Below, piece by piece: positions 1 to 49,377 of a stretch of 49,377 nt of DNA (positions are counted from its first letter, which is position 1; every line of letters begins with the position of its first letter). The notes under the pieces were generated by a model. It worked only from the letters and a program-made list of their open reading frames with translations, did not search any database and had not been told where the DNA came from. The stretch is taken from positions 1 through 49,377 of the forward strand of contig JAPYRI010000010.1 of NCBI GenBank assembly GCA_029941135.1, written 5' to 3'. The DNA comes from Alphaproteobacteria bacterium. GTDB lineage: Bacteria > Pseudomonadota > Alphaproteobacteria > JAPYRI01. Both the position numbers and the translations under genes were made by a program.

Positions 1-560
1 GACACCGAAGCTTCGAGTCAATTTCAGGGGATCGATTTCTCCTGAACAGGGCGCGACCCCGGCTGAGGCGCGGGCCTGGGATCGCGCCCACCGTCCCAAG
101 CCCTGCAAACTGGCAAGCAACCGGTTGTTAAGGCGATCTGTAGCAGCCAAGCTCAGACTCAATTGGTCGCCGCCGGAGCAAATCGCCGGATGGCTTAAGA
201 GAGCATCCAGGAAGTGGATGTCATCAAGTGTCTCATGAGACCAGCTATCGCAGTCTGTTTGTTCAGACACGCAGTGTGCTTAAAAAGGAGTTGCTTCAAC
301 ACCTTCGGTCGAGGCGGACGATCCGTCGATCCCGGCAGGCGGGCCAAAGTGGCGACGGACGGGGGAAGAGCAACGATGCCGTACCCATCAGTGAGCGACC
401 GGCGTCGGTTGAGGACCGGGCAGTGCCGGGGCACTGGGAGAGCGATTTAATCTCAGGATCAGGCAACAGCCACATTGCGACCCGCAAAGCCCGTGGCAGC
501 GCGGATCCAATGAAAACACCAGCAGAACGATTTAATGCATGTGTTGCGTTGACCAATTGA
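1..560 (+). pseudogene. IS30-family transposase, internally deleted and cut by the window edge
   Basis: Reading through from the left edge gives typical IS30 transposase text: a helix-turn-helix-side segment ending in SPEQIAGWLK, then VSHETSYRSLF, HLRSRR and VEDRAVPGHWESDLISGSGN. Directly after GNSHIAT the frame jumps through about ten unrelated residues to the family C-terminus TPAERFNACVALTN and a stop at 558-560. The central DDE catalytic region (about 150 residues in intact members) is therefore missing, leaving only the first acidic residue area (ESDL). The open frame survives the junction, so this is an internal deletion and not simple truncation. The terminal inverted repeat expected just after the stop is not recognisable. 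A second copy of the same C-terminus lies at 31901-32005. Confidence 0.85.
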
Positions 561-601
561 GCCTGCAGATAGGAACAGACATTCCGAATGCGTGGCCGAA
601 T

Positions 602-626
602 GTCCGCTTTCCCCCCGAAAGCAGAC
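602..626. repeat. Diverged hairpin repeat, GTCCGCTTT type (copy 1)
   Basis: GTCCGCTTT at 602-610 and AAAGCAGAC at 618-626 form a nine-base stem with one mismatch around a seven-base loop. The same arms occur without mismatch at 2904-2928. This points to a dispersed intergenic palindrome and not a gene-specific terminator, since no T-run follows. Confidence 0.5.
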
Positions 627-823
627 GTTGTACTAATCAATCGTCGGCGACTAGTTCGGGTATCGTGGGCCACCAATAACATCACCCTGAATTTGGAGGT
701 TATCTCGGGAATGCCGAATAAGTTGGCGGGCCTTTGGTATTGCTGACGCAGTCGACTGGCTTGCCAAGGGTGCTTCCTGTCCTCTACCCTTTCCCGATCG
801 GGAAACTTCCAAGGGGGACGGCC

Positions 824-991
824 ATGAACGCGACAACCAAGACCGGGAGTTGTTTGTGCGGTGCTGTAACACTCGAGTTTCAGATTCCGACCCTGTTTGC
901 CACACACTGCCATTGTTCCATGTGCCGCCGGAGCAACGGCGCGGGATTCGTCAAGGTCGCTGACGCGATGCTCGCCTACGGCGTAATCTGA
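824..991 (+). pseudogene. Truncated GFA-family (CENP-V/GFA) protein
   Basis: A 55-residue open frame starts at an ATG preceded by GGGGGA. It carries the N-terminal zinc-binding pattern of the glutathione-dependent formaldehyde-activating (GFA) fold: SCLCGAV followed about 20 residues later by HCHCSMCRRSNGAGFV. Family members are about 120-150 residues long and contain further cysteines. Here the protein stops after AMLAYGVI, so roughly the C-terminal half of the fold is lost. It is probably non-functional, lying between an IS30 remnant and the TPP-enzyme gene. A short functional zinc peptide cannot be excluded but has no support. Confidence 0.65.
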
Positions 992-1042
992 TCGATGCAA
1001 GCTACTGGATGCGATTGCCGCCCGAAGGAAAGAGAATAGGAA

Positions 1043-2707
1043 ATGAAAGCAACAGATTTGTTCGTTAAGTGCTTGGAAGCGGAAGGCGTGGAGTATATTT
1101 TCGGCGTGCCTGGCGAGGAAAACGCTGATTTCATGATGTCGTTGGAGCAATCGGACCGGATCCGTTTCGTTCTGACGCGCCATGAGCAGGGCGCGGCGTT
1201 CATGGCAGAGATCTACGGGCGTCTCACTGGCCATACTGCTGGCTGTCTCGGCACGCTCGGGCCGGGCGCGACGAATTTGATCACTGGTGTTGCCGATTCG
1301 AACATGGATCGAGCGCCCATGCTGGTCCTGACCGGGCAGGGTTCGACCGCGCGGCTGCACAAAGAATCGCACCAGATCATGGAAGTCGTCGATATGTTCG
1401 AGCCGGTGACGAAATGGGCGACCACGGTCTATAACGCGCGAACAATCCCGGAGATCGTGCGCAAGGCGGTACGCATAGCGCGCACCGAAAAACCGGGCGC
1501 GGTCCTCATCGAGCTGCCCGAGGACATTGCGAAACACGAGGTGGATGCAAAACCGATGACCCCGCACCGCTACCGGCGGCCCGTTCCGGACGACAAGATC
1601 GTCGACCGCGCGTTCGCGATGCTGAGCGAGGCGCGCAAGCCTGTGATCATCGCCGGCAACGGCACCATCCGTACGCGCGCGTCCAAGCAGCTTCGCGATT
1701 TCTGTGAACAGACCGGCATCGGTGTGGTGAGCACGTTCATGGCGAAAGGCGCGGTCGATATGGATGCCGACTATTGTCTGCATACGATCGGCCTCGGCGC
1801 TAAAGACATTCCTACCCTAGCGATTGATGAGGCCGATCTCATCATTACGCTTGGCTTCGACATGGTCGAATACCATCCCCGTTTGTGGAACCCCGGCGCC
1901 GACAAGACAATCATTCACGCCGACTTTCTGCCTGCAGAAATCGATGAGCACTATCATCCGGAGATTGAGATGGTCGGCGACCTGGCGCACACACTGTGGA
2001 TGTTGAATGAGCGTCTGCGTGAGAGCGGGGTGCCGGATTTCGATACCTCGACGCGTGACGAGGTGCGTCGACGGATGCAGGCCGAACTGGCAATTCACGC
2101 GTTTGATGACACCGAGGGCTCAATTCGCCCACAGAAAATGCTGTGGGATGTGCGTCAAGTGCTTGGTCCCGAGGATATTCTGCTGTCCGATGTCGGCGCT
2201 CACAAGATGTGGATCGCCCGGCATTATCACTGTCACGAACCGAACACTTGCCTGATCCCGAACGGCTTTTGCTCCATGGGCATGGCACTGCCAGGGGCCA
2301 TTGCCGCCAGCTTGGTTTACCCGAATCGCAAGATCCTCGGCATTGCCGGCGATGGGGGTTTCATGATGAACGTGCAGGAAATGGAAACGGCGAAACGGCT
2401 AAAGACCAGCCTCGTGATGCTCGTGTGGGAAGACAAGCAATACGGACTCATCGCCTGGAAGCAGCAGGCCTCGTTCGGGCGGCATACCGATCTTGCGTTC
2501 GATAATCCGGACTGGCTGCAACTGGCGCGGGCCTTCGACTGGCATGGACATGTCGTCTCCCGCAGTGCGGAGTTTGCAAACGTGTTGCGACAAGCGTTCG
2601 CCGAAGACGGACCGAGCCTGGTGGTCGCCCCGGTGGACTACCGGGAGAACATGCTGTTGAACGAACGCCTGGGCGAACTGACCCAACCTTGCCCGACGGC
2701 CGGCTGA
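1043..2707 (+). CDS. Acetolactate synthase large-subunit-like TPP enzyme
   Basis: This 554-residue protein has the three-domain layout of thiamine-diphosphate enzymes of the acetolactate synthase/pyruvate oxidase superfamily. The N-terminal pyrimidine-binding domain has VEYIFGVPGEENADF and the catalytic glutamate in LTRHEQGAAFMAE. A central domain follows. The C-terminal PP-binding domain has the GDG...N-type motif GDGGFMMNVQEME, with DKQYGLI where many homologues have N-x-YG. The family decarboxylates pyruvate and condenses it to 2-acetolactate, but related members use other 2-oxoacids, so the substrate is inferred. No regulatory small subunit follows. Instead a stub of an aldehyde dehydrogenase begins 18 bases after the stop, suggesting an original synthase-dehydrogenase pair of catabolic type. 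A purine-rich stretch lies before the ATG. It is intact in an otherwise decayed neighbourhood. Confidence 0.85.
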   Translation: MKATDLFVKCLEAEGVEYIFGVPGEENADFMMSLEQSDRIRFVLTRHEQGAAFMAEIYGRLTGHTAGCLGTLGPGATNLITGVADSNMDRAPMLVLTGQGSTARLHKESHQIMEVVDMFEPVTKWATTVYNARTIPEIVRKAVRIARTEKPGAVLIELPEDIAKHEVDAKPMTPHRYRRPVPDDKIVDRAFAMLSEARKPVIIAGNGTIRTRASKQLRDFCEQTGIGVVSTFMAKGAVDMDADYCLHTIGLGAKDIPTLAIDEADLIITLGFDMVEYHPRLWNPGADKTIIHADFLPAEIDEHYHPEIEMVGDLAHTLWMLNERLRESGVPDFDTSTRDEVRRRMQAELAIHAFDDTEGSIRPQKMLWDVRQVLGPEDILLSDVGAHKMWIARHYHCHEPNTCLIPNGFCSMGMALPGAIAASLVYPNRKILGIAGDGGFMMNVQEMETAKRLKTSLVMLVWEDKQYGLIAWKQQASFGRHTDLAFDNPDWLQLARAFDWHGHVVSRSAEFANVLRQAFAEDGPSLVVAPVDYRENMLLNERLGELTQPCPTAG

Positions 2708-2724
2708 CGGCAGGGTTCCGCGTT

Positions 2725-2832
2725 ATGACTCAGCTCGAAGTGACAGCCCCGTACGACGGCAGCGTCGTGGGCCGCGATAACCGCGCCGGGGCTTTTCGTA
2801 TCTGCCGCGACGTTCCCGAAGAATTAGCCTGA
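2725..2832 (+). pseudogene. N-terminal stub of an aldehyde dehydrogenase
   Basis: A 35-codon frame begins MTQLEVTAPYDGSVVG, which matches the usual first residues of aldehyde dehydrogenases (a pattern like ..V..PYDG..IG). After that residue the text turns unrelated and stops. Members of the family are about 480 residues, so more than 95 percent of the gene is missing, probably by a deletion whose right end is close to the hairpin repeat at 2904-2928. The close spacing to the acetolactate-synthase-like gene suggests the two were once an operon. The identification rests on about 16 residues only. Confidence 0.45.
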
Positions 2833-2903
2833 ATGCCTTTCGACTTTGATGCTTAGACTTCCGGTCGTGGCTAGAAACAGCCTCCCCGGCAACGCCTTCG
2901 CAT

Positions 2904-2928
2904 GTCCGCTTTGCTAACGAAAGCGGAC
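2904..2928. repeat. Perfect hairpin repeat, GTCCGCTTT type (copy 2)
   Basis: GTCCGCTTT at 2904-2912 pairs perfectly with AAAGCGGAC at 2920-2928 around a seven-base loop. There is no following T-run. It shares both arms with the diverged copy at 602-626 and sits in an intergenic scar between the aldehyde-dehydrogenase stub and the IS6 remnant. Confidence 0.6.
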
Positions 2929-2993
2929 ACTAGAGAAATCACATCCTTCTTTACCCACCAAGAAGTTTCATCAACCCAGGCGACGAAACCAGG

Positions 2994-3686
2994 TTGAAAA
3001 TATGCTTTCCCGTTCTCCCATCATTCACGACTACCTTTATTGGCGGGGCCAGTGTCAGCATTGGTTGTTTCGACGACAAACCGCCGGAGGTATGTAATTG
3101 TGAAGATGGTCGGATCGCGACTCCAGATACGATAATTCTGTTCGTAGAGTATGAAACGAGCGAGAAAGTACTCATCAAAGCGAGCATTTTCGATCTCACT
3201 CAGTGCACCGTGTCCGCCAGCCCGCCCCTTGACGAGGATGTCGGCGGCAAACAGATGTATCTGTGGCGAGCTGTTGATGGTGAGGGCGTAGTTCTCGACG
3301 TCTTGGTTCAGAAGCGCCGGAGTAAGCAGGCCGCATTGAGACTTGTGCTGAAATTGCTGAAGAACCAAAGCGTACGTCCGACACAGATCGTGACGGACAA
3401 GCTGAAGTCATATGGTATAGCGCTCCGTGACCTGGCTCTCGGCCATCTGCACGAAACCGAAAATCGTTTGAACAATCGGGTCGAGAGTTCGCACGTCCCA
3501 ATACGGCGGCGAGAGCGAAAGGTGCAGCGTTTCAAATCCCAGAAATCAGCGCAACGATTTCTCTCCACTTACGGCCCGGTCTACAATCTGTTCAACGTCC
3601 AGCGCCATCTGATCTCCCGACCCACACTCCGAACTTTCCCCGATCAGGCGACGGAGGAATGGAATATCGTAACGGCCGCAATCTAG
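2994..3686 (+). pseudogene. IS6-family transposase, N-terminally truncated
   Basis: From about base 3215 the frame matches the DDE domain of IS6/IS26-type transposases: LDEDVGGKQMYLWRAVDGEG, then VLDVLVQKRRSKQAA, IVTDKLKSYG, NNRVESSHVPIRRRERK and QRFKSQKSAQRFLS. The three acidic residues (LDE, TDK, VES) are recognisable. However, the residues between LDE and GGK are shorter than usual, and the whole N-terminal helix-turn-helix part is replaced by about 75 unrelated residues. Only the domain from about 3215 to 3686 should be called transposase. The unrelated 5' part is an accidental open frame. No terminal inverted repeats were identified. Confidence 0.75.
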
Positions 3687-3849
3687 ACAGCACTGCACTT
3701 GGGGTCGCCGCTGACTTCGCTCAACTTAATTTGACAAACCCGGTCTGAGGGAAGGGCATGATACCCATATAATCTGTAAGGTCACTTTACACTGACAGTG
3801 CCAGCGTTTAGATTCGAACAATATTGTGCCCACATAATCAGGAAATTGC
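3687..3849 (+). promoter_or_regulatory. Probable promoter region of the cytochrome operon
   Basis: This 163-base AT-richer gap precedes the first cytochrome gene. It contains an exact TATAAT at 3768-3773, but no good -35 box 16-18 bases upstream. A TTGACA at 3731-3736 is 31 bases away and so not paired with it. An 11-base palindrome CACTG-A-CAGTG at 3790-3800 lies just downstream and could be an operator. An AGGAAA ribosome-binding site at about 3839-3844 serves the GTG start at 3850. All regulatory assignments are inferred from motif appearance. Confidence 0.35.
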
Positions 3850-5886
3850 GTGCAGAAACTTGGATTGATATTTGCGGCTTTTTTTTTCATCGGTGTCTTG
3901 TCGGTGAACTTGGTGTGGGCTGGTAGCGCGCAGAAAGGTTGGCGTCCTTTTCCCTTTGATATACGCGCCTCTGATCAGCGGATATTAGTGTCAGAGTTGG
4001 TGGTCGCGGCAAGCGACGACGAGCTTCTTTCTGGTGATGACGACGAGCTTCTTTCTGGTGATGACGACGAGCTTCTTTCTGGTGATGACGATGATCTGCT
4101 CACCGACGAAGATGTCCTCGACGAGCATGTGCTGACTGAGGAGGAACCAGAGGCCGCAGAACTTCCTACCGGTCAGGCACTCGATACCCATAAAGGGCTA
4201 TTTGTTGGCAATCGTTACCCGTCAGCCAACGCCTGTGCTACCTGCCACGAAAAACAATACACAGAATGGTCGGTGTCGCAGCACGCCTATGCCCAGCTTA
4301 GCCCGGTTTATATGGCGCTGCAGACCACAATCAATATTAAGACGAGTGGCACGAACGGTGATTTCTGCATTCGGTGCCACAATCAGGTGGGCATGAACCT
4401 AAAAGAATCGGTCTATATTTCAAATCTGGACCGCCCAGCCACGTCACGCGAGGGGATCACCTGCGTGGTTTGCCATCGAGTGGACCAACCCTATGGCAAG
4501 GTGAGCGGGCGCTTGGCGTTATCAGAAGGTGACCTCTTCGACGCTGTCAACGGGCCTACGGGAGGGAAGGAGCTTGAGCGAGTTATCAGTGAGCCCGAAA
4601 AATACCGTGTGGTGACCAAGCGTGACGAACCAGGCCGCGCCATTCACACCGAGGCTAATAAATTTTTCCAATTAGTGACCCCTGGGTTCTGCGGCACTTG
4701 CCATGACGTGATGCTGTCCAACGGTTTCCGACTGGAGGATGCCTTTTCCGAATATAAGGACAGTCCCGCCGCCCGAAACAAGGTATCTTGCCAGGACTGC
4801 CATATGGGCAAAGTCCAGGGCGCGAATGCCGGCTACGAATACGGGCCCGCGGCTGTCATTGGTGGTGTTCCCACCGCGACACGCCGGATTACCAACCACT
4901 TTTTCGCCGGTCCAGATTCTTCGATTGTTCACCCTGGCATATTTCCACACAATGTCCGGGCAGCCGAGTTCAAGACTTTGCGCGAGTGGCTGCAATTTGA
5001 CCATGAGGCCGGCTGGGGTACTGATAAATTTGAAGACAGTCTCGCCGACGATGTTGAATTCCCGGCATCTTGGATATCGATCGACGATCGGTACGACGCG
5101 CGGGAAATCATCACAGAACAACTGGATCGATTGAAGTGGGCGACACACCAGCGCGAGGAAGTGCTGCGCAATGGTTTTGGCCTTGGCGAAGTCGAGCTCG
5201 ACCAAGCCAATGAACGGGGTATCAAGTTTTTGGTTCCAGTGCGCAATCTGACCGACGGCCACGCCGTACCGACAGGTTTTGATGCCGAGCGAGCGATTTT
5301 TCTCGAAGTTAAAGTTCATGATCAAAGCGGCAACTTGATTTACGTCTCGGGTGATCGCGATCCCAATGGCGATCTTCGCGACGAACATTCTCTGTACGTC
5401 CACAACGGTGAGTTGCCGCTGGACCGAGATCTTTTTAGCCTTCAAAGCAAATTCCTTGTGCGGCTTTTTCGGGGCGGTGAACGAGAGCAGGTTCTGCCCA
5501 TCAATGAATCAGTTTCGGTTCTGCCCTTTGTCAGGCCAGAGCGGCGTGCGACCTCCATCTATGGCCGTCCCTTAGGTGCGCGCAAGCACAAGAGAACACT
5601 CGAGCCTTTGGGCGTGCGTTATGCCTCCTATAAAATAGACGGGGGCCTCTTGGCCGGGCCAGGTATCTATGATGTGTCGATTAAGCTCATATCCCAGAGT
5701 GTGCCAGTCAACCTTATCTCTGCTATTCAAGGGGCTGGCTTCGACTATGGCATGTCTCCCAAGGAAATCGGGGAAAGCATTGTGAGCGGTGCGGACCTAA
5801 TTGTTGAGAAGTATTTGAAAATCGATACACGTACGGGCACCGTTCGCGAAGTTGGTGTGTCTGAGTGGGGGGTGGTGACCGATTAA
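3850..5886 (+). CDS. Exported pentaheme c-type cytochrome with acidic tandem repeat
   Basis: This 678-residue protein has a signal peptide (residues 1 to about 24, ending LVWA). Five CxxCH heme sites follow: CATCH near residue 128, CIRCH near 173, CVVCH near 204, CGTCH near 280 and CQDCH near 314. The first sits in CATCHEKQYTEWSVSQHAYA, the typical entry of cytochrome c554-type multiheme domains. The C-terminal half (about 350-678) has no heme motif and looks beta-rich. Residues 56-79 are three exact copies of DDELLSGD, followed by a degenerate acidic stretch. It should act in the periplasm or outside the cell as an electron carrier or terminal reductase; no substrate can be deduced. It is first in a seven-gene operon and the porin gene follows after 46 bases. 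The start is a GTG with AGGAAA upstream. Confidence 0.85.
   Translation: MQKLGLIFAAFFFIGVLSVNLVWAGSAQKGWRPFPFDIRASDQRILVSELVVAASDDELLSGDDDELLSGDDDELLSGDDDDLLTDEDVLDEHVLTEEEPEAAELPTGQALDTHKGLFVGNRYPSANACATCHEKQYTEWSVSQHAYAQLSPVYMALQTTINIKTSGTNGDFCIRCHNQVGMNLKESVYISNLDRPATSREGITCVVCHRVDQPYGKVSGRLALSEGDLFDAVNGPTGGKELERVISEPEKYRVVTKRDEPGRAIHTEANKFFQLVTPGFCGTCHDVMLSNGFRLEDAFSEYKDSPAARNKVSCQDCHMGKVQGANAGYEYGPAAVIGGVPTATRRITNHFFAGPDSSIVHPGIFPHNVRAAEFKTLREWLQFDHEAGWGTDKFEDSLADDVEFPASWISIDDRYDAREIITEQLDRLKWATHQREEVLRNGFGLGEVELDQANERGIKFLVPVRNLTDGHAVPTGFDAERAIFLEVKVHDQSGNLIYVSGDRDPNGDLRDEHSLYVHNGELPLDRDLFSLQSKFLVRLFRGGEREQVLPINESVSVLPFVRPERRATSIYGRPLGARKHKRTLEPLGVRYASYKIDGGLLAGPGIYDVSIKLISQSVPVNLISAIQGAGFDYGMSPKEIGESIVSGADLIVEKYLKIDTRTGTVREVGVSEWGVVTD
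4015..4086 (+). repeat. Three perfect 24-bp tandem repeats encoding DDELLSGD
   Basis: Units 4015-4038, 4039-4062 and 4063-4086 are identical at the DNA level, each encoding DDELLSGD within the pentaheme cytochrome. Exact identity suggests recent expansion by slippage. Array length could vary between strains without breaking the frame. Confidence 0.9.
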
Positions 5887-5900
5887 ATCGCGCATAGAAC

Positions 5901-5914
5901 TTGATCTTTATCAA
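5901..5914. promoter_or_regulatory. Perfect FNR/FixK-type palindrome, or RNA hairpin, before the porin gene
   Basis: TTGATCTTTATCAA fits the TTGAT-N4-ATCAA consensus of FNR/Anr/FixK regulators exactly, and flanking C and G extend the dyad by one base pair. It lies 18 bases before the TTG start of the porin gene and 5 bases before its GGGAGA ribosome-binding site. That is closer than a usual activator site, so it may be a repressor site, or the transcript may form a small hairpin next to the ribosome-binding site. The sequence is seen; the role is inferred. Confidence 0.5.
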
Positions 5915-5932
5915 GACGGGAGACTTGCAAAC

Positions 5933-7306
5933 TTGACGTTACCCGTATTCACGGCGGCTGTATTGGGGCTCGCGGTTCTGATCGGCGGCGCGGGTCCGGC
6001 GGCGGCGGCCGGTAGTGCCTTGTCAAACGAACCGATACCAATGATAGACCCGGAACAGCTTCCGGAGCGCACGCCGCCAATTGAAATTGGACCCGATTTT
6101 TTGGGCGCCGGTAACATTCCCAGGGGCATTAAGTTGCCGACGGGAGCTGTGTGGACACCGGCACTTTGGGTCTTTGGAGATTTGCGCACATCTTTCAATT
6201 ACGTTGATAACGACGAGGCACCGGAAATTGCCGAATCCGCCGTCAGGCTTGATATATTTGCTAACCTCCAACTTAGCGGAACCGAACGCGTGCTTTTGGG
6301 GATGTCGCCGTTGCGTAGTGATGGCGACTTTACCAGTTATGTATTTGAGCCAGACGCCGACGAGGGTTTCAAGAACGAATTCAACGCCGATATCACGACG
6401 CTGTTTTTCGAGGGAGAATTTGGCGAAATTTTTCCCAATCTCGACATCGAAGATTCGAAATCCTTGGATATTGGTTTCGCGGTGGGTCGCCAGCCAATTT
6501 TCTTTCAAGAAGGCATGATGTTCAACGACACCATCGATTCTATAGCTTTGACCCGCGATACAGTTTCAGTCCGTAATTTTTCCCCGGATACGCGCGTGAC
6601 TGCTCTGTTTGGTTGGAATGATATAGATCGTGATGACAATCGCGAAGACCACAAGGCCATGGTCTTCGGCGTTTTTACCGAAACTGACTTTCGAAAAACC
6701 ACGACTAATTTCGATGTTGCATTGGTTACATCCAATGAACGGAATGGCGGTGATGGCTTGTTTGCTGGCGCCAGCGCAGTCCAGCGTTTGGGCCTTTGGA
6801 ATACCGCCTTTCGGGTCAATACCTCTATTGCTCTTGAGACCGAAGCGGCCTCGGTGAGCGACGGTACCCTATTATTTGGAGAAATTTCCCGGACACTTTC
6901 AAGATCGGAAGATATTGTCTACGGCAACTTTTTTTGGGCAATTAACGATTATTCCTCAGCCGCCCGTGACGCGACGACGGGTGGTCCGTTAGCGCGCACC
7001 GGGCTACTCTTCGAGTCCGTGGGGCTAGGCCAATATAGCTCGGCGCTGAGCAACCGTGCTGATAATGTTGTCGGGGGGGCTCTTGGACATCAGATTTTCT
7101 TCAACAACAACCGCACCCAACTGGTTCTGGAGTTGGGCGGGCGCAAAGGCACAAAAAAATCGACTGTTGATGCGGGGGCTGCAGGATTTCGCTTTCAACA
7201 GGCGGTGGGATCGCGCTTTGTCGTTCGTCTCGATGGATATGGGGCGATCCAAGAACATCGTGACGGAAGTATCGGTGTACGCACCGAATTTATGATTCGG
7301 ATTTGA
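5933..7306 (+). CDS. Outer-membrane beta-barrel (porin-like) partner of the cytochromes
   Basis: This 457-residue protein starts at TTG with GGGAGA upstream. An Ala/Gly-rich signal peptide ends about residue 27 (GPAAAAG). The remainder is rich in alternating hydrophobic/polar strands with aromatic ends and finishes with EFMIRI, as in beta-barrel proteins. No heme site or catalytic motif is seen. It lies between the pentaheme cytochrome and the reductase gene. By analogy with porin-cytochrome conduits, where a barrel holds a multiheme cytochrome across the outer membrane, it may sheath one of the cytochromes encoded here. It is not recognisable as MtrB by sequence and is shorter than typical MtrB (about 650-700 residues). 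A solute porin is the alternative. Confidence 0.65.
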   Translation: MTLPVFTAAVLGLAVLIGGAGPAAAAGSALSNEPIPMIDPEQLPERTPPIEIGPDFLGAGNIPRGIKLPTGAVWTPALWVFGDLRTSFNYVDNDEAPEIAESAVRLDIFANLQLSGTERVLLGMSPLRSDGDFTSYVFEPDADEGFKNEFNADITTLFFEGEFGEIFPNLDIEDSKSLDIGFAVGRQPIFFQEGMMFNDTIDSIALTRDTVSVRNFSPDTRVTALFGWNDIDRDDNREDHKAMVFGVFTETDFRKTTTNFDVALVTSNERNGGDGLFAGASAVQRLGLWNTAFRVNTSIALETEAASVSDGTLLFGEISRTLSRSEDIVYGNFFWAINDYSSAARDATTGGPLARTGLLFESVGLGQYSSALSNRADNVVGGALGHQIFFNNNRTQLVLELGGRKGTKKSTVDAGAAGFRFQQAVGSRFVVRLDGYGAIQEHRDGSIGVRTEFMIRI

Positions 7307-7347
7307 CAAGCGTAGGTGGCTGACTAACAGTAGTCCACCGACGAAAG

Positions 7348-8673
7348 ATGAATGGACTCTATCAGCATAAATTCAGTGGTTGTGTAATCGTGATGAATGT
7401 TCTCGAACTTGCCGGATGGTTCAATGTCGCCGCGGTCTTAGGGTATGCTGCGTTTACTTCCCATGGGGCTATCCAGCGCAGCCGGCTGGCAGCCAAGGGA
7501 GCGACGGTCCGCTCGAAGCTGTTCGAGCAGCAAGCCCGCATTCTATTGGACACTGAGAAAGCGGACCGCGCCCGCAACGAATTGACCTGGAGTGGCCTGC
7601 GGAAATTCTACATTGATCGTAAGGTTCTTGAAGCTGAGGACTTATGCTCTTTCTATCTCAAGGCGCACGACAGGAAGCCTCTACCTCCGTTCCTTCCAGG
7701 CCAATATCTCACGTTCCAGTTAAAGGTGTCCGACCATCTCAAGCCGATTATTCGCTGCTATTCTTTATCTGACAGCCCGACAGAAACCGATCACTACCGA
7801 GTGACCATAAAACGCATTGATGCACCGCCTAAAAATCCCGATGCGCCTCCAGGAGTTTCCTCGAATTATTTCCATAAGGAGCTTGCAGAAGGAGATATTC
7901 TGGATGTGCGCGCCCCGGGCGGCGCTTTTTATTTAAACGAGAAATCGAATCGTCCCGTGGTTCTGATTGGCGGCGGGATTGGCCTAACGCCAGTGCTGAG
8001 TATGCTCGAACAGATTTACCGTACCGGCAGCAAGAGAGAAACATGGTTCTTTTATGGTGTGCGCAACCGAAGCGAACACATTATGTATGATCGTCTGGCC
8101 GAGATCAGCAGTACACTCGAAAACGTCAACGTCGTCGTCTGCTATTCATCTCCGAATGAAGCCGACAAGATCGGACTGGACTATCAGCATAAGGGTTTCG
8201 TATCGGCCGAGCTGTTCAAGAAATTGCTGCCGTCCAACAATTACGAATTTTATATCTGTGGCCCGCCGCCGATGATGGAGATGATAACCCAGGACCTCAG
8301 TGATTGGGGAGTTCCGGAGGAAGATATCAATTTTGAAGCCTTTGGCCCCGCCACAATCAAAAGTACGAACCCGCTGGTCAGTGAAGAGGGTGCGGAAACT
8401 GTACCCAGTGAAGCCGATGAGGTTGATGTCGTCTTTGAGCATTCGAAAAAAACGCTGCGCTGGTCAACGAACAGTGGCTCGATATTGGAGTTGGCGGAAA
8501 ACAACGGTATCGCCTTAGATTTTGGCTGTCGTGCCGGAAATTGTGGCACCTGTACGACGGCTATTCTGGAAGGGAAGGTTACTTATTTGAATACTCCAGG
8601 CGCTCCCCCGAAAGAGGGGACATGCCTAGCATGTATAGCTGTTCCGGACGGACGCCTGGTGATTGACGGATAA
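7348..8673 (+). CDS. Membrane-anchored FAD/NAD(P)-dependent ferredoxin-type reductase
   Basis: This 441-residue protein has an N-terminal hydrophobic segment (about residues 15-35). A ferredoxin-reductase-like FAD domain follows (about 80-190) with RCYSLSDSP, the R-x-Y-S flavin motif. The NAD(P)-binding domain (about 200-325) has IGGGIGLTPVLSML and YICGPPPMM. A C-terminal plant-type 2Fe-2S domain (about 350-441) has cysteines spaced C-x4-C-x2-C (CRAGNCGTC), with the fourth in CLAC. This is the order of Hcr and phenol-hydroxylase-type reductases with C-terminal ferredoxin. It should take electrons from NAD(P)H, or deliver them to NAD, on the cytoplasmic face. Within the operon it is the only obvious nicotinamide-linked component. 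ATG 7393 is a possible later start, but it lacks a ribosome-binding site. Confidence 0.85.
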   Translation: MNGLYQHKFSGCVIVMNVLELAGWFNVAAVLGYAAFTSHGAIQRSRLAAKGATVRSKLFEQQARILLDTEKADRARNELTWSGLRKFYIDRKVLEAEDLCSFYLKAHDRKPLPPFLPGQYLTFQLKVSDHLKPIIRCYSLSDSPTETDHYRVTIKRIDAPPKNPDAPPGVSSNYFHKELAEGDILDVRAPGGAFYLNEKSNRPVVLIGGGIGLTPVLSMLEQIYRTGSKRETWFFYGVRNRSEHIMYDRLAEISSTLENVNVVVCYSSPNEADKIGLDYQHKGFVSAELFKKLLPSNNYEFYICGPPPMMEMITQDLSDWGVPEEDINFEAFGPATIKSTNPLVSEEGAETVPSEADEVDVVFEHSKKTLRWSTNSGSILELAENNGIALDFGCRAGNCGTCTTAILEGKVTYLNTPGAPPKEGTCLACIAVPDGRLVIDG

Positions 8674-8725
8674 GAATTATGGGATGCTAGGCCATCCCAA
8701 GCTTGAATGGCCGAAAGAAGGAAAT

Positions 8726-9748
8726 ATGATTTTTAGAATCTCACCAAATTTATCCAGCCTGCTGATTGGCTGCATGCTTGTGCTGGCGATTTCGTTTGCG
8801 ACACCGTCGCGGGCCGAGACTGAACAAGATCATACTGAGATCGTTGGGCCCAATGCTTGTGGCGAGTGCCACAAGAAAACTGTAGCTGTGTGGCAGAAGA
8901 GCCACCACTTCTCGACATTTAAAGAACTGCCTCGCCGAAAGGAGGCGATTGAGATTGCCAAGAAGATGGGGTTGAAACGCATCAAGGCAGGCAGTCTTTG
9001 TCTGGACTGTCACTTCACGACCGCCGAAGCAAGCGGCGGCAAGCGAAAAGCCATTGCGGGCGTTTCTTGCGAATCCTGCCACGGTCCGGCTAAAGGATAT
9101 GTCAAACGGCACGGAGAATTCAGCGGCAAGAAGAAGGAATCAGAGACCGAGGCAGAAGCGCTCCAACGCTGGGCAGATTCCGACGCCGCCGGCATGATCC
9201 GGCCCGGCGACATGTATGCCTTGGCCAAGAATTGTTACGACTGCCACACTGTACCCCAGGAGAAGCTGGTGAACACCGGCGGCCACACGGCGGGCAGCAA
9301 GTTTGAATTGGTATCCTGGTCCCAGGGAGAAGTGCGCCACAACGTTTGGTATAACGGCGGAAAAGGTAATGCTGAGGCCAGTGCAGAGCACAAACGGGTG
9401 ATGTTCGTTGTCGGATTGGCGGTGGAACTAGAGACTTCGATTAGGGCTGTCGGAAACGCGACCGTAAAGGCCGACTATGCAGTGGCTATGGCTAAGCGTG
9501 CGGGCCGTGCCAAGGCACGCTTTCGCAAGATTGCTGATGTCTTGCCGATCCCAGAAATTGGTCAGATCAACCTGGCGGCAAATTCAGTCAAATTGAAGCT
9601 GAACAATAAGGATAAACTTAGCAAAGCTGCGGCCAAGATTGCAGCGGCTGCTAACGCAATCTCGGACAATTATGATGGTTCAACATTCGGCGCGGTCGAC
9701 GGCATGATTCCTCCAGCGTCGAAATACAAGGGAATGGCAGATCAGTAG
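8726..9748 (+). CDS. Tetraheme cytochrome c554-type protein
   Basis: This 340-residue protein starts at an ATG preceded by AAAGAAGGA. A signal peptide ends near residue 28 (TPSRA). Four CxxCH sites are present: CGECH (about 45), CLDCH (about 92), CESCH (about 115) and CYDCH (about 171). The pattern CGECHKKTVAVWQKSHH and the later CESCHGPAKGYVKRH are typical of the cytochrome c554 / multiheme c family. The last 170 residues are heme-free and predicted helical, rich in Ala and Lys. It is likely a periplasmic electron shuttle between the inner-membrane components encoded downstream and the outer-membrane barrel. The upstream reductase stops 52 bases before this start, consistent with an operon. 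Hydroxylamine oxidation, where c554 is classically found, is not supported because no HAO-type octaheme protein is present. Confidence 0.85.
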   Translation: MIFRISPNLSSLLIGCMLVLAISFATPSRAETEQDHTEIVGPNACGECHKKTVAVWQKSHHFSTFKELPRRKEAIEIAKKMGLKRIKAGSLCLDCHFTTAEASGGKRKAIAGVSCESCHGPAKGYVKRHGEFSGKKKESETEAEALQRWADSDAAGMIRPGDMYALAKNCYDCHTVPQEKLVNTGGHTAGSKFELVSWSQGEVRHNVWYNGGKGNAEASAEHKRVMFVVGLAVELETSIRAVGNATVKADYAVAMAKRAGRAKARFRKIADVLPIPEIGQINLAANSVKLKLNNKDKLSKAAAKIAAAANAISDNYDGSTFGAVDGMIPPASKYKGMADQ

Positions 9749-9840
9749 CGCCCGCGGTGCTGGCGATGATGCTTCACCGTCAATGGCGGTGAGAGCTCCG
9801 TTCGGGTTGGCATTAACATCAGAAATTATGGAGGAAAGGT

Positions 9841-11544
9841 TTGAATTCCTCGCCTAACATAAATAGTCCAGAGCGTTGGGATCGACCCTTCGGCCCGGAC
9901 ATGACCGAAAATGATGTTGATCGCGCCCTGGAATTCTCAGCCCTCGGTGCCGTAGATCCGAACTTGTTCCCGAAAAACCGACCGCTGCGGGAGATCATTA
10001 AGAATGATGGTCGCATCGTCCATTATAAACGTGGCGATATTATTATCCGCAATGGCGACTATGGCAATTCCGTTTTTCTAATATTACAGGGCTGTGTCCG
10101 GATCGTCATCAATGAGCCCAGAGAGCAGCACCGACCTAAGAAAGGCAGGCGTTCATTCTTTCGCGCCGTCAGCCAGCTCTGGCGAAATGCGACGGTACCT
10201 GAGCGGCGAGACGTTTCGATCTACGAAAATAGCGCCTCTAAAATCCGACGCGGCGAGGTAACCAGCGCCCAAGTTCATCTCACCGATGTCTCGGGATATA
10301 TCGCGACCCATGAAACTATACAGCTGGCTGAGGGGACGAGCTTTGGCGAGATAGCCGCCCTGTCGCGCACGCCGCGCACGGCGACGGTCTTTGCCGAAAC
10401 CGAGCTTGAGCTGCTGGAGTTGCGATGGCAGGGGTTGCGCGATATTCGCCGTCGGGACGCTGGTATTAGAGAGACCTTCAACCAGCACTATCGCAAAAAT
10501 CGGCTGGAGGCCCAATTGCGTAGCTCGCCACTTTTGGCCCACCTCGATACGGAAAGCCTGGGTGAGATTATCAAGCACACCCTGCTCGAGATGTATGGCT
10601 CCGAAGATTGGTTTTACGCCTACATGAAGATCGAAGCGCGGGAGTCGAGTGATGTCATCGCTGCAGAGCCCGTGATTATCGAGCAGCATTCTTATCTTGA
10701 TGGACTTTTGCTGATTTGCTCGGGTCACGCCCGCTTGAGCGAGGGGCTCGACCATGGCGAGCGAACCGTCGGCTACTTAAAATCTAATGATGCATTTGGC
10801 CTGGAAGAGATCATGGACCAGTGGCGCAACGGTACAGAGCTTCTGGCCCAGCGCAGTTTGCGTGCCGTCGGTCATGTAGAGGTCTTACGCATCCCGACAG
10901 CCTTGGTTGAAAAACACATTTTGCCCTCGTTGCCTGCGAGTCTGCTGCCCGAACTGAAAAACGCCGACAACGTTTTAGCCTGGGATGCCGATAGCCAGGA
11001 GAAAGGCCTCGAGCAATCTCTACTTGATTTTTTCACCGACCAGCGGATCATCAATGGGACCGAGACCATGATGATAAATACCGCGCGATGCACGGGCTGC
11101 GATGATTGTGTTCGGGCTTGCGCCGCAACCCATGACAACAACCCTCGTTTCATCCGCCATGGGCCGGTCCATGGCAACATACAAGTCGCCAATTCCTGTA
11201 TGCATTGTGCCGATCCGGTCTGCTTGGTCGAATGTCCGACCGGTGCCATCGGCCAGAGTGTCATAGACGGCCGCGTGATGATTGATGACCCTCTTTGCAT
11301 TGGTTGCGGTAACTGTGCCAATTCCTGTCCCTACAACAATATCCAGCTGGTCGAGGTCAGAAACCGGTCCGGTGATTTCATCATTGATACGGAAACTAGC
11401 GCACCAATCGTCAAGGCCACTAAATGCGACCTTTGCTTCGGTCAGCTCGGCGGGCCTGCCTGCCAACGTGCTTGTCCCCACGATGCACTTGTCCGTATGG
11501 ATCTTCACAACATGGATGAGGTATTAGGGTGGATAGGTAAATAG
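9841..11544 (+). CDS. Fusion of two cNMP-binding domains with a four-cluster 4Fe-4S ferredoxin module
   Basis: This 567-residue protein starts at TTG with a strong GGAGGAAAG site. Cyclic-nucleotide-binding domain 1 (about 45-215) has RGDIIIRNGDYGNSVFLILQ and the phosphate-cassette-like GTSFGEIAALSRTPRTATV. An insertion of about 55 basic residues separates its two halves. A second, more diverged cNMP-type domain lies about 235-375. The C-terminal 170 residues carry sixteen cysteines in four sets like DmsB/HybA iron-sulfur subunits: CTGCDDCVRAC, CMHCADPVCLVEC, CIGCGNCANSC and CDLC...CQRAC. There is no signal peptide or helix-turn-helix, so it is a cytoplasmic electron-transfer protein and not a transcription factor. 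It probably docks on the adjacent cytochrome-b-like protein, with electron flow perhaps gated by a cyclic nucleotide. Whether ligand binding is retained is unknown. Confidence 0.85.
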   Translation: MNSSPNINSPERWDRPFGPDMTENDVDRALEFSALGAVDPNLFPKNRPLREIIKNDGRIVHYKRGDIIIRNGDYGNSVFLILQGCVRIVINEPREQHRPKKGRRSFFRAVSQLWRNATVPERRDVSIYENSASKIRRGEVTSAQVHLTDVSGYIATHETIQLAEGTSFGEIAALSRTPRTATVFAETELELLELRWQGLRDIRRRDAGIRETFNQHYRKNRLEAQLRSSPLLAHLDTESLGEIIKHTLLEMYGSEDWFYAYMKIEARESSDVIAAEPVIIEQHSYLDGLLLICSGHARLSEGLDHGERTVGYLKSNDAFGLEEIMDQWRNGTELLAQRSLRAVGHVEVLRIPTALVEKHILPSLPASLLPELKNADNVLAWDADSQEKGLEQSLLDFFTDQRIINGTETMMINTARCTGCDDCVRACAATHDNNPRFIRHGPVHGNIQVANSCMHCADPVCLVECPTGAIGQSVIDGRVMIDDPLCIGCGNCANSCPYNNIQLVEVRNRSGDFIIDTETSAPIVKATKCDLCFGQLGGPACQRACPHDALVRMDLHNMDEVLGWIGK

Positions 11545-12365
11545 TGACTTTCGCATCTCGCCGCTTTGGCGCCCTTTGTCTGTCAATTGTCCTGGCCGCT
11601 GGTCTGATCTGGCTCGCAATGGCATATGACCTGACACTCCGCGATGCCAGCTACTTAACAGGGTGGCTGCTGTTCGGCGGTGTTGTGCTGGCGTCAACAT
11701 TCAATATGCGTAAGAAACTACCGTTTTTGCCGCTTTTGAATGCGTCGATTTGGCTGCAGATTCATATCTACATCGGTTGGCTATTGGTGGTGCTATTTTT
11801 TTTGCATACCTCCCTCGAATGGCCGCTTGGGTGGTTTGAGGGGGTGTTGTGGTTTCTCTTTGTATTGGTCTCCCTGAGTGGATTAATCGGCCTCTTTCTG
11901 TCACGCAGTTTGCCAGTGCGCATTCAGAACCACGGTGAACGCTTGATCTTCGAGCGCATCCCGCAATTCCGCGCTGAACTCGCCGACGAGGTCGAGGTTC
12001 TGGCTACACGTTCGGTGCGCGAGACAGCTTCTAATACCATTGCCCTCTATTACGTCAATCGCCTGCAGGCCTATTTCAGTGGACCAAAAAACCTTGTCGC
12101 ACATTTACTTGAATCCCGAGCGGCTTTGACCAAGCACCGTCGGGAAATCGACTCTCTTGAGCGCTACCTCCAAGAGGATGGGCGAGAGATACTGGCGAAT
12201 ATCAAAGACCTTATCGTCGCAAAAGATAATCTGGATTATCAGTACTCTCTGCAACTCGTACTCAGGCTGTGGCTTTTTGTTCATATTCCGCTGACTTATG
12301 CGCTGCTGCTCGTCGCCCTCGTACATATCGTTCTGACCTATGCCTTCTCGGGGGCGACCTTGTAA
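11544..12365 (+). CDS. Cytochrome-b-like inner-membrane protein
   Basis: This 273-residue protein starts at a GTG sharing one base with the previous stop (TAGTG), so translation is coupled. Hydrophobic helices lie about 8-28, 38-52, 70-92 and 98-118, then a charged, helical soluble loop (about 120-235), and a last pair at 240-270. Histidines sit inside or next to helices: IHIYIGW, FFLHTSLEW, FVHIPLTY and LVHIVLTY. These could ligate two b hemes as in NapH/NrfD/cyt-b561-like quinol-reactive subunits. No family is confidently recognised. Position between the ferredoxin-type protein and the decaheme cytochrome suggests it links the quinone pool or the cytoplasmic 4Fe-4S protein with periplasmic hemes. 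Confidence 0.7.
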   Translation: MTFASRRFGALCLSIVLAAGLIWLAMAYDLTLRDASYLTGWLLFGGVVLASTFNMRKKLPFLPLLNASIWLQIHIYIGWLLVVLFFLHTSLEWPLGWFEGVLWFLFVLVSLSGLIGLFLSRSLPVRIQNHGERLIFERIPQFRAELADEVEVLATRSVRETASNTIALYYVNRLQAYFSGPKNLVAHLLESRAALTKHRREIDSLERYLQEDGREILANIKDLIVAKDNLDYQYSLQLVLRLWLFVHIPLTYALLLVALVHIVLTYAFSGATL

Positions 12366-14737
12366 TGCGATTGCTTCAATTTTTTGATTTCAGGTCAAGC
12401 ACCTACGAGCGGCCCAATCAGAACTGGGTCTGCGGAAATTTGGCCTCGGGCAAACCGTGTCGAATCGGTCCGGGGGTAAATGGTCGCTGCCGTGCAAGCG
12501 TAGAATGCGCACCGATGAAGGCAGGGGGTCGATGGACCTGTACCCGGCCGCCCAGTGCAGGTGGGCAGTGCGAGAATGGGCCTCTACCCGACGGCACCTG
12601 TTGCTTGACTATTCCGAAATGTGCCCCTACGCGCAGTCTTCGGTCGAAACGCGGTCGTGTGGTTATCGGTACGATGATCCTGACCGTGGGATTTTTGATG
12701 TTGAGTCTGTTCGGCACTGCTCGCGACAAGATTTTGTCACCGGGACCGGTGACTATGAGTCACGGCGAAGTTGGGGGGTGTGTTAATTGTCATCAAGGGT
12801 TAGATCATGGAGTAGATCAGTGGGTAGGCACAGCCCTTACGTCCGGACAGGACATGGGCGATGCCAAGCAATGTTTGAGCTGCCATGAATTCGGCGAGAA
12901 TTCTTTTTCCGCACATAACCTTGCCCCAGATGCTCTGGCAGAGGCGTCTCAGCGGCTTTCTCTTTCCCAGACTACGGCCCCAGAACCTTTGAAAATTAAG
13001 CTGGCGGGGCTGCTCTTCGATTCCCCTCAAAAGGTGGGCAGCAAGTTGGCGTGCGCGACTTGTCACAAGGAACACAAAGGCGTTTACCAGGACCTGAAGG
13101 CAATGAGCAATGGGCGCTGTCAATCCTGCCACAGCGCTCAATTTACTAGCTTTTCAAACGGCCATCCGAGCTTCGAGGACTATCCCTATAAGCAACGTAC
13201 TCGGATTGTTTTCGATCACGGAGCCCACTTCAATCGTCATTTCGATAAAGCAGGTCTGGAGAAAGCGCCTACCGTATGTACAAGCTGCCACATCCCCGAC
13301 GTCAATGGCAGATCGATACTACTACGCGGCTTTGATGAGACATGCTCGGGCTGCCATTTAGAGCAAATCGAAGGGATCAGTCGGATAGGAGGCAAGGGAA
13401 TCGCCTTCCTGGGAGTACCCGGATTCGACGTGGCCTCGCTGCGGGACCAAGGCGTTGAGGTTGGCGAGTGGCCGGAACTGGCGGAAGAGCCAATGACTCC
13501 ATTTCTGGAAGTGCTATTGAGTCAGGACCCGGCTTTGGCCGCGGACCTCGCGAGGATATCAACCCTTGACCATCTTGATCTTTCCAACGCCGACGCCGGT
13601 GATCTGGCTGCGGTGGGAAGAATCGTCTGGGGAGTAAAGATACTGTTCCACGAATTGTTGGTGCAAGGTCCTGCCGCAATTGCCGCCAAGCTGTCGAAGG
13701 GCTTTGATCAAAATTTGAGTAAGCAGAGCCTAAGCCAGTTGGTGGCCAGTTTGCCATTGGACGTGATCCGCAGTGCCCAGGAAAGTTGGTTCCCCGACCT
13801 CTTCACCGAAGTTGCAATCCATAACTTGGGGGGCCTGCTTTCTCTGCGCGAACAGACATCTGAGGTCGACGCGGTGGCGGCAGAGGCCGGGCAGGATACC
13901 GCTCCAGGAACCTCGGATGGTGATGACTCAATTTTGGGTGATGACCTGATTTTGGGTGATGATTCAATACTGGGAGACAACACAATTCTGGATGATGATG
14001 ATGAGATTTTTTCCAACGGGGAGAATATTCTGACTGAAGACGAAAAGCCCCTTTCAGGCGACGCAGAAACTCTGCCAGAGGATTTGGGCGGCGAGAACAG
14101 TGAAAGCCTGTGGATTGCAGCGAAGCTTTTGGCTGATGAGCAGTCCAAAATTGACCAGGAAACATGGGCTAGATTGGGCGGCTGGTACCGGGAGGAGTAC
14201 AGCTTAGTCTACAGGCCGGTCGGCCACGCTGATGCCTTTTTGCGGGCTTGGATCGACTTGGGCGCCCAAAGTGAAGGCGGCACAGCGGCGGCGGGCCGGG
14301 CCATCTTTGACCAACTCGCTCACAAAGACGCCCCTGGAAAATGCGTCAAGTGTCACAGCGTTGAAACAGTCCCCAATGGTGGACTGCAGATGATGTGGAC
14401 TGCGGCGCGCTCGGACCCGGAGTTTAAAAAGGCGACGGTTTTCGCCCATACCGCCCATTTTAGCATGATGGACGAGGATGGCTGCCTAACCTGTCATAAG
14501 GTGGAGCCCAAGGCCGACTATGCGGCGTCTTATGCAGATACCAATCCGCACAGCTTTACCTCGAATTTCGCGCCGTTGGGCATCAAGACTTGCGCCGCCT
14601 GTCACCAAGAAAACCTGGCGGGCGATAACTGCCAGCAGTGCCACCAATACCACGTCGGCCGTTTTGTGGCCCAGTCGGTTGCTACGGATTGGTCTGAAGA
14701 CACATCGACTGGTGTTCCACAAGAACTGAACGAATAA
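12365..14737 (+). CDS. Membrane-anchored decaheme c-type cytochrome
   Basis: This 790-residue protein starts at an ATG overlapping the previous stop (TAATG). Residues 1-95 are a non-exported, cysteine-rich segment with nine cysteines (VCG, KPC, GRC, VEC, WTC, GQC, GTCC, PKC). A transmembrane helix follows at about 98-118. Ten CxxCH motifs come next in two groups. Six lie between about residues 138 and 330 (CVNCH, CLSCH, CATCH, CQSCH, CTSCH, CSGCH). Four lie between about 659 and 760 (CVKCH, CLTCH, CAACH, CQQCH). Between the groups is a 300-residue heme-free stretch containing acidic hexapeptide repeats at 519-542. The topology puts a Cys-rich domain in the cytoplasm and ten hemes in the periplasm, suitable for carrying electrons from the preceding membrane protein outward. 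It is last in the operon. Confidence 0.85.
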   Translation: MRLLQFFDFRSSTYERPNQNWVCGNLASGKPCRIGPGVNGRCRASVECAPMKAGGRWTCTRPPSAGGQCENGPLPDGTCCLTIPKCAPTRSLRSKRGRVVIGTMILTVGFLMLSLFGTARDKILSPGPVTMSHGEVGGCVNCHQGLDHGVDQWVGTALTSGQDMGDAKQCLSCHEFGENSFSAHNLAPDALAEASQRLSLSQTTAPEPLKIKLAGLLFDSPQKVGSKLACATCHKEHKGVYQDLKAMSNGRCQSCHSAQFTSFSNGHPSFEDYPYKQRTRIVFDHGAHFNRHFDKAGLEKAPTVCTSCHIPDVNGRSILLRGFDETCSGCHLEQIEGISRIGGKGIAFLGVPGFDVASLRDQGVEVGEWPELAEEPMTPFLEVLLSQDPALAADLARISTLDHLDLSNADAGDLAAVGRIVWGVKILFHELLVQGPAAIAAKLSKGFDQNLSKQSLSQLVASLPLDVIRSAQESWFPDLFTEVAIHNLGGLLSLREQTSEVDAVAAEAGQDTAPGTSDGDDSILGDDLILGDDSILGDNTILDDDDEIFSNGENILTEDEKPLSGDAETLPEDLGGENSESLWIAAKLLADEQSKIDQETWARLGGWYREEYSLVYRPVGHADAFLRAWIDLGAQSEGGTAAAGRAIFDQLAHKDAPGKCVKCHSVETVPNGGLQMMWTAARSDPEFKKATVFAHTAHFSMMDEDGCLTCHKVEPKADYAASYADTNPHSFTSNFAPLGIKTCAACHQENLAGDNCQQCHQYHVGRFVAQSVATDWSEDTSTGVPQELNE
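13919..13990 (+). repeat. Four acidic hexapeptide repeats (GDDSIL type) in the decaheme cytochrome
   Basis: Four 18-base units encode GDDSIL, GDDLIL, GDDSIL and GDNTIL, then run into a DDDDEIF tail. The DDx[IL]L core is shared with the DDELLSGD repeats of the first cytochrome of the operon, although the period differs (6 versus 8 residues). Confidence 0.85.
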
Positions 14738-14742
14738 AGATA

Positions 14743-14756
14743 CTGTCACGTTAAGT
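14743..14756. repeat. 14-bp match to the outer end of the IS30 remnant
   Basis: CTGTCACGTTAAGT here is identical to 31868-31881, which lies just outside the stop codon of the second IS30 remnant where the terminal repeat should be. It sits six bases after the decaheme stop codon and may be a solo IS end left by excision or deletion. A 14-base match is suggestive only. Confidence 0.4.
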
Positions 14757-14813
14757 CGATGGTAGCGGGCACTACATGCTAGCCTTGTGGAGGAACAGAA
14801 TTACATATCCGCG

Positions 14814-15154
14814 CTGGAGGGTTTCGCTTTGAAAATGTCCGTTTGGCTCCGTCCCAAAAGCTTGTGCCGGCTGGTCAAGGTTTCAAGGCCGCCATCGATG
14901 TTGCCCGCGCCTGCGCGCCAAACTGAATACGGCGATTCCGCGCACGCGAAAAATTTTGCCACCACCGTGGCCTTTTCCGGGCTGAATGCCTGTATGCAGA
15001 TGATGGGCGCCGATGGTTTGAAACAGGAGTTTCCGTTAGCCCGCCATCTGGCGGCGGCGAAAATGGAGCACTATCTGGACGGCACGATCGAAATCCAAAT
15101 GTGGTGATTTCCCGAGCCTCACAAAAGGCCTATGCCAACAGCAAGGTTGAGTGA
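14814..15154 (+). pseudogene. Acyl-CoA dehydrogenase remnant with several frameshifts
   Basis: Three reading frames must be joined to recover acyl-CoA dehydrogenase text. From about 14814 one frame reads GFRFENVRLAPSQKLVPAGQ then GFKAAIDVAR and hits a stop. From about 14935 a second frame reads NACMQMMGADGLKQEFPLAR then HLAAAKMEHYLDGTIEIQ. A third frame ends VVISRASQKAY before a stop at 15152-15154. These correspond to the mid-domain junction and the C-terminal helical domain (Q-x-x-G-x-x-G and EIQ...ISR motifs). The first two thirds of a 380-residue enzyme and part of the C-domain are missing. The gene is dead. Confidence 0.7.
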
Positions 15155-15541
15155 TCCCGGCAACTTTACACCGCGAATTGGGGGTAACCTATTGGGGTCG
15201 CGGATGCCGAGTTCTGCTGTTACAGGGGAAGTCCGCTGTTATGGGGGCTGCACTCAGTTGGTCTCAAGCAAGCGGTTGGCGTCCATCACCTCAACCACCC
15301 TCCAGGAGATTCTGCCCTGCACACGGGGAACTCATAGAGCGCTTTGCCGAACTGAATGCGATCCTTGGCGTAACGGAGCCCCAGTTCCAAAGCGTTCTGC
15401 GCCATTCCGCCGCCGCGTGCGGCGGAATGGACGTGGACGGATTCGAACGTGTTCATCAATTTCTTGAAGCCCTAGCCTTCCTCGCCGCCCAGCAGGCTCC
15501 CGGCCTATAATCGCCCGGTTGGCTAATTTGTTTTAGAAAGT
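15155..15541. other. Non-coding or decayed spacer with a strong palindrome
   Basis: The 387 bases between the acyl-CoA dehydrogenase debris and the stop of the FecR-domain gene hold no gene I can support. An open frame (15151-15510) contains GELIERFAELNAILGVTEP, which could be a piece of a former protein, but no family is recognised. The perfect palindrome at 15402-15430 lies inside. Confidence 0.4.
15402..15430. repeat. Perfect 12-bp inverted repeat with 5-base loop
   Basis: CCATTCCGCCGC (15402-15413) and GCGGCGGAATGG (15419-15430) are exact reverse complements around CGCGT. No T-run follows on either side, so it is not a canonical intrinsic terminator. It could still act as a transcript-stabilising hairpin or be a dispersed palindrome. 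Confidence 0.7.
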
Positions 15542-18361
15542 TCAGGGCGACGGGAGAGAAGTATCGACCCCTGCATATACGCCGACGGCAGCATAATTAG
15601 CAGCGCTATCAAGAACGGTGAACTGACCTCCGGTATTTTCGGCATTTGGTCCGAAGAAAGTGCCGCTCGCGGTAAGCTGTCGCCCTCCGTCAAGAGCACT
15701 AACGAGATAATTTGTTGCGCTCGCGGGCCTAGTCGCCGAATTAAGACCTGTTACATTAGTTCCGTCAAAACTAAAATCGAAATTTGTGACGTCATAACCG
15801 CCCTGGACAAATGTCACATCCATACTGACGCCCCCGGTTGCTGTCGCAACATAAAATTCTCCAGCATTAGAAACATTTCCTATTATGTCTCCTGCATAGG
15901 ATATAACGCCCGACTGGGGGAAAGTTCCGACGGGAGTCAACTGACCCGCGACCCAATTGCCCAGTCCGGCGGAAAATTCCTCAATCGGGGCCCCGACGGC
16001 CACTTCGTTCTTCATGGCGACGCCCCAGAACCCCCAAGACATGAATGCACAAGTGCACAAGTCAAAAGATTCGCCATTCACAATGGTATTTGAACCGGTG
16101 ATCAGGTACCCTTCGCCTTTCGTGGTGGCGATACTATTTACACTTGCTGTTTTAAGTGTCGCCGCGAAATCGTTGTCATCGATAAACGCTGAAATCGAAT
16201 CGGCTGTCGTGCTGGCCGAAATTACATCACCGTTTCCAATAAAATCTTTGAGATTGAGGGTCACCGTGACTGTGTCGGCCACAGGATCTAGAGTGATTGT
16301 ACTGGTACCACTCTGGGACCCAGCACTATAAATACTCCCAAGTTGTGCAGGTATTTGCCCGTTACTGAATCGTCCAAGACCGGTAGCGAAGGCCGAAAGG
16401 CTTGTTGCCGAAAGGCCTGTCAATGACCGAACCGGCGCCAATGACGCTTTAACTGGCGTCGCAATGTTGACCGGAAAATATGGATCGGTGCCCTCTCCCA
16501 ATCCCGACGCGAAAGTGAAAATACCGGGCCCAGGAGACGGATTAGAATCCGGGGTAGGATCAATTCCGAGGACAAAATAATTGGGTGCCGCGGCACCGAA
16601 AAAATCGTTGAGGCCACCGGCAACCGTGCCATTTGTTCCGACGCTATCGAACTCTCCCAGTTTGGCAGAGGGCAGGCCAGCAGTTGGGTCAACAATGCCG
16701 ATGAATTCTCCGGCAATAGATTGCGCGGACGTTACGCCTCCGCTTGCAGCTAGGGATACCCGGCCTATATGGGTGCTCAGTGCGAGCGATTTGCTAGCGC
16801 TGTCAATAACGATGGTGCTGGATAAGAAGGGTTTCGATGTCGTATTGGCGCTTCCCCAAAAAATGTGCGCGGGCCGCGCTTGGTTACTACTCTGGAACCC
16901 GGTGTCCGAGGTCCGAAGAAATGGAATATCTGACTCGAGAAACGGGTCCGGCACCAAATTATATGTCTGCACGCCACCGGCTGGGATTTGACCGACATAA
17001 GGCGTTCCTGCCAGCACTAATTCTCTCGATCCATCCGCAAGGGTAATCAAATAATTGAAGAATTCACGGTTGGCATCAAAAGTGATCACCCGGCCTTCAT
17101 TGCCGGCGCTTCCCGGAAACTGAATTGTAACCGCCGCTTGATTGATGTCATGACCGACTGTGCACGTCAAATCGGCCGGACACGCGAGATTATTTGCCGG
17201 AAAGTAAAGCACGTAAGGGCCTATGGGCGCTGTTACCGAGAGTTTCCCTTCTCTCGTCGCATGGTCCAAGCTTTTGACATCAGCCCGCGTAAATTGGCGG
17301 GCCACGAACGCCGCATTCGTTGAGTTAATATTGGCGCCGCTCGCATTAGGCGTGGTGCCGCTTCTCAGGGCCGCCCCATCCAGCGTCGCAACCACAGGAG
17401 CCCCACCGAGAGTATTCTCATCTATCTCTTTTGTAGTGATCTCTTGCGACGCATCTTGAACTTCATTCTCGACCATTTCCCCAGTTTCTGCGGTCATCGA
17501 ATCCGGGTTGCCGGTGCTATCCCCTGTGTCGGTTTCACCGGTAACCTGGCTGTCACTGTAATTGTCTGACAACGCGGAAGCATTGGCATTTATGCTATTC
17601 CGTTGCCTCCTATCCGACCGACCCCTTCGATCGCTTTCGGGGGCAGCCGCGCCACTGCTGGCAGTACCCGCACTCCCCTCGAATTGGGATGACTTAATTC
17701 CGAGGGAAGCCTCATTCACTGGCTGTGGATCTGACAGTCCACCGGCGGTCGAGGCGGTTATGTTGGTTCCCGCCTTTTTGGTTATTTCGGTGTCACCTAG
17801 GAGGGTCATACTCATACTGTCGCCAAACAGGAAGTCCCCACTAATGCTATCTGAGCTGACCTCAATAATTGCAATTCCACCTCGAATACCAATTGTTCCT
17901 GAGGACGACTGAAACTCAACTTCCCCATTTTTGCTAATTTTTCCACCGACGAAGCGAAAAACTCCTTTGGTTGCCCGAACAATGATTTTGCCAGTCCCGA
18001 CGTCGGGGTCGTAAACAAATTCATCAAGAATCATATTCGAATTCGGGCCCACAGTAATTGCGGATCCATCCAAAAATAGTAGTTGCGCTATATCCGCTTC
18101 ATTAGTCGTAATTTGTTCTTGGTGGACGACATTTGTTCCGACGATAAGCTGACGACGCACGCTTACTGGAGGTTGTCCAACCGGAGTTCTTTGCGTACCC
18201 CACGTCACACCGATTTCGGTTTCTTCTTCAGCAGCGAAGCTATTTCCGCCCGGTATCAAGAGCGTAAATACTAGCGACAAAGCAAAAAATAAACGTATTC
18301 GCCGAAGGTAAATAGGCCTATTGGACATATCCTCGGGTTTCCATTGGCTGAATATTTTCAT
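15542..18361 (-). CDS. Large exported FecR-domain protein with C-terminal barrel-like domain
   Basis: This 939-residue protein has a basic N-terminus and hydrophobic core ending NSFAAEEE (signal cleavage about residue 44). No lipobox cysteine is present. A FecR-type domain follows (about 70-180), with RRQLIVGTNVVHQEQITT, LLFLDGSAITVGPNSNMILD and FRFVGGKISKNGEVEF. A low-complexity Ser/Asp/Glu region lies about 230-340, then a long beta-rich region. Near residue 785 is CTCAFMSWGFWG. The end has a glycine-rich barrel-like part with GTFFGPNAENTGGQFTV, resembling the closing strands of TbpB-type beta-barrel domains. It is probably a surface or secreted protein whose exporter is the adjacent TPR-barrel protein. 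AAGGTG precedes the chosen ATG; ATG 18328 is an alternative. It is the second gene of a two-gene unit (13-base gap). Confidence 0.75.
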   Translation of the reverse strand: MKIFSQWKPEDMSNRPIYLRRIRLFFALSLVFTLLIPGGNSFAAEEETEIGVTWGTQRTPVGQPPVSVRRQLIVGTNVVHQEQITTNEADIAQLLFLDGSAITVGPNSNMILDEFVYDPDVGTGKIIVRATKGVFRFVGGKISKNGEVEFQSSSGTIGIRGGIAIIEVSSDSISGDFLFGDSMSMTLLGDTEITKKAGTNITASTAGGLSDPQPVNEASLGIKSSQFEGSAGTASSGAAAPESDRRGRSDRRQRNSINANASALSDNYSDSQVTGETDTGDSTGNPDSMTAETGEMVENEVQDASQEITTKEIDENTLGGAPVVATLDGAALRSGTTPNASGANINSTNAAFVARQFTRADVKSLDHATREGKLSVTAPIGPYVLYFPANNLACPADLTCTVGHDINQAAVTIQFPGSAGNEGRVITFDANREFFNYLITLADGSRELVLAGTPYVGQIPAGGVQTYNLVPDPFLESDIPFLRTSDTGFQSSNQARPAHIFWGSANTTSKPFLSSTIVIDSASKSLALSTHIGRVSLAASGGVTSAQSIAGEFIGIVDPTAGLPSAKLGEFDSVGTNGTVAGGLNDFFGAAAPNYFVLGIDPTPDSNPSPGPGIFTFASGLGEGTDPYFPVNIATPVKASLAPVRSLTGLSATSLSAFATGLGRFSNGQIPAQLGSIYSAGSQSGTSTITLDPVADTVTVTLNLKDFIGNGDVISASTTADSISAFIDDNDFAATLKTASVNSIATTKGEGYLITGSNTIVNGESFDLCTCAFMSWGFWGVAMKNEVAVGAPIEEFSAGLGNWVAGQLTPVGTFPQSGVISYAGDIIGNVSNAGEFYVATATGGVSMDVTFVQGGYDVTNFDFSFDGTNVTGLNSATRPASATNYLVSALDGGRQLTASGTFFGPNAENTGGQFTVLDSAANYAAVGVYAGVDTSLPSP

Positions 18362-18374
18362 TCTACACCTTAAA

Positions 18375-19739
18375 TCAGAAAATCCAGAGCGCGCCGACGG
18401 TAATCGCTGTGTCGTCGTATTCGAAATTGGGTAAATTGGATCCGATATCCCGGTACTGACCGGTCGTTACCAAAGTAAGTCTGTCAATTAGAGGAACGCT
18501 AACTTGAAGCGAAATTCTCTTCTCCCGATCCTGGCGCGTCACACCTGGATCGATTATTGCGTCTGGTTCGTCGTAATCTGTGAGGACGTAAGCGCCAGTG
18601 AGGTTCAGATACCAAGGTCCGCGGGTAATTTGGAAAGGCGGGTTGATACCTCGTTGGACGCCAAACGACACGTCATACTCCCAATTAGCGCTTGAGGCGA
18701 GATCAGTGTTTTCGCGTTCGACCTCGCCACCCAATGTGAGCTGGGTTCGTTTACCCAGGGCGTACCGGAACGTCAATAAACCACCGCTACGCACACCATT
18801 CTGAGTACTCGCATTCGGGCTCCCAGAATTATCATTGTAATTACGATCAATCACTTTCACGTCCAGGTCGGCGGACAACCGGCTACCTAAGCCCGACGAT
18901 AAGAGTACTCCACCGCCAAAACTTTGGTAGTACCTGTCGGAATGTAAAGCCATCCAATCGGTTACGAAGTAGGGTCTTATAGCGATACGGGTTAAAAACA
19001 TTCCGGCAATACTGGTGTCGCTGATATTTAGCGAAAGCCGGGGCCCGGCTCTCAAAACGAATAACGCTATGTTGACTTGAGTCTCGTCTTTTTGTTCGGA
19101 ACCATAAAAGGAAAGGTCGGTATCGAACGATGTGTCGTTTTCCATTTTGAAATCGAAGCTATAATTTACTCGTCCGGCAAGAAAGCCAGAGAAATCGTCC
19201 TGCTCCGTAAATTGATCATCCAGCGTCGCGTCGAACCCTAAAACTCGAATTCGGGACGACCCAGGGCCCGCGTTTGCATTGGTTTGATAGCGAGCACCAG
19301 CATACAACATGCCACTGAAACGATGTCGCGACTGGCGACGGTCAATTTCCCTGATAAACTTTTTGACCCGTTCCATCACCTCCGGCGGCACGTTCTCATT
19401 TTCTGCGACAGCATTCAGATACGATCGAGACATCGCATAAGAACCCAGCCGAAAATAAAGGACACCGAGTTCAAGTCGCACGCGGGGTAAATCTTTATCA
19501 TACAAAAGCATGCGTTCGAGAGCGCCGATAGCCGCTTCGAAGTCGCCTACCGCTATGGCGAGCCGGGCGAAATCGAATGTAGTATCCAGGTCCCCGGGAT
19601 CCGCGTACATAGCGTCGAACATTGCCCGGTAACGGCTTTCAACCGAATCTTCGCTTTGTTGCGCATCGACCGTATTTCCGAAATTCAGTATGAACGTAAT
19701 TAGCAGAACGCCCAAAACCGTTCCGCGAATTTTTTGCAT
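18375..19739 (-). CDS. TPR plus outer-membrane beta-barrel protein, Slam-like
   Basis: This 454-residue protein uses the ATG at 19739, since GGGGA lies 8 bases upstream and a good signal peptide follows (KIRGTVLGVLLITFILNFGN...VDAQQ). An upstream ATG at 19796 would put 19 non-hydrophobic residues in front. Residues about 35-140 form TPR-like helical hairpins (FARLAIAVGDFEAAIGALER, LELGVLYFRLGSYAMSRSYL). From about 150 to the end the sequence alternates like a 14-16-stranded barrel and finishes with an aromatic residue (VGALWIF), as for BAM substrates. TPR followed by barrel is the layout of Slam (DUF560) surface-protein exporters of type XI secretion. The FecR-domain gene 13 bases downstream is the likely cargo. 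Family assignment is by architecture, so moderate. Confidence 0.65.
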   Translation of the reverse strand: MQKIRGTVLGVLLITFILNFGNTVDAQQSEDSVESRYRAMFDAMYADPGDLDTTFDFARLAIAVGDFEAAIGALERMLLYDKDLPRVRLELGVLYFRLGSYAMSRSYLNAVAENENVPPEVMERVKKFIREIDRRQSRHRFSGMLYAGARYQTNANAGPGSSRIRVLGFDATLDDQFTEQDDFSGFLAGRVNYSFDFKMENDTSFDTDLSFYGSEQKDETQVNIALFVLRAGPRLSLNISDTSIAGMFLTRIAIRPYFVTDWMALHSDRYYQSFGGGVLLSSGLGSRLSADLDVKVIDRNYNDNSGSPNASTQNGVRSGGLLTFRYALGKRTQLTLGGEVERENTDLASSANWEYDVSFGVQRGINPPFQITRGPWYLNLTGAYVLTDYDEPDAIIDPGVTRQDREKRISLQVSVPLIDRLTLVTTGQYRDIGSNLPNFEYDDTAITVGALWIF

Positions 19740-20040
19740 TTCAAATTGTCCCCACAGCTCCCCGAAACAAACCCCTATCAATTTGGCAACGTACACACCC
19801 TCTCACTAGGATTAAAGATAATTTATTTCAACTATGTGTGAATTTGAAATTTAACAATCATCAGAGATGCCGGCAATAATTGGCCTTGTGACAATCATCT
19901 TCAGACGGATTGTTATATTCAGACTGATTGTGTCGATCAGGCATAAGATAGGCGAGCACATTGGCTAGTGCTCGATTGCGCGAACCAATTAGCTTCCGAC
20001 ACGAGAACGCAATAAGAGAGGGTTTTCTGAAACGATAAAA
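19740..20040. promoter_or_regulatory. AT-rich intergenic region before the Slam-like gene
   Basis: These 301 bases between the cyclase stop and the Slam-like gene are clearly AT-rich around 19805-19925, as expected for a promoter of the leftward Slam/FecR pair. TGTGACAATCATC near 19887 resembles half of a CRP-type site but lacks the second arm. No small gene was recognised. Confidence 0.35.
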
Positions 20041-22500
20041 TTAATGGACGGTGTCAGTTGAGCGCCGTCGTTTGTTGGCCGAATCATTTTTGTCAACAAT
20101 GCGTCGGTCTGGTCGGTAATTGGAGGGGTTCTCAAGAACATACAGAGGAATATCCTCCGTCTCGTCGGACGCATCGCTTTTTTCTATAATAGCGTGGTGA
20201 ATAGAATCTGTTTTTGAGAACACTAATTGCTTGATTATCCAGATCGTCGCGCCGTCTCCGACCTGATAGTACCGACTGCCGATACTTCTGGTGGGCGCTG
20301 TATGCACACCATCCCAATCAGGGCCGGGCGGCACTGATGTATATTGCCTTATTCGCTCGTCATAGAGACTGTAAAGGCTAGAAAGACGCACATCGTCGGC
20401 GGCATGGCAATTACTGACGAGTATTTTCGCGCGATCCCAATCCTGCTCTCGATAAGCTGCCAGTAATTCATTATGTCGATCTAACAAAATTTTAAAATCC
20501 GGATCTTCGGCGACGGTCACATCCCCCAGCAACGCGAAAATTCGGACCGGTTTTGTCTTTCCGCGAACGCGCACCAAATCCAATTCAAGGAGAGCAAAAT
20601 CAGATATGACGGCAACCGTGTTTTCTCCGACAATTATCGGAACACCATAAACTTTCGATTGCCCCTCAAGACGGGATGCCAAATTCACGTCGTCACCCAA
20701 CACTGAATAGTCAAAACGTTGGTCCGACCCCATATTGCCGACGTTGCAATCTCCAGAATTGATGCCAATTCCGACAGCAACGGATTTCGGTGAAGGTCCT
20801 GGAAAGACATTGTCGGAAGCCCAAGTGGCGTTAAGTTCGGTCAGCACGTATTCCATAGCGAGAGCTGCATCACAGGCGTGGCGGGCATGATCCTGATCAT
20901 CCAGGGGCGCATTCCAAAAGGCCATGATGCAATCACCCATATACTTATCGACAGTCCCGCCTAACTCCAGAATGACTGTAGTCATGGGAGTGAGAAAACT
21001 GTTTATGAAGCGGGTCAAGCCTTCGGCGTCAAACTGTTCTGAGAGGGTTGTGAATCCGCGAATATCGCAAAACAACATCGTCATGTTCCGCGTCTCTCCG
21101 TGGAGTACGAGTTCCTCTGGATGAGCGGATAGCCGCTCGACTAAGGCAGGTGACAAATAATGACCGAAAGCGTCCCGCACAAAACGCTTTTCCGTCTCGG
21201 TTCTCAAATAGTTGAGCAAAGTCACGGTGGAGTAAATAATAAAGGCAATCATAGTTGGATAGACTGGGTCGAGAAGCCATCTAAATTGCGTGAAGGCGTA
21301 CCAGGAAAGCCCGAACGCCGCTGCCGCACCGCCAATTCCTATTGCAGCACTCGGTAACGGGCCGACCCTGCTAAGCAACATGATTAGAAGCAGTCCAAGT
21401 ACAGTCAGATACGTGAACTCAGCTCCCGAAGCCCAATCCGGCCGCACCAAATACTCGCCTAAAAGTATCTGCTCAAGGCCTTGGGCATGAATTTCCACTC
21501 CTGGCGTGGCCGCGGCTAGCGGTGTTGCCCAGCTATCTTTAAGGCCTGCGGCACTTGTGCCGACAAGAACAATGAAACCTTCTAGCTCGTCTCTCGGAAA
21601 ATCGCCTTCCAATATTTGCCATGCGGATACCGATCTTTGTGCCGAAGGCAAAGTGTAATGGAGCCACAGATGCCCCTCGGCGTCGGTTGGAATTACAATA
21701 TTGCCAACACGTACCTGACTAATGCCAGTATGCGCGCCGAAAGCGCTTTCACCGCTCGCGCCAGCAGACTTAACAACGTATGTAAACTCGCTTTGTTGAG
21801 CGAGACGTAAGCTTTCTAGGGCGAGAGAAGGATACATCTGCTCTTCAATAGCGAACAGAAGTGGTAATCGACGGACCATGCCATCCCGTTCAATCGTCGC
21901 ATTGAGACTACCATTACCAGTGGCCGCTTCCTCAATCTCGGGCAGATTTATGACAGCACCCGTAAACTGAGGTAAAAAATTTATAGGGTCATCGCCGGCA
22001 ATCGAAAAGCCTTTCTTTGGTTTCGGTGGCTTCTGCTGCCGGCCATTGTTCAGAATAAAGCCTGTGGCCACGTTCGAACGCGAAATAGCATCGGCCAGCA
22101 ATCCGTCGTGATCTGGAAGATTTGCAGCGCGGAGATCGAGTGATTGCGCTGAGGGTTCGGGAAACCACATAGGAAGAATGCTTGATGGCGAAGTACGGTC
22201 AGGTTCCGCAAACACCATGTCTAACGCTATCGCCGCAACGCCAATTTCGTTCAGTCTGTCGATGAGGCGGGCGACAAGAGAGCGCGGCCAAGGCCACTGG
22301 CCTAGCCTTTCGAGTGTCTCATCGTCTAAGTCAATGACGCGGACCGGTACGTCTTGATAGATTCTGGGAGCAAGGCGTTGAAATTCGTCGAACACATTGT
22401 GTCGCATTCCACGCACAAATTCTGGATCTGCGACCCTGAGACCAAGCCCCAGCACCAGTAAAACTAACGCTATCAGAAAATGTTGAAGCCAATTGGTCAC
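20041..22500 (-). CDS. CHASE2-domain class III adenylate/guanylate cyclase
   Basis: This 819-residue protein starts with a transmembrane helix (about 5-23), followed by a periplasmic CHASE2 sensor (about 30-330; IDLDDETLERLGQWPWPR and IALDMVFAEPDRTSP). Three transmembrane helices follow (about 345-420). The class III cyclase domain lies about 450-640: MTMLFCDIRGFTTLSEQF with the metal-binding Asp, GGTVDKYMGDCIMAFWNAP with the second Asp, and FDYSVLGDDVNLASRLEGQS with the transition-state side. It makes cAMP or cGMP from NTP in response to an extracytoplasmic cue. A C-terminal extension of about 90 residues after PPGPDWDGV is unusual and contains YYQVGDGATIWIIKQLVF. It is encoded upstream of the Slam/FecR pair in the same direction, with a 301-base gap. 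Confidence 0.9.
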   Translation of the reverse strand: MTNWLQHFLIALVLLVLGLGLRVADPEFVRGMRHNVFDEFQRLAPRIYQDVPVRVIDLDDETLERLGQWPWPRSLVARLIDRLNEIGVAAIALDMVFAEPDRTSPSSILPMWFPEPSAQSLDLRAANLPDHDGLLADAISRSNVATGFILNNGRQQKPPKPKKGFSIAGDDPINFLPQFTGAVINLPEIEEAATGNGSLNATIERDGMVRRLPLLFAIEEQMYPSLALESLRLAQQSEFTYVVKSAGASGESAFGAHTGISQVRVGNIVIPTDAEGHLWLHYTLPSAQRSVSAWQILEGDFPRDELEGFIVLVGTSAAGLKDSWATPLAAATPGVEIHAQGLEQILLGEYLVRPDWASGAEFTYLTVLGLLLIMLLSRVGPLPSAAIGIGGAAAAFGLSWYAFTQFRWLLDPVYPTMIAFIIYSTVTLLNYLRTETEKRFVRDAFGHYLSPALVERLSAHPEELVLHGETRNMTMLFCDIRGFTTLSEQFDAEGLTRFINSFLTPMTTVILELGGTVDKYMGDCIMAFWNAPLDDQDHARHACDAALAMEYVLTELNATWASDNVFPGPSPKSVAVGIGINSGDCNVGNMGSDQRFDYSVLGDDVNLASRLEGQSKVYGVPIIVGENTVAVISDFALLELDLVRVRGKTKPVRIFALLGDVTVAEDPDFKILLDRHNELLAAYREQDWDRAKILVSNCHAADDVRLSSLYSLYDERIRQYTSVPPGPDWDGVHTAPTRSIGSRYYQVGDGATIWIIKQLVFSKTDSIHHAIIEKSDASDETEDIPLYVLENPSNYRPDRRIVDKNDSANKRRRSTDTVH

Positions 22501-23028
22501 AAATCTGTCTCTATTCTTGCCGCATTAAGCAGTAGGACAGCGAGATCACCCCACGAACGAGAATAGTATCATGGGCAGCCCTTTTCTCCCTCAAGTCATT
22601 GTGAAGTTAAATTAGACCAGTCCTGGATGTCCGCTACACCCGTAAGGCCATCCAAAGATATCCCGTGAAGTCCGCACCGGGCCTCTTGTTACCTAGATTT
22701 CGGGCATAGAACGGAACACTAACTATGGTTCTCCACAGTATTCGCACAGCCGCATATGGCGATGCCATTCCAGTATCGAAATTTTATGGATAATAGGATG
22801 GTAGAAAAAGCGAGCAGATCGCTGTTTTTGAGCAGATTGTATGCGCCTGGCTGAAACGCTCATGCCCGCTTTGGGTCACAAACAAACCTGCCGGTGAGGG
22901 GCGGCGATGTCTGCTCTACAGTCATCAAATCAGATCCACTACACCATCGCCCGAGAAAAGAAATATTCGAAATTTTGGACGACATTTCGGATGCTATGCT
23001 TGATCATTGATAACTTCGTTGGATCCCC
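22501..23028. other. Intergenic region between divergent cyclase and rhomboid genes
   Basis: These 528 bases lie between two divergent genes, so promoters for both should be inside. No open frame with recognisable protein text is present on either strand. A partial dyad TTGATCATTGATAA occurs near 23000 but does not match a full FNR site. I see no RNA gene or IS end. Confidence 0.4.
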
Positions 23029-23589
23029 ATGATCGCCAAAAAAATTCAGCCCATACTCATCCTTGTTGCCCTGATTTGGATTGTCGAAGTCGTGAACCTG
23101 TTTCTTGGGCATCGGCTGGTCTCATGGGGGATATTGCCTCGCAGCTTCTCGGGCCTAATCGGCATTCCCCTGGCGCCAATACTTCATAGTGGAATCTGGC
23201 ACACCGTCTCCAACACAATCCCGATGGTGATTCTTGGAGCCCTGACACTTGCCGGGGGAAAGAGAATGTTTTGGGAAACGACTGTGAGTGTCACACTTTT
23301 GTCGGGTTTATTGGTGTGGATATTTGCGCGCGATGCCTACCATGTCGGATCAAGTGGATTAATATTCGGCTATTTCGGTGCAATACTGGCCCGCGCCTAT
23401 ATAGAGCGCGGCATAACCACCATCGCCATCGCCATCGTTACGGTTATGACCTATGGCGGACTGATATGGGGCGTATTACCACTCCGAAGCTACGTTTCTT
23501 TCGAGAGTCATTTATTTGGCTTGATCTCTGGAGTTGCAATTATTTGGCTCAACCATAAATTCCGTAAGTCTCGTTCAACACCGCAGTAA
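23029..23589 (+). CDS. Rhomboid-family intramembrane serine protease
   Basis: This 186-residue protein has six hydrophobic segments. The catalytic serine lies in VGSSGLIFGYFGAILARAY (the GxSG motif at the start of a helix) and the catalytic histidine in ESHLFGLISGVAI. An upstream HSGIWHTVSNTIP matches the conserved loop with the oxyanion His/Asn residues. The size is that of a minimal six-helix bacterial rhomboid. It cleaves transmembrane substrates within the inner membrane; the substrate is unknown. It stands alone, divergent from the cyclase and convergent with the stress cluster. A role in releasing one of the neighbouring anchored proteins is possible but unsupported. Confidence 0.85.
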   Translation: MIAKKIQPILILVALIWIVEVVNLFLGHRLVSWGILPRSFSGLIGIPLAPILHSGIWHTVSNTIPMVILGALTLAGGKRMFWETTVSVTLLSGLLVWIFARDAYHVGSSGLIFGYFGAILARAYIERGITTIAIAIVTVMTYGGLIWGVLPLRSYVSFESHLFGLISGVAIIWLNHKFRKSRSTPQ

Positions 23590-23614
23590 AGCCATTGCGA
23601 AAAACTAGATACGG

Positions 23615-24148
23615 TCAGCCTCCCGCGCCCCTGCCATAGGTCGCCCGTGAACCGAATCCGCCCCGCGCCACGGTTCGAGTTCGAACCGGCGGCTTGCTCA
23701 CTTGAGATCTGGCAACCTGGGTGCGGCCGTTTGCCGAAACCGCGCCAACCCGGCCGGATCCTGGCGTGTAATATCGGTTAGGATCTGACGTTGTCCGATA
23801 CAGCGGCTGTGAATAGTATCCAATCCGACCGCGAGGGGCGAGCATATAGCCCATCATAAAAGGCAGCCAAACCGAGTTTCCGCCTGAGTATCGGTGCTGA
23901 TAGCACCGGTCATATCCGTGGCTGGAATAACAATCTCTGGAATCGTTGTAGCGCGGAGCCACGTCGTTATGAAGTGCCTGGGCTTTGGCAAATTCGGTTT
24001 TGCACACCTCTTCATCCTGTTGACCTGATGTAATGCAAGCATCGACCGATGAATAGACGAGGGCCTCTTCTTCCGCTTCACCGCAGGCAACAAGGGTGAG
24101 CGCGGTCGCGCCCAAAAGGGCAAACTTAAAAGGGTGTATGCGTTTCAC
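23615..24148 (-). CDS. yjfM: DUF1190 (YgiB/YjfM-type) lipoprotein
   Basis: This 177-residue protein starts at GTG 24148, because AAGGGAGC lies 5 bases upstream and a lipoprotein signal follows at once (FALLGATALTLVACGE, lipobox LVAC). A longer open frame upstream overlaps the DUF350 gene and is not credible. After the lipid cysteine come YSSVDACITSGQQDEEVCK and a Tyr/Gly/Arg-rich C-terminus ending in GRGAGG, as in YgiB/YjfM proteins (DUF1190). Its role is unknown; the family accompanies YgiC/YjfC ATP-grasp ligases. It is last in the leftward arm, starting 17 bases after the DUF350 stop. The symbol is used by cluster analogy with E. coli. Confidence 0.8.
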   Translation of the reverse strand: MKRIHPFKFALLGATALTLVACGEAEEEALVYSSVDACITSGQQDEEVCKTEFAKAQALHNDVAPRYNDSRDCYSSHGYDRCYQHRYSGGNSVWLPFMMGYMLAPRGRIGYYSQPLYRTTSDPNRYYTPGSGRVGAVSANGRTQVARSQVSKPPVRTRTVARGGFGSRATYGRGAGG

Positions 24149-24165
24149 TCGTTGCTCCCTTAGAC

Positions 24166-24579
24166 TCAGGTGGTCATGCTGGCGGCGTTTAAAATACCGG
24201 CCACCATCGAACACGCACCAAGCCAAAGTCCGGCGGCAACCTCGTCCGCTTCTATTCGCTCTGAAAGGCGCGGCATGGGAAGGCGAATGAGAAAATAAAC
24301 AAGTACCTGAACAACGAGGGCGACGGCCCCCCAAAGCACCATTTCAAGAACCGTAATGGAATTGATCATTGTACTGGCGAGAGGCAGAGCAAAGCCGATT
24401 AAACTTCCGGAAAAGGCGACCGCGGCAGCCAACGAATTTTTCTTGATAAGGGCGAACTCATTATGCTTTGTCACGCGCGAGTAGATAACGACGAAAAGGA
24501 TTGTCAACACGGCGGCCGTTACAAAGAAAACCAAAAAGTCTGAAAGACTTGCAAAAAAAGTACTAAATTGATCGCTCAT
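24166..24579 (-). CDS. yjfL: DUF350 (YjfL-type) inner-membrane protein
   Basis: This 137-residue protein has four predicted transmembrane helices: about 14-34, 50-72, 78-98 and 115-132. The family-type segment ALIKKNSLAAAVAFSGSLIG and the closing GLWLGACSMVAGILNAASMT are characteristic of DUF350 proteins such as E. coli YjfL. The biochemical role is not known. The family is consistently found with PspA and ATP-grasp GspS-like genes, suggesting a membrane component of an envelope stress response. It lies between DUF2491 and DUF1190 in the leftward arm. Confidence 0.85.
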   Translation of the reverse strand: MSDQFSTFFASLSDFLVFFVTAAVLTILFVVIYSRVTKHNEFALIKKNSLAAAVAFSGSLIGFALPLASTMINSITVLEMVLWGAVALVVQVLVYFLIRLPMPRLSERIEADEVAAGLWLGACSMVAGILNAASMTT

Positions 24580-24648
24580 TTAATTCACCAGATTTGTGCC
24601 TCGGGTACTTACGGCTTGTTGGTTGCCACACTATTCTATTTTGTCGAC

Positions 24649-25341
24649 TTATATCACTTTCATGTTGGCTATTTCGAGGTCCACCCCAACCATCAACTCG
24701 ACTGTCTGTTCGCCTTTATAAGCTTCGACCGAAACTAATAAGTATTCGTTTTTCTTGCCTACTTCTAAATTGCGCCCATAAAGCATGACCTTGTGGAATA
24801 CTTCACCGCATTCGTCGGAGTCCGGATCTTCGTAAACTGATTCTGTAAATTCCACTGGTTCCGCATAGCCCTCCGTCATATCAAACCAAATACGCGAGAA
24901 CTGAGTGCCGTCGTCCAGTTTAAATACTAATGCGCCCAGTTTTCCGCCTTTCGACGTCCATTGCGCCCAGGCCCCATCCCCCTCAGGGTAATAACTTTGG
25001 AAGGGTACAAAGAGGGTCAATTCCTCCACATGTTGATCTTCCATGCCCGCCACAGTCATAACCTGGACCATGATGTCATCGGCAGTGTAGTAGCGATGTA
25101 CATGAGTCGAATCCCCCAGATCCACATACCCTTGGGCAACGATGATCAGCGTTTCCTCGGGAAGTTCGACATGAAGATCGTCCGCGTTCATACGCAGCGG
25201 CAACGTATCAATATCAACTGCAGCGCCAATCCGAAGTCCGAGCGGCGTGGGAAATTCATCCTCTTCGTCAGCTTTGGAAAGCTTGTTCTTTAGGTTACGA
25301 GCGCCGCTCTTAAAGAGTGACTTCATAGCACTGCCCAACAT
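24649..25341 (-). CDS. yjfK: DUF2491 (YjfK-type) cytoplasmic protein
   Basis: This 230-residue protein has no signal peptide or transmembrane helix. A charged N-terminus with LKNKLSKADEEDEFPTPLGL leads into a beta-rich body with WFDMTEGYAEPVEFTESVYE and ending EQTVELMVGVDLEIANMKVI. Length and these features match DUF2491 (E. coli YjfK). Its function is unknown. Position between the ion channel and DUF350 genes fits the established yjf gene set. The start has GGAGAAAAT upstream. The 42-base gap to the channel gene indicates cotranscription. Confidence 0.8.
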   Translation of the reverse strand: MLGSAMKSLFKSGARNLKNKLSKADEEDEFPTPLGLRIGAAVDIDTLPLRMNADDLHVELPEETLIIVAQGYVDLGDSTHVHRYYTADDIMVQVMTVAGMEDQHVEELTLFVPFQSYYPEGDGAWAQWTSKGGKLGALVFKLDDGTQFSRIWFDMTEGYAEPVEFTESVYEDPDSDECGEVFHKVMLYGRNLEVGKKNEYLLVSVEAYKGEQTVELMVGVDLEIANMKVI

Positions 25342-25383
25342 ATTTTCTCCACGATTTTCAGAGTAAAAGTCGTTTTACCGACA

Positions 25384-26445
25384 TCATTGCACGCCCACCG
25401 AGCCCCAATCGATCTGTGCCGGATCGATCCTCTGGGCGGCCATAAAATACAGGATCATGCCGGGACTTACCTGGTGTTCGGACGGAGCGTTCAAGATAAG
25501 GTCATCGCCCAATTCACTTTGGGCGACACCGAACAAGGTCGCGTCATGTTTGTCTTTCATATCCACGAAGAGTGCCCCGTAGGTGACGGACTTGGCGTCC
25601 GCTGGTACTCGAAGACTGAATTGGGTCGGACCTACCAAAGTTGACAGGAGCTGGCTCTGGACCCGACTTGATCCCGGGTCCTGCGCCGACCGTACCATCA
25701 GTTCGATAGAGAGTGAGACATTGCATTCCGCTTGCGGGCAATGGGCTTTTAGAATATTGGCAAAATTCTCTTCGTCAAAATAAGCAACGATATGGGAGCT
25801 GTCATTGACCGCTGCAGCGCCCAGTGCCGCTGCTAATGTCTCATTGTCGTCATGGCCGAGCGAGATGATAAACTTTGCGGTCGCCACAGCGGCACGACGC
25901 ATAATATCCGGTGAGTTCAATGTGGTGCCACGAACGAAGCTGACTTGGTCCGGCATTGGATTTTCTATGTCTTGGGCGGAGCAGAGGACGATTTCGCGCT
26001 CATGTTCACCTTGTCCTCCGCGGATATGATCTACCATCCGCTGGGTGCGGGAGCCATGCCAGCCTAAGATGACTATATGGTCGGTTAATTTTTCGTAGTT
26101 CGCCAATCCACGCAACCTTTTCCTCCATCGGACAGAAATCTGTTGAACAACTTTAGCGATAATCGTTGTAAACAGGGCAATGCCGCCGGGCATTACCCAT
26201 AACACTGTTATAAGGCGCCCCGCTCCGGTAATGGGGGAATAATCCCCATATCCGACGGTTGTCGCTGTGGTTATGTAAAAGTACCAAAATATCTCACTGC
26301 TTGCTACACTTTCGCCACCGACGAGCGCCAGAAGACCCCAAGAAACTAAAGAATGTAAAGCTGTCGCAATAAAGACGGTATCCCAACTTAAGCCTGAAAT
26401 CCGGGCGTAAAGTCTCTTCGCGACCAGCGACAATGTTAGGTACAT
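25384..26445 (-). CDS. Two-helix ion channel with RCK/TrkA-N domain
   Basis: This 353-residue protein has an N-terminal pore module: helix about 24-42, pore loop with the potassium selectivity filter TTATTVGYGDYSP at about 57-69, and helix about 75-97. A soluble Rossmann RCK (TrkA-N) domain follows (about 118-235) with HIVILGWHGSRTQRMVDHI, then a C-terminal regulatory part to 353. This is the layout of MthK-like bacterial potassium channels. Gating by a nucleotide or ion at the RCK domain is known for the family; the ligand here is not known. Its gene is first in the leftward arm of the stress cluster, divergent from DUF2170, and may be controlled by the shared intergenic operator. Confidence 0.88.
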   Translation of the reverse strand: MYLTLSLVAKRLYARISGLSWDTVFIATALHSLVSWGLLALVGGESVASSEIFWYFYITTATTVGYGDYSPITGAGRLITVLWVMPGGIALFTTIIAKVVQQISVRWRKRLRGLANYEKLTDHIVILGWHGSRTQRMVDHIRGGQGEHEREIVLCSAQDIENPMPDQVSFVRGTTLNSPDIMRRAAVATAKFIISLGHDDNETLAAALGAAAVNDSSHIVAYFDEENFANILKAHCPQAECNVSLSIELMVRSAQDPGSSRVQSQLLSTLVGPTQFSLRVPADAKSVTYGALFVDMKDKHDATLFGVAQSELGDDLILNAPSEHQVSPGMILYFMAAQRIDPAQIDWGSVGVQ

Positions 26446-26625
26446 GCCCCTATCCGTTTCAATCCGTGGACACGCTGGGCTTACTTTTTTTCAAATATTT
26501 ACCAGCAGCTAAAACAATCTCAAGGTGTTTATATGGTTACTCATCCATTGGCGCATTACATTTTAGGCATTGCAATTTGTTATACATGTAATACATTACG
26601 TGTAACATAAGAAACAGGTTTATTT
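26446..26625. promoter_or_regulatory. Divergent promoter/operator region of the membrane-stress cluster
   Basis: This AT-rich 180-base region separates the two arms. At 26579-26606 lies a 28-base imperfect dyad: left arm GTTATACATG, right arm TACGTGTAAC, with arm mismatches that are all transitions, and an inner perfect TACATGTA at 26583-26590. A TTGCAA at 26570-26575 could be a -35 element for the rightward arm, with the -10 inside the dyad, so a bound protein would block transcription. The dyad is seen; autoregulation is inferred. Confidence 0.45.
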
Positions 26626-27249
26626 ATGGTGTCAAAAAAGTCATCCTACTACCAGTCAAGGTACCGCGCGCGGTTGCGCGAGTTTGGGTACGTAAAGCGC
26701 GAGATATGGATACCACCTGACTATACGAAGATCTTGAAGGAATGCGAAACGGCGTTAAGGGCCGGTATTATACCGAACATTCCGAAAACTGTAACGGAGA
26801 GACAGATGAGCGAAGACGGAAGTTGGACCACCAAAACACTATACGAAGCGCTCGCCAAATCCGCTCCCGCGGGCGATGGCACGATCGAAGTAGAATTGGC
26901 CGAGGGTACTGATCCGGGCATCCTAATCACCATGATGGAGTTCGGAGACTTACCGCTTCTAATGAGCGTGAGCGGCAGTCAGATCCTTATTGATACGCTG
27001 TTGTGGCAGGTCGATGAGGTCAATGACCCCGCGGCATTCAACGACATGATATTGAGGACCCACAAGCTCCTTCCGTTGTCGACATTTGGAGTTCGGCAAG
27101 GACCGGATGGTAAGGAATACTACGAAATGTTCGGCTCGTTGAGCTCTGGCTCGATATTGGAGTCAGTGTTATTCGAGATCGAGACTCTGGCCGATAATGC
27201 CATGCAGGCCGCCGAGGCCTTTCAATCGGACTTAAAGGATGTCGCCTGA
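26626..27249 (+). CDS. yjfI: DUF2170 (YjfI-type) protein with basic N-terminus
   Basis: This 207-residue protein's main body (about 60-200) matches DUF2170 (YjfI), with WTTKTLYEALAK, EFGDLPLLMSVSGSQILID and EYYEMFGSLSSGS. The N-terminal 45 residues are strongly basic and contain RYRARLREFGYVKREIWIPP. This looks like a ribbon-helix-helix DNA-binding segment (short strand followed by two helices), which would suit a transcriptional autoregulator binding the adjacent dyad. It is the first gene of the rightward arm, 64 bases before PspA. The DUF2170 assignment is fairly sure; DNA binding is inference. A role as a YjfJ/PspA partner is the alternative. Confidence 0.8.
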   Translation: MVSKKSSYYQSRYRARLREFGYVKREIWIPPDYTKILKECETALRAGIIPNIPKTVTERQMSEDGSWTTKTLYEALAKSAPAGDGTIEVELAEGTDPGILITMMEFGDLPLLMSVSGSQILIDTLLWQVDEVNDPAAFNDMILRTHKLLPLSTFGVRQGPDGKEYYEMFGSLSSGSILESVLFEIETLADNAMQAAEAFQSDLKDVA

Positions 27250-27312
27250 CCGGCAAGTCCCGCGATCCCCGACACAACCATCCGGCAGCATCCGACGAAG
27301 GAGTGAGACAAC

Positions 27313-28005
27313 ATGAGTATTTGGGCAAAAATCGCGACGGCCGTCCGCGGTGGAGCGACCGAGGCTGGCGAAGCTTTTATCGATCATCAAGCGCTACGTA
27401 TTCTGGACCAGGAAATTCGGGAGGCTGATGGCGAACTCGGTAAATCGAAGGATGCCCTGGCAGGCATCATCGCCAAACGGAAATTGGCCGATAAAAAAGT
27501 TGAAAGTCTGAAATCGTCATTTTCGGAGTATGAGGGCTATGCGATGCAGGCGCTCGATAAAGGCGATGAGGCGCTGGCAACCGAGATCGCTGAAAAAATT
27601 GCCGGTCTAGAGACTGAATTGATGGGGGAAGAAGGCGTCGCCAAATCGTTTGTTGACAGTGAATCGCAACTTCGCAAAGCGGTTGCCCAGACCGAATCTA
27701 ATTTAAAACGGCTCAAACAGCAGGTCGATACCGTCAAGGCGACCGAAACCGTGCAAAAAGCGCAGGCCGCCGTGGCGGCACGGCATTCAGGTGCGGGCTC
27801 GAGCATGCGCAGCGCATTAGATAGCCTAGACAGGCTGAAAAACAAACAGGCTGAACGGTCCGCGAGACTTGAGGCAGCCAGTGAGTTAGCGGGGTCCACC
27901 GAGGAAGTCAGCCTCGACGACAAGTTGAAAGCTGCGGGCATCATCGACGGTGGCGCCAGCGGTGGCGACGTGCTGGCGCGACTGAAGGCAAAACGAAGCG
28001 GCTAG
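27313..28005 (+). CDS. yjfJ: PspA/IM30-family membrane-stress protein (YjfJ-type)
   Basis: This 230-residue protein is almost wholly alpha-helical with long heptad-rich coiled coils (about 25-175), starting MSIWAKIATAVRGGATEAGE as an amphipathic membrane-binding helix. The C-terminus has a separate small motif, LDDKLKAAGIIDGGASGGDV, ending LARLKAKRSG, as in YjfJ-type and not classical PspA. ESCRT-III-like PspA proteins polymerise on damaged inner membrane and protect the proton gradient. A GGAGTGAGA site precedes the ATG. The ATP-grasp gene follows after 35 bases. Confidence 0.88.
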   Translation: MSIWAKIATAVRGGATEAGEAFIDHQALRILDQEIREADGELGKSKDALAGIIAKRKLADKKVESLKSSFSEYEGYAMQALDKGDEALATEIAEKIAGLETELMGEEGVAKSFVDSESQLRKAVAQTESNLKRLKQQVDTVKATETVQKAQAAVAARHSGAGSSMRSALDSLDRLKNKQAERSARLEAASELAGSTEEVSLDDKLKAAGIIDGGASGGDVLARLKAKRSG

Positions 28006-28040
28006 AGAACTGGAAAACACTGCCGGTTTGGGCTGCCGCC

Positions 28041-29201
28041 ATGCACCGCATTCCTGTTGTCGAACGGCCGGATTTAAAGAAGACGGCCTTGGAGCATGGG
28101 TACGAATATCGCACTGATGTTGGAATTCCCTATTGGGACGAGACCGCCTATTACCGGTTCACCTTGCGACAAATTGAGAAAGGTATCGAAAAGCCTGCCC
28201 AAGAGATCAATGAAATGTGTTTCCAGTTATTGGACCGCGCGCTGGCGGACGAGTCAATTTTTCACAAACTGCGTATCCCCAAAGCTTATTGGAGTTATGT
28301 AGCGGACAGTTGGCGCAACCGGGAAAAGGATCTCTATGGCCGTCTGGATTTTTCATACGGCGGTGCTGGGGACGCCAAATTACTGGAATATAACGCCGAC
28401 ACTCCGACCACCCTCTACGAGTCGGCGATCTTTCAATGGGTCTGGTTCGAAGAGGCTAAAGCGTCCGGTCTCATATCACAAGACTGCGACCAATTTGCCG
28501 AGCTCCATGAAGACTTGGTTACCGCGTTCCGGACAATGGGGATCGACGGATTATTACATTTAGCCTGCCTTCGCGACATCGAGGACGATCGAGAGACCGT
28601 CAGATATCTTGAAGAATGTGCCCAGGAAGCCGGCCTGGAGACACAATTTCTCTCCATGAGAGATATCGGCATCGACGCACGCGAGCGGTTTACCGACCTT
28701 GATGACCGGGTCATTACAACCCTGTTCAAACTCTACCCCTGGGAATGGGTAATGGAAGAAGAGTTCGGTCGTTACCTGGTCACCAGTGGCGTACGTTTTT
28801 TAGAGCCGCCCTGGAAGGCCATCCTGTCAAACAAAGGCCTTTTGCCGCTGTTATGGGAAATGTTCGAGGGGCATCCTAATTTGTTGCCGGCTTATTTTGA
28901 AAGTGACTTCAGGGCCGGCGCTCTGTCGGACAGTTATGTCAGAAAACCCCTATTTTCGCGCCAAGGCGCAAATATCGAGATCGTGCGGGACGGCAAATCA
29001 TTGTCCAGCAATGACGGGCCTTATGGAGGGGAAGGTCACATCGTGCAGTCCTTTCATCCGCTTCCGGAATTTGACGGCAAATTTCCGTTAGTTGGGTGCT
29101 GGATGATTGCAGGTCGGCCGGCGGGGTTATCTATTCGGGAAGGTAGATCTCTCATAACCGGCGAAGATGCGAATTTTGTTCCTCACGTAATTCTAAATTG
29201 A
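28041..29201 (+). CDS. yjfC: Glutathionylspermidine synthase-like ATP-grasp ligase (YjfC/YgiC-type)
   Basis: At 386 residues this has the length of E. coli YjfC/YgiC, i.e. the synthetase domain only, without the CHAP amidase domain of bifunctional GspS. Landmarks are YGRLDFSYGGAGDAKLLEYN then ADTPTTLYESAIFQW (substrate and metal-binding region), and a C-terminal ATP-grasp part with LFSRQGANIEIV and DGPYGGEGHIVQSFHPLP. Family members form an amide bond between a carboxylate and an amine using ATP; GspS joins glutathione to spermidine. The substrate of YjfC-type enzymes is unproven. Here a decarboxylase of the carboxynorspermidine type follows, offering a possible amine source. No lipid or membrane segment is seen, so it is cytoplasmic. 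Confidence 0.87.
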   Translation: MHRIPVVERPDLKKTALEHGYEYRTDVGIPYWDETAYYRFTLRQIEKGIEKPAQEINEMCFQLLDRALADESIFHKLRIPKAYWSYVADSWRNREKDLYGRLDFSYGGAGDAKLLEYNADTPTTLYESAIFQWVWFEEAKASGLISQDCDQFAELHEDLVTAFRTMGIDGLLHLACLRDIEDDRETVRYLEECAQEAGLETQFLSMRDIGIDARERFTDLDDRVITTLFKLYPWEWVMEEEFGRYLVTSGVRFLEPPWKAILSNKGLLPLLWEMFEGHPNLLPAYFESDFRAGALSDSYVRKPLFSRQGANIEIVRDGKSLSSNDGPYGGEGHIVQSFHPLPEFDGKFPLVGCWMIAGRPAGLSIREGRSLITGEDANFVPHVILN

Positions 29202-29334
29202 AAATATTGATATGTGCTGGGTGATATTTCCTTTTGCCCATGTGGGTAGATTTTGAATTATATTGCTGCACAATAACGACGAAGAGCCGCGAGCATAACA
29301 ACGCTCTAGCCACAAATTAAAGGGAGGCGCACCT

Positions 29335-30492
29335 GTGGCGGACAAAATCAATACGCCGGGGTTCGTGACTAACGAAAAAACCCTGCATAAAGACCTCACG
29401 TTGCTGCGGAAGGTCGCGGATCAAGCATCCTGCAAGCTGCTATATTCGACCAAGGCATGTTCACTCTCGGCGGTGCTTCGTATTGTCAATCGAAAGGTCG
29501 ATGGATTCGCCTGCAGCTCACCGTTCGAGCTCCACCTGGTTGACCAATTACGGAACAGCAATTGTTCTCTGCACTTGGTAAGTCCGTTGATTAGCAAAGA
29601 AACCCTGGAAGAATTCGGCGAACGCCTCGATTACCTCACTTTTAATTCATTCTCCCAGTGGAAACTTCTGAACAGCAGAGTTTCGGCTGAGACCAAGGCT
29701 GGGCTACGTGTAAACCCGCAGCTATCCTTCGTCTCCGATCCCCGATACGATCCCTGCCGGCAGAATTCGAAACTCGGCGTACCGATCCACAAATTGGCAG
29801 AGCTCTTCGATACCGAGCCCAACAGTCTTCGCGGGATCTCTGGCCTTCATTTTCACAACAATTGTGAAGGGTCCGATTTCGCCGGCCTCCTCGCGACAGC
29901 ACGGCACATCCAAGATGTCATCCCGAAAGTTTTGCATCAGGTCGATTGGATTAACATGGGTGGCGGCTATCTGTTTAATCAGGCTCACGATTATGCTGAT
30001 TTTTACGAGGCAGTCGCAATCTTCCGCGAGTCCTTCGGCCTAGAGGTGTTTATTGAACCCGGCGCCTCGGTTGTGCGGCAGTGTGGAACGATTGAAGCGA
30101 CAGTCCATGATATTTTCGAAAGCGACGATATTCAGATCGCGATCGTCGACACGACCGTAAATCACATGCCGGAGGTTTTTGAATTTCAGTTCGAACCCGA
30201 CGTTTTGGGGCACGTTGAGGGCGGCCTCCACTCCTATATCCTTGCCGGCTGCACCTGCCTAGCCGGGGATGTATTCGGACATTACTCGTTCGATAGTGCC
30301 TTGACAGTTGGCTCCAAAATCACCTTTCTCAACATGGGCGCCTACACAATGTCCAAATCACACCGGTTCAATGGGGTAAGTTTGCCGACCCTTTACGTAC
30401 GCAGTTTCGACGGCTCCCTCGACAAAGTCCGGACCGACAGTTTTGACGAATTTGCAAAAAATATGGGGATCCCCAACGTTGCAGTTACTTGA
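29335..30492 (+). CDS. PLP-dependent decarboxylase, carboxynorspermidine decarboxylase-like (NspC type)
   Basis: This 385-residue fold-type III (alanine-racemase-like) enzyme starts at GTG with GGGAGG upstream. The N-terminal lysine that binds PLP is in LLYSTKACSLSAVL. Other landmarks are GLRVNPQLSF, KLGVP, the NspC-type GLHFHNNCEGSDF, WINMGGGYLF and EPGASVVRQCG. The C-terminal CTCLAGD holds the cysteine and aspartate that complete the active site across the dimer. These agree better with carboxynorspermidine/carboxyspermidine decarboxylase than with ornithine, arginine or diaminopimelate decarboxylase. It should release a polyamine such as norspermidine or spermidine. No carboxynorspermidine dehydrogenase gene is adjacent, so the actual substrate is open. 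A 133-base AT-rich gap before it may hold its own promoter. Confidence 0.8.
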   Translation: MADKINTPGFVTNEKTLHKDLTLLRKVADQASCKLLYSTKACSLSAVLRIVNRKVDGFACSSPFELHLVDQLRNSNCSLHLVSPLISKETLEEFGERLDYLTFNSFSQWKLLNSRVSAETKAGLRVNPQLSFVSDPRYDPCRQNSKLGVPIHKLAELFDTEPNSLRGISGLHFHNNCEGSDFAGLLATARHIQDVIPKVLHQVDWINMGGGYLFNQAHDYADFYEAVAIFRESFGLEVFIEPGASVVRQCGTIEATVHDIFESDDIQIAIVDTTVNHMPEVFEFQFEPDVLGHVEGGLHSYILAGCTCLAGDVFGHYSFDSALTVGSKITFLNMGAYTMSKSHRFNGVSLPTLYVRSFDGSLDKVRTDSFDEFAKNMGIPNVAVT

Positions 30493-31837
30493 AAAATCCA
30501 TCACGATTCCTGCCGCGCCCGGACATCGTGGGCTGATTGAACATATACAGAAAGCCGTGTCGTTTAGGTTCGCCGCGGGGGAAATTCCTGTTCGCCTGGC
30601 TATCGTGTCGATCGACGATAGCAACTATATTTGCGAGGTCGGCTTTTTGGACCGATCGGACATTGCCGTCGAAAATGACGACAACTCTATATTCGAACTG
30701 AAGCGGCGGGACGGCACAACGGCGGAGCAGTTTAACGCCGTCTATATCGTACCGACCGGCATCGGCGCGGAGGTCGGGGGCCACGCGGGCGATGCGACTT
30801 CGGCCGCATTGCTCTTGGCGTCTTGTTGCGATCAATTGATCACTCATCCGAATGTGGTGAACGCCAGTGACATAAACGAAATGCCAGCCAATGCATTCTA
30901 TGTGGAGGGTAGCGTTCTAAGCCGGCTGCTGATGGGGGCCATCGGATTGGAACCAGTGCGGGCTAATCGCCTAGCCGTCGTTTTTGATTCGCAAACAGAT
31001 CCGATGATCGAGAACTTAGTCTTAAACACAGTAGAAGCGGCGCGGGCCACATACGGACTTAATTGTACCGGCATCTATAAGCTTGACCCGCCGTTGGAAC
31101 TGACCGCCTCGTCCTCCGCGGCGGGCCGGGCAGTAGGCTCGGGCCGGGGCGTCGACCGCCTCTTTGATTTGCTCAGAGAGACAGCTGATGACCACGACGC
31201 TGTCGCTATCTCATCGCTCGTAACTGTGCCCGATGGTTTCCACGAACTGTATTTTAAAAGCGCTGGATCCATGATCAATCCTTGGGGCGGAATCGAAGCA
31301 ATGCTGACCCACGCGGTATCCCATTGCTTTAACATACCTTCGGCACACGCTCCGATGATGGAATCCCGGGAGATCCTCAACGAGGACCCCGGCCCCGTCG
31401 ATCCACGTATGGCGGCAGAAGCCATCTCGTCATCATTTCTTCAATGTGTCTTGAAAGGGCTAAAACAATCACCTCGAATTGTTGTTGGGCACGACCAGAT
31501 GGCTGCGGGTGATGTATTGACGGTCCGGGATGTATCTTGCCTGATCATCCCGGAGGGATGCATCGGCCTGCCGACGCTTGCGGCCCTCGAACAAGGAATC
31601 CCTGTCATTGCTGTCCGCGAGGGTAGTGGTCTTATGGCTGGCGAGCTAAGCGTGCTGCCGTGGCGAGACGATCAGCTTTTTATTGCAGAGAATTACTGGG
31701 AGGCCGCCGGTATTATGAGTGCGCTCCGGGCAGGGATCACGCCCGGCTCAGTCAGAAGACCACTTAACAAATTAGAAGTGAAAACTTGGCGAAAATCAAA
31801 CTCGCCGGCACTTAAGCAAGGAAATTCAGCTGATTAG
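30443..31837 (+). CDS. DUF3326-family protein
   Basis: The frame from ATG 30443 encodes 464 residues and overlaps the decarboxylase gene by 50 bases. A TTG at 30479 would reduce the overlap to 14 bases and is an equally possible start. The central part carries YIVPTGIGAEVGGHAGDATS then AALLLASCCDQLITHPNVVN, which is the hallmark of DUF3326, a family best known from cyanobacteria and plants. C-terminal segments IIPEGCIGLPTLAALEQGIP and VIAVREGSGLM resemble a nucleotide-sugar or small-molecule-binding fold. It has no signal peptide or transmembrane helix. The reaction is unknown. Tight overlap with the decarboxylase implies coupled translation and a shared pathway. Confidence 0.75.
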   Translation: MTNLQKIWGSPTLQLLEKSITIPAAPGHRGLIEHIQKAVSFRFAAGEIPVRLAIVSIDDSNYICEVGFLDRSDIAVENDDNSIFELKRRDGTTAEQFNAVYIVPTGIGAEVGGHAGDATSAALLLASCCDQLITHPNVVNASDINEMPANAFYVEGSVLSRLLMGAIGLEPVRANRLAVVFDSQTDPMIENLVLNTVEAARATYGLNCTGIYKLDPPLELTASSSAAGRAVGSGRGVDRLFDLLRETADDHDAVAISSLVTVPDGFHELYFKSAGSMINPWGGIEAMLTHAVSHCFNIPSAHAPMMESREILNEDPGPVDPRMAAEAISSSFLQCVLKGLKQSPRIVVGHDQMAAGDVLTVRDVSCLIIPEGCIGLPTLAALEQGIPVIAVREGSGLMAGELSVLPWRDDQLFIAENYWEAAGIMSALRAGITPGSVRRPLNKLEVKTWRKSNSPALKQGNSAD

Positions 31838-31867
31838 AGACATTGGGGTCAGTCAACTTAAAGGGTG

Positions 31868-31881
31868 CTGTCACGTTAAGT
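31868..31881. repeat. Outer end of IS30 remnant, copy 2
   Basis: CTGTCACGTTAAGT lies 20 bases beyond the IS30 stop codon, where the terminal inverted repeat is expected. The identical 14-mer at 14743-14756 supports it being an IS end. The matching left end is absent. Confidence 0.45.
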
Positions 31882-31900
31882 TGAGTTAGAAGCTGCGGGC

Positions 31901-32005
31901 TCAATTGGGCAACGCAACACATGCATTAAATCGTTCTGCTGGTGTTTCGTATTCTAGTGTCTTGCGCGGTCGCTCGTTCAGCTGGCGGGCCACTTTGTTC
32001 AAGGC
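31901..32005 (-). pseudogene. IS30 transposase C-terminal fragment
   Basis: On the minus strand the frame reads NKVARQLNERPRKTLEYETP then AERFNACVALPN and a stop (31901-31903), the last 33 or so residues of an IS30 transposase. The same terminus is present in the remnant at 1-560. It is joined, in a different frame, directly to a truncated flavoenzyme gene, so an insertion followed by deletion of most of the element is likely. Confidence 0.8.
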
Positions 32006-32839
32006 CGGAAAACAGATTGAGAACATGGGCGCCGGGGACGGCCAACACTGCCGCATCAGTTATCATGGTCTCCACCGCCCCGTGGCGGTTCACATCAACT
32101 TCGACACGATCCTCAAACACCCGCAACTGTTGGGCGATGACATTAAAGTTAAACTTTGTGCCTTCGTCGGCAACAAGATGTTCGCCGAGCGAGCGGGTTA
32201 GCTGGCCAACACCGCGCTCCTCGAACGCCCACCAACGATCGGCACCCCAGGTGAGGCGGCTTGCGACCAACCACAGCAACCAGGCGAGCGAATAATCCTC
32301 CTCGCCATAGCCGCAAAATAACGACAGACAAGGTTCAAGGAAATATTCGACAAACTTTGGCGAATGTTCCCGAAAATACTCGCACGCGTTCTGTTCATCA
32401 AACTTCGCGGCGGTTACCGGATCCCGCGGGTCGCACGCGGCCAATTGTTTGAGCATTTGCGGCACGACCTTCGCCAACGCCAGTTTCTCTTTGACCGGGA
32501 TGACGCTGGATTTGATTGCTTCAAGAATATTGAAGTCGTTGAAGGGTATAATCCCTTTGTCCTTCGACAGCACGTGGTAGCGGGGTAGGTTTTCCAGAAA
32601 TTCGACGCGCGGCTATGTGTCGTAAATGCCGAGCGCTTTGGCGAGTTCGATCAGGTTATCCTCGGAGCCGATGAACCCCTCGGCGCCGCGTTGCACACAT
32701 ATCCCGTTCCACTTGAATGAGCGGCACCGGCCCCGGCATCTTCGTTCTTCTCTAGGAGGACGACTTCTTGTCTGTTCTTACGCAAGGTCCAAGCGGCCGA
32801 CATGCCCGCCATACCGCCGCCGATAACAACCGTTTTCAT
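32006..32839 (-). pseudogene. Broken FAD-dependent amine-oxidase/desaturase-like gene
   Basis: It starts with MKTVVIGGGMAGMSAAWTLR, the FAD-binding GxGxxG fold, and VVLLEKNEDAGAG. Near 32700 the frame shifts; the continuing frame reads QRGAEGFIGSEDNLIELAKA, then meets an in-frame stop at 32613-32615. It then continues FLENLPRYHVLSKDKG and onward for about 190 residues to AAVLAVPGAHVLNLFSGLEQ, where IS30 sequence takes over. Three independent lesions (frameshift, stop, 3' truncation) make it non-functional. The layout is that of flavin-containing amine oxidase/protoporphyrinogen-oxidase-like proteins; the exact activity is unknown. The start codon directly follows the E1-beta stop (TAGATG), so it was translationally coupled to the oxoacid dehydrogenase genes. 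Confidence 0.75.
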
Positions 32840-33868
32840 CTATTTCTCTCTCTTATTCCCCTGCTCATTAACGACCGCAAGAATGGCGGCTGTGACATCC
32901 TCTACCGTTGGGACGTACAGTGCCTCCAAATTGGACGCAAACGGCACCGGCGTATGCGGTGGGGTCACCAAGGATACCGGTGCTTTCAGATCTTCAAATG
33001 CCTTTTGGGCAACAATTGAGGCGATGTCACTCGCCATTCCACAACGCGGATGACCCTCGTCAACGACGACCACGCGCCCGGTCTCGCGAACACATTCGAG
33101 GATCGTCGTCTCGTCCAGCGGCGAAATGGTTCGTGGGTCAACGATGGTGCAGCTTATCCCCTTAGCTTTGGCTTGATTGGCAGCTTGCTCGGCGAGCCTG
33201 ACCATGCGACCGAGCGCGATGATGGTCACGTCATCACCCCGTCGTTTTACATCGGCTTTCCCAAGCGGAATTTTATAGGCCTCGGTGGGTACGTCACCAA
33301 CCACGTCGTACATAGCTTTGTGTTCGAAAAAGAGCACGGGATCATCATCGGCAATGGATGCCAACAGCAATCCCTTCGCATCATATGGGTTGGAGGGGAC
33401 GACAACTTTGATGCCCGGAATGTGCGCGAATAGGGAATACAAAGTTCCACTGTGTTGGGCTGCGGAAAGACCACCAACACCGTAAGTGGTGCGTACAGTA
33501 AGTGGGGTTGCTGCGTGGGCGCCGTACATATAGCGAAACTTGGATGCCTGGTTGAGTATTTGGTCAAAGCAAACACCGAAGAATTCGACAAACATGATCT
33601 CGACCACCGGGCGCAATCCTGTGTTAGCCGCGCCTATGGCCATTCCAAGAAAAGCGGTCTCGCTTATCGGGGTGTCAATGACCCGCTCGCGTCCAAACTC
33701 ACCGACCAAGCCTTTGGTCACTTGAAACACGCCGCCCCAAGCGTCATCTTCCCCGGGGGCATTGGCGCCACCGGCGATGTCTTCGCCCATAACGAACACG
33801 TCCGGGTCGTCTCGCATCGCGAGCTTCAGGGCATCGTTGAGCGCTGCGCGCATGGTCGTTTCAGGCAT
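32840..33868 (-). CDS. 2-oxoacid (pyruvate/acetoin-type) dehydrogenase E1 beta subunit
   Basis: This 342-residue protein begins with MRAALNDALKLAMRDDPDVF and VMGEDIAGG. The TPP-pyrimidine-side domain has GMAIGAANTGLRPVVEIMFV and the C-terminal transketolase domain has VDPRTISPLDETTILE and VVVDEGHPRCG. Together with the alpha subunit encoded 12 bases upstream it forms the heterotetrameric E1 that decarboxylates a 2-oxoacid on TPP. No E2 or E3 gene follows, so the partner must be elsewhere, or the pair may act as a stand-alone TPP enzyme like other AcoAB-type pairs. Branched-chain, pyruvate and acetoin substrates cannot be separated from sequence alone. Confidence 0.87.
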   Translation of the reverse strand: MPETTMRAALNDALKLAMRDDPDVFVMGEDIAGGANAPGEDDAWGGVFQVTKGLVGEFGRERVIDTPISETAFLGMAIGAANTGLRPVVEIMFVEFFGVCFDQILNQASKFRYMYGAHAATPLTVRTTYGVGGLSAAQHSGTLYSLFAHIPGIKVVVPSNPYDAKGLLLASIADDDPVLFFEHKAMYDVVGDVPTEAYKIPLGKADVKRRGDDVTIIALGRMVRLAEQAANQAKAKGISCTIVDPRTISPLDETTILECVRETGRVVVVDEGHPRCGMASDIASIVAQKAFEDLKAPVSLVTPPHTPVPFASNLEALYVPTVEDVTAAILAVVNEQGNKREK

Positions 33869-33880
33869 TGAAGTGACCCC

Positions 33881-34852
33881 TCAATAAGTCGCGTAAACGT
33901 CTGTGTACAGAGCGTCAGATGGCGGTTGCGGGGCGTTCTTCGCCGCTGCAATAGCCGCTGCGGCTTGCTGTGTTGCGCTCTCATCAATGCGATCGAGTTC
34001 CGCTTCTGCGACAAGTTTTTCGCCAATAACACGGTCGCGGAAATTTTTGAGACAATCCCGATCAGCGCGCAATTTGGCAACTTCGCCGTCCGCCCGGTAG
34101 GTTTCCTGATCGCCTTCGAAGTGCGCGTGAAACAAGGGCACATCGCAGTGGATAAAGCTGGGCCCACCCCCGGTTCGCGCACGCTCAATCGCCGTACCAG
34201 CGGCATCGATAACGGCAAAAAAATCTGCTCCGTCTACTGCTGTCGCGGGGATACCAAATCCCGCTGCGCGAGAAACAGGATCTCCGGCCGTGGTGTAGGT
34301 CTTATGGGTCGATTCGGCGTAGCCATTGTCTTCGAGCACAAAGACAACCGGTAACGCGTAAGCCTTCGCGAAATTCATCGCTTCAAATACAGCTCCCTGG
34401 TTGGAGGCGCCATCTCCCCCGAACGCCACCGCCACTCCGCCGGTCTTTTTAAATTTCGCGCTGAAAGCCGCACCGAGTGCGTGCGGTGCGGAGGCTCCTA
34501 TTATTCCGTTTCCCCCGTGCATGCCGACCGCCCAGTCGGCCACATGCATGGTGCCGCCTTTGCCACCCCCGCTGCCATCCCGGCGGCCAAAAATTTCGTG
34601 CGCGAGACGAACAACATCTCCTCCCTTAGCGATGAAATGACCATGCGCGCGGTGGGTACTGGTCACAATGTCTTGCGGGGTCTGTTCGAGATGATAGCAA
34701 ACCCCAACCGCACAAGCCTCAGCGCCCGCATAAAGGTGCGCAAAGCCGAAAATATTATTCTCTTCCGCCGCCTCGTGCAGATAGTCCTCGAACGCACGGA
34801 TAAGTCGCATTTGCGAATAAGCGGCGACGAGTTTTTCATTTGAAAGTGCCAT
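33881..34852 (-). CDS. 2-oxoacid (pyruvate/acetoin-type) dehydrogenase E1 alpha subunit
   Basis: This 323-residue protein carries the TPP phosphate-binding motif AFGGDGASNQGAVFEAMNFA, followed by LPVVFVLEDNGYAESTHKTY. Earlier come HRAHGHFIAKGG and GKGGTMHVADWAVGMHGGNG, typical of E1 alpha of pyruvate/acetoin dehydrogenases. Its length suits the short AcoA/PdhA type. It is first in a leftward unit (E1 alpha, E1 beta, broken flavoenzyme). A purine-rich AGAGAG lies before the ATG. Catalysis is cytoplasmic, in complex with the beta subunit. Confidence 0.87.
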   Translation of the reverse strand: MALSNEKLVAAYSQMRLIRAFEDYLHEAAEENNIFGFAHLYAGAEACAVGVCYHLEQTPQDIVTSTHRAHGHFIAKGGDVVRLAHEIFGRRDGSGGGKGGTMHVADWAVGMHGGNGIIGASAPHALGAAFSAKFKKTGGVAVAFGGDGASNQGAVFEAMNFAKAYALPVVFVLEDNGYAESTHKTYTTAGDPVSRAAGFGIPATAVDGADFFAVIDAAGTAIERARTGGGPSFIHCDVPLFHAHFEGDQETYRADGEVAKLRADRDCLKNFRDRVIGEKLVAEAELDRIDESATQQAAAAIAAAKNAPQPPSDALYTDVYATY

Positions 34853-35577
34853 AAATCTCTCTGTAAGCGCGGACTATGGCGGATTAAATCCGCAGTCGCA
34901 GGGTATCTTATTGTGTTTCGGACGATTTAACGAAAGAAAACTATCCTATTGAAATTATGGGGTTTCCGAGAAATCTCAACACCAATAAATCACCCAACCG
35001 CAAATTTCGTTGTCGATCCGGCACCGACATCGTCCACTGGGGTCGTTGAAAAGCTAGGTCACCAAACATCGCCCAAAGGAAGCGGCGACAGTCATGAGTT
35101 GCGAATGCGGACAGAGCGGGGGGGGGTAACCAGAAAATGGCGGAGGAGGCAGTCTAGAGCGAACCCGTCTCTAGCGGATTTCCCTGTTAAGGGCCCAAAT
35201 ACAGGTAATTTTGAGGTTTAGCCGGAGAAGCGAACTGTTTCGTAAGTAACTTTGACGCCTCTCGCAGATACGAGATCTTCGACGTCGCGGAAGCTGATCG
35301 TGAAGCGGAATTAGAGCCGTGCGGCTTGCCGGATAATGTCGGCGTGAAAACGGTGTCGCCGGTACGAGATTTTCTGCATCCGCCGATCGTATCAGGCAGG
35401 TACTCGAGCAACAGCGGGCAAATTTGACAAGCCAAAAACCACATTGACCGAGCCAGGTTCTCGATTTAATTTAATTTACAAGAAAAATACGGGAAATTAC
35501 CTGCCGTCGGAATTGGCGAAGCAAAGCCAGTGGCTTCGTGAATGTGGAAAACGGAGAAGGGATCGAGGTTAACCGGT
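34853..35577. other. Long intergenic region between E1 alpha and the dsrE gene
   Basis: These 725 bases separate divergent units and must include their promoters; the part near 35460-35490 is AT-rich (TTTAATTTAATTT). A run of nine or more G occurs at about 35119-35127. On the plus strand 35221-35427 is open and reads AGEANCFVSNFDASRRYEIF then DVAEADREAELEPCG. It looks protein-like but has no start and no recognised family, so it may be a gene fragment. No RNA gene is seen. Confidence 0.4.
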
Positions 35578-35937
35578 ATGAAATTCGGAATCCTGGTGAA
35601 CGAAGGTCCGTTCAATCATCAAGCTTCGGATAGCGCCTATCAGTTCACCTGGGCGGCGCTTCAAAAGGGCCACGAGATTGTGCGCGTGTTTTTTTATCAC
35701 GATGGTGTCAATAACGCGTCCAACCTGTCTGAGCCCCAAAGCGACGACCGTAATCTGGTCAAGCTGTGGTCTGAACTGGGGCAAGAATTTGATGTCGAAT
35801 TGATGGTCTGTGTCTCAGCTGGATTGCGCAGGGGCCTCACGGAAGAAAATCTGGCACCCGGGTTCGAATTATCAGGGCTCGGTCAATTGATCGGTGCCGG
35901 GATCGATTCAGACCGCTTAATTGTGTTTGGCGATTGA
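35578..35937 (+). CDS. dsrE: Sulfur-relay protein DsrE/TusD-like
   Basis: This 119-residue protein starts at ATG 35578 (MKFGILVNEGPFNHQASD); an upstream in-frame ATG adds only 12 unlike residues. The active-site cysteine lies at position 78, in VELMVCVSAGLRRGL, as in DsrE/TusD, and accepts sulfur as persulfide. It should form the DsrE2F2H2 (TusBCD) hexamer with the next two products. In sulfur oxidisers DsrEFH passes sulfur towards DsrC; in other bacteria TusBCD serves tRNA thiolation. No DsrC/TusE gene is in the window, so which role applies is open. GAGGTT precedes the start. Confidence 0.83.
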   Translation: MKFGILVNEGPFNHQASDSAYQFTWAALQKGHEIVRVFFYHDGVNNASNLSEPQSDDRNLVKLWSELGQEFDVELMVCVSAGLRRGLTEENLAPGFELSGLGQLIGAGIDSDRLIVFGD

Positions 35938-35950
35938 CGAGGATGCGAAC

Positions 35951-36358
35951 GTGACAGACGAAACACCCGAAGAATTTGAAGACGACGAATATGTCGGCGT
36001 CGTCAAAAAATTCATGTTTATCAATCGTAAGGCTCCGTACGGCAGCATCTACGGCCATGAGATGCAAGAAACGATACTGATATCGACAGCGTTCGAGCAA
36101 GATGTTTCAGTGGTGTTTATGGACGACGGTGTATTTCTCCTCAAGAAGGGGCACGACACTGCGACTATCAACATGAAAAACGTCTCGCCGGCTTATCGGG
36201 CATTCAAGGGGTACGACATCGAGAAATTGTACGTGGAAAGGGAGTCATTGGACGCGCGGGGGCTTTCTCCGAACGATCTGCTGGTGCCTGTTGAAGTACT
36301 CAGCGCCACTGAACTTGGCGATCTGATGGAACAACAAGACATCATAATTAGCGCCTAA
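35951..36358 (+). CDS. dsrF: Sulfur-relay protein DsrF/TusC-like
   Basis: This 135-residue protein starts at GTG 35951, with GAGG 8 bases upstream. The alternative ATG 35921 overlaps dsrE and lacks a site. After an acidic leader (DETPEEFEDDEYVG) comes KKFMFINRKAPYGSIYGHEM and STAFEQDVSVVFMDDGVFLL, the DsrE-like fold of the DsrF/TusC type. There is no cysteine in the body, which is usual for TusC, so it is a structural partner in the hexamer. It lies between dsrE and dsrH with gaps of 13 and 23 bases. Confidence 0.8.
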   Translation: MTDETPEEFEDDEYVGVVKKFMFINRKAPYGSIYGHEMQETILISTAFEQDVSVVFMDDGVFLLKKGHDTATINMKNVSPAYRAFKGYDIEKLYVERESLDARGLSPNDLLVPVEVLSATELGDLMEQQDIIISA

Positions 36359-36381
36359 GAGACCAACTCAGGGACCAGCTG

Positions 36382-36687
36382 ATGATCCTTCACACCGTCA
36401 ATAAATCGCCCTACGAGCGCATCAACCTTGATAGCTGCTTGCGGGTGGCCCGGATTGGCTGCGGGATATTGCTCCTTGAAGATGGCGTCATCGCAGCATT
36501 GGCCACGGGTGCCGCTGCTCAAGCGCTCTCAGTAGCCCTGTCAGACAAGTCGGTTTATGTACTGGGCCCGGACTTGGATGCGCGCGGCCTGAGGGAGTGC
36601 GATCTGGTCATCGGCATAAAAATAGTCGATTACGATGGCTTTGTTGATTTGGTTGCCGGGTACGACACGGTCCAAGCTTGGCTTTAG
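36382..36687 (+). CDS. dsrH: Sulfur-relay protein DsrH/TusB-like
   Basis: This 101-residue protein begins MILHTVNKSPYERINLDSCL. The cysteine at position 19 matches the conserved Cys20 site of DsrH. Next come LLLEDGVIAALATG and a C-terminal VDYDGFVDLVAGYDTVQAWL, the DsrH/TusB signature end. It is the third subunit of the DsrEFH/TusBCD complex. The last codons are echoed in a decayed copy at about 37355-37376, before tusA. Confidence 0.83.
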   Translation: MILHTVNKSPYERINLDSCLRVARIGCGILLLEDGVIAALATGAAAQALSVALSDKSVYVLGPDLDARGLRECDLVIGIKIVDYDGFVDLVAGYDTVQAWL

Positions 36688-36810
36688 ACCCCTTCAGCCG
36701 CGCTGTTCGAGATCACTCATTCGCGACGCCTCTATGACTGGAGCTCATTCTAATATACTATTTTTTATGTAGTACATCTCGAATATGGGAACTTCTATGG
36801 AGGAGCGGCC

Positions 36811-36915
36811 ATGACCATCGATCTGAACAACGCCAAAACATTGACCATTATTGCTACAAAAGGTGCACTCGACTAGGCGTATCCACCGTTCATTCCTACG
36901 ACGAGAACGAGCTAT
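36811..36915 (+). pseudogene. DsrE2-type sulfur-relay gene remnant
   Basis: A good GGAGGAG site and ATG start MTIDLNNAKTLTIIATKGAL then D and a stop codon at 36874-36876. Beyond the stop the same frame reads AYPPFI before matching nothing. The text IIATKGxLDxAYPPFI is the start of DsrE2-type (DsrE/F/peroxiredoxin-like) membrane-associated sulfur proteins. A premature stop and loss of more than 80 percent of the gene, by fusion to IS debris, make it dead. An AT-rich probable promoter (36745-36775) survives upstream. Confidence 0.55.
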
Positions 36916-37156
36916 GGCGAAGTTCCGAAGCATACAGTCGTTTCAGAAATTCACTTCGATTCACTCTTCAGTCCACAATCACTTCAACCAGGAGCGCCAT
37001 CTCTACAATCGCGAATACTTTAAGGTTAAAAGCTCCGCGGCTCTTGCCGATGGCGCCGTACCACAAACCAGTGCCGAAGATAATCGGCTTACGCTCGCCC
37101 TCATGCTGGCTGCATATGAATCCCATGAGAAAGGTACGCCGATCACTTTGAGGTGA
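36914..37156 (+). pseudogene. Chimeric debris: transposase C-terminus fused to an oxidoreductase tail
   Basis: The frame reads MAKFRSIQSFQKFTSIHSSV then HNHFNQERHLYNREYFK and SAALAD, matching the C-terminus of IS6-like transposases of the HNHFNQERHL type. Without a break it continues PQTSAEDNRLTLALMLAAYE then SHEKGTPITLR and a stop, similar to the final helix and strand of Gfo/Idh/MocA oxidoreductases. The first assignment is fairly good, the second tentative. Neither part would be functional. Confidence 0.5.
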
Positions 37157-37257
37157 ACTGCATGAAAAAAATGTAATCCCGTAGAAATCGGTGAAAATAC
37201 TGAAAATTGAGTGACGTCAAATGGACGTAAGGTGAAGGGGCAAGAAGGCTTAAGTTC

Positions 37258-37376
37258 ATGAGATTTGGGATATTGGTGATCGAGAGACCGAACTATTACC
37301 AAGCTTCAAATACGGCTTACCAGGTCACCAAAGCTGCGCTCAAAAGGGGCATAAAACCGTCCAGGCTTGGCTTTGA
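37258..37376 (+). pseudogene. Collapsed second dsrE...dsrH copy
   Basis: Beginning ATG 37258 the text MRFGILVIERPNYYQASNTA parallels intact dsrE (MKFGILVNEGPFNHQASDSA). It stays similar to about 37352, with one base lost near CTCAAAAGG. It then switches directly to ACCGTCCAGGCTTGGCTTTGA, which matches the 3' end of dsrH (ACGGTCCAAGCTTGGCTTTAG). A deletion has thus removed most of dsrE, all of dsrF and nearly all of dsrH. tusA follows at once. Confidence 0.7.
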
Positions 37377-37394
37377 ATGCCCGAAAGGACCCCT

Positions 37395-37622
37395 ATGAGC
37401 ACAGCAACGCTCGACACCAAGGGACTAATTTGCCCCTTGCCCATCCTGAAAACCAAGAAAGCTATGAAGGAACTTGAGGCCGGCGACACATTGACAGTGG
37501 AGGCGACCGACCCAAGCTCGGTCAAGGACATGCAGGCGTTTTGTCGGGTTGCCGGGCATGAGCTTTTGGCGTGCGACGAAGCAGATGGCATATACACCTA
37601 TCAAATTAGGAAATCGGCTTGA
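37395..37622 (+). CDS. tusA: TusA/SirA-like sulfur-carrier protein
   Basis: This 75-residue protein starts at ATG 37395 with AAAGGA 6 bases upstream. The family motif LDTKGLICPLPILKTKKAMK has the persulfide-carrying cysteine in CPLP, and a second cysteine follows in AFCRVAGHELL. TusA accepts sulfur from cysteine desulfurase or rhodanese and passes it to DsrEFH/TusBCD; it also serves sulfur oxidation in dsr-containing bacteria. Position after the dsr remnants indicates an original dsrEFH-tusA unit. Confidence 0.88.
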   Translation: MSTATLDTKGLICPLPILKTKKAMKELEAGDTLTVEATDPSSVKDMQAFCRVAGHELLACDEADGIYTYQIRKSA

Positions 37623-37671
37623 GCCCAATACGTAAATTGTGTGTTCAAGAATATCAACGGGGACTACCGAC

Positions 37672-38634
37672 GTGAAAGCAATGCTGTGCAAGCAATATGG
37701 GCCGGCTGAGGTGTTGGTTTACGAAGACATTGAGAGCCGGCCACTGGGTAAAAATGAAGTCCGGATCGCGGTGCGCGCGGGCGGGGTCAACTTTGCCGAT
37801 AGGCTCGCCATCAAAGGCCAGTATCAATTCAAGCCCGATTTTCCATTTTCGCCTGGCGCCGAGGCGGCCGGAGACGTTACCGAAATTGGCGCTCGTGTGA
37901 ATAAGGTCAACGTCGGCGATAGAGTAGTCTGGCATGGACTTTTTGGCGGCTATGCGGAGGAGATCATCGCCGATGAATCCGAGGTTTCCCCGATTTTCGA
38001 CAGCCTGGATTATGAAACCGCCGCCGGTATGTTCCTCACTTACGGCACATCTTATCACGGACTTGTGCAAAGGGCGGAAATTCAGCCCGGCGAAACTTTA
38101 TTGGTATTGGCGGCCGCGGGGGGTGTCGGCCGTGCCCTGGGCGCGCGCGTAATCGCCGCCGCATCCAGCGACGAAAAGCTCGACCTCGCCAAGCGATTTG
38201 GTGCCGAGATGATGATTAATTACTCAGTCGAAGACATTAAGCAGAGGACCAAAGAGCTGACCAACTGTAAGGGGGTTGACGTTATTTACGATCCGGTTGG
38301 CGGAGAACTGTTCGAACAATCTTTGCGCGCGATTGCACCCAAGGGCCGGATGCTGGAGGTCGGGTTTGCCAGTGGTGAAATACCCAAAATGGCGGTTATT
38401 CTGGTGCTACTTAAAAGCTGCCAAGTGGTTGGGGTATTTTACGGTCAATTCAGGCAGCTTGAACCCGAATTGAAAGCCCAAAACGTGCGCGATTTGGTCC
38501 AGATGATTGCGGATGGCAAACTGAACCCATTGGTTTCGAAAACCTACCCTCTGGAAAAAGCGGTTGATGCCTTGAATGATATTCTCACGCGCAAAGTTTT
38601 GAGTAAAGTGGTGCTCACCACTGGACGCGGCTAG
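37672..38634 (+). CDS. NADPH:quinone oxidoreductase-like MDR protein, with short gap in the cofactor helix
   Basis: This 320-residue protein starts at GTG (VKAMLCKQYGPAEVLVYED) with GGGGA upstream. It is a medium-chain dehydrogenase/reductase of the zinc-free quinone oxidoreductase type: GGVNFADRLAIKGQYQFKP, PFSPGAEAAGDV, later GVDVIYDPVGGELFEQSLRA. In this family the nucleotide-binding motif usually reads AAGGVG followed by about 8 residues of helix and then ALGARVIA. Here it reads AAAGGVGRALGARVIAA, so one to two turns of the NADPH-binding helix are missing while the frame is kept. Activity may be impaired. It sits 49 bases after tusA and 27 before a monooxygenase gene. Confidence 0.8.
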   Translation: MKAMLCKQYGPAEVLVYEDIESRPLGKNEVRIAVRAGGVNFADRLAIKGQYQFKPDFPFSPGAEAAGDVTEIGARVNKVNVGDRVVWHGLFGGYAEEIIADESEVSPIFDSLDYETAAGMFLTYGTSYHGLVQRAEIQPGETLLVLAAAGGVGRALGARVIAAASSDEKLDLAKRFGAEMMINYSVEDIKQRTKELTNCKGVDVIYDPVGGELFEQSLRAIAPKGRMLEVGFASGEIPKMAVILVLLKSCQVVGVFYGQFRQLEPELKAQNVRDLVQMIADGKLNPLVSKTYPLEKAVDALNDILTRKVLSKVVLTTGRG

Positions 38635-38661
38635 AACACATGAATACGCCGAAGGACAAAA

Positions 38662-40278
38662 ATGACTAAATCCCAAAATACAGTGAATGACTACGATGCC
38701 GTGGTCATCGGCGCCGGTTTTGCCGGCCTGTATATGTTGCATCGTTTGCGTCAACTCGGACTTTCCGCTCGTGTTTTTGAAGCCGGTAGTGGAGTGGGCG
38801 GTACTTGGTTCTGGAACCGCTACCCGGGCGCGCGATGCGATGTCGAATCGCTCGAATACAGTTACCAGTTTGACGAACAATTGCAGCAAGAATGGGAGTG
38901 GTCGGAACGGTATTCGCCGCAGTCGGAGATTCTTGAATACCTCAACCATGTCGCGGATCGCTTCAATTTACGTGGCGATATTGATTTAAACACCCGTGTA
39001 GCAGCCGCTAGGTATGACGAAAACACCAATCTCTGGACTGTATCTACAACCGGCGGCAGCTCAGATAGCAACACCGCACGCGCACGTTTCTGCATCATGG
39101 CGACAGGGTGCCTGTCATCGGCCAATGTGCCGGATTTTGAAGGCATCGATAGTTTCAAAGGAAATACCTATCACACGGGGCAATGGCCCCACGGCGGCGT
39201 CGATTTTACCGGCGAGACTGTGGGCATCATTGGAACCGGGTCTTCAGCCATTCAATCCATTCCCTTAATCGCCGAACAAGCCAAGCACCTTTACGTGTTT
39301 CAGCGCTCGGCGGCTTTCTCGGTGCCAGCCGCCAACCGACCCCTCGACAAGGCCAAGGAAGCCGACATTAAGTCTCGCTACGCGGAATTTCGTAAGCACT
39401 GCGCGCAGCTCCCCACGGGCGGCAACTTGATCATGAACGAGTCCCTGGCCACGGAAGCAAGCGAGGCAGAGTTGCGGGCCGAATATGAAGAACGCTGGGA
39501 AAACGGCGGCTTGATGTTTCTCGGCGCGTTTTCCGATTTACTGATCGATGTCAAAGGTAATAAAACCGCGGCTGATTTTATTCGCGGTAAAATTCGCTCG
39601 ATTGTCAAAGATCTGACGGTATCGGATTTGCTCATGCCCGATCACGTGGTCGGGTGCAAGCGGCTGTGTGCCGACACCGGTTACTACGAAACCTTCAACC
39701 GGGACAATGTCACACTGGTCGACGTAAACAGCGTCCCGATCGATTCAATCACAGCAATGGGTCTCCTCACTGGCGGCACCGAATACGCCTTCGACAATCT
39801 CATTTTTGCAACCGGTTTCGATGCTATGACGGGTTCTCTGTCGCGCATCGACATACGAGGCCGCAATGGTGATTTGCTCAGGGACACCTGGGCACAGGGC
39901 CCGAAAACTTATCTCGGTCTCGGTACAGTTGGGTACCCGAATATGTTCACCATTGCCGGGCCAGGCAGCCCGTCAGTTCTGACTAATATGGTGCCGTCCA
40001 TTGAACAACATGTGAATTGGATTGCTGACTGCATCACCTGGCTCGATGACAATAATTATGGCTCTATCGAAGCCACTCCAGACGCACAAAGCGATTGGGT
40101 CGACCATGTCAATGCCGTCGCTGGGACGACCATCTACACAAGTTGCAATTCCTGGTATCTGGGTGCAAATATTGTCGGCAAGCCGCGTGTGTTTATGCCG
40201 CTTTTCGGTTTTCCGGCCTACGTCGAGAAATGCGATGAAGTCGCGGCCAACAATTACGTGGGCTTCGCGGTAACCTAA
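38662..40278 (+). CDS. Flavin-containing (Baeyer-Villiger-type) monooxygenase 1
   Basis: This 538-residue protein has an N-terminal FAD fold VVIGAGFAGLYMLHRLRQLG and GVGGTWFWNRYPGARCDVES, the GG-T-W-x-NRYPG signature of class B monooxygenases. The Baeyer-Villiger fingerprint F-x-G-x-x-x-H-T-x-x-W-P is FKGNTYHTGQWP. The second Rossmann motif for NADPH is VGIIGTGSSAIQSIPL. Such enzymes insert oxygen next to a ketone or oxidise heteroatoms using NADPH and O2. The substrate is unknown. It is rightward after the quinone oxidoreductase; the next gene is convergent after 7 bases. Confidence 0.85.
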   Translation: MTKSQNTVNDYDAVVIGAGFAGLYMLHRLRQLGLSARVFEAGSGVGGTWFWNRYPGARCDVESLEYSYQFDEQLQQEWEWSERYSPQSEILEYLNHVADRFNLRGDIDLNTRVAAARYDENTNLWTVSTTGGSSDSNTARARFCIMATGCLSSANVPDFEGIDSFKGNTYHTGQWPHGGVDFTGETVGIIGTGSSAIQSIPLIAEQAKHLYVFQRSAAFSVPAANRPLDKAKEADIKSRYAEFRKHCAQLPTGGNLIMNESLATEASEAELRAEYEERWENGGLMFLGAFSDLLIDVKGNKTAADFIRGKIRSIVKDLTVSDLLMPDHVVGCKRLCADTGYYETFNRDNVTLVDVNSVPIDSITAMGLLTGGTEYAFDNLIFATGFDAMTGSLSRIDIRGRNGDLLRDTWAQGPKTYLGLGTVGYPNMFTIAGPGSPSVLTNMVPSIEQHVNWIADCITWLDDNNYGSIEATPDAQSDWVDHVNAVAGTTIYTSCNSWYLGANIVGKPRVFMPLFGFPAYVEKCDEVAANNYVGFAVT

Positions 40279-40285
40279 AGCTCGA

Positions 40286-40678
40286 TCAACGCGCGGTGAC
40301 GAGGATGGCTTGGATACGGGCGCGCAAGGGGTTATCTCCGCCCAGTTCGGTCACCGCAGTCGTTACGGCGTCGACAACCGCATCTTCGTCAATTTCCGGG
40401 TTGTCGCGAATTTCAATAATTATTGGACTGCCTTTGACGAAACCGAATGCGATTTCGGCTACGGAGGCGGCAGTTACGTCCCGCAGTCGCCGGGTGGAAA
40501 TGCCCGTTCCGGCGGCAATCTCCAGCACTCGTGCGTCGTCCGCGACAGAAATACGGCTGGCCATATCAACGCCGTAACCATCCAACATGACGGGTCCCAG
40601 ACAACGGTCGTAAATTTCGGGAATGGATCCGGTAAAGTCACCGTAACGCGGCGCCATAAGTTCATTCTTCTCTTTCAA
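40286..40678 (-). pseudogene. Class I SAM methyltransferase with large in-frame internal deletion
   Basis: The 130-residue frame begins IPEIYDRCLGPVMLDGYGVD and reaches the SAM-binding motif VLEIAAGTGISTRRLRD, as in about 270-residue class I methyltransferases. At residue about 68 it jumps to VAEIAFGFVKGSPIIIEI then RDNPEIDEDAVVDAVTTA, which is family C-terminal text. About 140 central residues, including the rest of the Rossmann sheet, are missing, so catalysis is unlikely though the frame is open. The full-length parent is inferred from knowledge of the family. Confidence 0.65.
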
Positions 40679-40713
40679 TTATTCGGTTTGAGGCGCGAGC
40701 GCAGGGGGTCAGA

Positions 40714-42393
40714 CTAGCCGGAAACATTGTCGGCGTTTACACTCGATGCTCGAAATGCCCCTCCTGAGCCCGATGTGAGGTCAAGGCCTTCGTATCCTTC
40801 CGCCGCGACTACATTGATATTGTTGATGTATTTTGGCGAGCCACCGTTATAAACGAAATAACGGACCTTGCCGTGTTCGTGACCCTCGACATTCGAGTTG
40901 TATCCGGTGAACCAGGATTTGGCTTTTCGCATGAGCATGGTCGAGTACATTTTTGTCACGTGCGCGGTCCAGCGTTCCTCGGCCGCAAGAGTCGCGTCGG
41001 CGCGAATGTAACCTTGATCCCACATGTGTTCGAGAAGATCTGTGCACCAATTTACGCCGGTCTCGATGCCGCGCGGGTAGTTGGTCGAGGCAGAGCCGCT
41101 CTGCGGGCCCGACGGCATGAACATGTTTGGGAAGCCGTGAATAAACATGCCAAGGAAAGTGGACGGCCCATCTCGCCATCTATCCCGAAGCTTCTCGCCG
41201 TCGACGCCTTGGATGTCGATGTGATCAAAGGCACCGGTTATGGCGTCAAACCCCGTGGCGTAGATAATGATGTCGAAGTCGTAGTCACGTTCAGTCGTGC
41301 GCAAACCGCTTTCGGTCACCCGTTCCAACGGCGTCTCACTGATGTCCACAAGGTGCACATTGTCGCGGTTGTAAGCTTCAAGGTATTTGGTTTCCAGGGG
41401 CACGCGTTGCACGCCAAAGCCGTGATCCCGGGGGATTAGCTTTTCAGCAATTAGAGGGTCGTCAACCCGCTGCCGAACCCGCTCGGCCATGTACTCAGAC
41501 AATTCGGCATTGGCCTCCTCATCGGTGAATATCTCGCGGAAATTCCTAAGCCAAATTCCGAAGCCGGGCTGGTCGTAAAGACCATCCCATAATGCCAACC
41601 GTTCTTCACGGGAAACCTCATTAAAACCGCGACGATCAGGCTCGTGCTCAAAACCACCGGGGGTCCGGGCGCAGGTGGAGAATATTTCATCGTAGCGCGA
41701 CCGGATATCGGCCATCTCTTCATCAGAGATAGGCCCATTGCTCAAGGGAGCACACCAATTTGGCCGCCGTTGAAAAACGGTTAATTCACCAACTTTGTCA
41801 GCAATCTCTCCAATGACTTGGATGCCCGTCGCTCCGGTGCCGATCACGGCAACCTTCTTGCCGGCCAATTCGACAGGTTCATGGGGCCAATAGTATGTAT
41901 GAAACGAACGGCCTTTGAAGCTGTCCATTCCCTCGATACGCGGCAGCGTAGGCGTTGAGAGAAGGCCGAGAGTCATAATGACAAATCGACACGTTAGTTC
42001 ACGACCGTCGGCAATTTTCAGACGCCATAAATTGAACTCCTCGTCGAAGTGTGTCGCCTCAACCGTGCAGTTGAACTGCATGTATTTTCGCAGATCGAAT
42101 TTGTCGGATACGTAATTTAGGTACCGCAAGTTTTCGGGTTGCCCGGAGTAGCGTTCCTTCCAATGCCATTCATTCAGCAATTCCTTTGAGAACGAATAGC
42201 CATAGGTGTAGCTCTCCGAATCGAAGCGCGCCCCCGGATAGCGGTTCCAATACCAAGTTCCCCCAAGGTCACCAGCGGTATCGAGAACCGTGGCTTTTAC
42301 ACCGAGGTCGGCTAAGCGTTTGATCTGGTAAATTCCGGCCACACCTGCCCCAATGACGATGACCTCGTAGTCTGGCTCGGTCGCGCTGGACAT
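40714..42393 (-). CDS. Flavin-containing (Baeyer-Villiger-type) monooxygenase 2
   Basis: This 559-residue protein has the FAD motif VIGAGVAGIYQIKRLADLGV, the signature DLGGTWYWNRYPGARFDSES, the fingerprint FKGRSFHTYYWPHEP and the NADPH motif VAVIGTGATGIQVIGEIA. It resembles cyclohexanone/phenylacetone monooxygenases and is clearly distinct from monooxygenase 1. No signal peptide. It is read leftward, upstream of two CoA-transferase genes with a 110-base gap. A role in opening cyclic ketones ahead of acyl-CoA degradation is plausible but inferred. Confidence 0.87.
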   Translation of the reverse strand: MSSATEPDYEVIVIGAGVAGIYQIKRLADLGVKATVLDTAGDLGGTWYWNRYPGARFDSESYTYGYSFSKELLNEWHWKERYSGQPENLRYLNYVSDKFDLRKYMQFNCTVEATHFDEEFNLWRLKIADGRELTCRFVIMTLGLLSTPTLPRIEGMDSFKGRSFHTYYWPHEPVELAGKKVAVIGTGATGIQVIGEIADKVGELTVFQRRPNWCAPLSNGPISDEEMADIRSRYDEIFSTCARTPGGFEHEPDRRGFNEVSREERLALWDGLYDQPGFGIWLRNFREIFTDEEANAELSEYMAERVRQRVDDPLIAEKLIPRDHGFGVQRVPLETKYLEAYNRDNVHLVDISETPLERVTESGLRTTERDYDFDIIIYATGFDAITGAFDHIDIQGVDGEKLRDRWRDGPSTFLGMFIHGFPNMFMPSGPQSGSASTNYPRGIETGVNWCTDLLEHMWDQGYIRADATLAAEERWTAHVTKMYSTMLMRKAKSWFTGYNSNVEGHEHGKVRYFVYNGGSPKYINNINVVAAEGYEGLDLTSGSGGAFRASSVNADNVSG

Positions 42394-42503
42394 AAAATGC
42401 TCCTATTTGGGCGGTTCTGTTGCCCTATGCGAATCTAAGTGATGCTTTTTACACTAGACTTTGCGCAGTGGCGAGGGTGGCGGTTCTCGCCCCAATACAA
42501 GGT

Positions 42504-43664
42504 CTAATAAACACCGGCCTGTTTCATGCGCTCTAGAGTGTCGTCGCTCAGGCCGACACTGCGCAGTATTTCTTCTGAATGCTCGCCAAGACCGGGAACG
42601 GCAAAATCGATCGAACCGGGTTCGTCGGCAAATTTTATAGGTATGCCCAGGTATTCCCATCCGCGTTCGTCTTCGACAATCATCTCCCGATGGCGAACCT
42701 GGGGATCGTCGCAGCCTTCGCGCAGATTGTTCACTGGCGCAAAGCTGATGTCTTTGCCCTCGAACCACGTCACCCATTCAGCCTTGGTCTTGGTTTTGAA
42801 TGTTTCTTCAAAATACCTCTGAACCGGGTACTGCCCGGTTCCGGGCGGCAAACGGCACAAGTCGATGAGGTCCGGACGCCCCAGTTCGTTCAATAGATTA
42901 ATGGCAAAATGAATTTCTGCGGCGCCGAGAACAATCCAAGCGCCTTCCTTAGTTTCATAAGGGCGATACATGGCATAGCCACCGCCAGTACGTTCATTTC
43001 GGATATCGGGCGGCTGTTTGTTGGCGAACGTGGTTCCCAATTGATTGGGGATGGATGCGAATACACTGTCCATCATGGCAATGTCGAGATAGTCGCCTTT
43101 GCCGGTGGTTTGCCGCCGATAGAGCGCCATCAGCACGCCAGAGAGGGCAATCATGGAGCCGAGCATGTCGGCCGCCGGGATGGCCGGATTCCAGGGCTTG
43201 CCGTCTTGCCCGAGATTGAGACTGAGGACCCCGCAGTAGGCTTCGGTTGCCATGTCGTGGGCCGGTTTCTGGACGTAAGGGCCGTCTTGGCCAAATGCCG
43301 AAATAGACACGTAGACAATATGTGGAGCGCGTTTCTTGATATCTTCGTAACTCACGCCTAAGCGTTTGACGACACCCGGTCGGAATGCTTCGACAAAGAC
43401 ATCAGATTGCTCAGCCAATCGCATGACGGCTTCAACGGCGTCTGGGTCTTTCAAATTAAGCGCGAGACTCTTTTTGCCCCGGTGAGTTGCGGCAAAATAG
43501 ACCGTTGTATCGTCGCGTTTAGGCCCAATAATCCGATTAGGTTCACCGCCGTTCACGTTTTCAATACGGATCACATCCGCGCCGTGGTCGGACATGAATG
43601 TGGTCAATTGGGGCCCCGGTAAAAAGCAGGACATATCAATGACTTTAATACCCTCAAGTTTCAT
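42504..43664 (-). CDS. CaiB/BaiF family CoA-transferase 1 (class III)
   Basis: This 386-residue protein has the family start LEGIKVIDMSCFLPGPQLTT then DHGADVIRIENVNGGEPNRI, and RGKKSLALNLKDPDAVEAVM. The catalytic aspartate region lies near PAHDMATEAYCG. Class III enzymes move CoA between acyl-CoA and a free acid through an aspartyl-CoA thioester. It probably activates the acid substrate of the pathway. The second CaiB/BaiF gene ends 40 bases upstream of its start in the same direction. Confidence 0.87.
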   Translation of the reverse strand: MKLEGIKVIDMSCFLPGPQLTTFMSDHGADVIRIENVNGGEPNRIIGPKRDDTTVYFAATHRGKKSLALNLKDPDAVEAVMRLAEQSDVFVEAFRPGVVKRLGVSYEDIKKRAPHIVYVSISAFGQDGPYVQKPAHDMATEAYCGVLSLNLGQDGKPWNPAIPAADMLGSMIALSGVLMALYRRQTTGKGDYLDIAMMDSVFASIPNQLGTTFANKQPPDIRNERTGGGYAMYRPYETKEGAWIVLGAAEIHFAINLLNELGRPDLIDLCRLPPGTGQYPVQRYFEETFKTKTKAEWVTWFEGKDISFAPVNNLREGCDDPQVRHREMIVEDERGWEYLGIPIKFADEPGSIDFAVPGLGEHSEEILRSVGLSDDTLERMKQAGVY

Positions 43665-43704
43665 GGGCTTTGATCTCCGTATTCAATATGAGGCAACGCT
43701 CGGG

Positions 43705-44892
43705 TCAGGTGACGTCAGTACTCCGGAAACGCCTAATCGCATTATCGTCATACCCGAGTTCACGCAAAATGTCGTCAGTATCGGCCCCAAGCGCGGGAGC
43801 CGGTCGATTGGGCAAGGGGTCACTCAAGCGGATCGGATTTTGCACGACTTTGAGGTCGGCCCGGTTGGGGTGAGGCACAGTAACCACGCCGCCCCGGTCA
43901 CGCAAAAAGGTGTTGTCGAGCGCGTCGGCTATATCAAAGACGGGCCCGCACGGCACACAACCGCCGAGCCGCTCCATCCAGTGTGCAGTAGGTTGGCTTG
44001 ATAAGTGAGCATCCAACTCTTTGGTCAGCATGTCGCGATTTTTCAGCCGCGCGGGGATGTCGCTAAAATCCACTTGGTCGGCCAATTCCGGGCGCCCTAT
44101 TTGGGTGCATAAAATCTCCCAGAAGCGCTGGCTTTGGGCCATTATGAACATCCAGCCGTCTTCGGTTCTGAACAATTGGGAAGGGGTGATCGACGGATGT
44201 GCCGAACGGGGAGCACGCGACGTTGGTGTCCCTTCGTTTAAATACCAGGCCGCCGGGTAGCTGAGTTGATGGGCGGCAACATCAAAAAGCGACACGTCGA
44301 TGTCGCGGCCTTCGCCGGTTTCGCGGGCTTTTATAACCGATGCGACGAGAGCGAGAGCGGCGGTTAAGCCGGTCAAGTAATCAACCAGAGAGAGGCCCAT
44401 GCGCGCAGGCGGACCGCCGGGCTCGCCTGACAAGAACAAGTATCCGGTTTCGGCCTGCATCAAGTAGTCGAATCCGGGCCAATCCCGGCGCGGCCCCTCG
44501 CGGCCATAGGCAGATATTAGCGCACAAACTATTTTGGGATTGTAGGCTTTTAAGGCCTCAAAAGTGAGGCCTAGTTTGTCCGGCTGGTCACCACGTAGGT
44601 TGCATAACAAAGCGTCCGATATGGCCACCAATTTTCCGAGAACCTCGCGGCTTTTCTTCTGCTTGAGATCCAGAGTGAAGGATCGTTTGTTGCGGTTAAA
44701 CGCCTGAAACGCAAGACTGTCCAGGGGTCCAAGGCCACCATTTGGCCCCATTGTACGGACCGCATCACCGCCTTGGGCACGGGCCTCGATTTTTATCACG
44801 TCGGCGCCAAGGTCGGCCAAATGCTGAGTGCCATAGGGCCCCGCCGCGTAATGCTCGACCGCGAGGATTCGGACACCTTCCAAGGGCAGCAT
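43705..44892 (-). CDS. CaiB/BaiF family CoA-transferase 2 (class III)
   Basis: This 395-residue protein starts at ATG 44892, which overlaps the acyl-CoA dehydrogenase stop (TAATG); this is better than the longer frame from 44967, which would overlap by 75 bases. The start LPLEGVRILAVEHYAAGPYG then DLGADVIKIEARAQGGD is typical. NKRSFTLDLKQKKSREVLGK and the catalytic-Asp region GFDYLMQAETGYLFL are also seen. It is a class III CoA-transferase, translationally coupled to the dehydrogenase, so the two should act on the same acyl-CoA. Confidence 0.87.
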   Translation of the reverse strand: MLPLEGVRILAVEHYAAGPYGTQHLADLGADVIKIEARAQGGDAVRTMGPNGGLGPLDSLAFQAFNRNKRSFTLDLKQKKSREVLGKLVAISDALLCNLRGDQPDKLGLTFEALKAYNPKIVCALISAYGREGPRRDWPGFDYLMQAETGYLFLSGEPGGPPARMGLSLVDYLTGLTAALALVASVIKARETGEGRDIDVSLFDVAAHQLSYPAAWYLNEGTPTSRAPRSAHPSITPSQLFRTEDGWMFIMAQSQRFWEILCTQIGRPELADQVDFSDIPARLKNRDMLTKELDAHLSSQPTAHWMERLGGCVPCGPVFDIADALDNTFLRDRGGVVTVPHPNRADLKVVQNPIRLSDPLPNRPAPALGADTDDILRELGYDDNAIRRFRSTDVT

Positions 44893-46049
44893 TAGGCCGG
44901 ATTCCGCGCGACCAATTGCTTCGATATGATGATCCGTTGCATTTCGTTGGTGCCCTCGCCAATGCACATTAGTGGCGCATCCCGATAGTAGCGTTCGATC
45001 GGAAGCTCTTTTGAATAGCCGTATGCGCCATGGATGCGCATCGCCTCAATACTGTTTTCGAGCGCTGCTTCTGACGCAAACAGTTTGGCCATGCCGGCTT
45101 CCATGTCACAGCGGTCGCCCCGGTCATAGGCTTGGGCTGCCTGCTCGACCAGCAGGCGGGCGGCCTCGCACCGGGTTGCCATGTCGCCCAGCTTCAATTG
45201 GATTGCTTGATGCTCGCATATGGGCTTGCCCATGGTCTCGCGGATCTGGGAATACTGGACCGACGCTTTCATGGCGGCGTTGGCAATACCGACACCGCGC
45301 GCAGCGACATTGATGCGGCCCAATTCGAGCCCGCCAACCGTATGGTGAAAACCGCGCCCTTCTTTGCCACCCAATAAATTGTCAGCTGATATGCGGTAGT
45401 CCTGGAATATCAGTTCGGCTGAGTCGATGCCCTTATAGCCTAACTTTTCGAGCTTTCGACTGACCGTAAAACCAGGACCTTTTTCTGCGATGAACAGGGA
45501 CATGCCCTTATGCCGGGGCATCACTTCGGTGTCGGTTTTAAGTAAAAGGGCGACGCAACCACCTTCGATGCCGTTAGAGATCCAAGTTTTGGTGCCGTTG
45601 ATCACATAGTCGTCGCCATCGCGCACGGCCTTGGTGCGGATGGCCTGAAGGTCGGTGCCGCAATTGGGCTCGGTGAGGGCCAATGCGCCCCGCAGTTCGC
45701 CACTTGCGCACCGGGGCAGGAAACGCTCTTTCTGCTCGTCCGTCCCAAAGCGCTCAATCGCTGCGCACATGATCAAATGAGAATTGAATATGCCGGTCAA
45801 TGACATCCAGACTTCGGACACCATGGTGACGATGCGGGCATAGAGAGACGCAGATAGTCCCAGGCCACCATACTCTTCGCCGATAGTCGCCCCGAACAAG
45901 CCGAGCTCTTTCATTTGCTCGACCATCTCATAGGGGTATTCGTCCGCATGATCCAATTCGAGCACTTTGTCTTTTACGTCCCGATCCAGCCACTTGGCAA
46001 TCGCATCCAAAATTTGATCTTCGTCTTCCCGTTCCAAGGCGCGGGCCAT
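44892..46049 (-). CDS. Acyl-CoA dehydrogenase
   Basis: This 385-residue FAD flavoprotein of the short/medium-chain acyl-CoA dehydrogenase family has ALTEPNCGTDLQAIRTKAVR, then YVINGTKTWISNGIEGG (both FAD-contact signatures). The C-terminal domain has RIHGAYGYSKELPIERYYRD and GEGTNEMQRIIISKQLV. The family's catalytic glutamate position near the C-terminus (I-x-E-G-T) reads CIGEGTNEMQ, consistent with an active enzyme. It introduces the alpha-beta double bond. A MaoC hydratase gene lies upstream in the same direction. The start has GGAGGACAACC upstream. Confidence 0.9.
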   Translation of the reverse strand: MARALEREDEDQILDAIAKWLDRDVKDKVLELDHADEYPYEMVEQMKELGLFGATIGEEYGGLGLSASLYARIVTMVSEVWMSLTGIFNSHLIMCAAIERFGTDEQKERFLPRCASGELRGALALTEPNCGTDLQAIRTKAVRDGDDYVINGTKTWISNGIEGGCVALLLKTDTEVMPRHKGMSLFIAEKGPGFTVSRKLEKLGYKGIDSAELIFQDYRISADNLLGGKEGRGFHHTVGGLELGRINVAARGVGIANAAMKASVQYSQIRETMGKPICEHQAIQLKLGDMATRCEAARLLVEQAAQAYDRGDRCDMEAGMAKLFASEAALENSIEAMRIHGAYGYSKELPIERYYRDAPLMCIGEGTNEMQRIIISKQLVARNPA

Positions 46050-46082
46050 GGTTGTCCTCCCAACTTTCTGTAGTGCTTGGTT

Positions 46083-46610
46083 TTATTTTTCTAGGGCCGC
46101 AATTTTATCGTCGACACCGTGGCCAATGAAGGGAATGAGCATGGTGCGCTTAAAGGATATCACCATTGTGCCATCTTGCTTAAATCCCCGAGTTTCGATG
46201 CCGACCAATCCTTGGGTCGGGCGAGATTTAGAGGCGCGTTTTTCCGTGACTTCGCTTTCCGCGTAGAGGGTGTCCCCGACAAATACAGGCGCTGGCATGG
46301 CGATATCTGTCCAGCCCAGGTTGGCAATGGCTTTCTGGCTGGTGTCGCTTACGCTCATCCCGACCACGATCGCCAGGGTGAGGGTGCTGGCGACGATGGG
46401 CTGTCCAAACTCGCTGTGTTTTGCGTACTCCTTGTCGAAATGGAGGGGGTGCTGGTTCATGGAAAGAAGGGTGAACCATGTATTGTCCGATTCGGTGATG
46501 GTGCGGCCCGGGCGATGCTCGTACACATCGCCCACCTCGAACTCTTCGAAGTAACGGCCGTAGGATTCCCGGTAACGCTGGTCGCCAATTTTCTGGTTCT
46601 TGTCCGCCAT
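46083..46610 (-). CDS. MaoC-family hydratase/dehydratase
   Basis: This 175-residue protein has a hot-dog fold with GRYFEEFEVGDVYEHRPGRT, ITESDNTWFTLLSMNQHPLH and FDKEYAKHSEFGQPIVAS. The ESDNTWF...N-x-H-P-x-H-x-D catalytic D/H pair typical of R-specific enoyl-CoA hydratases is present. FVGDTLYAESEVTEKR is the usual MaoC second half. It would hydrate the enoyl-CoA produced by the dehydrogenase encoded just downstream. Confidence 0.87.
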   Translation of the reverse strand: MADKNQKIGDQRYRESYGRYFEEFEVGDVYEHRPGRTITESDNTWFTLLSMNQHPLHFDKEYAKHSEFGQPIVASTLTLAIVVGMSVSDTSQKAIANLGWTDIAMPAPVFVGDTLYAESEVTEKRASKSRPTQGLVGIETRGFKQDGTMVISFKRTMLIPFIGHGVDDKIAALEK

Positions 46611-46646
46611 GCTTGCCTCACTTTTTCATCGAAAATTCGAACCTGG

Positions 46647-47330
46647 TTACCAGGTGTCCCAGTGCACTATCTCAGTCATAGGTGCGCGCGGGGCGGCTTT
46701 AAAATCGACACCAAGGGTGTATGCAACCGGAATTAAGCTAATCTGCATCACTTCGTCATAGGGAATGCCGATAATTTCAGCTGCTTCACGTTCGAAATAC
46801 AAATGGAGGGATGTCCAACAGGTGCCGAGGCCGCGCGCGCGGGCCGCCAACATAAAATTCCAAGCCGCCGGTGCAATGGATCCCCACTGCGCACTTTGGG
46901 TCAAAACTGAAGGAACAGTATCTTTGGGCTTTGCCGGGCTATCCGTGCGTCCGGTGACGCACGGAATAAAAAGCACAGGGGCTTCTTCAAAATGCTTGTT
47001 CAGATACAGCGCCGACTGCTCGACTTTTTGCCGGGCGGGCGTACTTACCGCCCATTCGCGGTATGTCATGCCGGGTTCGGCGGACGGTAGCGATAAATAG
47101 AGCTCCCGCCCGCGCCGGTATAAATCGGCAAGCGCCTTTTTCTTTTCCAGTTCAGTTACCACCACGAAATGCCAGTTCTGCAGGTTGGATGGTGTGGGTG
47201 CTTGAACCGCTATCTCAAGGCACTCGTCGATGACTTTGCGGTCAATGGGGCGCGAGAAATCAAGACGTCTTCGAACGGCCCGAGTTGTTGTGAGCAGCTC
47301 ATCCAAACCGAGCGGCAAATGTTCCGACAC
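46647..47330 (-). CDS. Nitroreductase-family FMN oxidoreductase
   Basis: This 227-residue protein begins LDELLTTTRAVRRRLDFSRP then IDRKVIDECLEIAVQAPTPS and NLQNWHFVVVT, the FMN-binding R-S/A-x-R and AP(S/T)..N-x-Q-x-W motifs. RGLGTCWTSLHLYFE and IGIPYDEVMQISLIPVAY are the C-terminal family motifs. It uses NAD(P)H to reduce nitro groups, quinones or enones. Its place in a catabolic run suggests reduction of an unsaturated or nitro substrate, but this is inference. Confidence 0.88.
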   Translation of the reverse strand: MSEHLPLGLDELLTTTRAVRRRLDFSRPIDRKVIDECLEIAVQAPTPSNLQNWHFVVVTELEKKKALADLYRRGRELYLSLPSAEPGMTYREWAVSTPARQKVEQSALYLNKHFEEAPVLFIPCVTGRTDSPAKPKDTVPSVLTQSAQWGSIAPAAWNFMLAARARGLGTCWTSLHLYFEREAAEIIGIPYDEVMQISLIPVAYTLGVDFKAAPRAPMTEIVHWDTW

Positions 47331-47357
47331 TTTATTCCCCTCCTCAATTTCAGTCTG

Positions 47358-48794
47358 TCAACTTTCCCAAACAGATGACGGCCAACGGTCGGCCCAGGGC
47401 TTTGCAACTTCAAGTTGGGCTGATAGGCGCAGGATTGTGGCTTCGTCGCCGTAGCGGCCCAGCAACTGAATGCCGATTGGCAGCCCACCACTTGTAGAAT
47501 ACAGGGGCAATGAGATACCGGGCTGTCCGGTAAAATTGGCGATCGACGTAAAACGGGGAATGTCGCCCATGCGCTGAGTCGCCTGGCGTGGATGCGCAGG
47601 ATCAAAGTCAAAGTACCCCAGCGGCTGAGGAACTTGGGTTAGTGTGGGGGTTAGCCAGACGTCATAAGGATCATAATGCCGAGCAATTTCACGCGATATT
47701 TTGTGCATGTCCTGGATCGCCAAAAGCAGATCTGACGGGTCCTTTTTTCTACCCGAGGTGAACATTTTCCATGTGTGTGCCTCGAACAAGTCCTCGGACG
47801 GGGTTTGGCCGGTCTTGCGCGCCCAATCCCGTATCGCCCAGGAAACTGTCGCCAACCAAATCGTAGTAAAGGACTGAGAAAACCGATCTGGGTCGATTTT
47901 CATGGTCGGCGGGTCTTCTTCCACTTGATGGCCAAGTTCGGCACACAGGGCGGCGGCTTCCCGAACCGCTTGCTCGCAATCGGGACTTATCTCGGTGCCC
48001 ATTACCGGACGCGTACTGAAACAAATGCGTAACTTGCCAGGATCTGCACCAACTTCTTCAATAAACGGCCGCTGCGGTGGGGGCGCGTAATAAGGATCTC
48101 CTAAATCAGGACCTGCGGTCACATCCAAGATGGCCGCCGTATCGCGAACGGTCCGGGTAACCACGTGTTCGTGAATGAGGCCAGCGCCCATATCGCCGTA
48201 ATCAGGGCCCAGCGGATTGCGGCCCCGGGTCGGCTTGAGGCCAACTAGGCCGCACCAAGCGGCCGGACAGCGAATCGATCCGCCGCCATCATTCGCATGT
48301 CCGGCTGCCGCCATGCCGGCCGCCACGGCCGCAGCTGATCCACCCGACGATCCGCCGGTCGAACGGGTCAGATCCCACGGATTGTGGGTTGGGCCAAACA
48401 GTTCGGGCTCGGTGGTGGGCTTTGATGCGTATTCCGGCGTATTGGTTTTGCCGACAACAATGAACCCTGCACGCCGGTAGCGGGCGACCAATTCAGTGTC
48501 GTTGGCTGACACGTGATTCCTGAGGAAGCGCGACCCCTCGGTCATCACGGTGCCTTCGTACTCGGCCAGCATGTCCTTCAGTAAAAGAGGCACGCCTGCG
48601 AATGGGCCATCGCCCAATGGCTGTTTCGCCAATTCCCGCGCTGTATCAAACATCGGCAGGACGACCGCGTTCAATTCGGGGTTTAGACGCTCGATCTGCG
48701 CGATCGAGGCGTCAACCAATTCTGCGGCGCTCACCTCCCCTTTGCGCACCAATTCGGCTTGAGCCATGGCGTCAAAGCGCATTAATTCACTCAT
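47358..48794 (-). CDS. Amidase (amidase-signature family)
   Basis: This 478-residue protein has the Ser-cisSer-Lys triad: Lys in [14 protein letters not shown], and the serines in [18 protein letters not shown] and [20 protein letters not shown]. The length is normal for amidases. It hydrolyses a carboxamide to acid plus ammonia; the substrate range cannot be told, and GatA is unlikely because gatB/gatC are absent. It is followed leftward by nitroreductase (27 bases) and preceded by a hydantoinase-B gene, both acting on nitrogen compounds. Confidence 0.9.
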
Positions 48795-48840
48795 GTGGTC
48801 GCTCTCCTGTTCTAATCAGCGGGGCGGCGCTGTTTCGCAA

Positions 48841-49377
48841 TTATTCCGCTGCCCTTTTGGTCGAGACACCGGCTCGTCCGAAAGTCGGCGCGATCGGGGG
48901 CGGGAAGCCGGTTTCCGCTTCGCACCGGGCTTTGATTTCTTTGATCGTGCCGCCAAAATCAAACAGCTCGGCCGGCGGCCGGTCGCGTGCCATTTCTTTT
49001 CGGAGAATCGCGGTGGCATCTGTATCAATGGTGACGCCGTCGGCTTCGGTGATTACGCCAAACTCAGCGGCTCCATCGGCAGTGAGTAGGCCAGCCTCCA
49101 TATCGAATGTGACCGCATCCAAGTCGCGGTCGAGAGGGTCACCCCAACCGCCGCCGCCCCAAGTTTCAAAAATCAGATAGTCCCCAGGAGCGACAACAAC
49201 GCCATCAACCTTGGACCTGAGACTTTCTGTCGTCCCGTCCTTTCGCTGGAGTGTCTTCGTACAGCGACGGCCTGGCTTGCCGCCCTTTACACCCCATGGA
49301 TAAGTCAGCCAACGGTCATCGTGAATGGAGATTTCACCGTGGGCGAGGAAGCGATAGCCCACCCTCATGGCATTGCC
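48841..49377 (-). CDS. Hydantoinase B/oxoprolinase family protein, C-terminal part
   Basis: The gene runs off the right edge; 178 codons are visible. GYRFLAHGEISIHDDRWLTY, PWGVKGGKPGR and YLIFETWGGGGWGDPLDRDL are the conserved C-terminal motifs of HyuB/AcxB-type subunits (W-G-x-x-GG-x-G and GGGGxGDP), followed by a tail ending VSTKRAAE. In the family the B subunit partners with an HyuA subunit in ATP-dependent hydrolysis of hydantoins or 5-oxoproline, or in ketone carboxylation. The partner gene should lie to the right outside the window. Confidence 0.88.
   Translation of the reverse strand, partial: GNAMRVGYRFLAHGEISIHDDRWLTYPWGVKGGKPGRRCTKTLQRKDGTTESLRSKVDGVVVAPGDYLIFETWGGGGWGDPLDRDLDAVTFDMEAGLLTADGAAEFGVITEADGVTIDTDATAILRKEMARDRPPAELFDFGGTIKEIKARCEAETGFPPPIAPTFGRAGVSTKRAAE

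Follow-up and report, generated by a model that had tools for sequence, protein, structure and literature searches.

A seven-gene multiheme cytochrome operon of PCC4 type that may connect NAD(P)H to the outer membrane

Detailed knowledge of porin-cytochrome conduits comes from a few metal-respiring bacteria. In those of the MtrCAB, MtoAB or PioAB type, a porin and multiheme cytochromes join the inner membrane to the outside, and MtrCAB-type conduits start from a CymA-type quinol oxidase. A different set of proteins is encoded by the Geobacter extHIJKLMNOPQS cluster with its porin ExtI and cytochromes of five (ExtKL), four (ExtS) and ten hemes (ExtN). A third group, PCC4, comes from one genome survey that described, on the basis of sequence alone, a putative complex of a porin, three cytochromes (4, 5, and 10 hemes), an Fe-S protein, other redox proteins, and an inner-membrane protein (IMP) with an SGXXG motif, two WX3HX13H motifs, and five predicted transmembrane helices (He et al. 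2017, PMC5566968). Its occurrence in Fe(II)-oxidising and possibly Mn(II)-oxidising niches was the basis for a model in which electrons enter the quinone pool (PMC5566968). We found no experiments on any PCC4 complex in the open-licence literature, where one later paper mentions PCC4, once.

The stretch of DNA that we analysed (the window) is one whole contig of 49,377 bp from a draft genome of 3.02 Mb in 178 contigs. At 3850-14737, it carries seven open reading frames (g1 to g7) that all lie on the plus strand and are not distinct from their surroundings in GC content. They encode a secreted pentaheme cytochrome c with a C-terminal beta domain (g1, 3850-5886), a predicted outer-membrane beta-barrel of about 18 strands (g2, 5933-7306), a membrane-anchored FAD/NAD(P) reductase with a C-terminal [2Fe-2S] site (g3, 7348-8673), a periplasmic tetraheme cytochrome c of the c554 type (g4, 8726-9748), a cytoplasmic protein with two cyclic-nucleotide-binding-like (cNMP) domains and four [4Fe-4S] sites (g5, 9841-11544), an inner-membrane diheme cytochrome b that corresponds to the PCC4 IMP (g6, 11544-12365), and an inner-membrane-anchored decaheme cytochrome c with a Cys-rich N-terminus and linker repeats (g7, 12365-14737). 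The seven same-strand genes, the barrel, the FAD/2Fe-2S reductase, and the four-cluster ferredoxin fused to cNMP domains had all been recognised in a first-pass annotation, as had the nineteen CxxCH motifs, which we counted as 5+4+10 in g1, g4, and g7 and which are kept across alignments of 51-106 homologues. The protein that had been called histidine-rich is indeed a membrane protein, but with exactly four invariant histidines it is better described as a diheme cytochrome b. Similarly, the overlaps of one base between g5 and g6 (TAGTG) and between g6 and g7 (TAATG) are real, but one between g3 and g4 is probably not: the longest reading frame of g4 begins at 8663, while its start is most likely the ATG at 8726, which follows a Shine-Dalgarno-like AAGAAGG, would yield a normal signal peptide, and leaves g4 without overlap with g3. 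For g7, the most likely start is 12365, at the TAATG overlap, rather than the 12269 of the longest reading frame.

Judged by its genes and motifs, the operon is almost certainly a member of PCC4. It shares with subgroup II, whose carriers are mostly marine Alpha-, Gamma-, and Zetaproteobacteria and Planctomycetes, the porin gene beside a cytochrome gene (g2 adjoins g1), the heme set of 4, 5, and 10 (g4, g1, and g7), the SGXXG and two WX3HX13H motifs as invariant columns of g6, the pfam13247 gene directly upstream of the IMP gene (g5 before g6), and a redox gene upstream of the tetraheme gene (g3 directly before g4). The initial idea of a new trans-envelope electron pathway thus survives as to the envelope, which is part of our best reading, but not as to novelty because this gene set was already described as PCC4 in 2017. 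For the same reason, it no longer holds that no known system has this exact set, except in the sense that the published description contains no experiment. What we add are the cNMP domains on the Fe-S protein, front ends of NAD(P) type, ligand counts, a barrel model, the presence of PCC4 in genomes of 11 phylum labels, and an inner end that seems to be coupled to NAD(P)H and not to quinone.

Other described systems are more distant. Family models for an MtrB/MtrA-like pair, a molybdoenzyme, a nitrite reductase, or HAO have no match above cut-off in the set, as the first-pass annotation had proposed. Compared to MtrCAB-type conduits, the operon lacks any MtrB_PioB, MtrA/DmsE, or OmcB-type protein above cut-off (g2 has no MtrB_PioB match, and g7 scores 24.2 bits against a DmsE-family cut-off of 192.2), its barrel of about 18 strands contrasts with the 28 motifs given for MtrB, and its front end is a flavoprotein/Fe-S chain. 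The Geobacter ext cluster resembles it in that the porin adjoins the pentaheme cytochrome and that a tetraheme cytochrome, a decaheme cytochrome, a cytochrome b, and an Fe-S protein are found in one cluster. However, that cluster has a rhodanese, a dodecaheme cytochrome, and a cytochrome b of Rieske/bc type but neither a cNMP-ferredoxin nor an FAD reductase, and the ExtKL-type pentaheme model (NF040886) has no match in the window's genome (g1 scores 28.7 bits, cut-off 250). We also rejected a nitrite reductase, HAO, or c554-enzyme, given that g4 has four spare invariant histidines for four hemes and that the enzyme models score far below their cut-offs, as well as the Manganitrophaceae PCC_1 cluster, which uses dodecaheme cytochromes.

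The seven genes are strongly co-conserved, whereas a lack of co-conservation would have spoken against the first-pass annotation. In a survey of 385 genomes of the class, g1 was found in 30 and g5 of the window's type in 25, with 22 genomes carrying both, three only g5, eight only g1, and 352 neither (Fisher p ~3e-26, uncorrected for phylogeny). In two of the three genomes with only g5, the gene lies on very short contigs (4.9 and 6.0 kb), and in the third it belongs to a variant cluster. Of the eight with only g1, seven have another type of cNMP-ferredoxin that reached the search threshold, and the eighth (G104) has this type beside g1 (L088). A contig scan with g5 alone as the query recovered no relatives; a g1 profile did, and searching species genomes yielded no fewer than 516 relatives of g1, of which we fetched the best 80. 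All seven genes are present in 41 of 113 stretches, which include many cut by contig ends and a few near-duplicates, and they occur in at least four gene orders. Since the same seven families are clustered in other genomes, the arrangement is not due to chance. In the g1 tree, the window's g1 groups with Rhodospirillales metagenome-assembled genomes (MAGs), and the tree as a whole spans 11 phylum labels, which for MAGs can be wrong. Beyond an ABC ATPase, no other specific gene family recurs beside the operon. Individual loci deviate from this picture: one genome (G286) has two clusters (L074 and L077), one of them with a g1 that diverges strongly (end branch of 1.14 in the g1 tree); a Verrucomicrobiales MAG has a tandem duplicate of g1 (L173); and in genome G343 a g3-g7 cluster without g1 and g2 (L180) adjoins a reading frame for a CRP-like regulator and one of 537 aa with four CxxCH, perhaps a different outer partner.

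At the inner end of the putative chain, g3 has the Pfam domains NAD_binding_1, FAD_binding_6, and Fer2, a single hydrophobic helix (residues 13-31), and conserved cysteines at 394, 399, 402, and 429. The g5 protein matches the cNMP_binding and Fer4 families (PF13247 at 29.4 bits, cut-off 26.2), and its alignment has 16 conserved cysteines, sufficient for four [4Fe-4S] clusters; its first cNMP domain has kept the phosphate-binding motif, with R179 in 52 of 56 sequences. For g6, family searches gave matches to DUF4405 and cytochrome b561, both sub-threshold. Its four invariant histidines (74, 88, 247, and 261) lie in the invariant motifs W70-x3-H74-x13-H88 and W243-x3-H247-x13-H261, accompanied by S112-G113-x2-G116, and a simple hydropathy scan, which may miss a weaker fifth segment, found four strong hydrophobic ones at 8-26, 69-87, 101-119, and 242-260.

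The front end occurs in three variants. In the first, as in the window, it is g3. In the second, a Pyr_redox FAD/NAD(P) domain is fused to the N-terminus of the cNMP-ferredoxin, and the decaheme cytochrome carries an FHA domain. A third variant in Acidobacteriota, Bacteroidota, and Myxococcota (L123, L128, L149, L151, L152, L119) has a g4 of double length with mostly eight hemes, a shorter g5, and, downstream of g7, an FHA protein and a separate Pyr_redox flavoprotein. That different flavoproteins of pyridine-nucleotide type would serve the same chain of Fe-S protein, cytochrome b, and decaheme cytochrome is the strongest sequence evidence for NAD(P)(H) as the inner partner, which we consider probable. 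The module of the second variant (a Pyr_redox-cNMP-ferredoxin of ca. 800 aa, cytochrome b, and FHA-decaheme; L034, L035, L036, L037, L088, L091, L092, L184-L189) is found with g1-g2 or without them, then often beside a large decaheme protein and a signal-peptide protein of 580-610 aa that is possibly a barrel. Its decaheme cytochrome looks like a ten-heme "Forkhead-associated protein" family reported from Gallionellaceae iron oxidisers (n = 27; PMC10734462, Table 1).

Our main reading, to which we assign a probability of roughly 60%, is that the operon encodes a porin-cytochrome wire of PCC4 type that draws electrons from NAD(P)(H) in the cytoplasm and carries them outward to the outer membrane under control of a cyclic nucleotide. 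From gene content, co-conservation, conserved ligands, and the barrel prediction, we infer that NAD(P)H would reduce the FAD and [2Fe-2S] of g3, from where electrons would pass to the four [4Fe-4S] clusters of g5 and then across the inner membrane through the two b hemes of g6, where a quinone branch may exist. They would continue over the ten c hemes of g7, anchored in the inner membrane, to g4 as a tetraheme shuttle and on to g1, whose five hemes would sit at or inside the barrel g2 and deliver them to an acceptor on or beyond the outer membrane. Binding of a cyclic nucleotide by g5 probably gates this flow, which could serve to dispose of electrons or to reduce Fe(III), Mn(IV), or similar acceptors outside the cell. 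As to direction, we lean towards outward flow because electrons from NAD(P)H would run down both the redox gradient and the membrane potential on their way out, whereas those from Fe(II) or Mn(II) would have to climb both to reach NAD(P)+, and the seven-gene set contains no pump. The lack of a RuBisCO link argues in the same direction: no RuBisCO turned up in the genome of the window, and across the class it is not associated with the operon (3/30 vs 30/355, p 0.73). Nor was an association with NosZ seen (p 0.28).

The main rival is electron uptake into the quinone pool, in which outside Fe(II) or Mn(II) would be oxidised at g1/g2 and the electrons would run through g4, g7, and g6 to the quinones, with g5 and g3 perhaps passing a share to NAD(P)+. 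This is the published PCC4 model, which proposes the opposite direction and a different inner partner based on the niches of the carriers (PMC5566968), and the Zetaproteobacteria among these carriers (PMC5566968) count against outward flow as metal oxidisers. The same is true for other carriers that are, or resemble, metal oxidisers, namely relatives of Hyphomicrobium and, by its name, "Bacterium MnTg02", whose g1 (L129) sits among those of Hyphomicrobiales. We nevertheless regard uptake as unlikely given that an NAD(P)-type flavoprotein is present in all three variants, that any share for NAD(P)+ would have to be driven uphill by a set without a pump, that RuBisCO shows no link in the class, and that the carriers include Nisaea, Thalassobaculum, and Roseibium, which are heterotrophs.

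To judge whether the cytochromes could form a wire, we counted conserved ligands in alignments of 50-106 homologues per gene. Besides its five CxxCH, g1 has six other histidines that are conserved at 98-100% (114, 145, 266, 350, 361 [98%], and 471); g4 has exactly four other invariant histidines for its four CxxCH and g7 exactly ten, conserved at 94-100%, for its ten. Every heme could therefore be bis-His, since a conserved histidine is available as its candidate distal ligand. This agrees with a wire and not with an enzyme that has an open catalytic heme. In Pfam and NCBIfam, g1 and g4 match multiheme cytochromes of c554/c3 type (Cytochrome_C554 for g4, E 2.6e-17) and g7 those of c7/c3 type. 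The g1 protein has a signal helix at residues 4-22, and its gene always adjoins that of the barrel. Its structure model (pLDDT 79.3) has one clear match in the PDB (5ZE8, with E 4.7e-13 and TM 0.69 on the target), which is the pentaheme c552 of Thermochromatium tepidum. A sequence search also points to this cytochrome, which shares with g1 the five-heme domain followed by a C-terminal beta domain but only 18% identity. In g7, a single helix (99-117) is preceded by a domain with eight conserved cysteines that is presumably cytoplasmic. No Pfam or NCBIfam family matches g2, which AlphaFold2 predicts from a 44-sequence alignment as a beta-barrel (mean pLDDT 85.3, pTM 0.80). Taken as a whole, the system is very likely a conduit across the envelope.

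Two points about its outer end do not favour the outward wire: no extracellular cytochrome is evident, and the best Foldseek matches of g2 in the PDB are Campylobacter MOMP, AlgE, and Occ channels, so that the barrel resembles substrate-selective channels. The latter supports a second rival in which g2 would admit a soluble oxidised compound such as an oxyanion that g1 or g4 would reduce in the periplasm, drawing on NAD(P)H, without any wire through the outer membrane. A precedent may be the Geobacter porin ExtI, which is encoded beside a pentaheme cytochrome and affects the reduction of selenite and tellurite but not of Fe(III) citrate. However, with conserved histidines for all hemes no spare open heme is apparent for such a reductase, and g1 at 28.7 bits is far from the ExtKL cut-off of 250, so that we consider this explanation quite improbable.

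Weakest is an assimilatory metal reductase that would reduce external Fe(III) for iron uptake like a eukaryotic NAD(P)H-flavin-diheme b FRE/NOX chain stretched over two membranes, a very improbable reading that agrees with the cofactor order of g3 and g6, with the HX13H pairs common to g6 and the ferric reductase domain, and with the direction of NAD(P)H input but not with the lack of recurrent iron-uptake genes beside the operon or with Fur-like and Irr-like sites that are not above expectation upstream of 118 operon starts. At the same starts, there was no convincing excess of FNR, NNR, CRP, or ArcA sites either; near-perfect FNR sites numbered 5 against 1.3 expected and were scattered.

If the wire takes NAD(P)H as its input and is gated by a second messenger, ordinary marine bacteria would possess a regulated means of exchanging electrons with their surroundings. 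A tentative, and possible, generalisation is that PCC4 throughout acts as a cNMP-gated NAD(P)H oxidase across both membranes rather than in quinone-linked metal oxidation. Mostly aerobic bacteria from some ten phyla would use it to export electrons, with flavoprotein front ends that can replace one another and with control by cNMP or FHA domains. The carriers include cultured strains of Nisaea, Thalassobaculum, Tistlia, Roseibium, and Sulfidibacter, in which our reading of PCC4 is directly testable.

The linkers of g1 and g7 share a short acidic repeat. Between signal peptide and first heme, g1 has four copies of DD[ED]LL, and the broader pattern DD-x-[LI]L begins at residues 56, 64, 72, and 80 of g1 (residues 56-84, about 4015-4101) and at 520, 526, and 532 in the long linker of g7 (residues 520-536, about 13922-13972), with no occurrence in the other five proteins of the operon. 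There are 87 matches in 86 linkers of g1 homologues versus 5.8 expected when each linker is shuffled and 21 in 49 linkers of g7 versus 4.3, for a pattern picked after viewing the window's sequence and linkers that are related rather than independent. As a guess, the repeat might serve in docking to a partner common to g1 and g7. The pattern is also found in homologues from Planctomycetota, Verrucomicrobiota, and Gammaproteobacteria.

Just downstream of the operon, the minus strand encodes a FecR-domain protein, a TPR/barrel-like protein, and a CHASE2-adenylate/guanylate cyclase in a row (15542-22500); the cyclase is a possible local source of cyclic nucleotide and is not conserved with the operon. 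Upstream, reading frames at 2994-3686 and 228-560 resemble, by eye, an IS6-type transposase and an IS30-type fragment, respectively.
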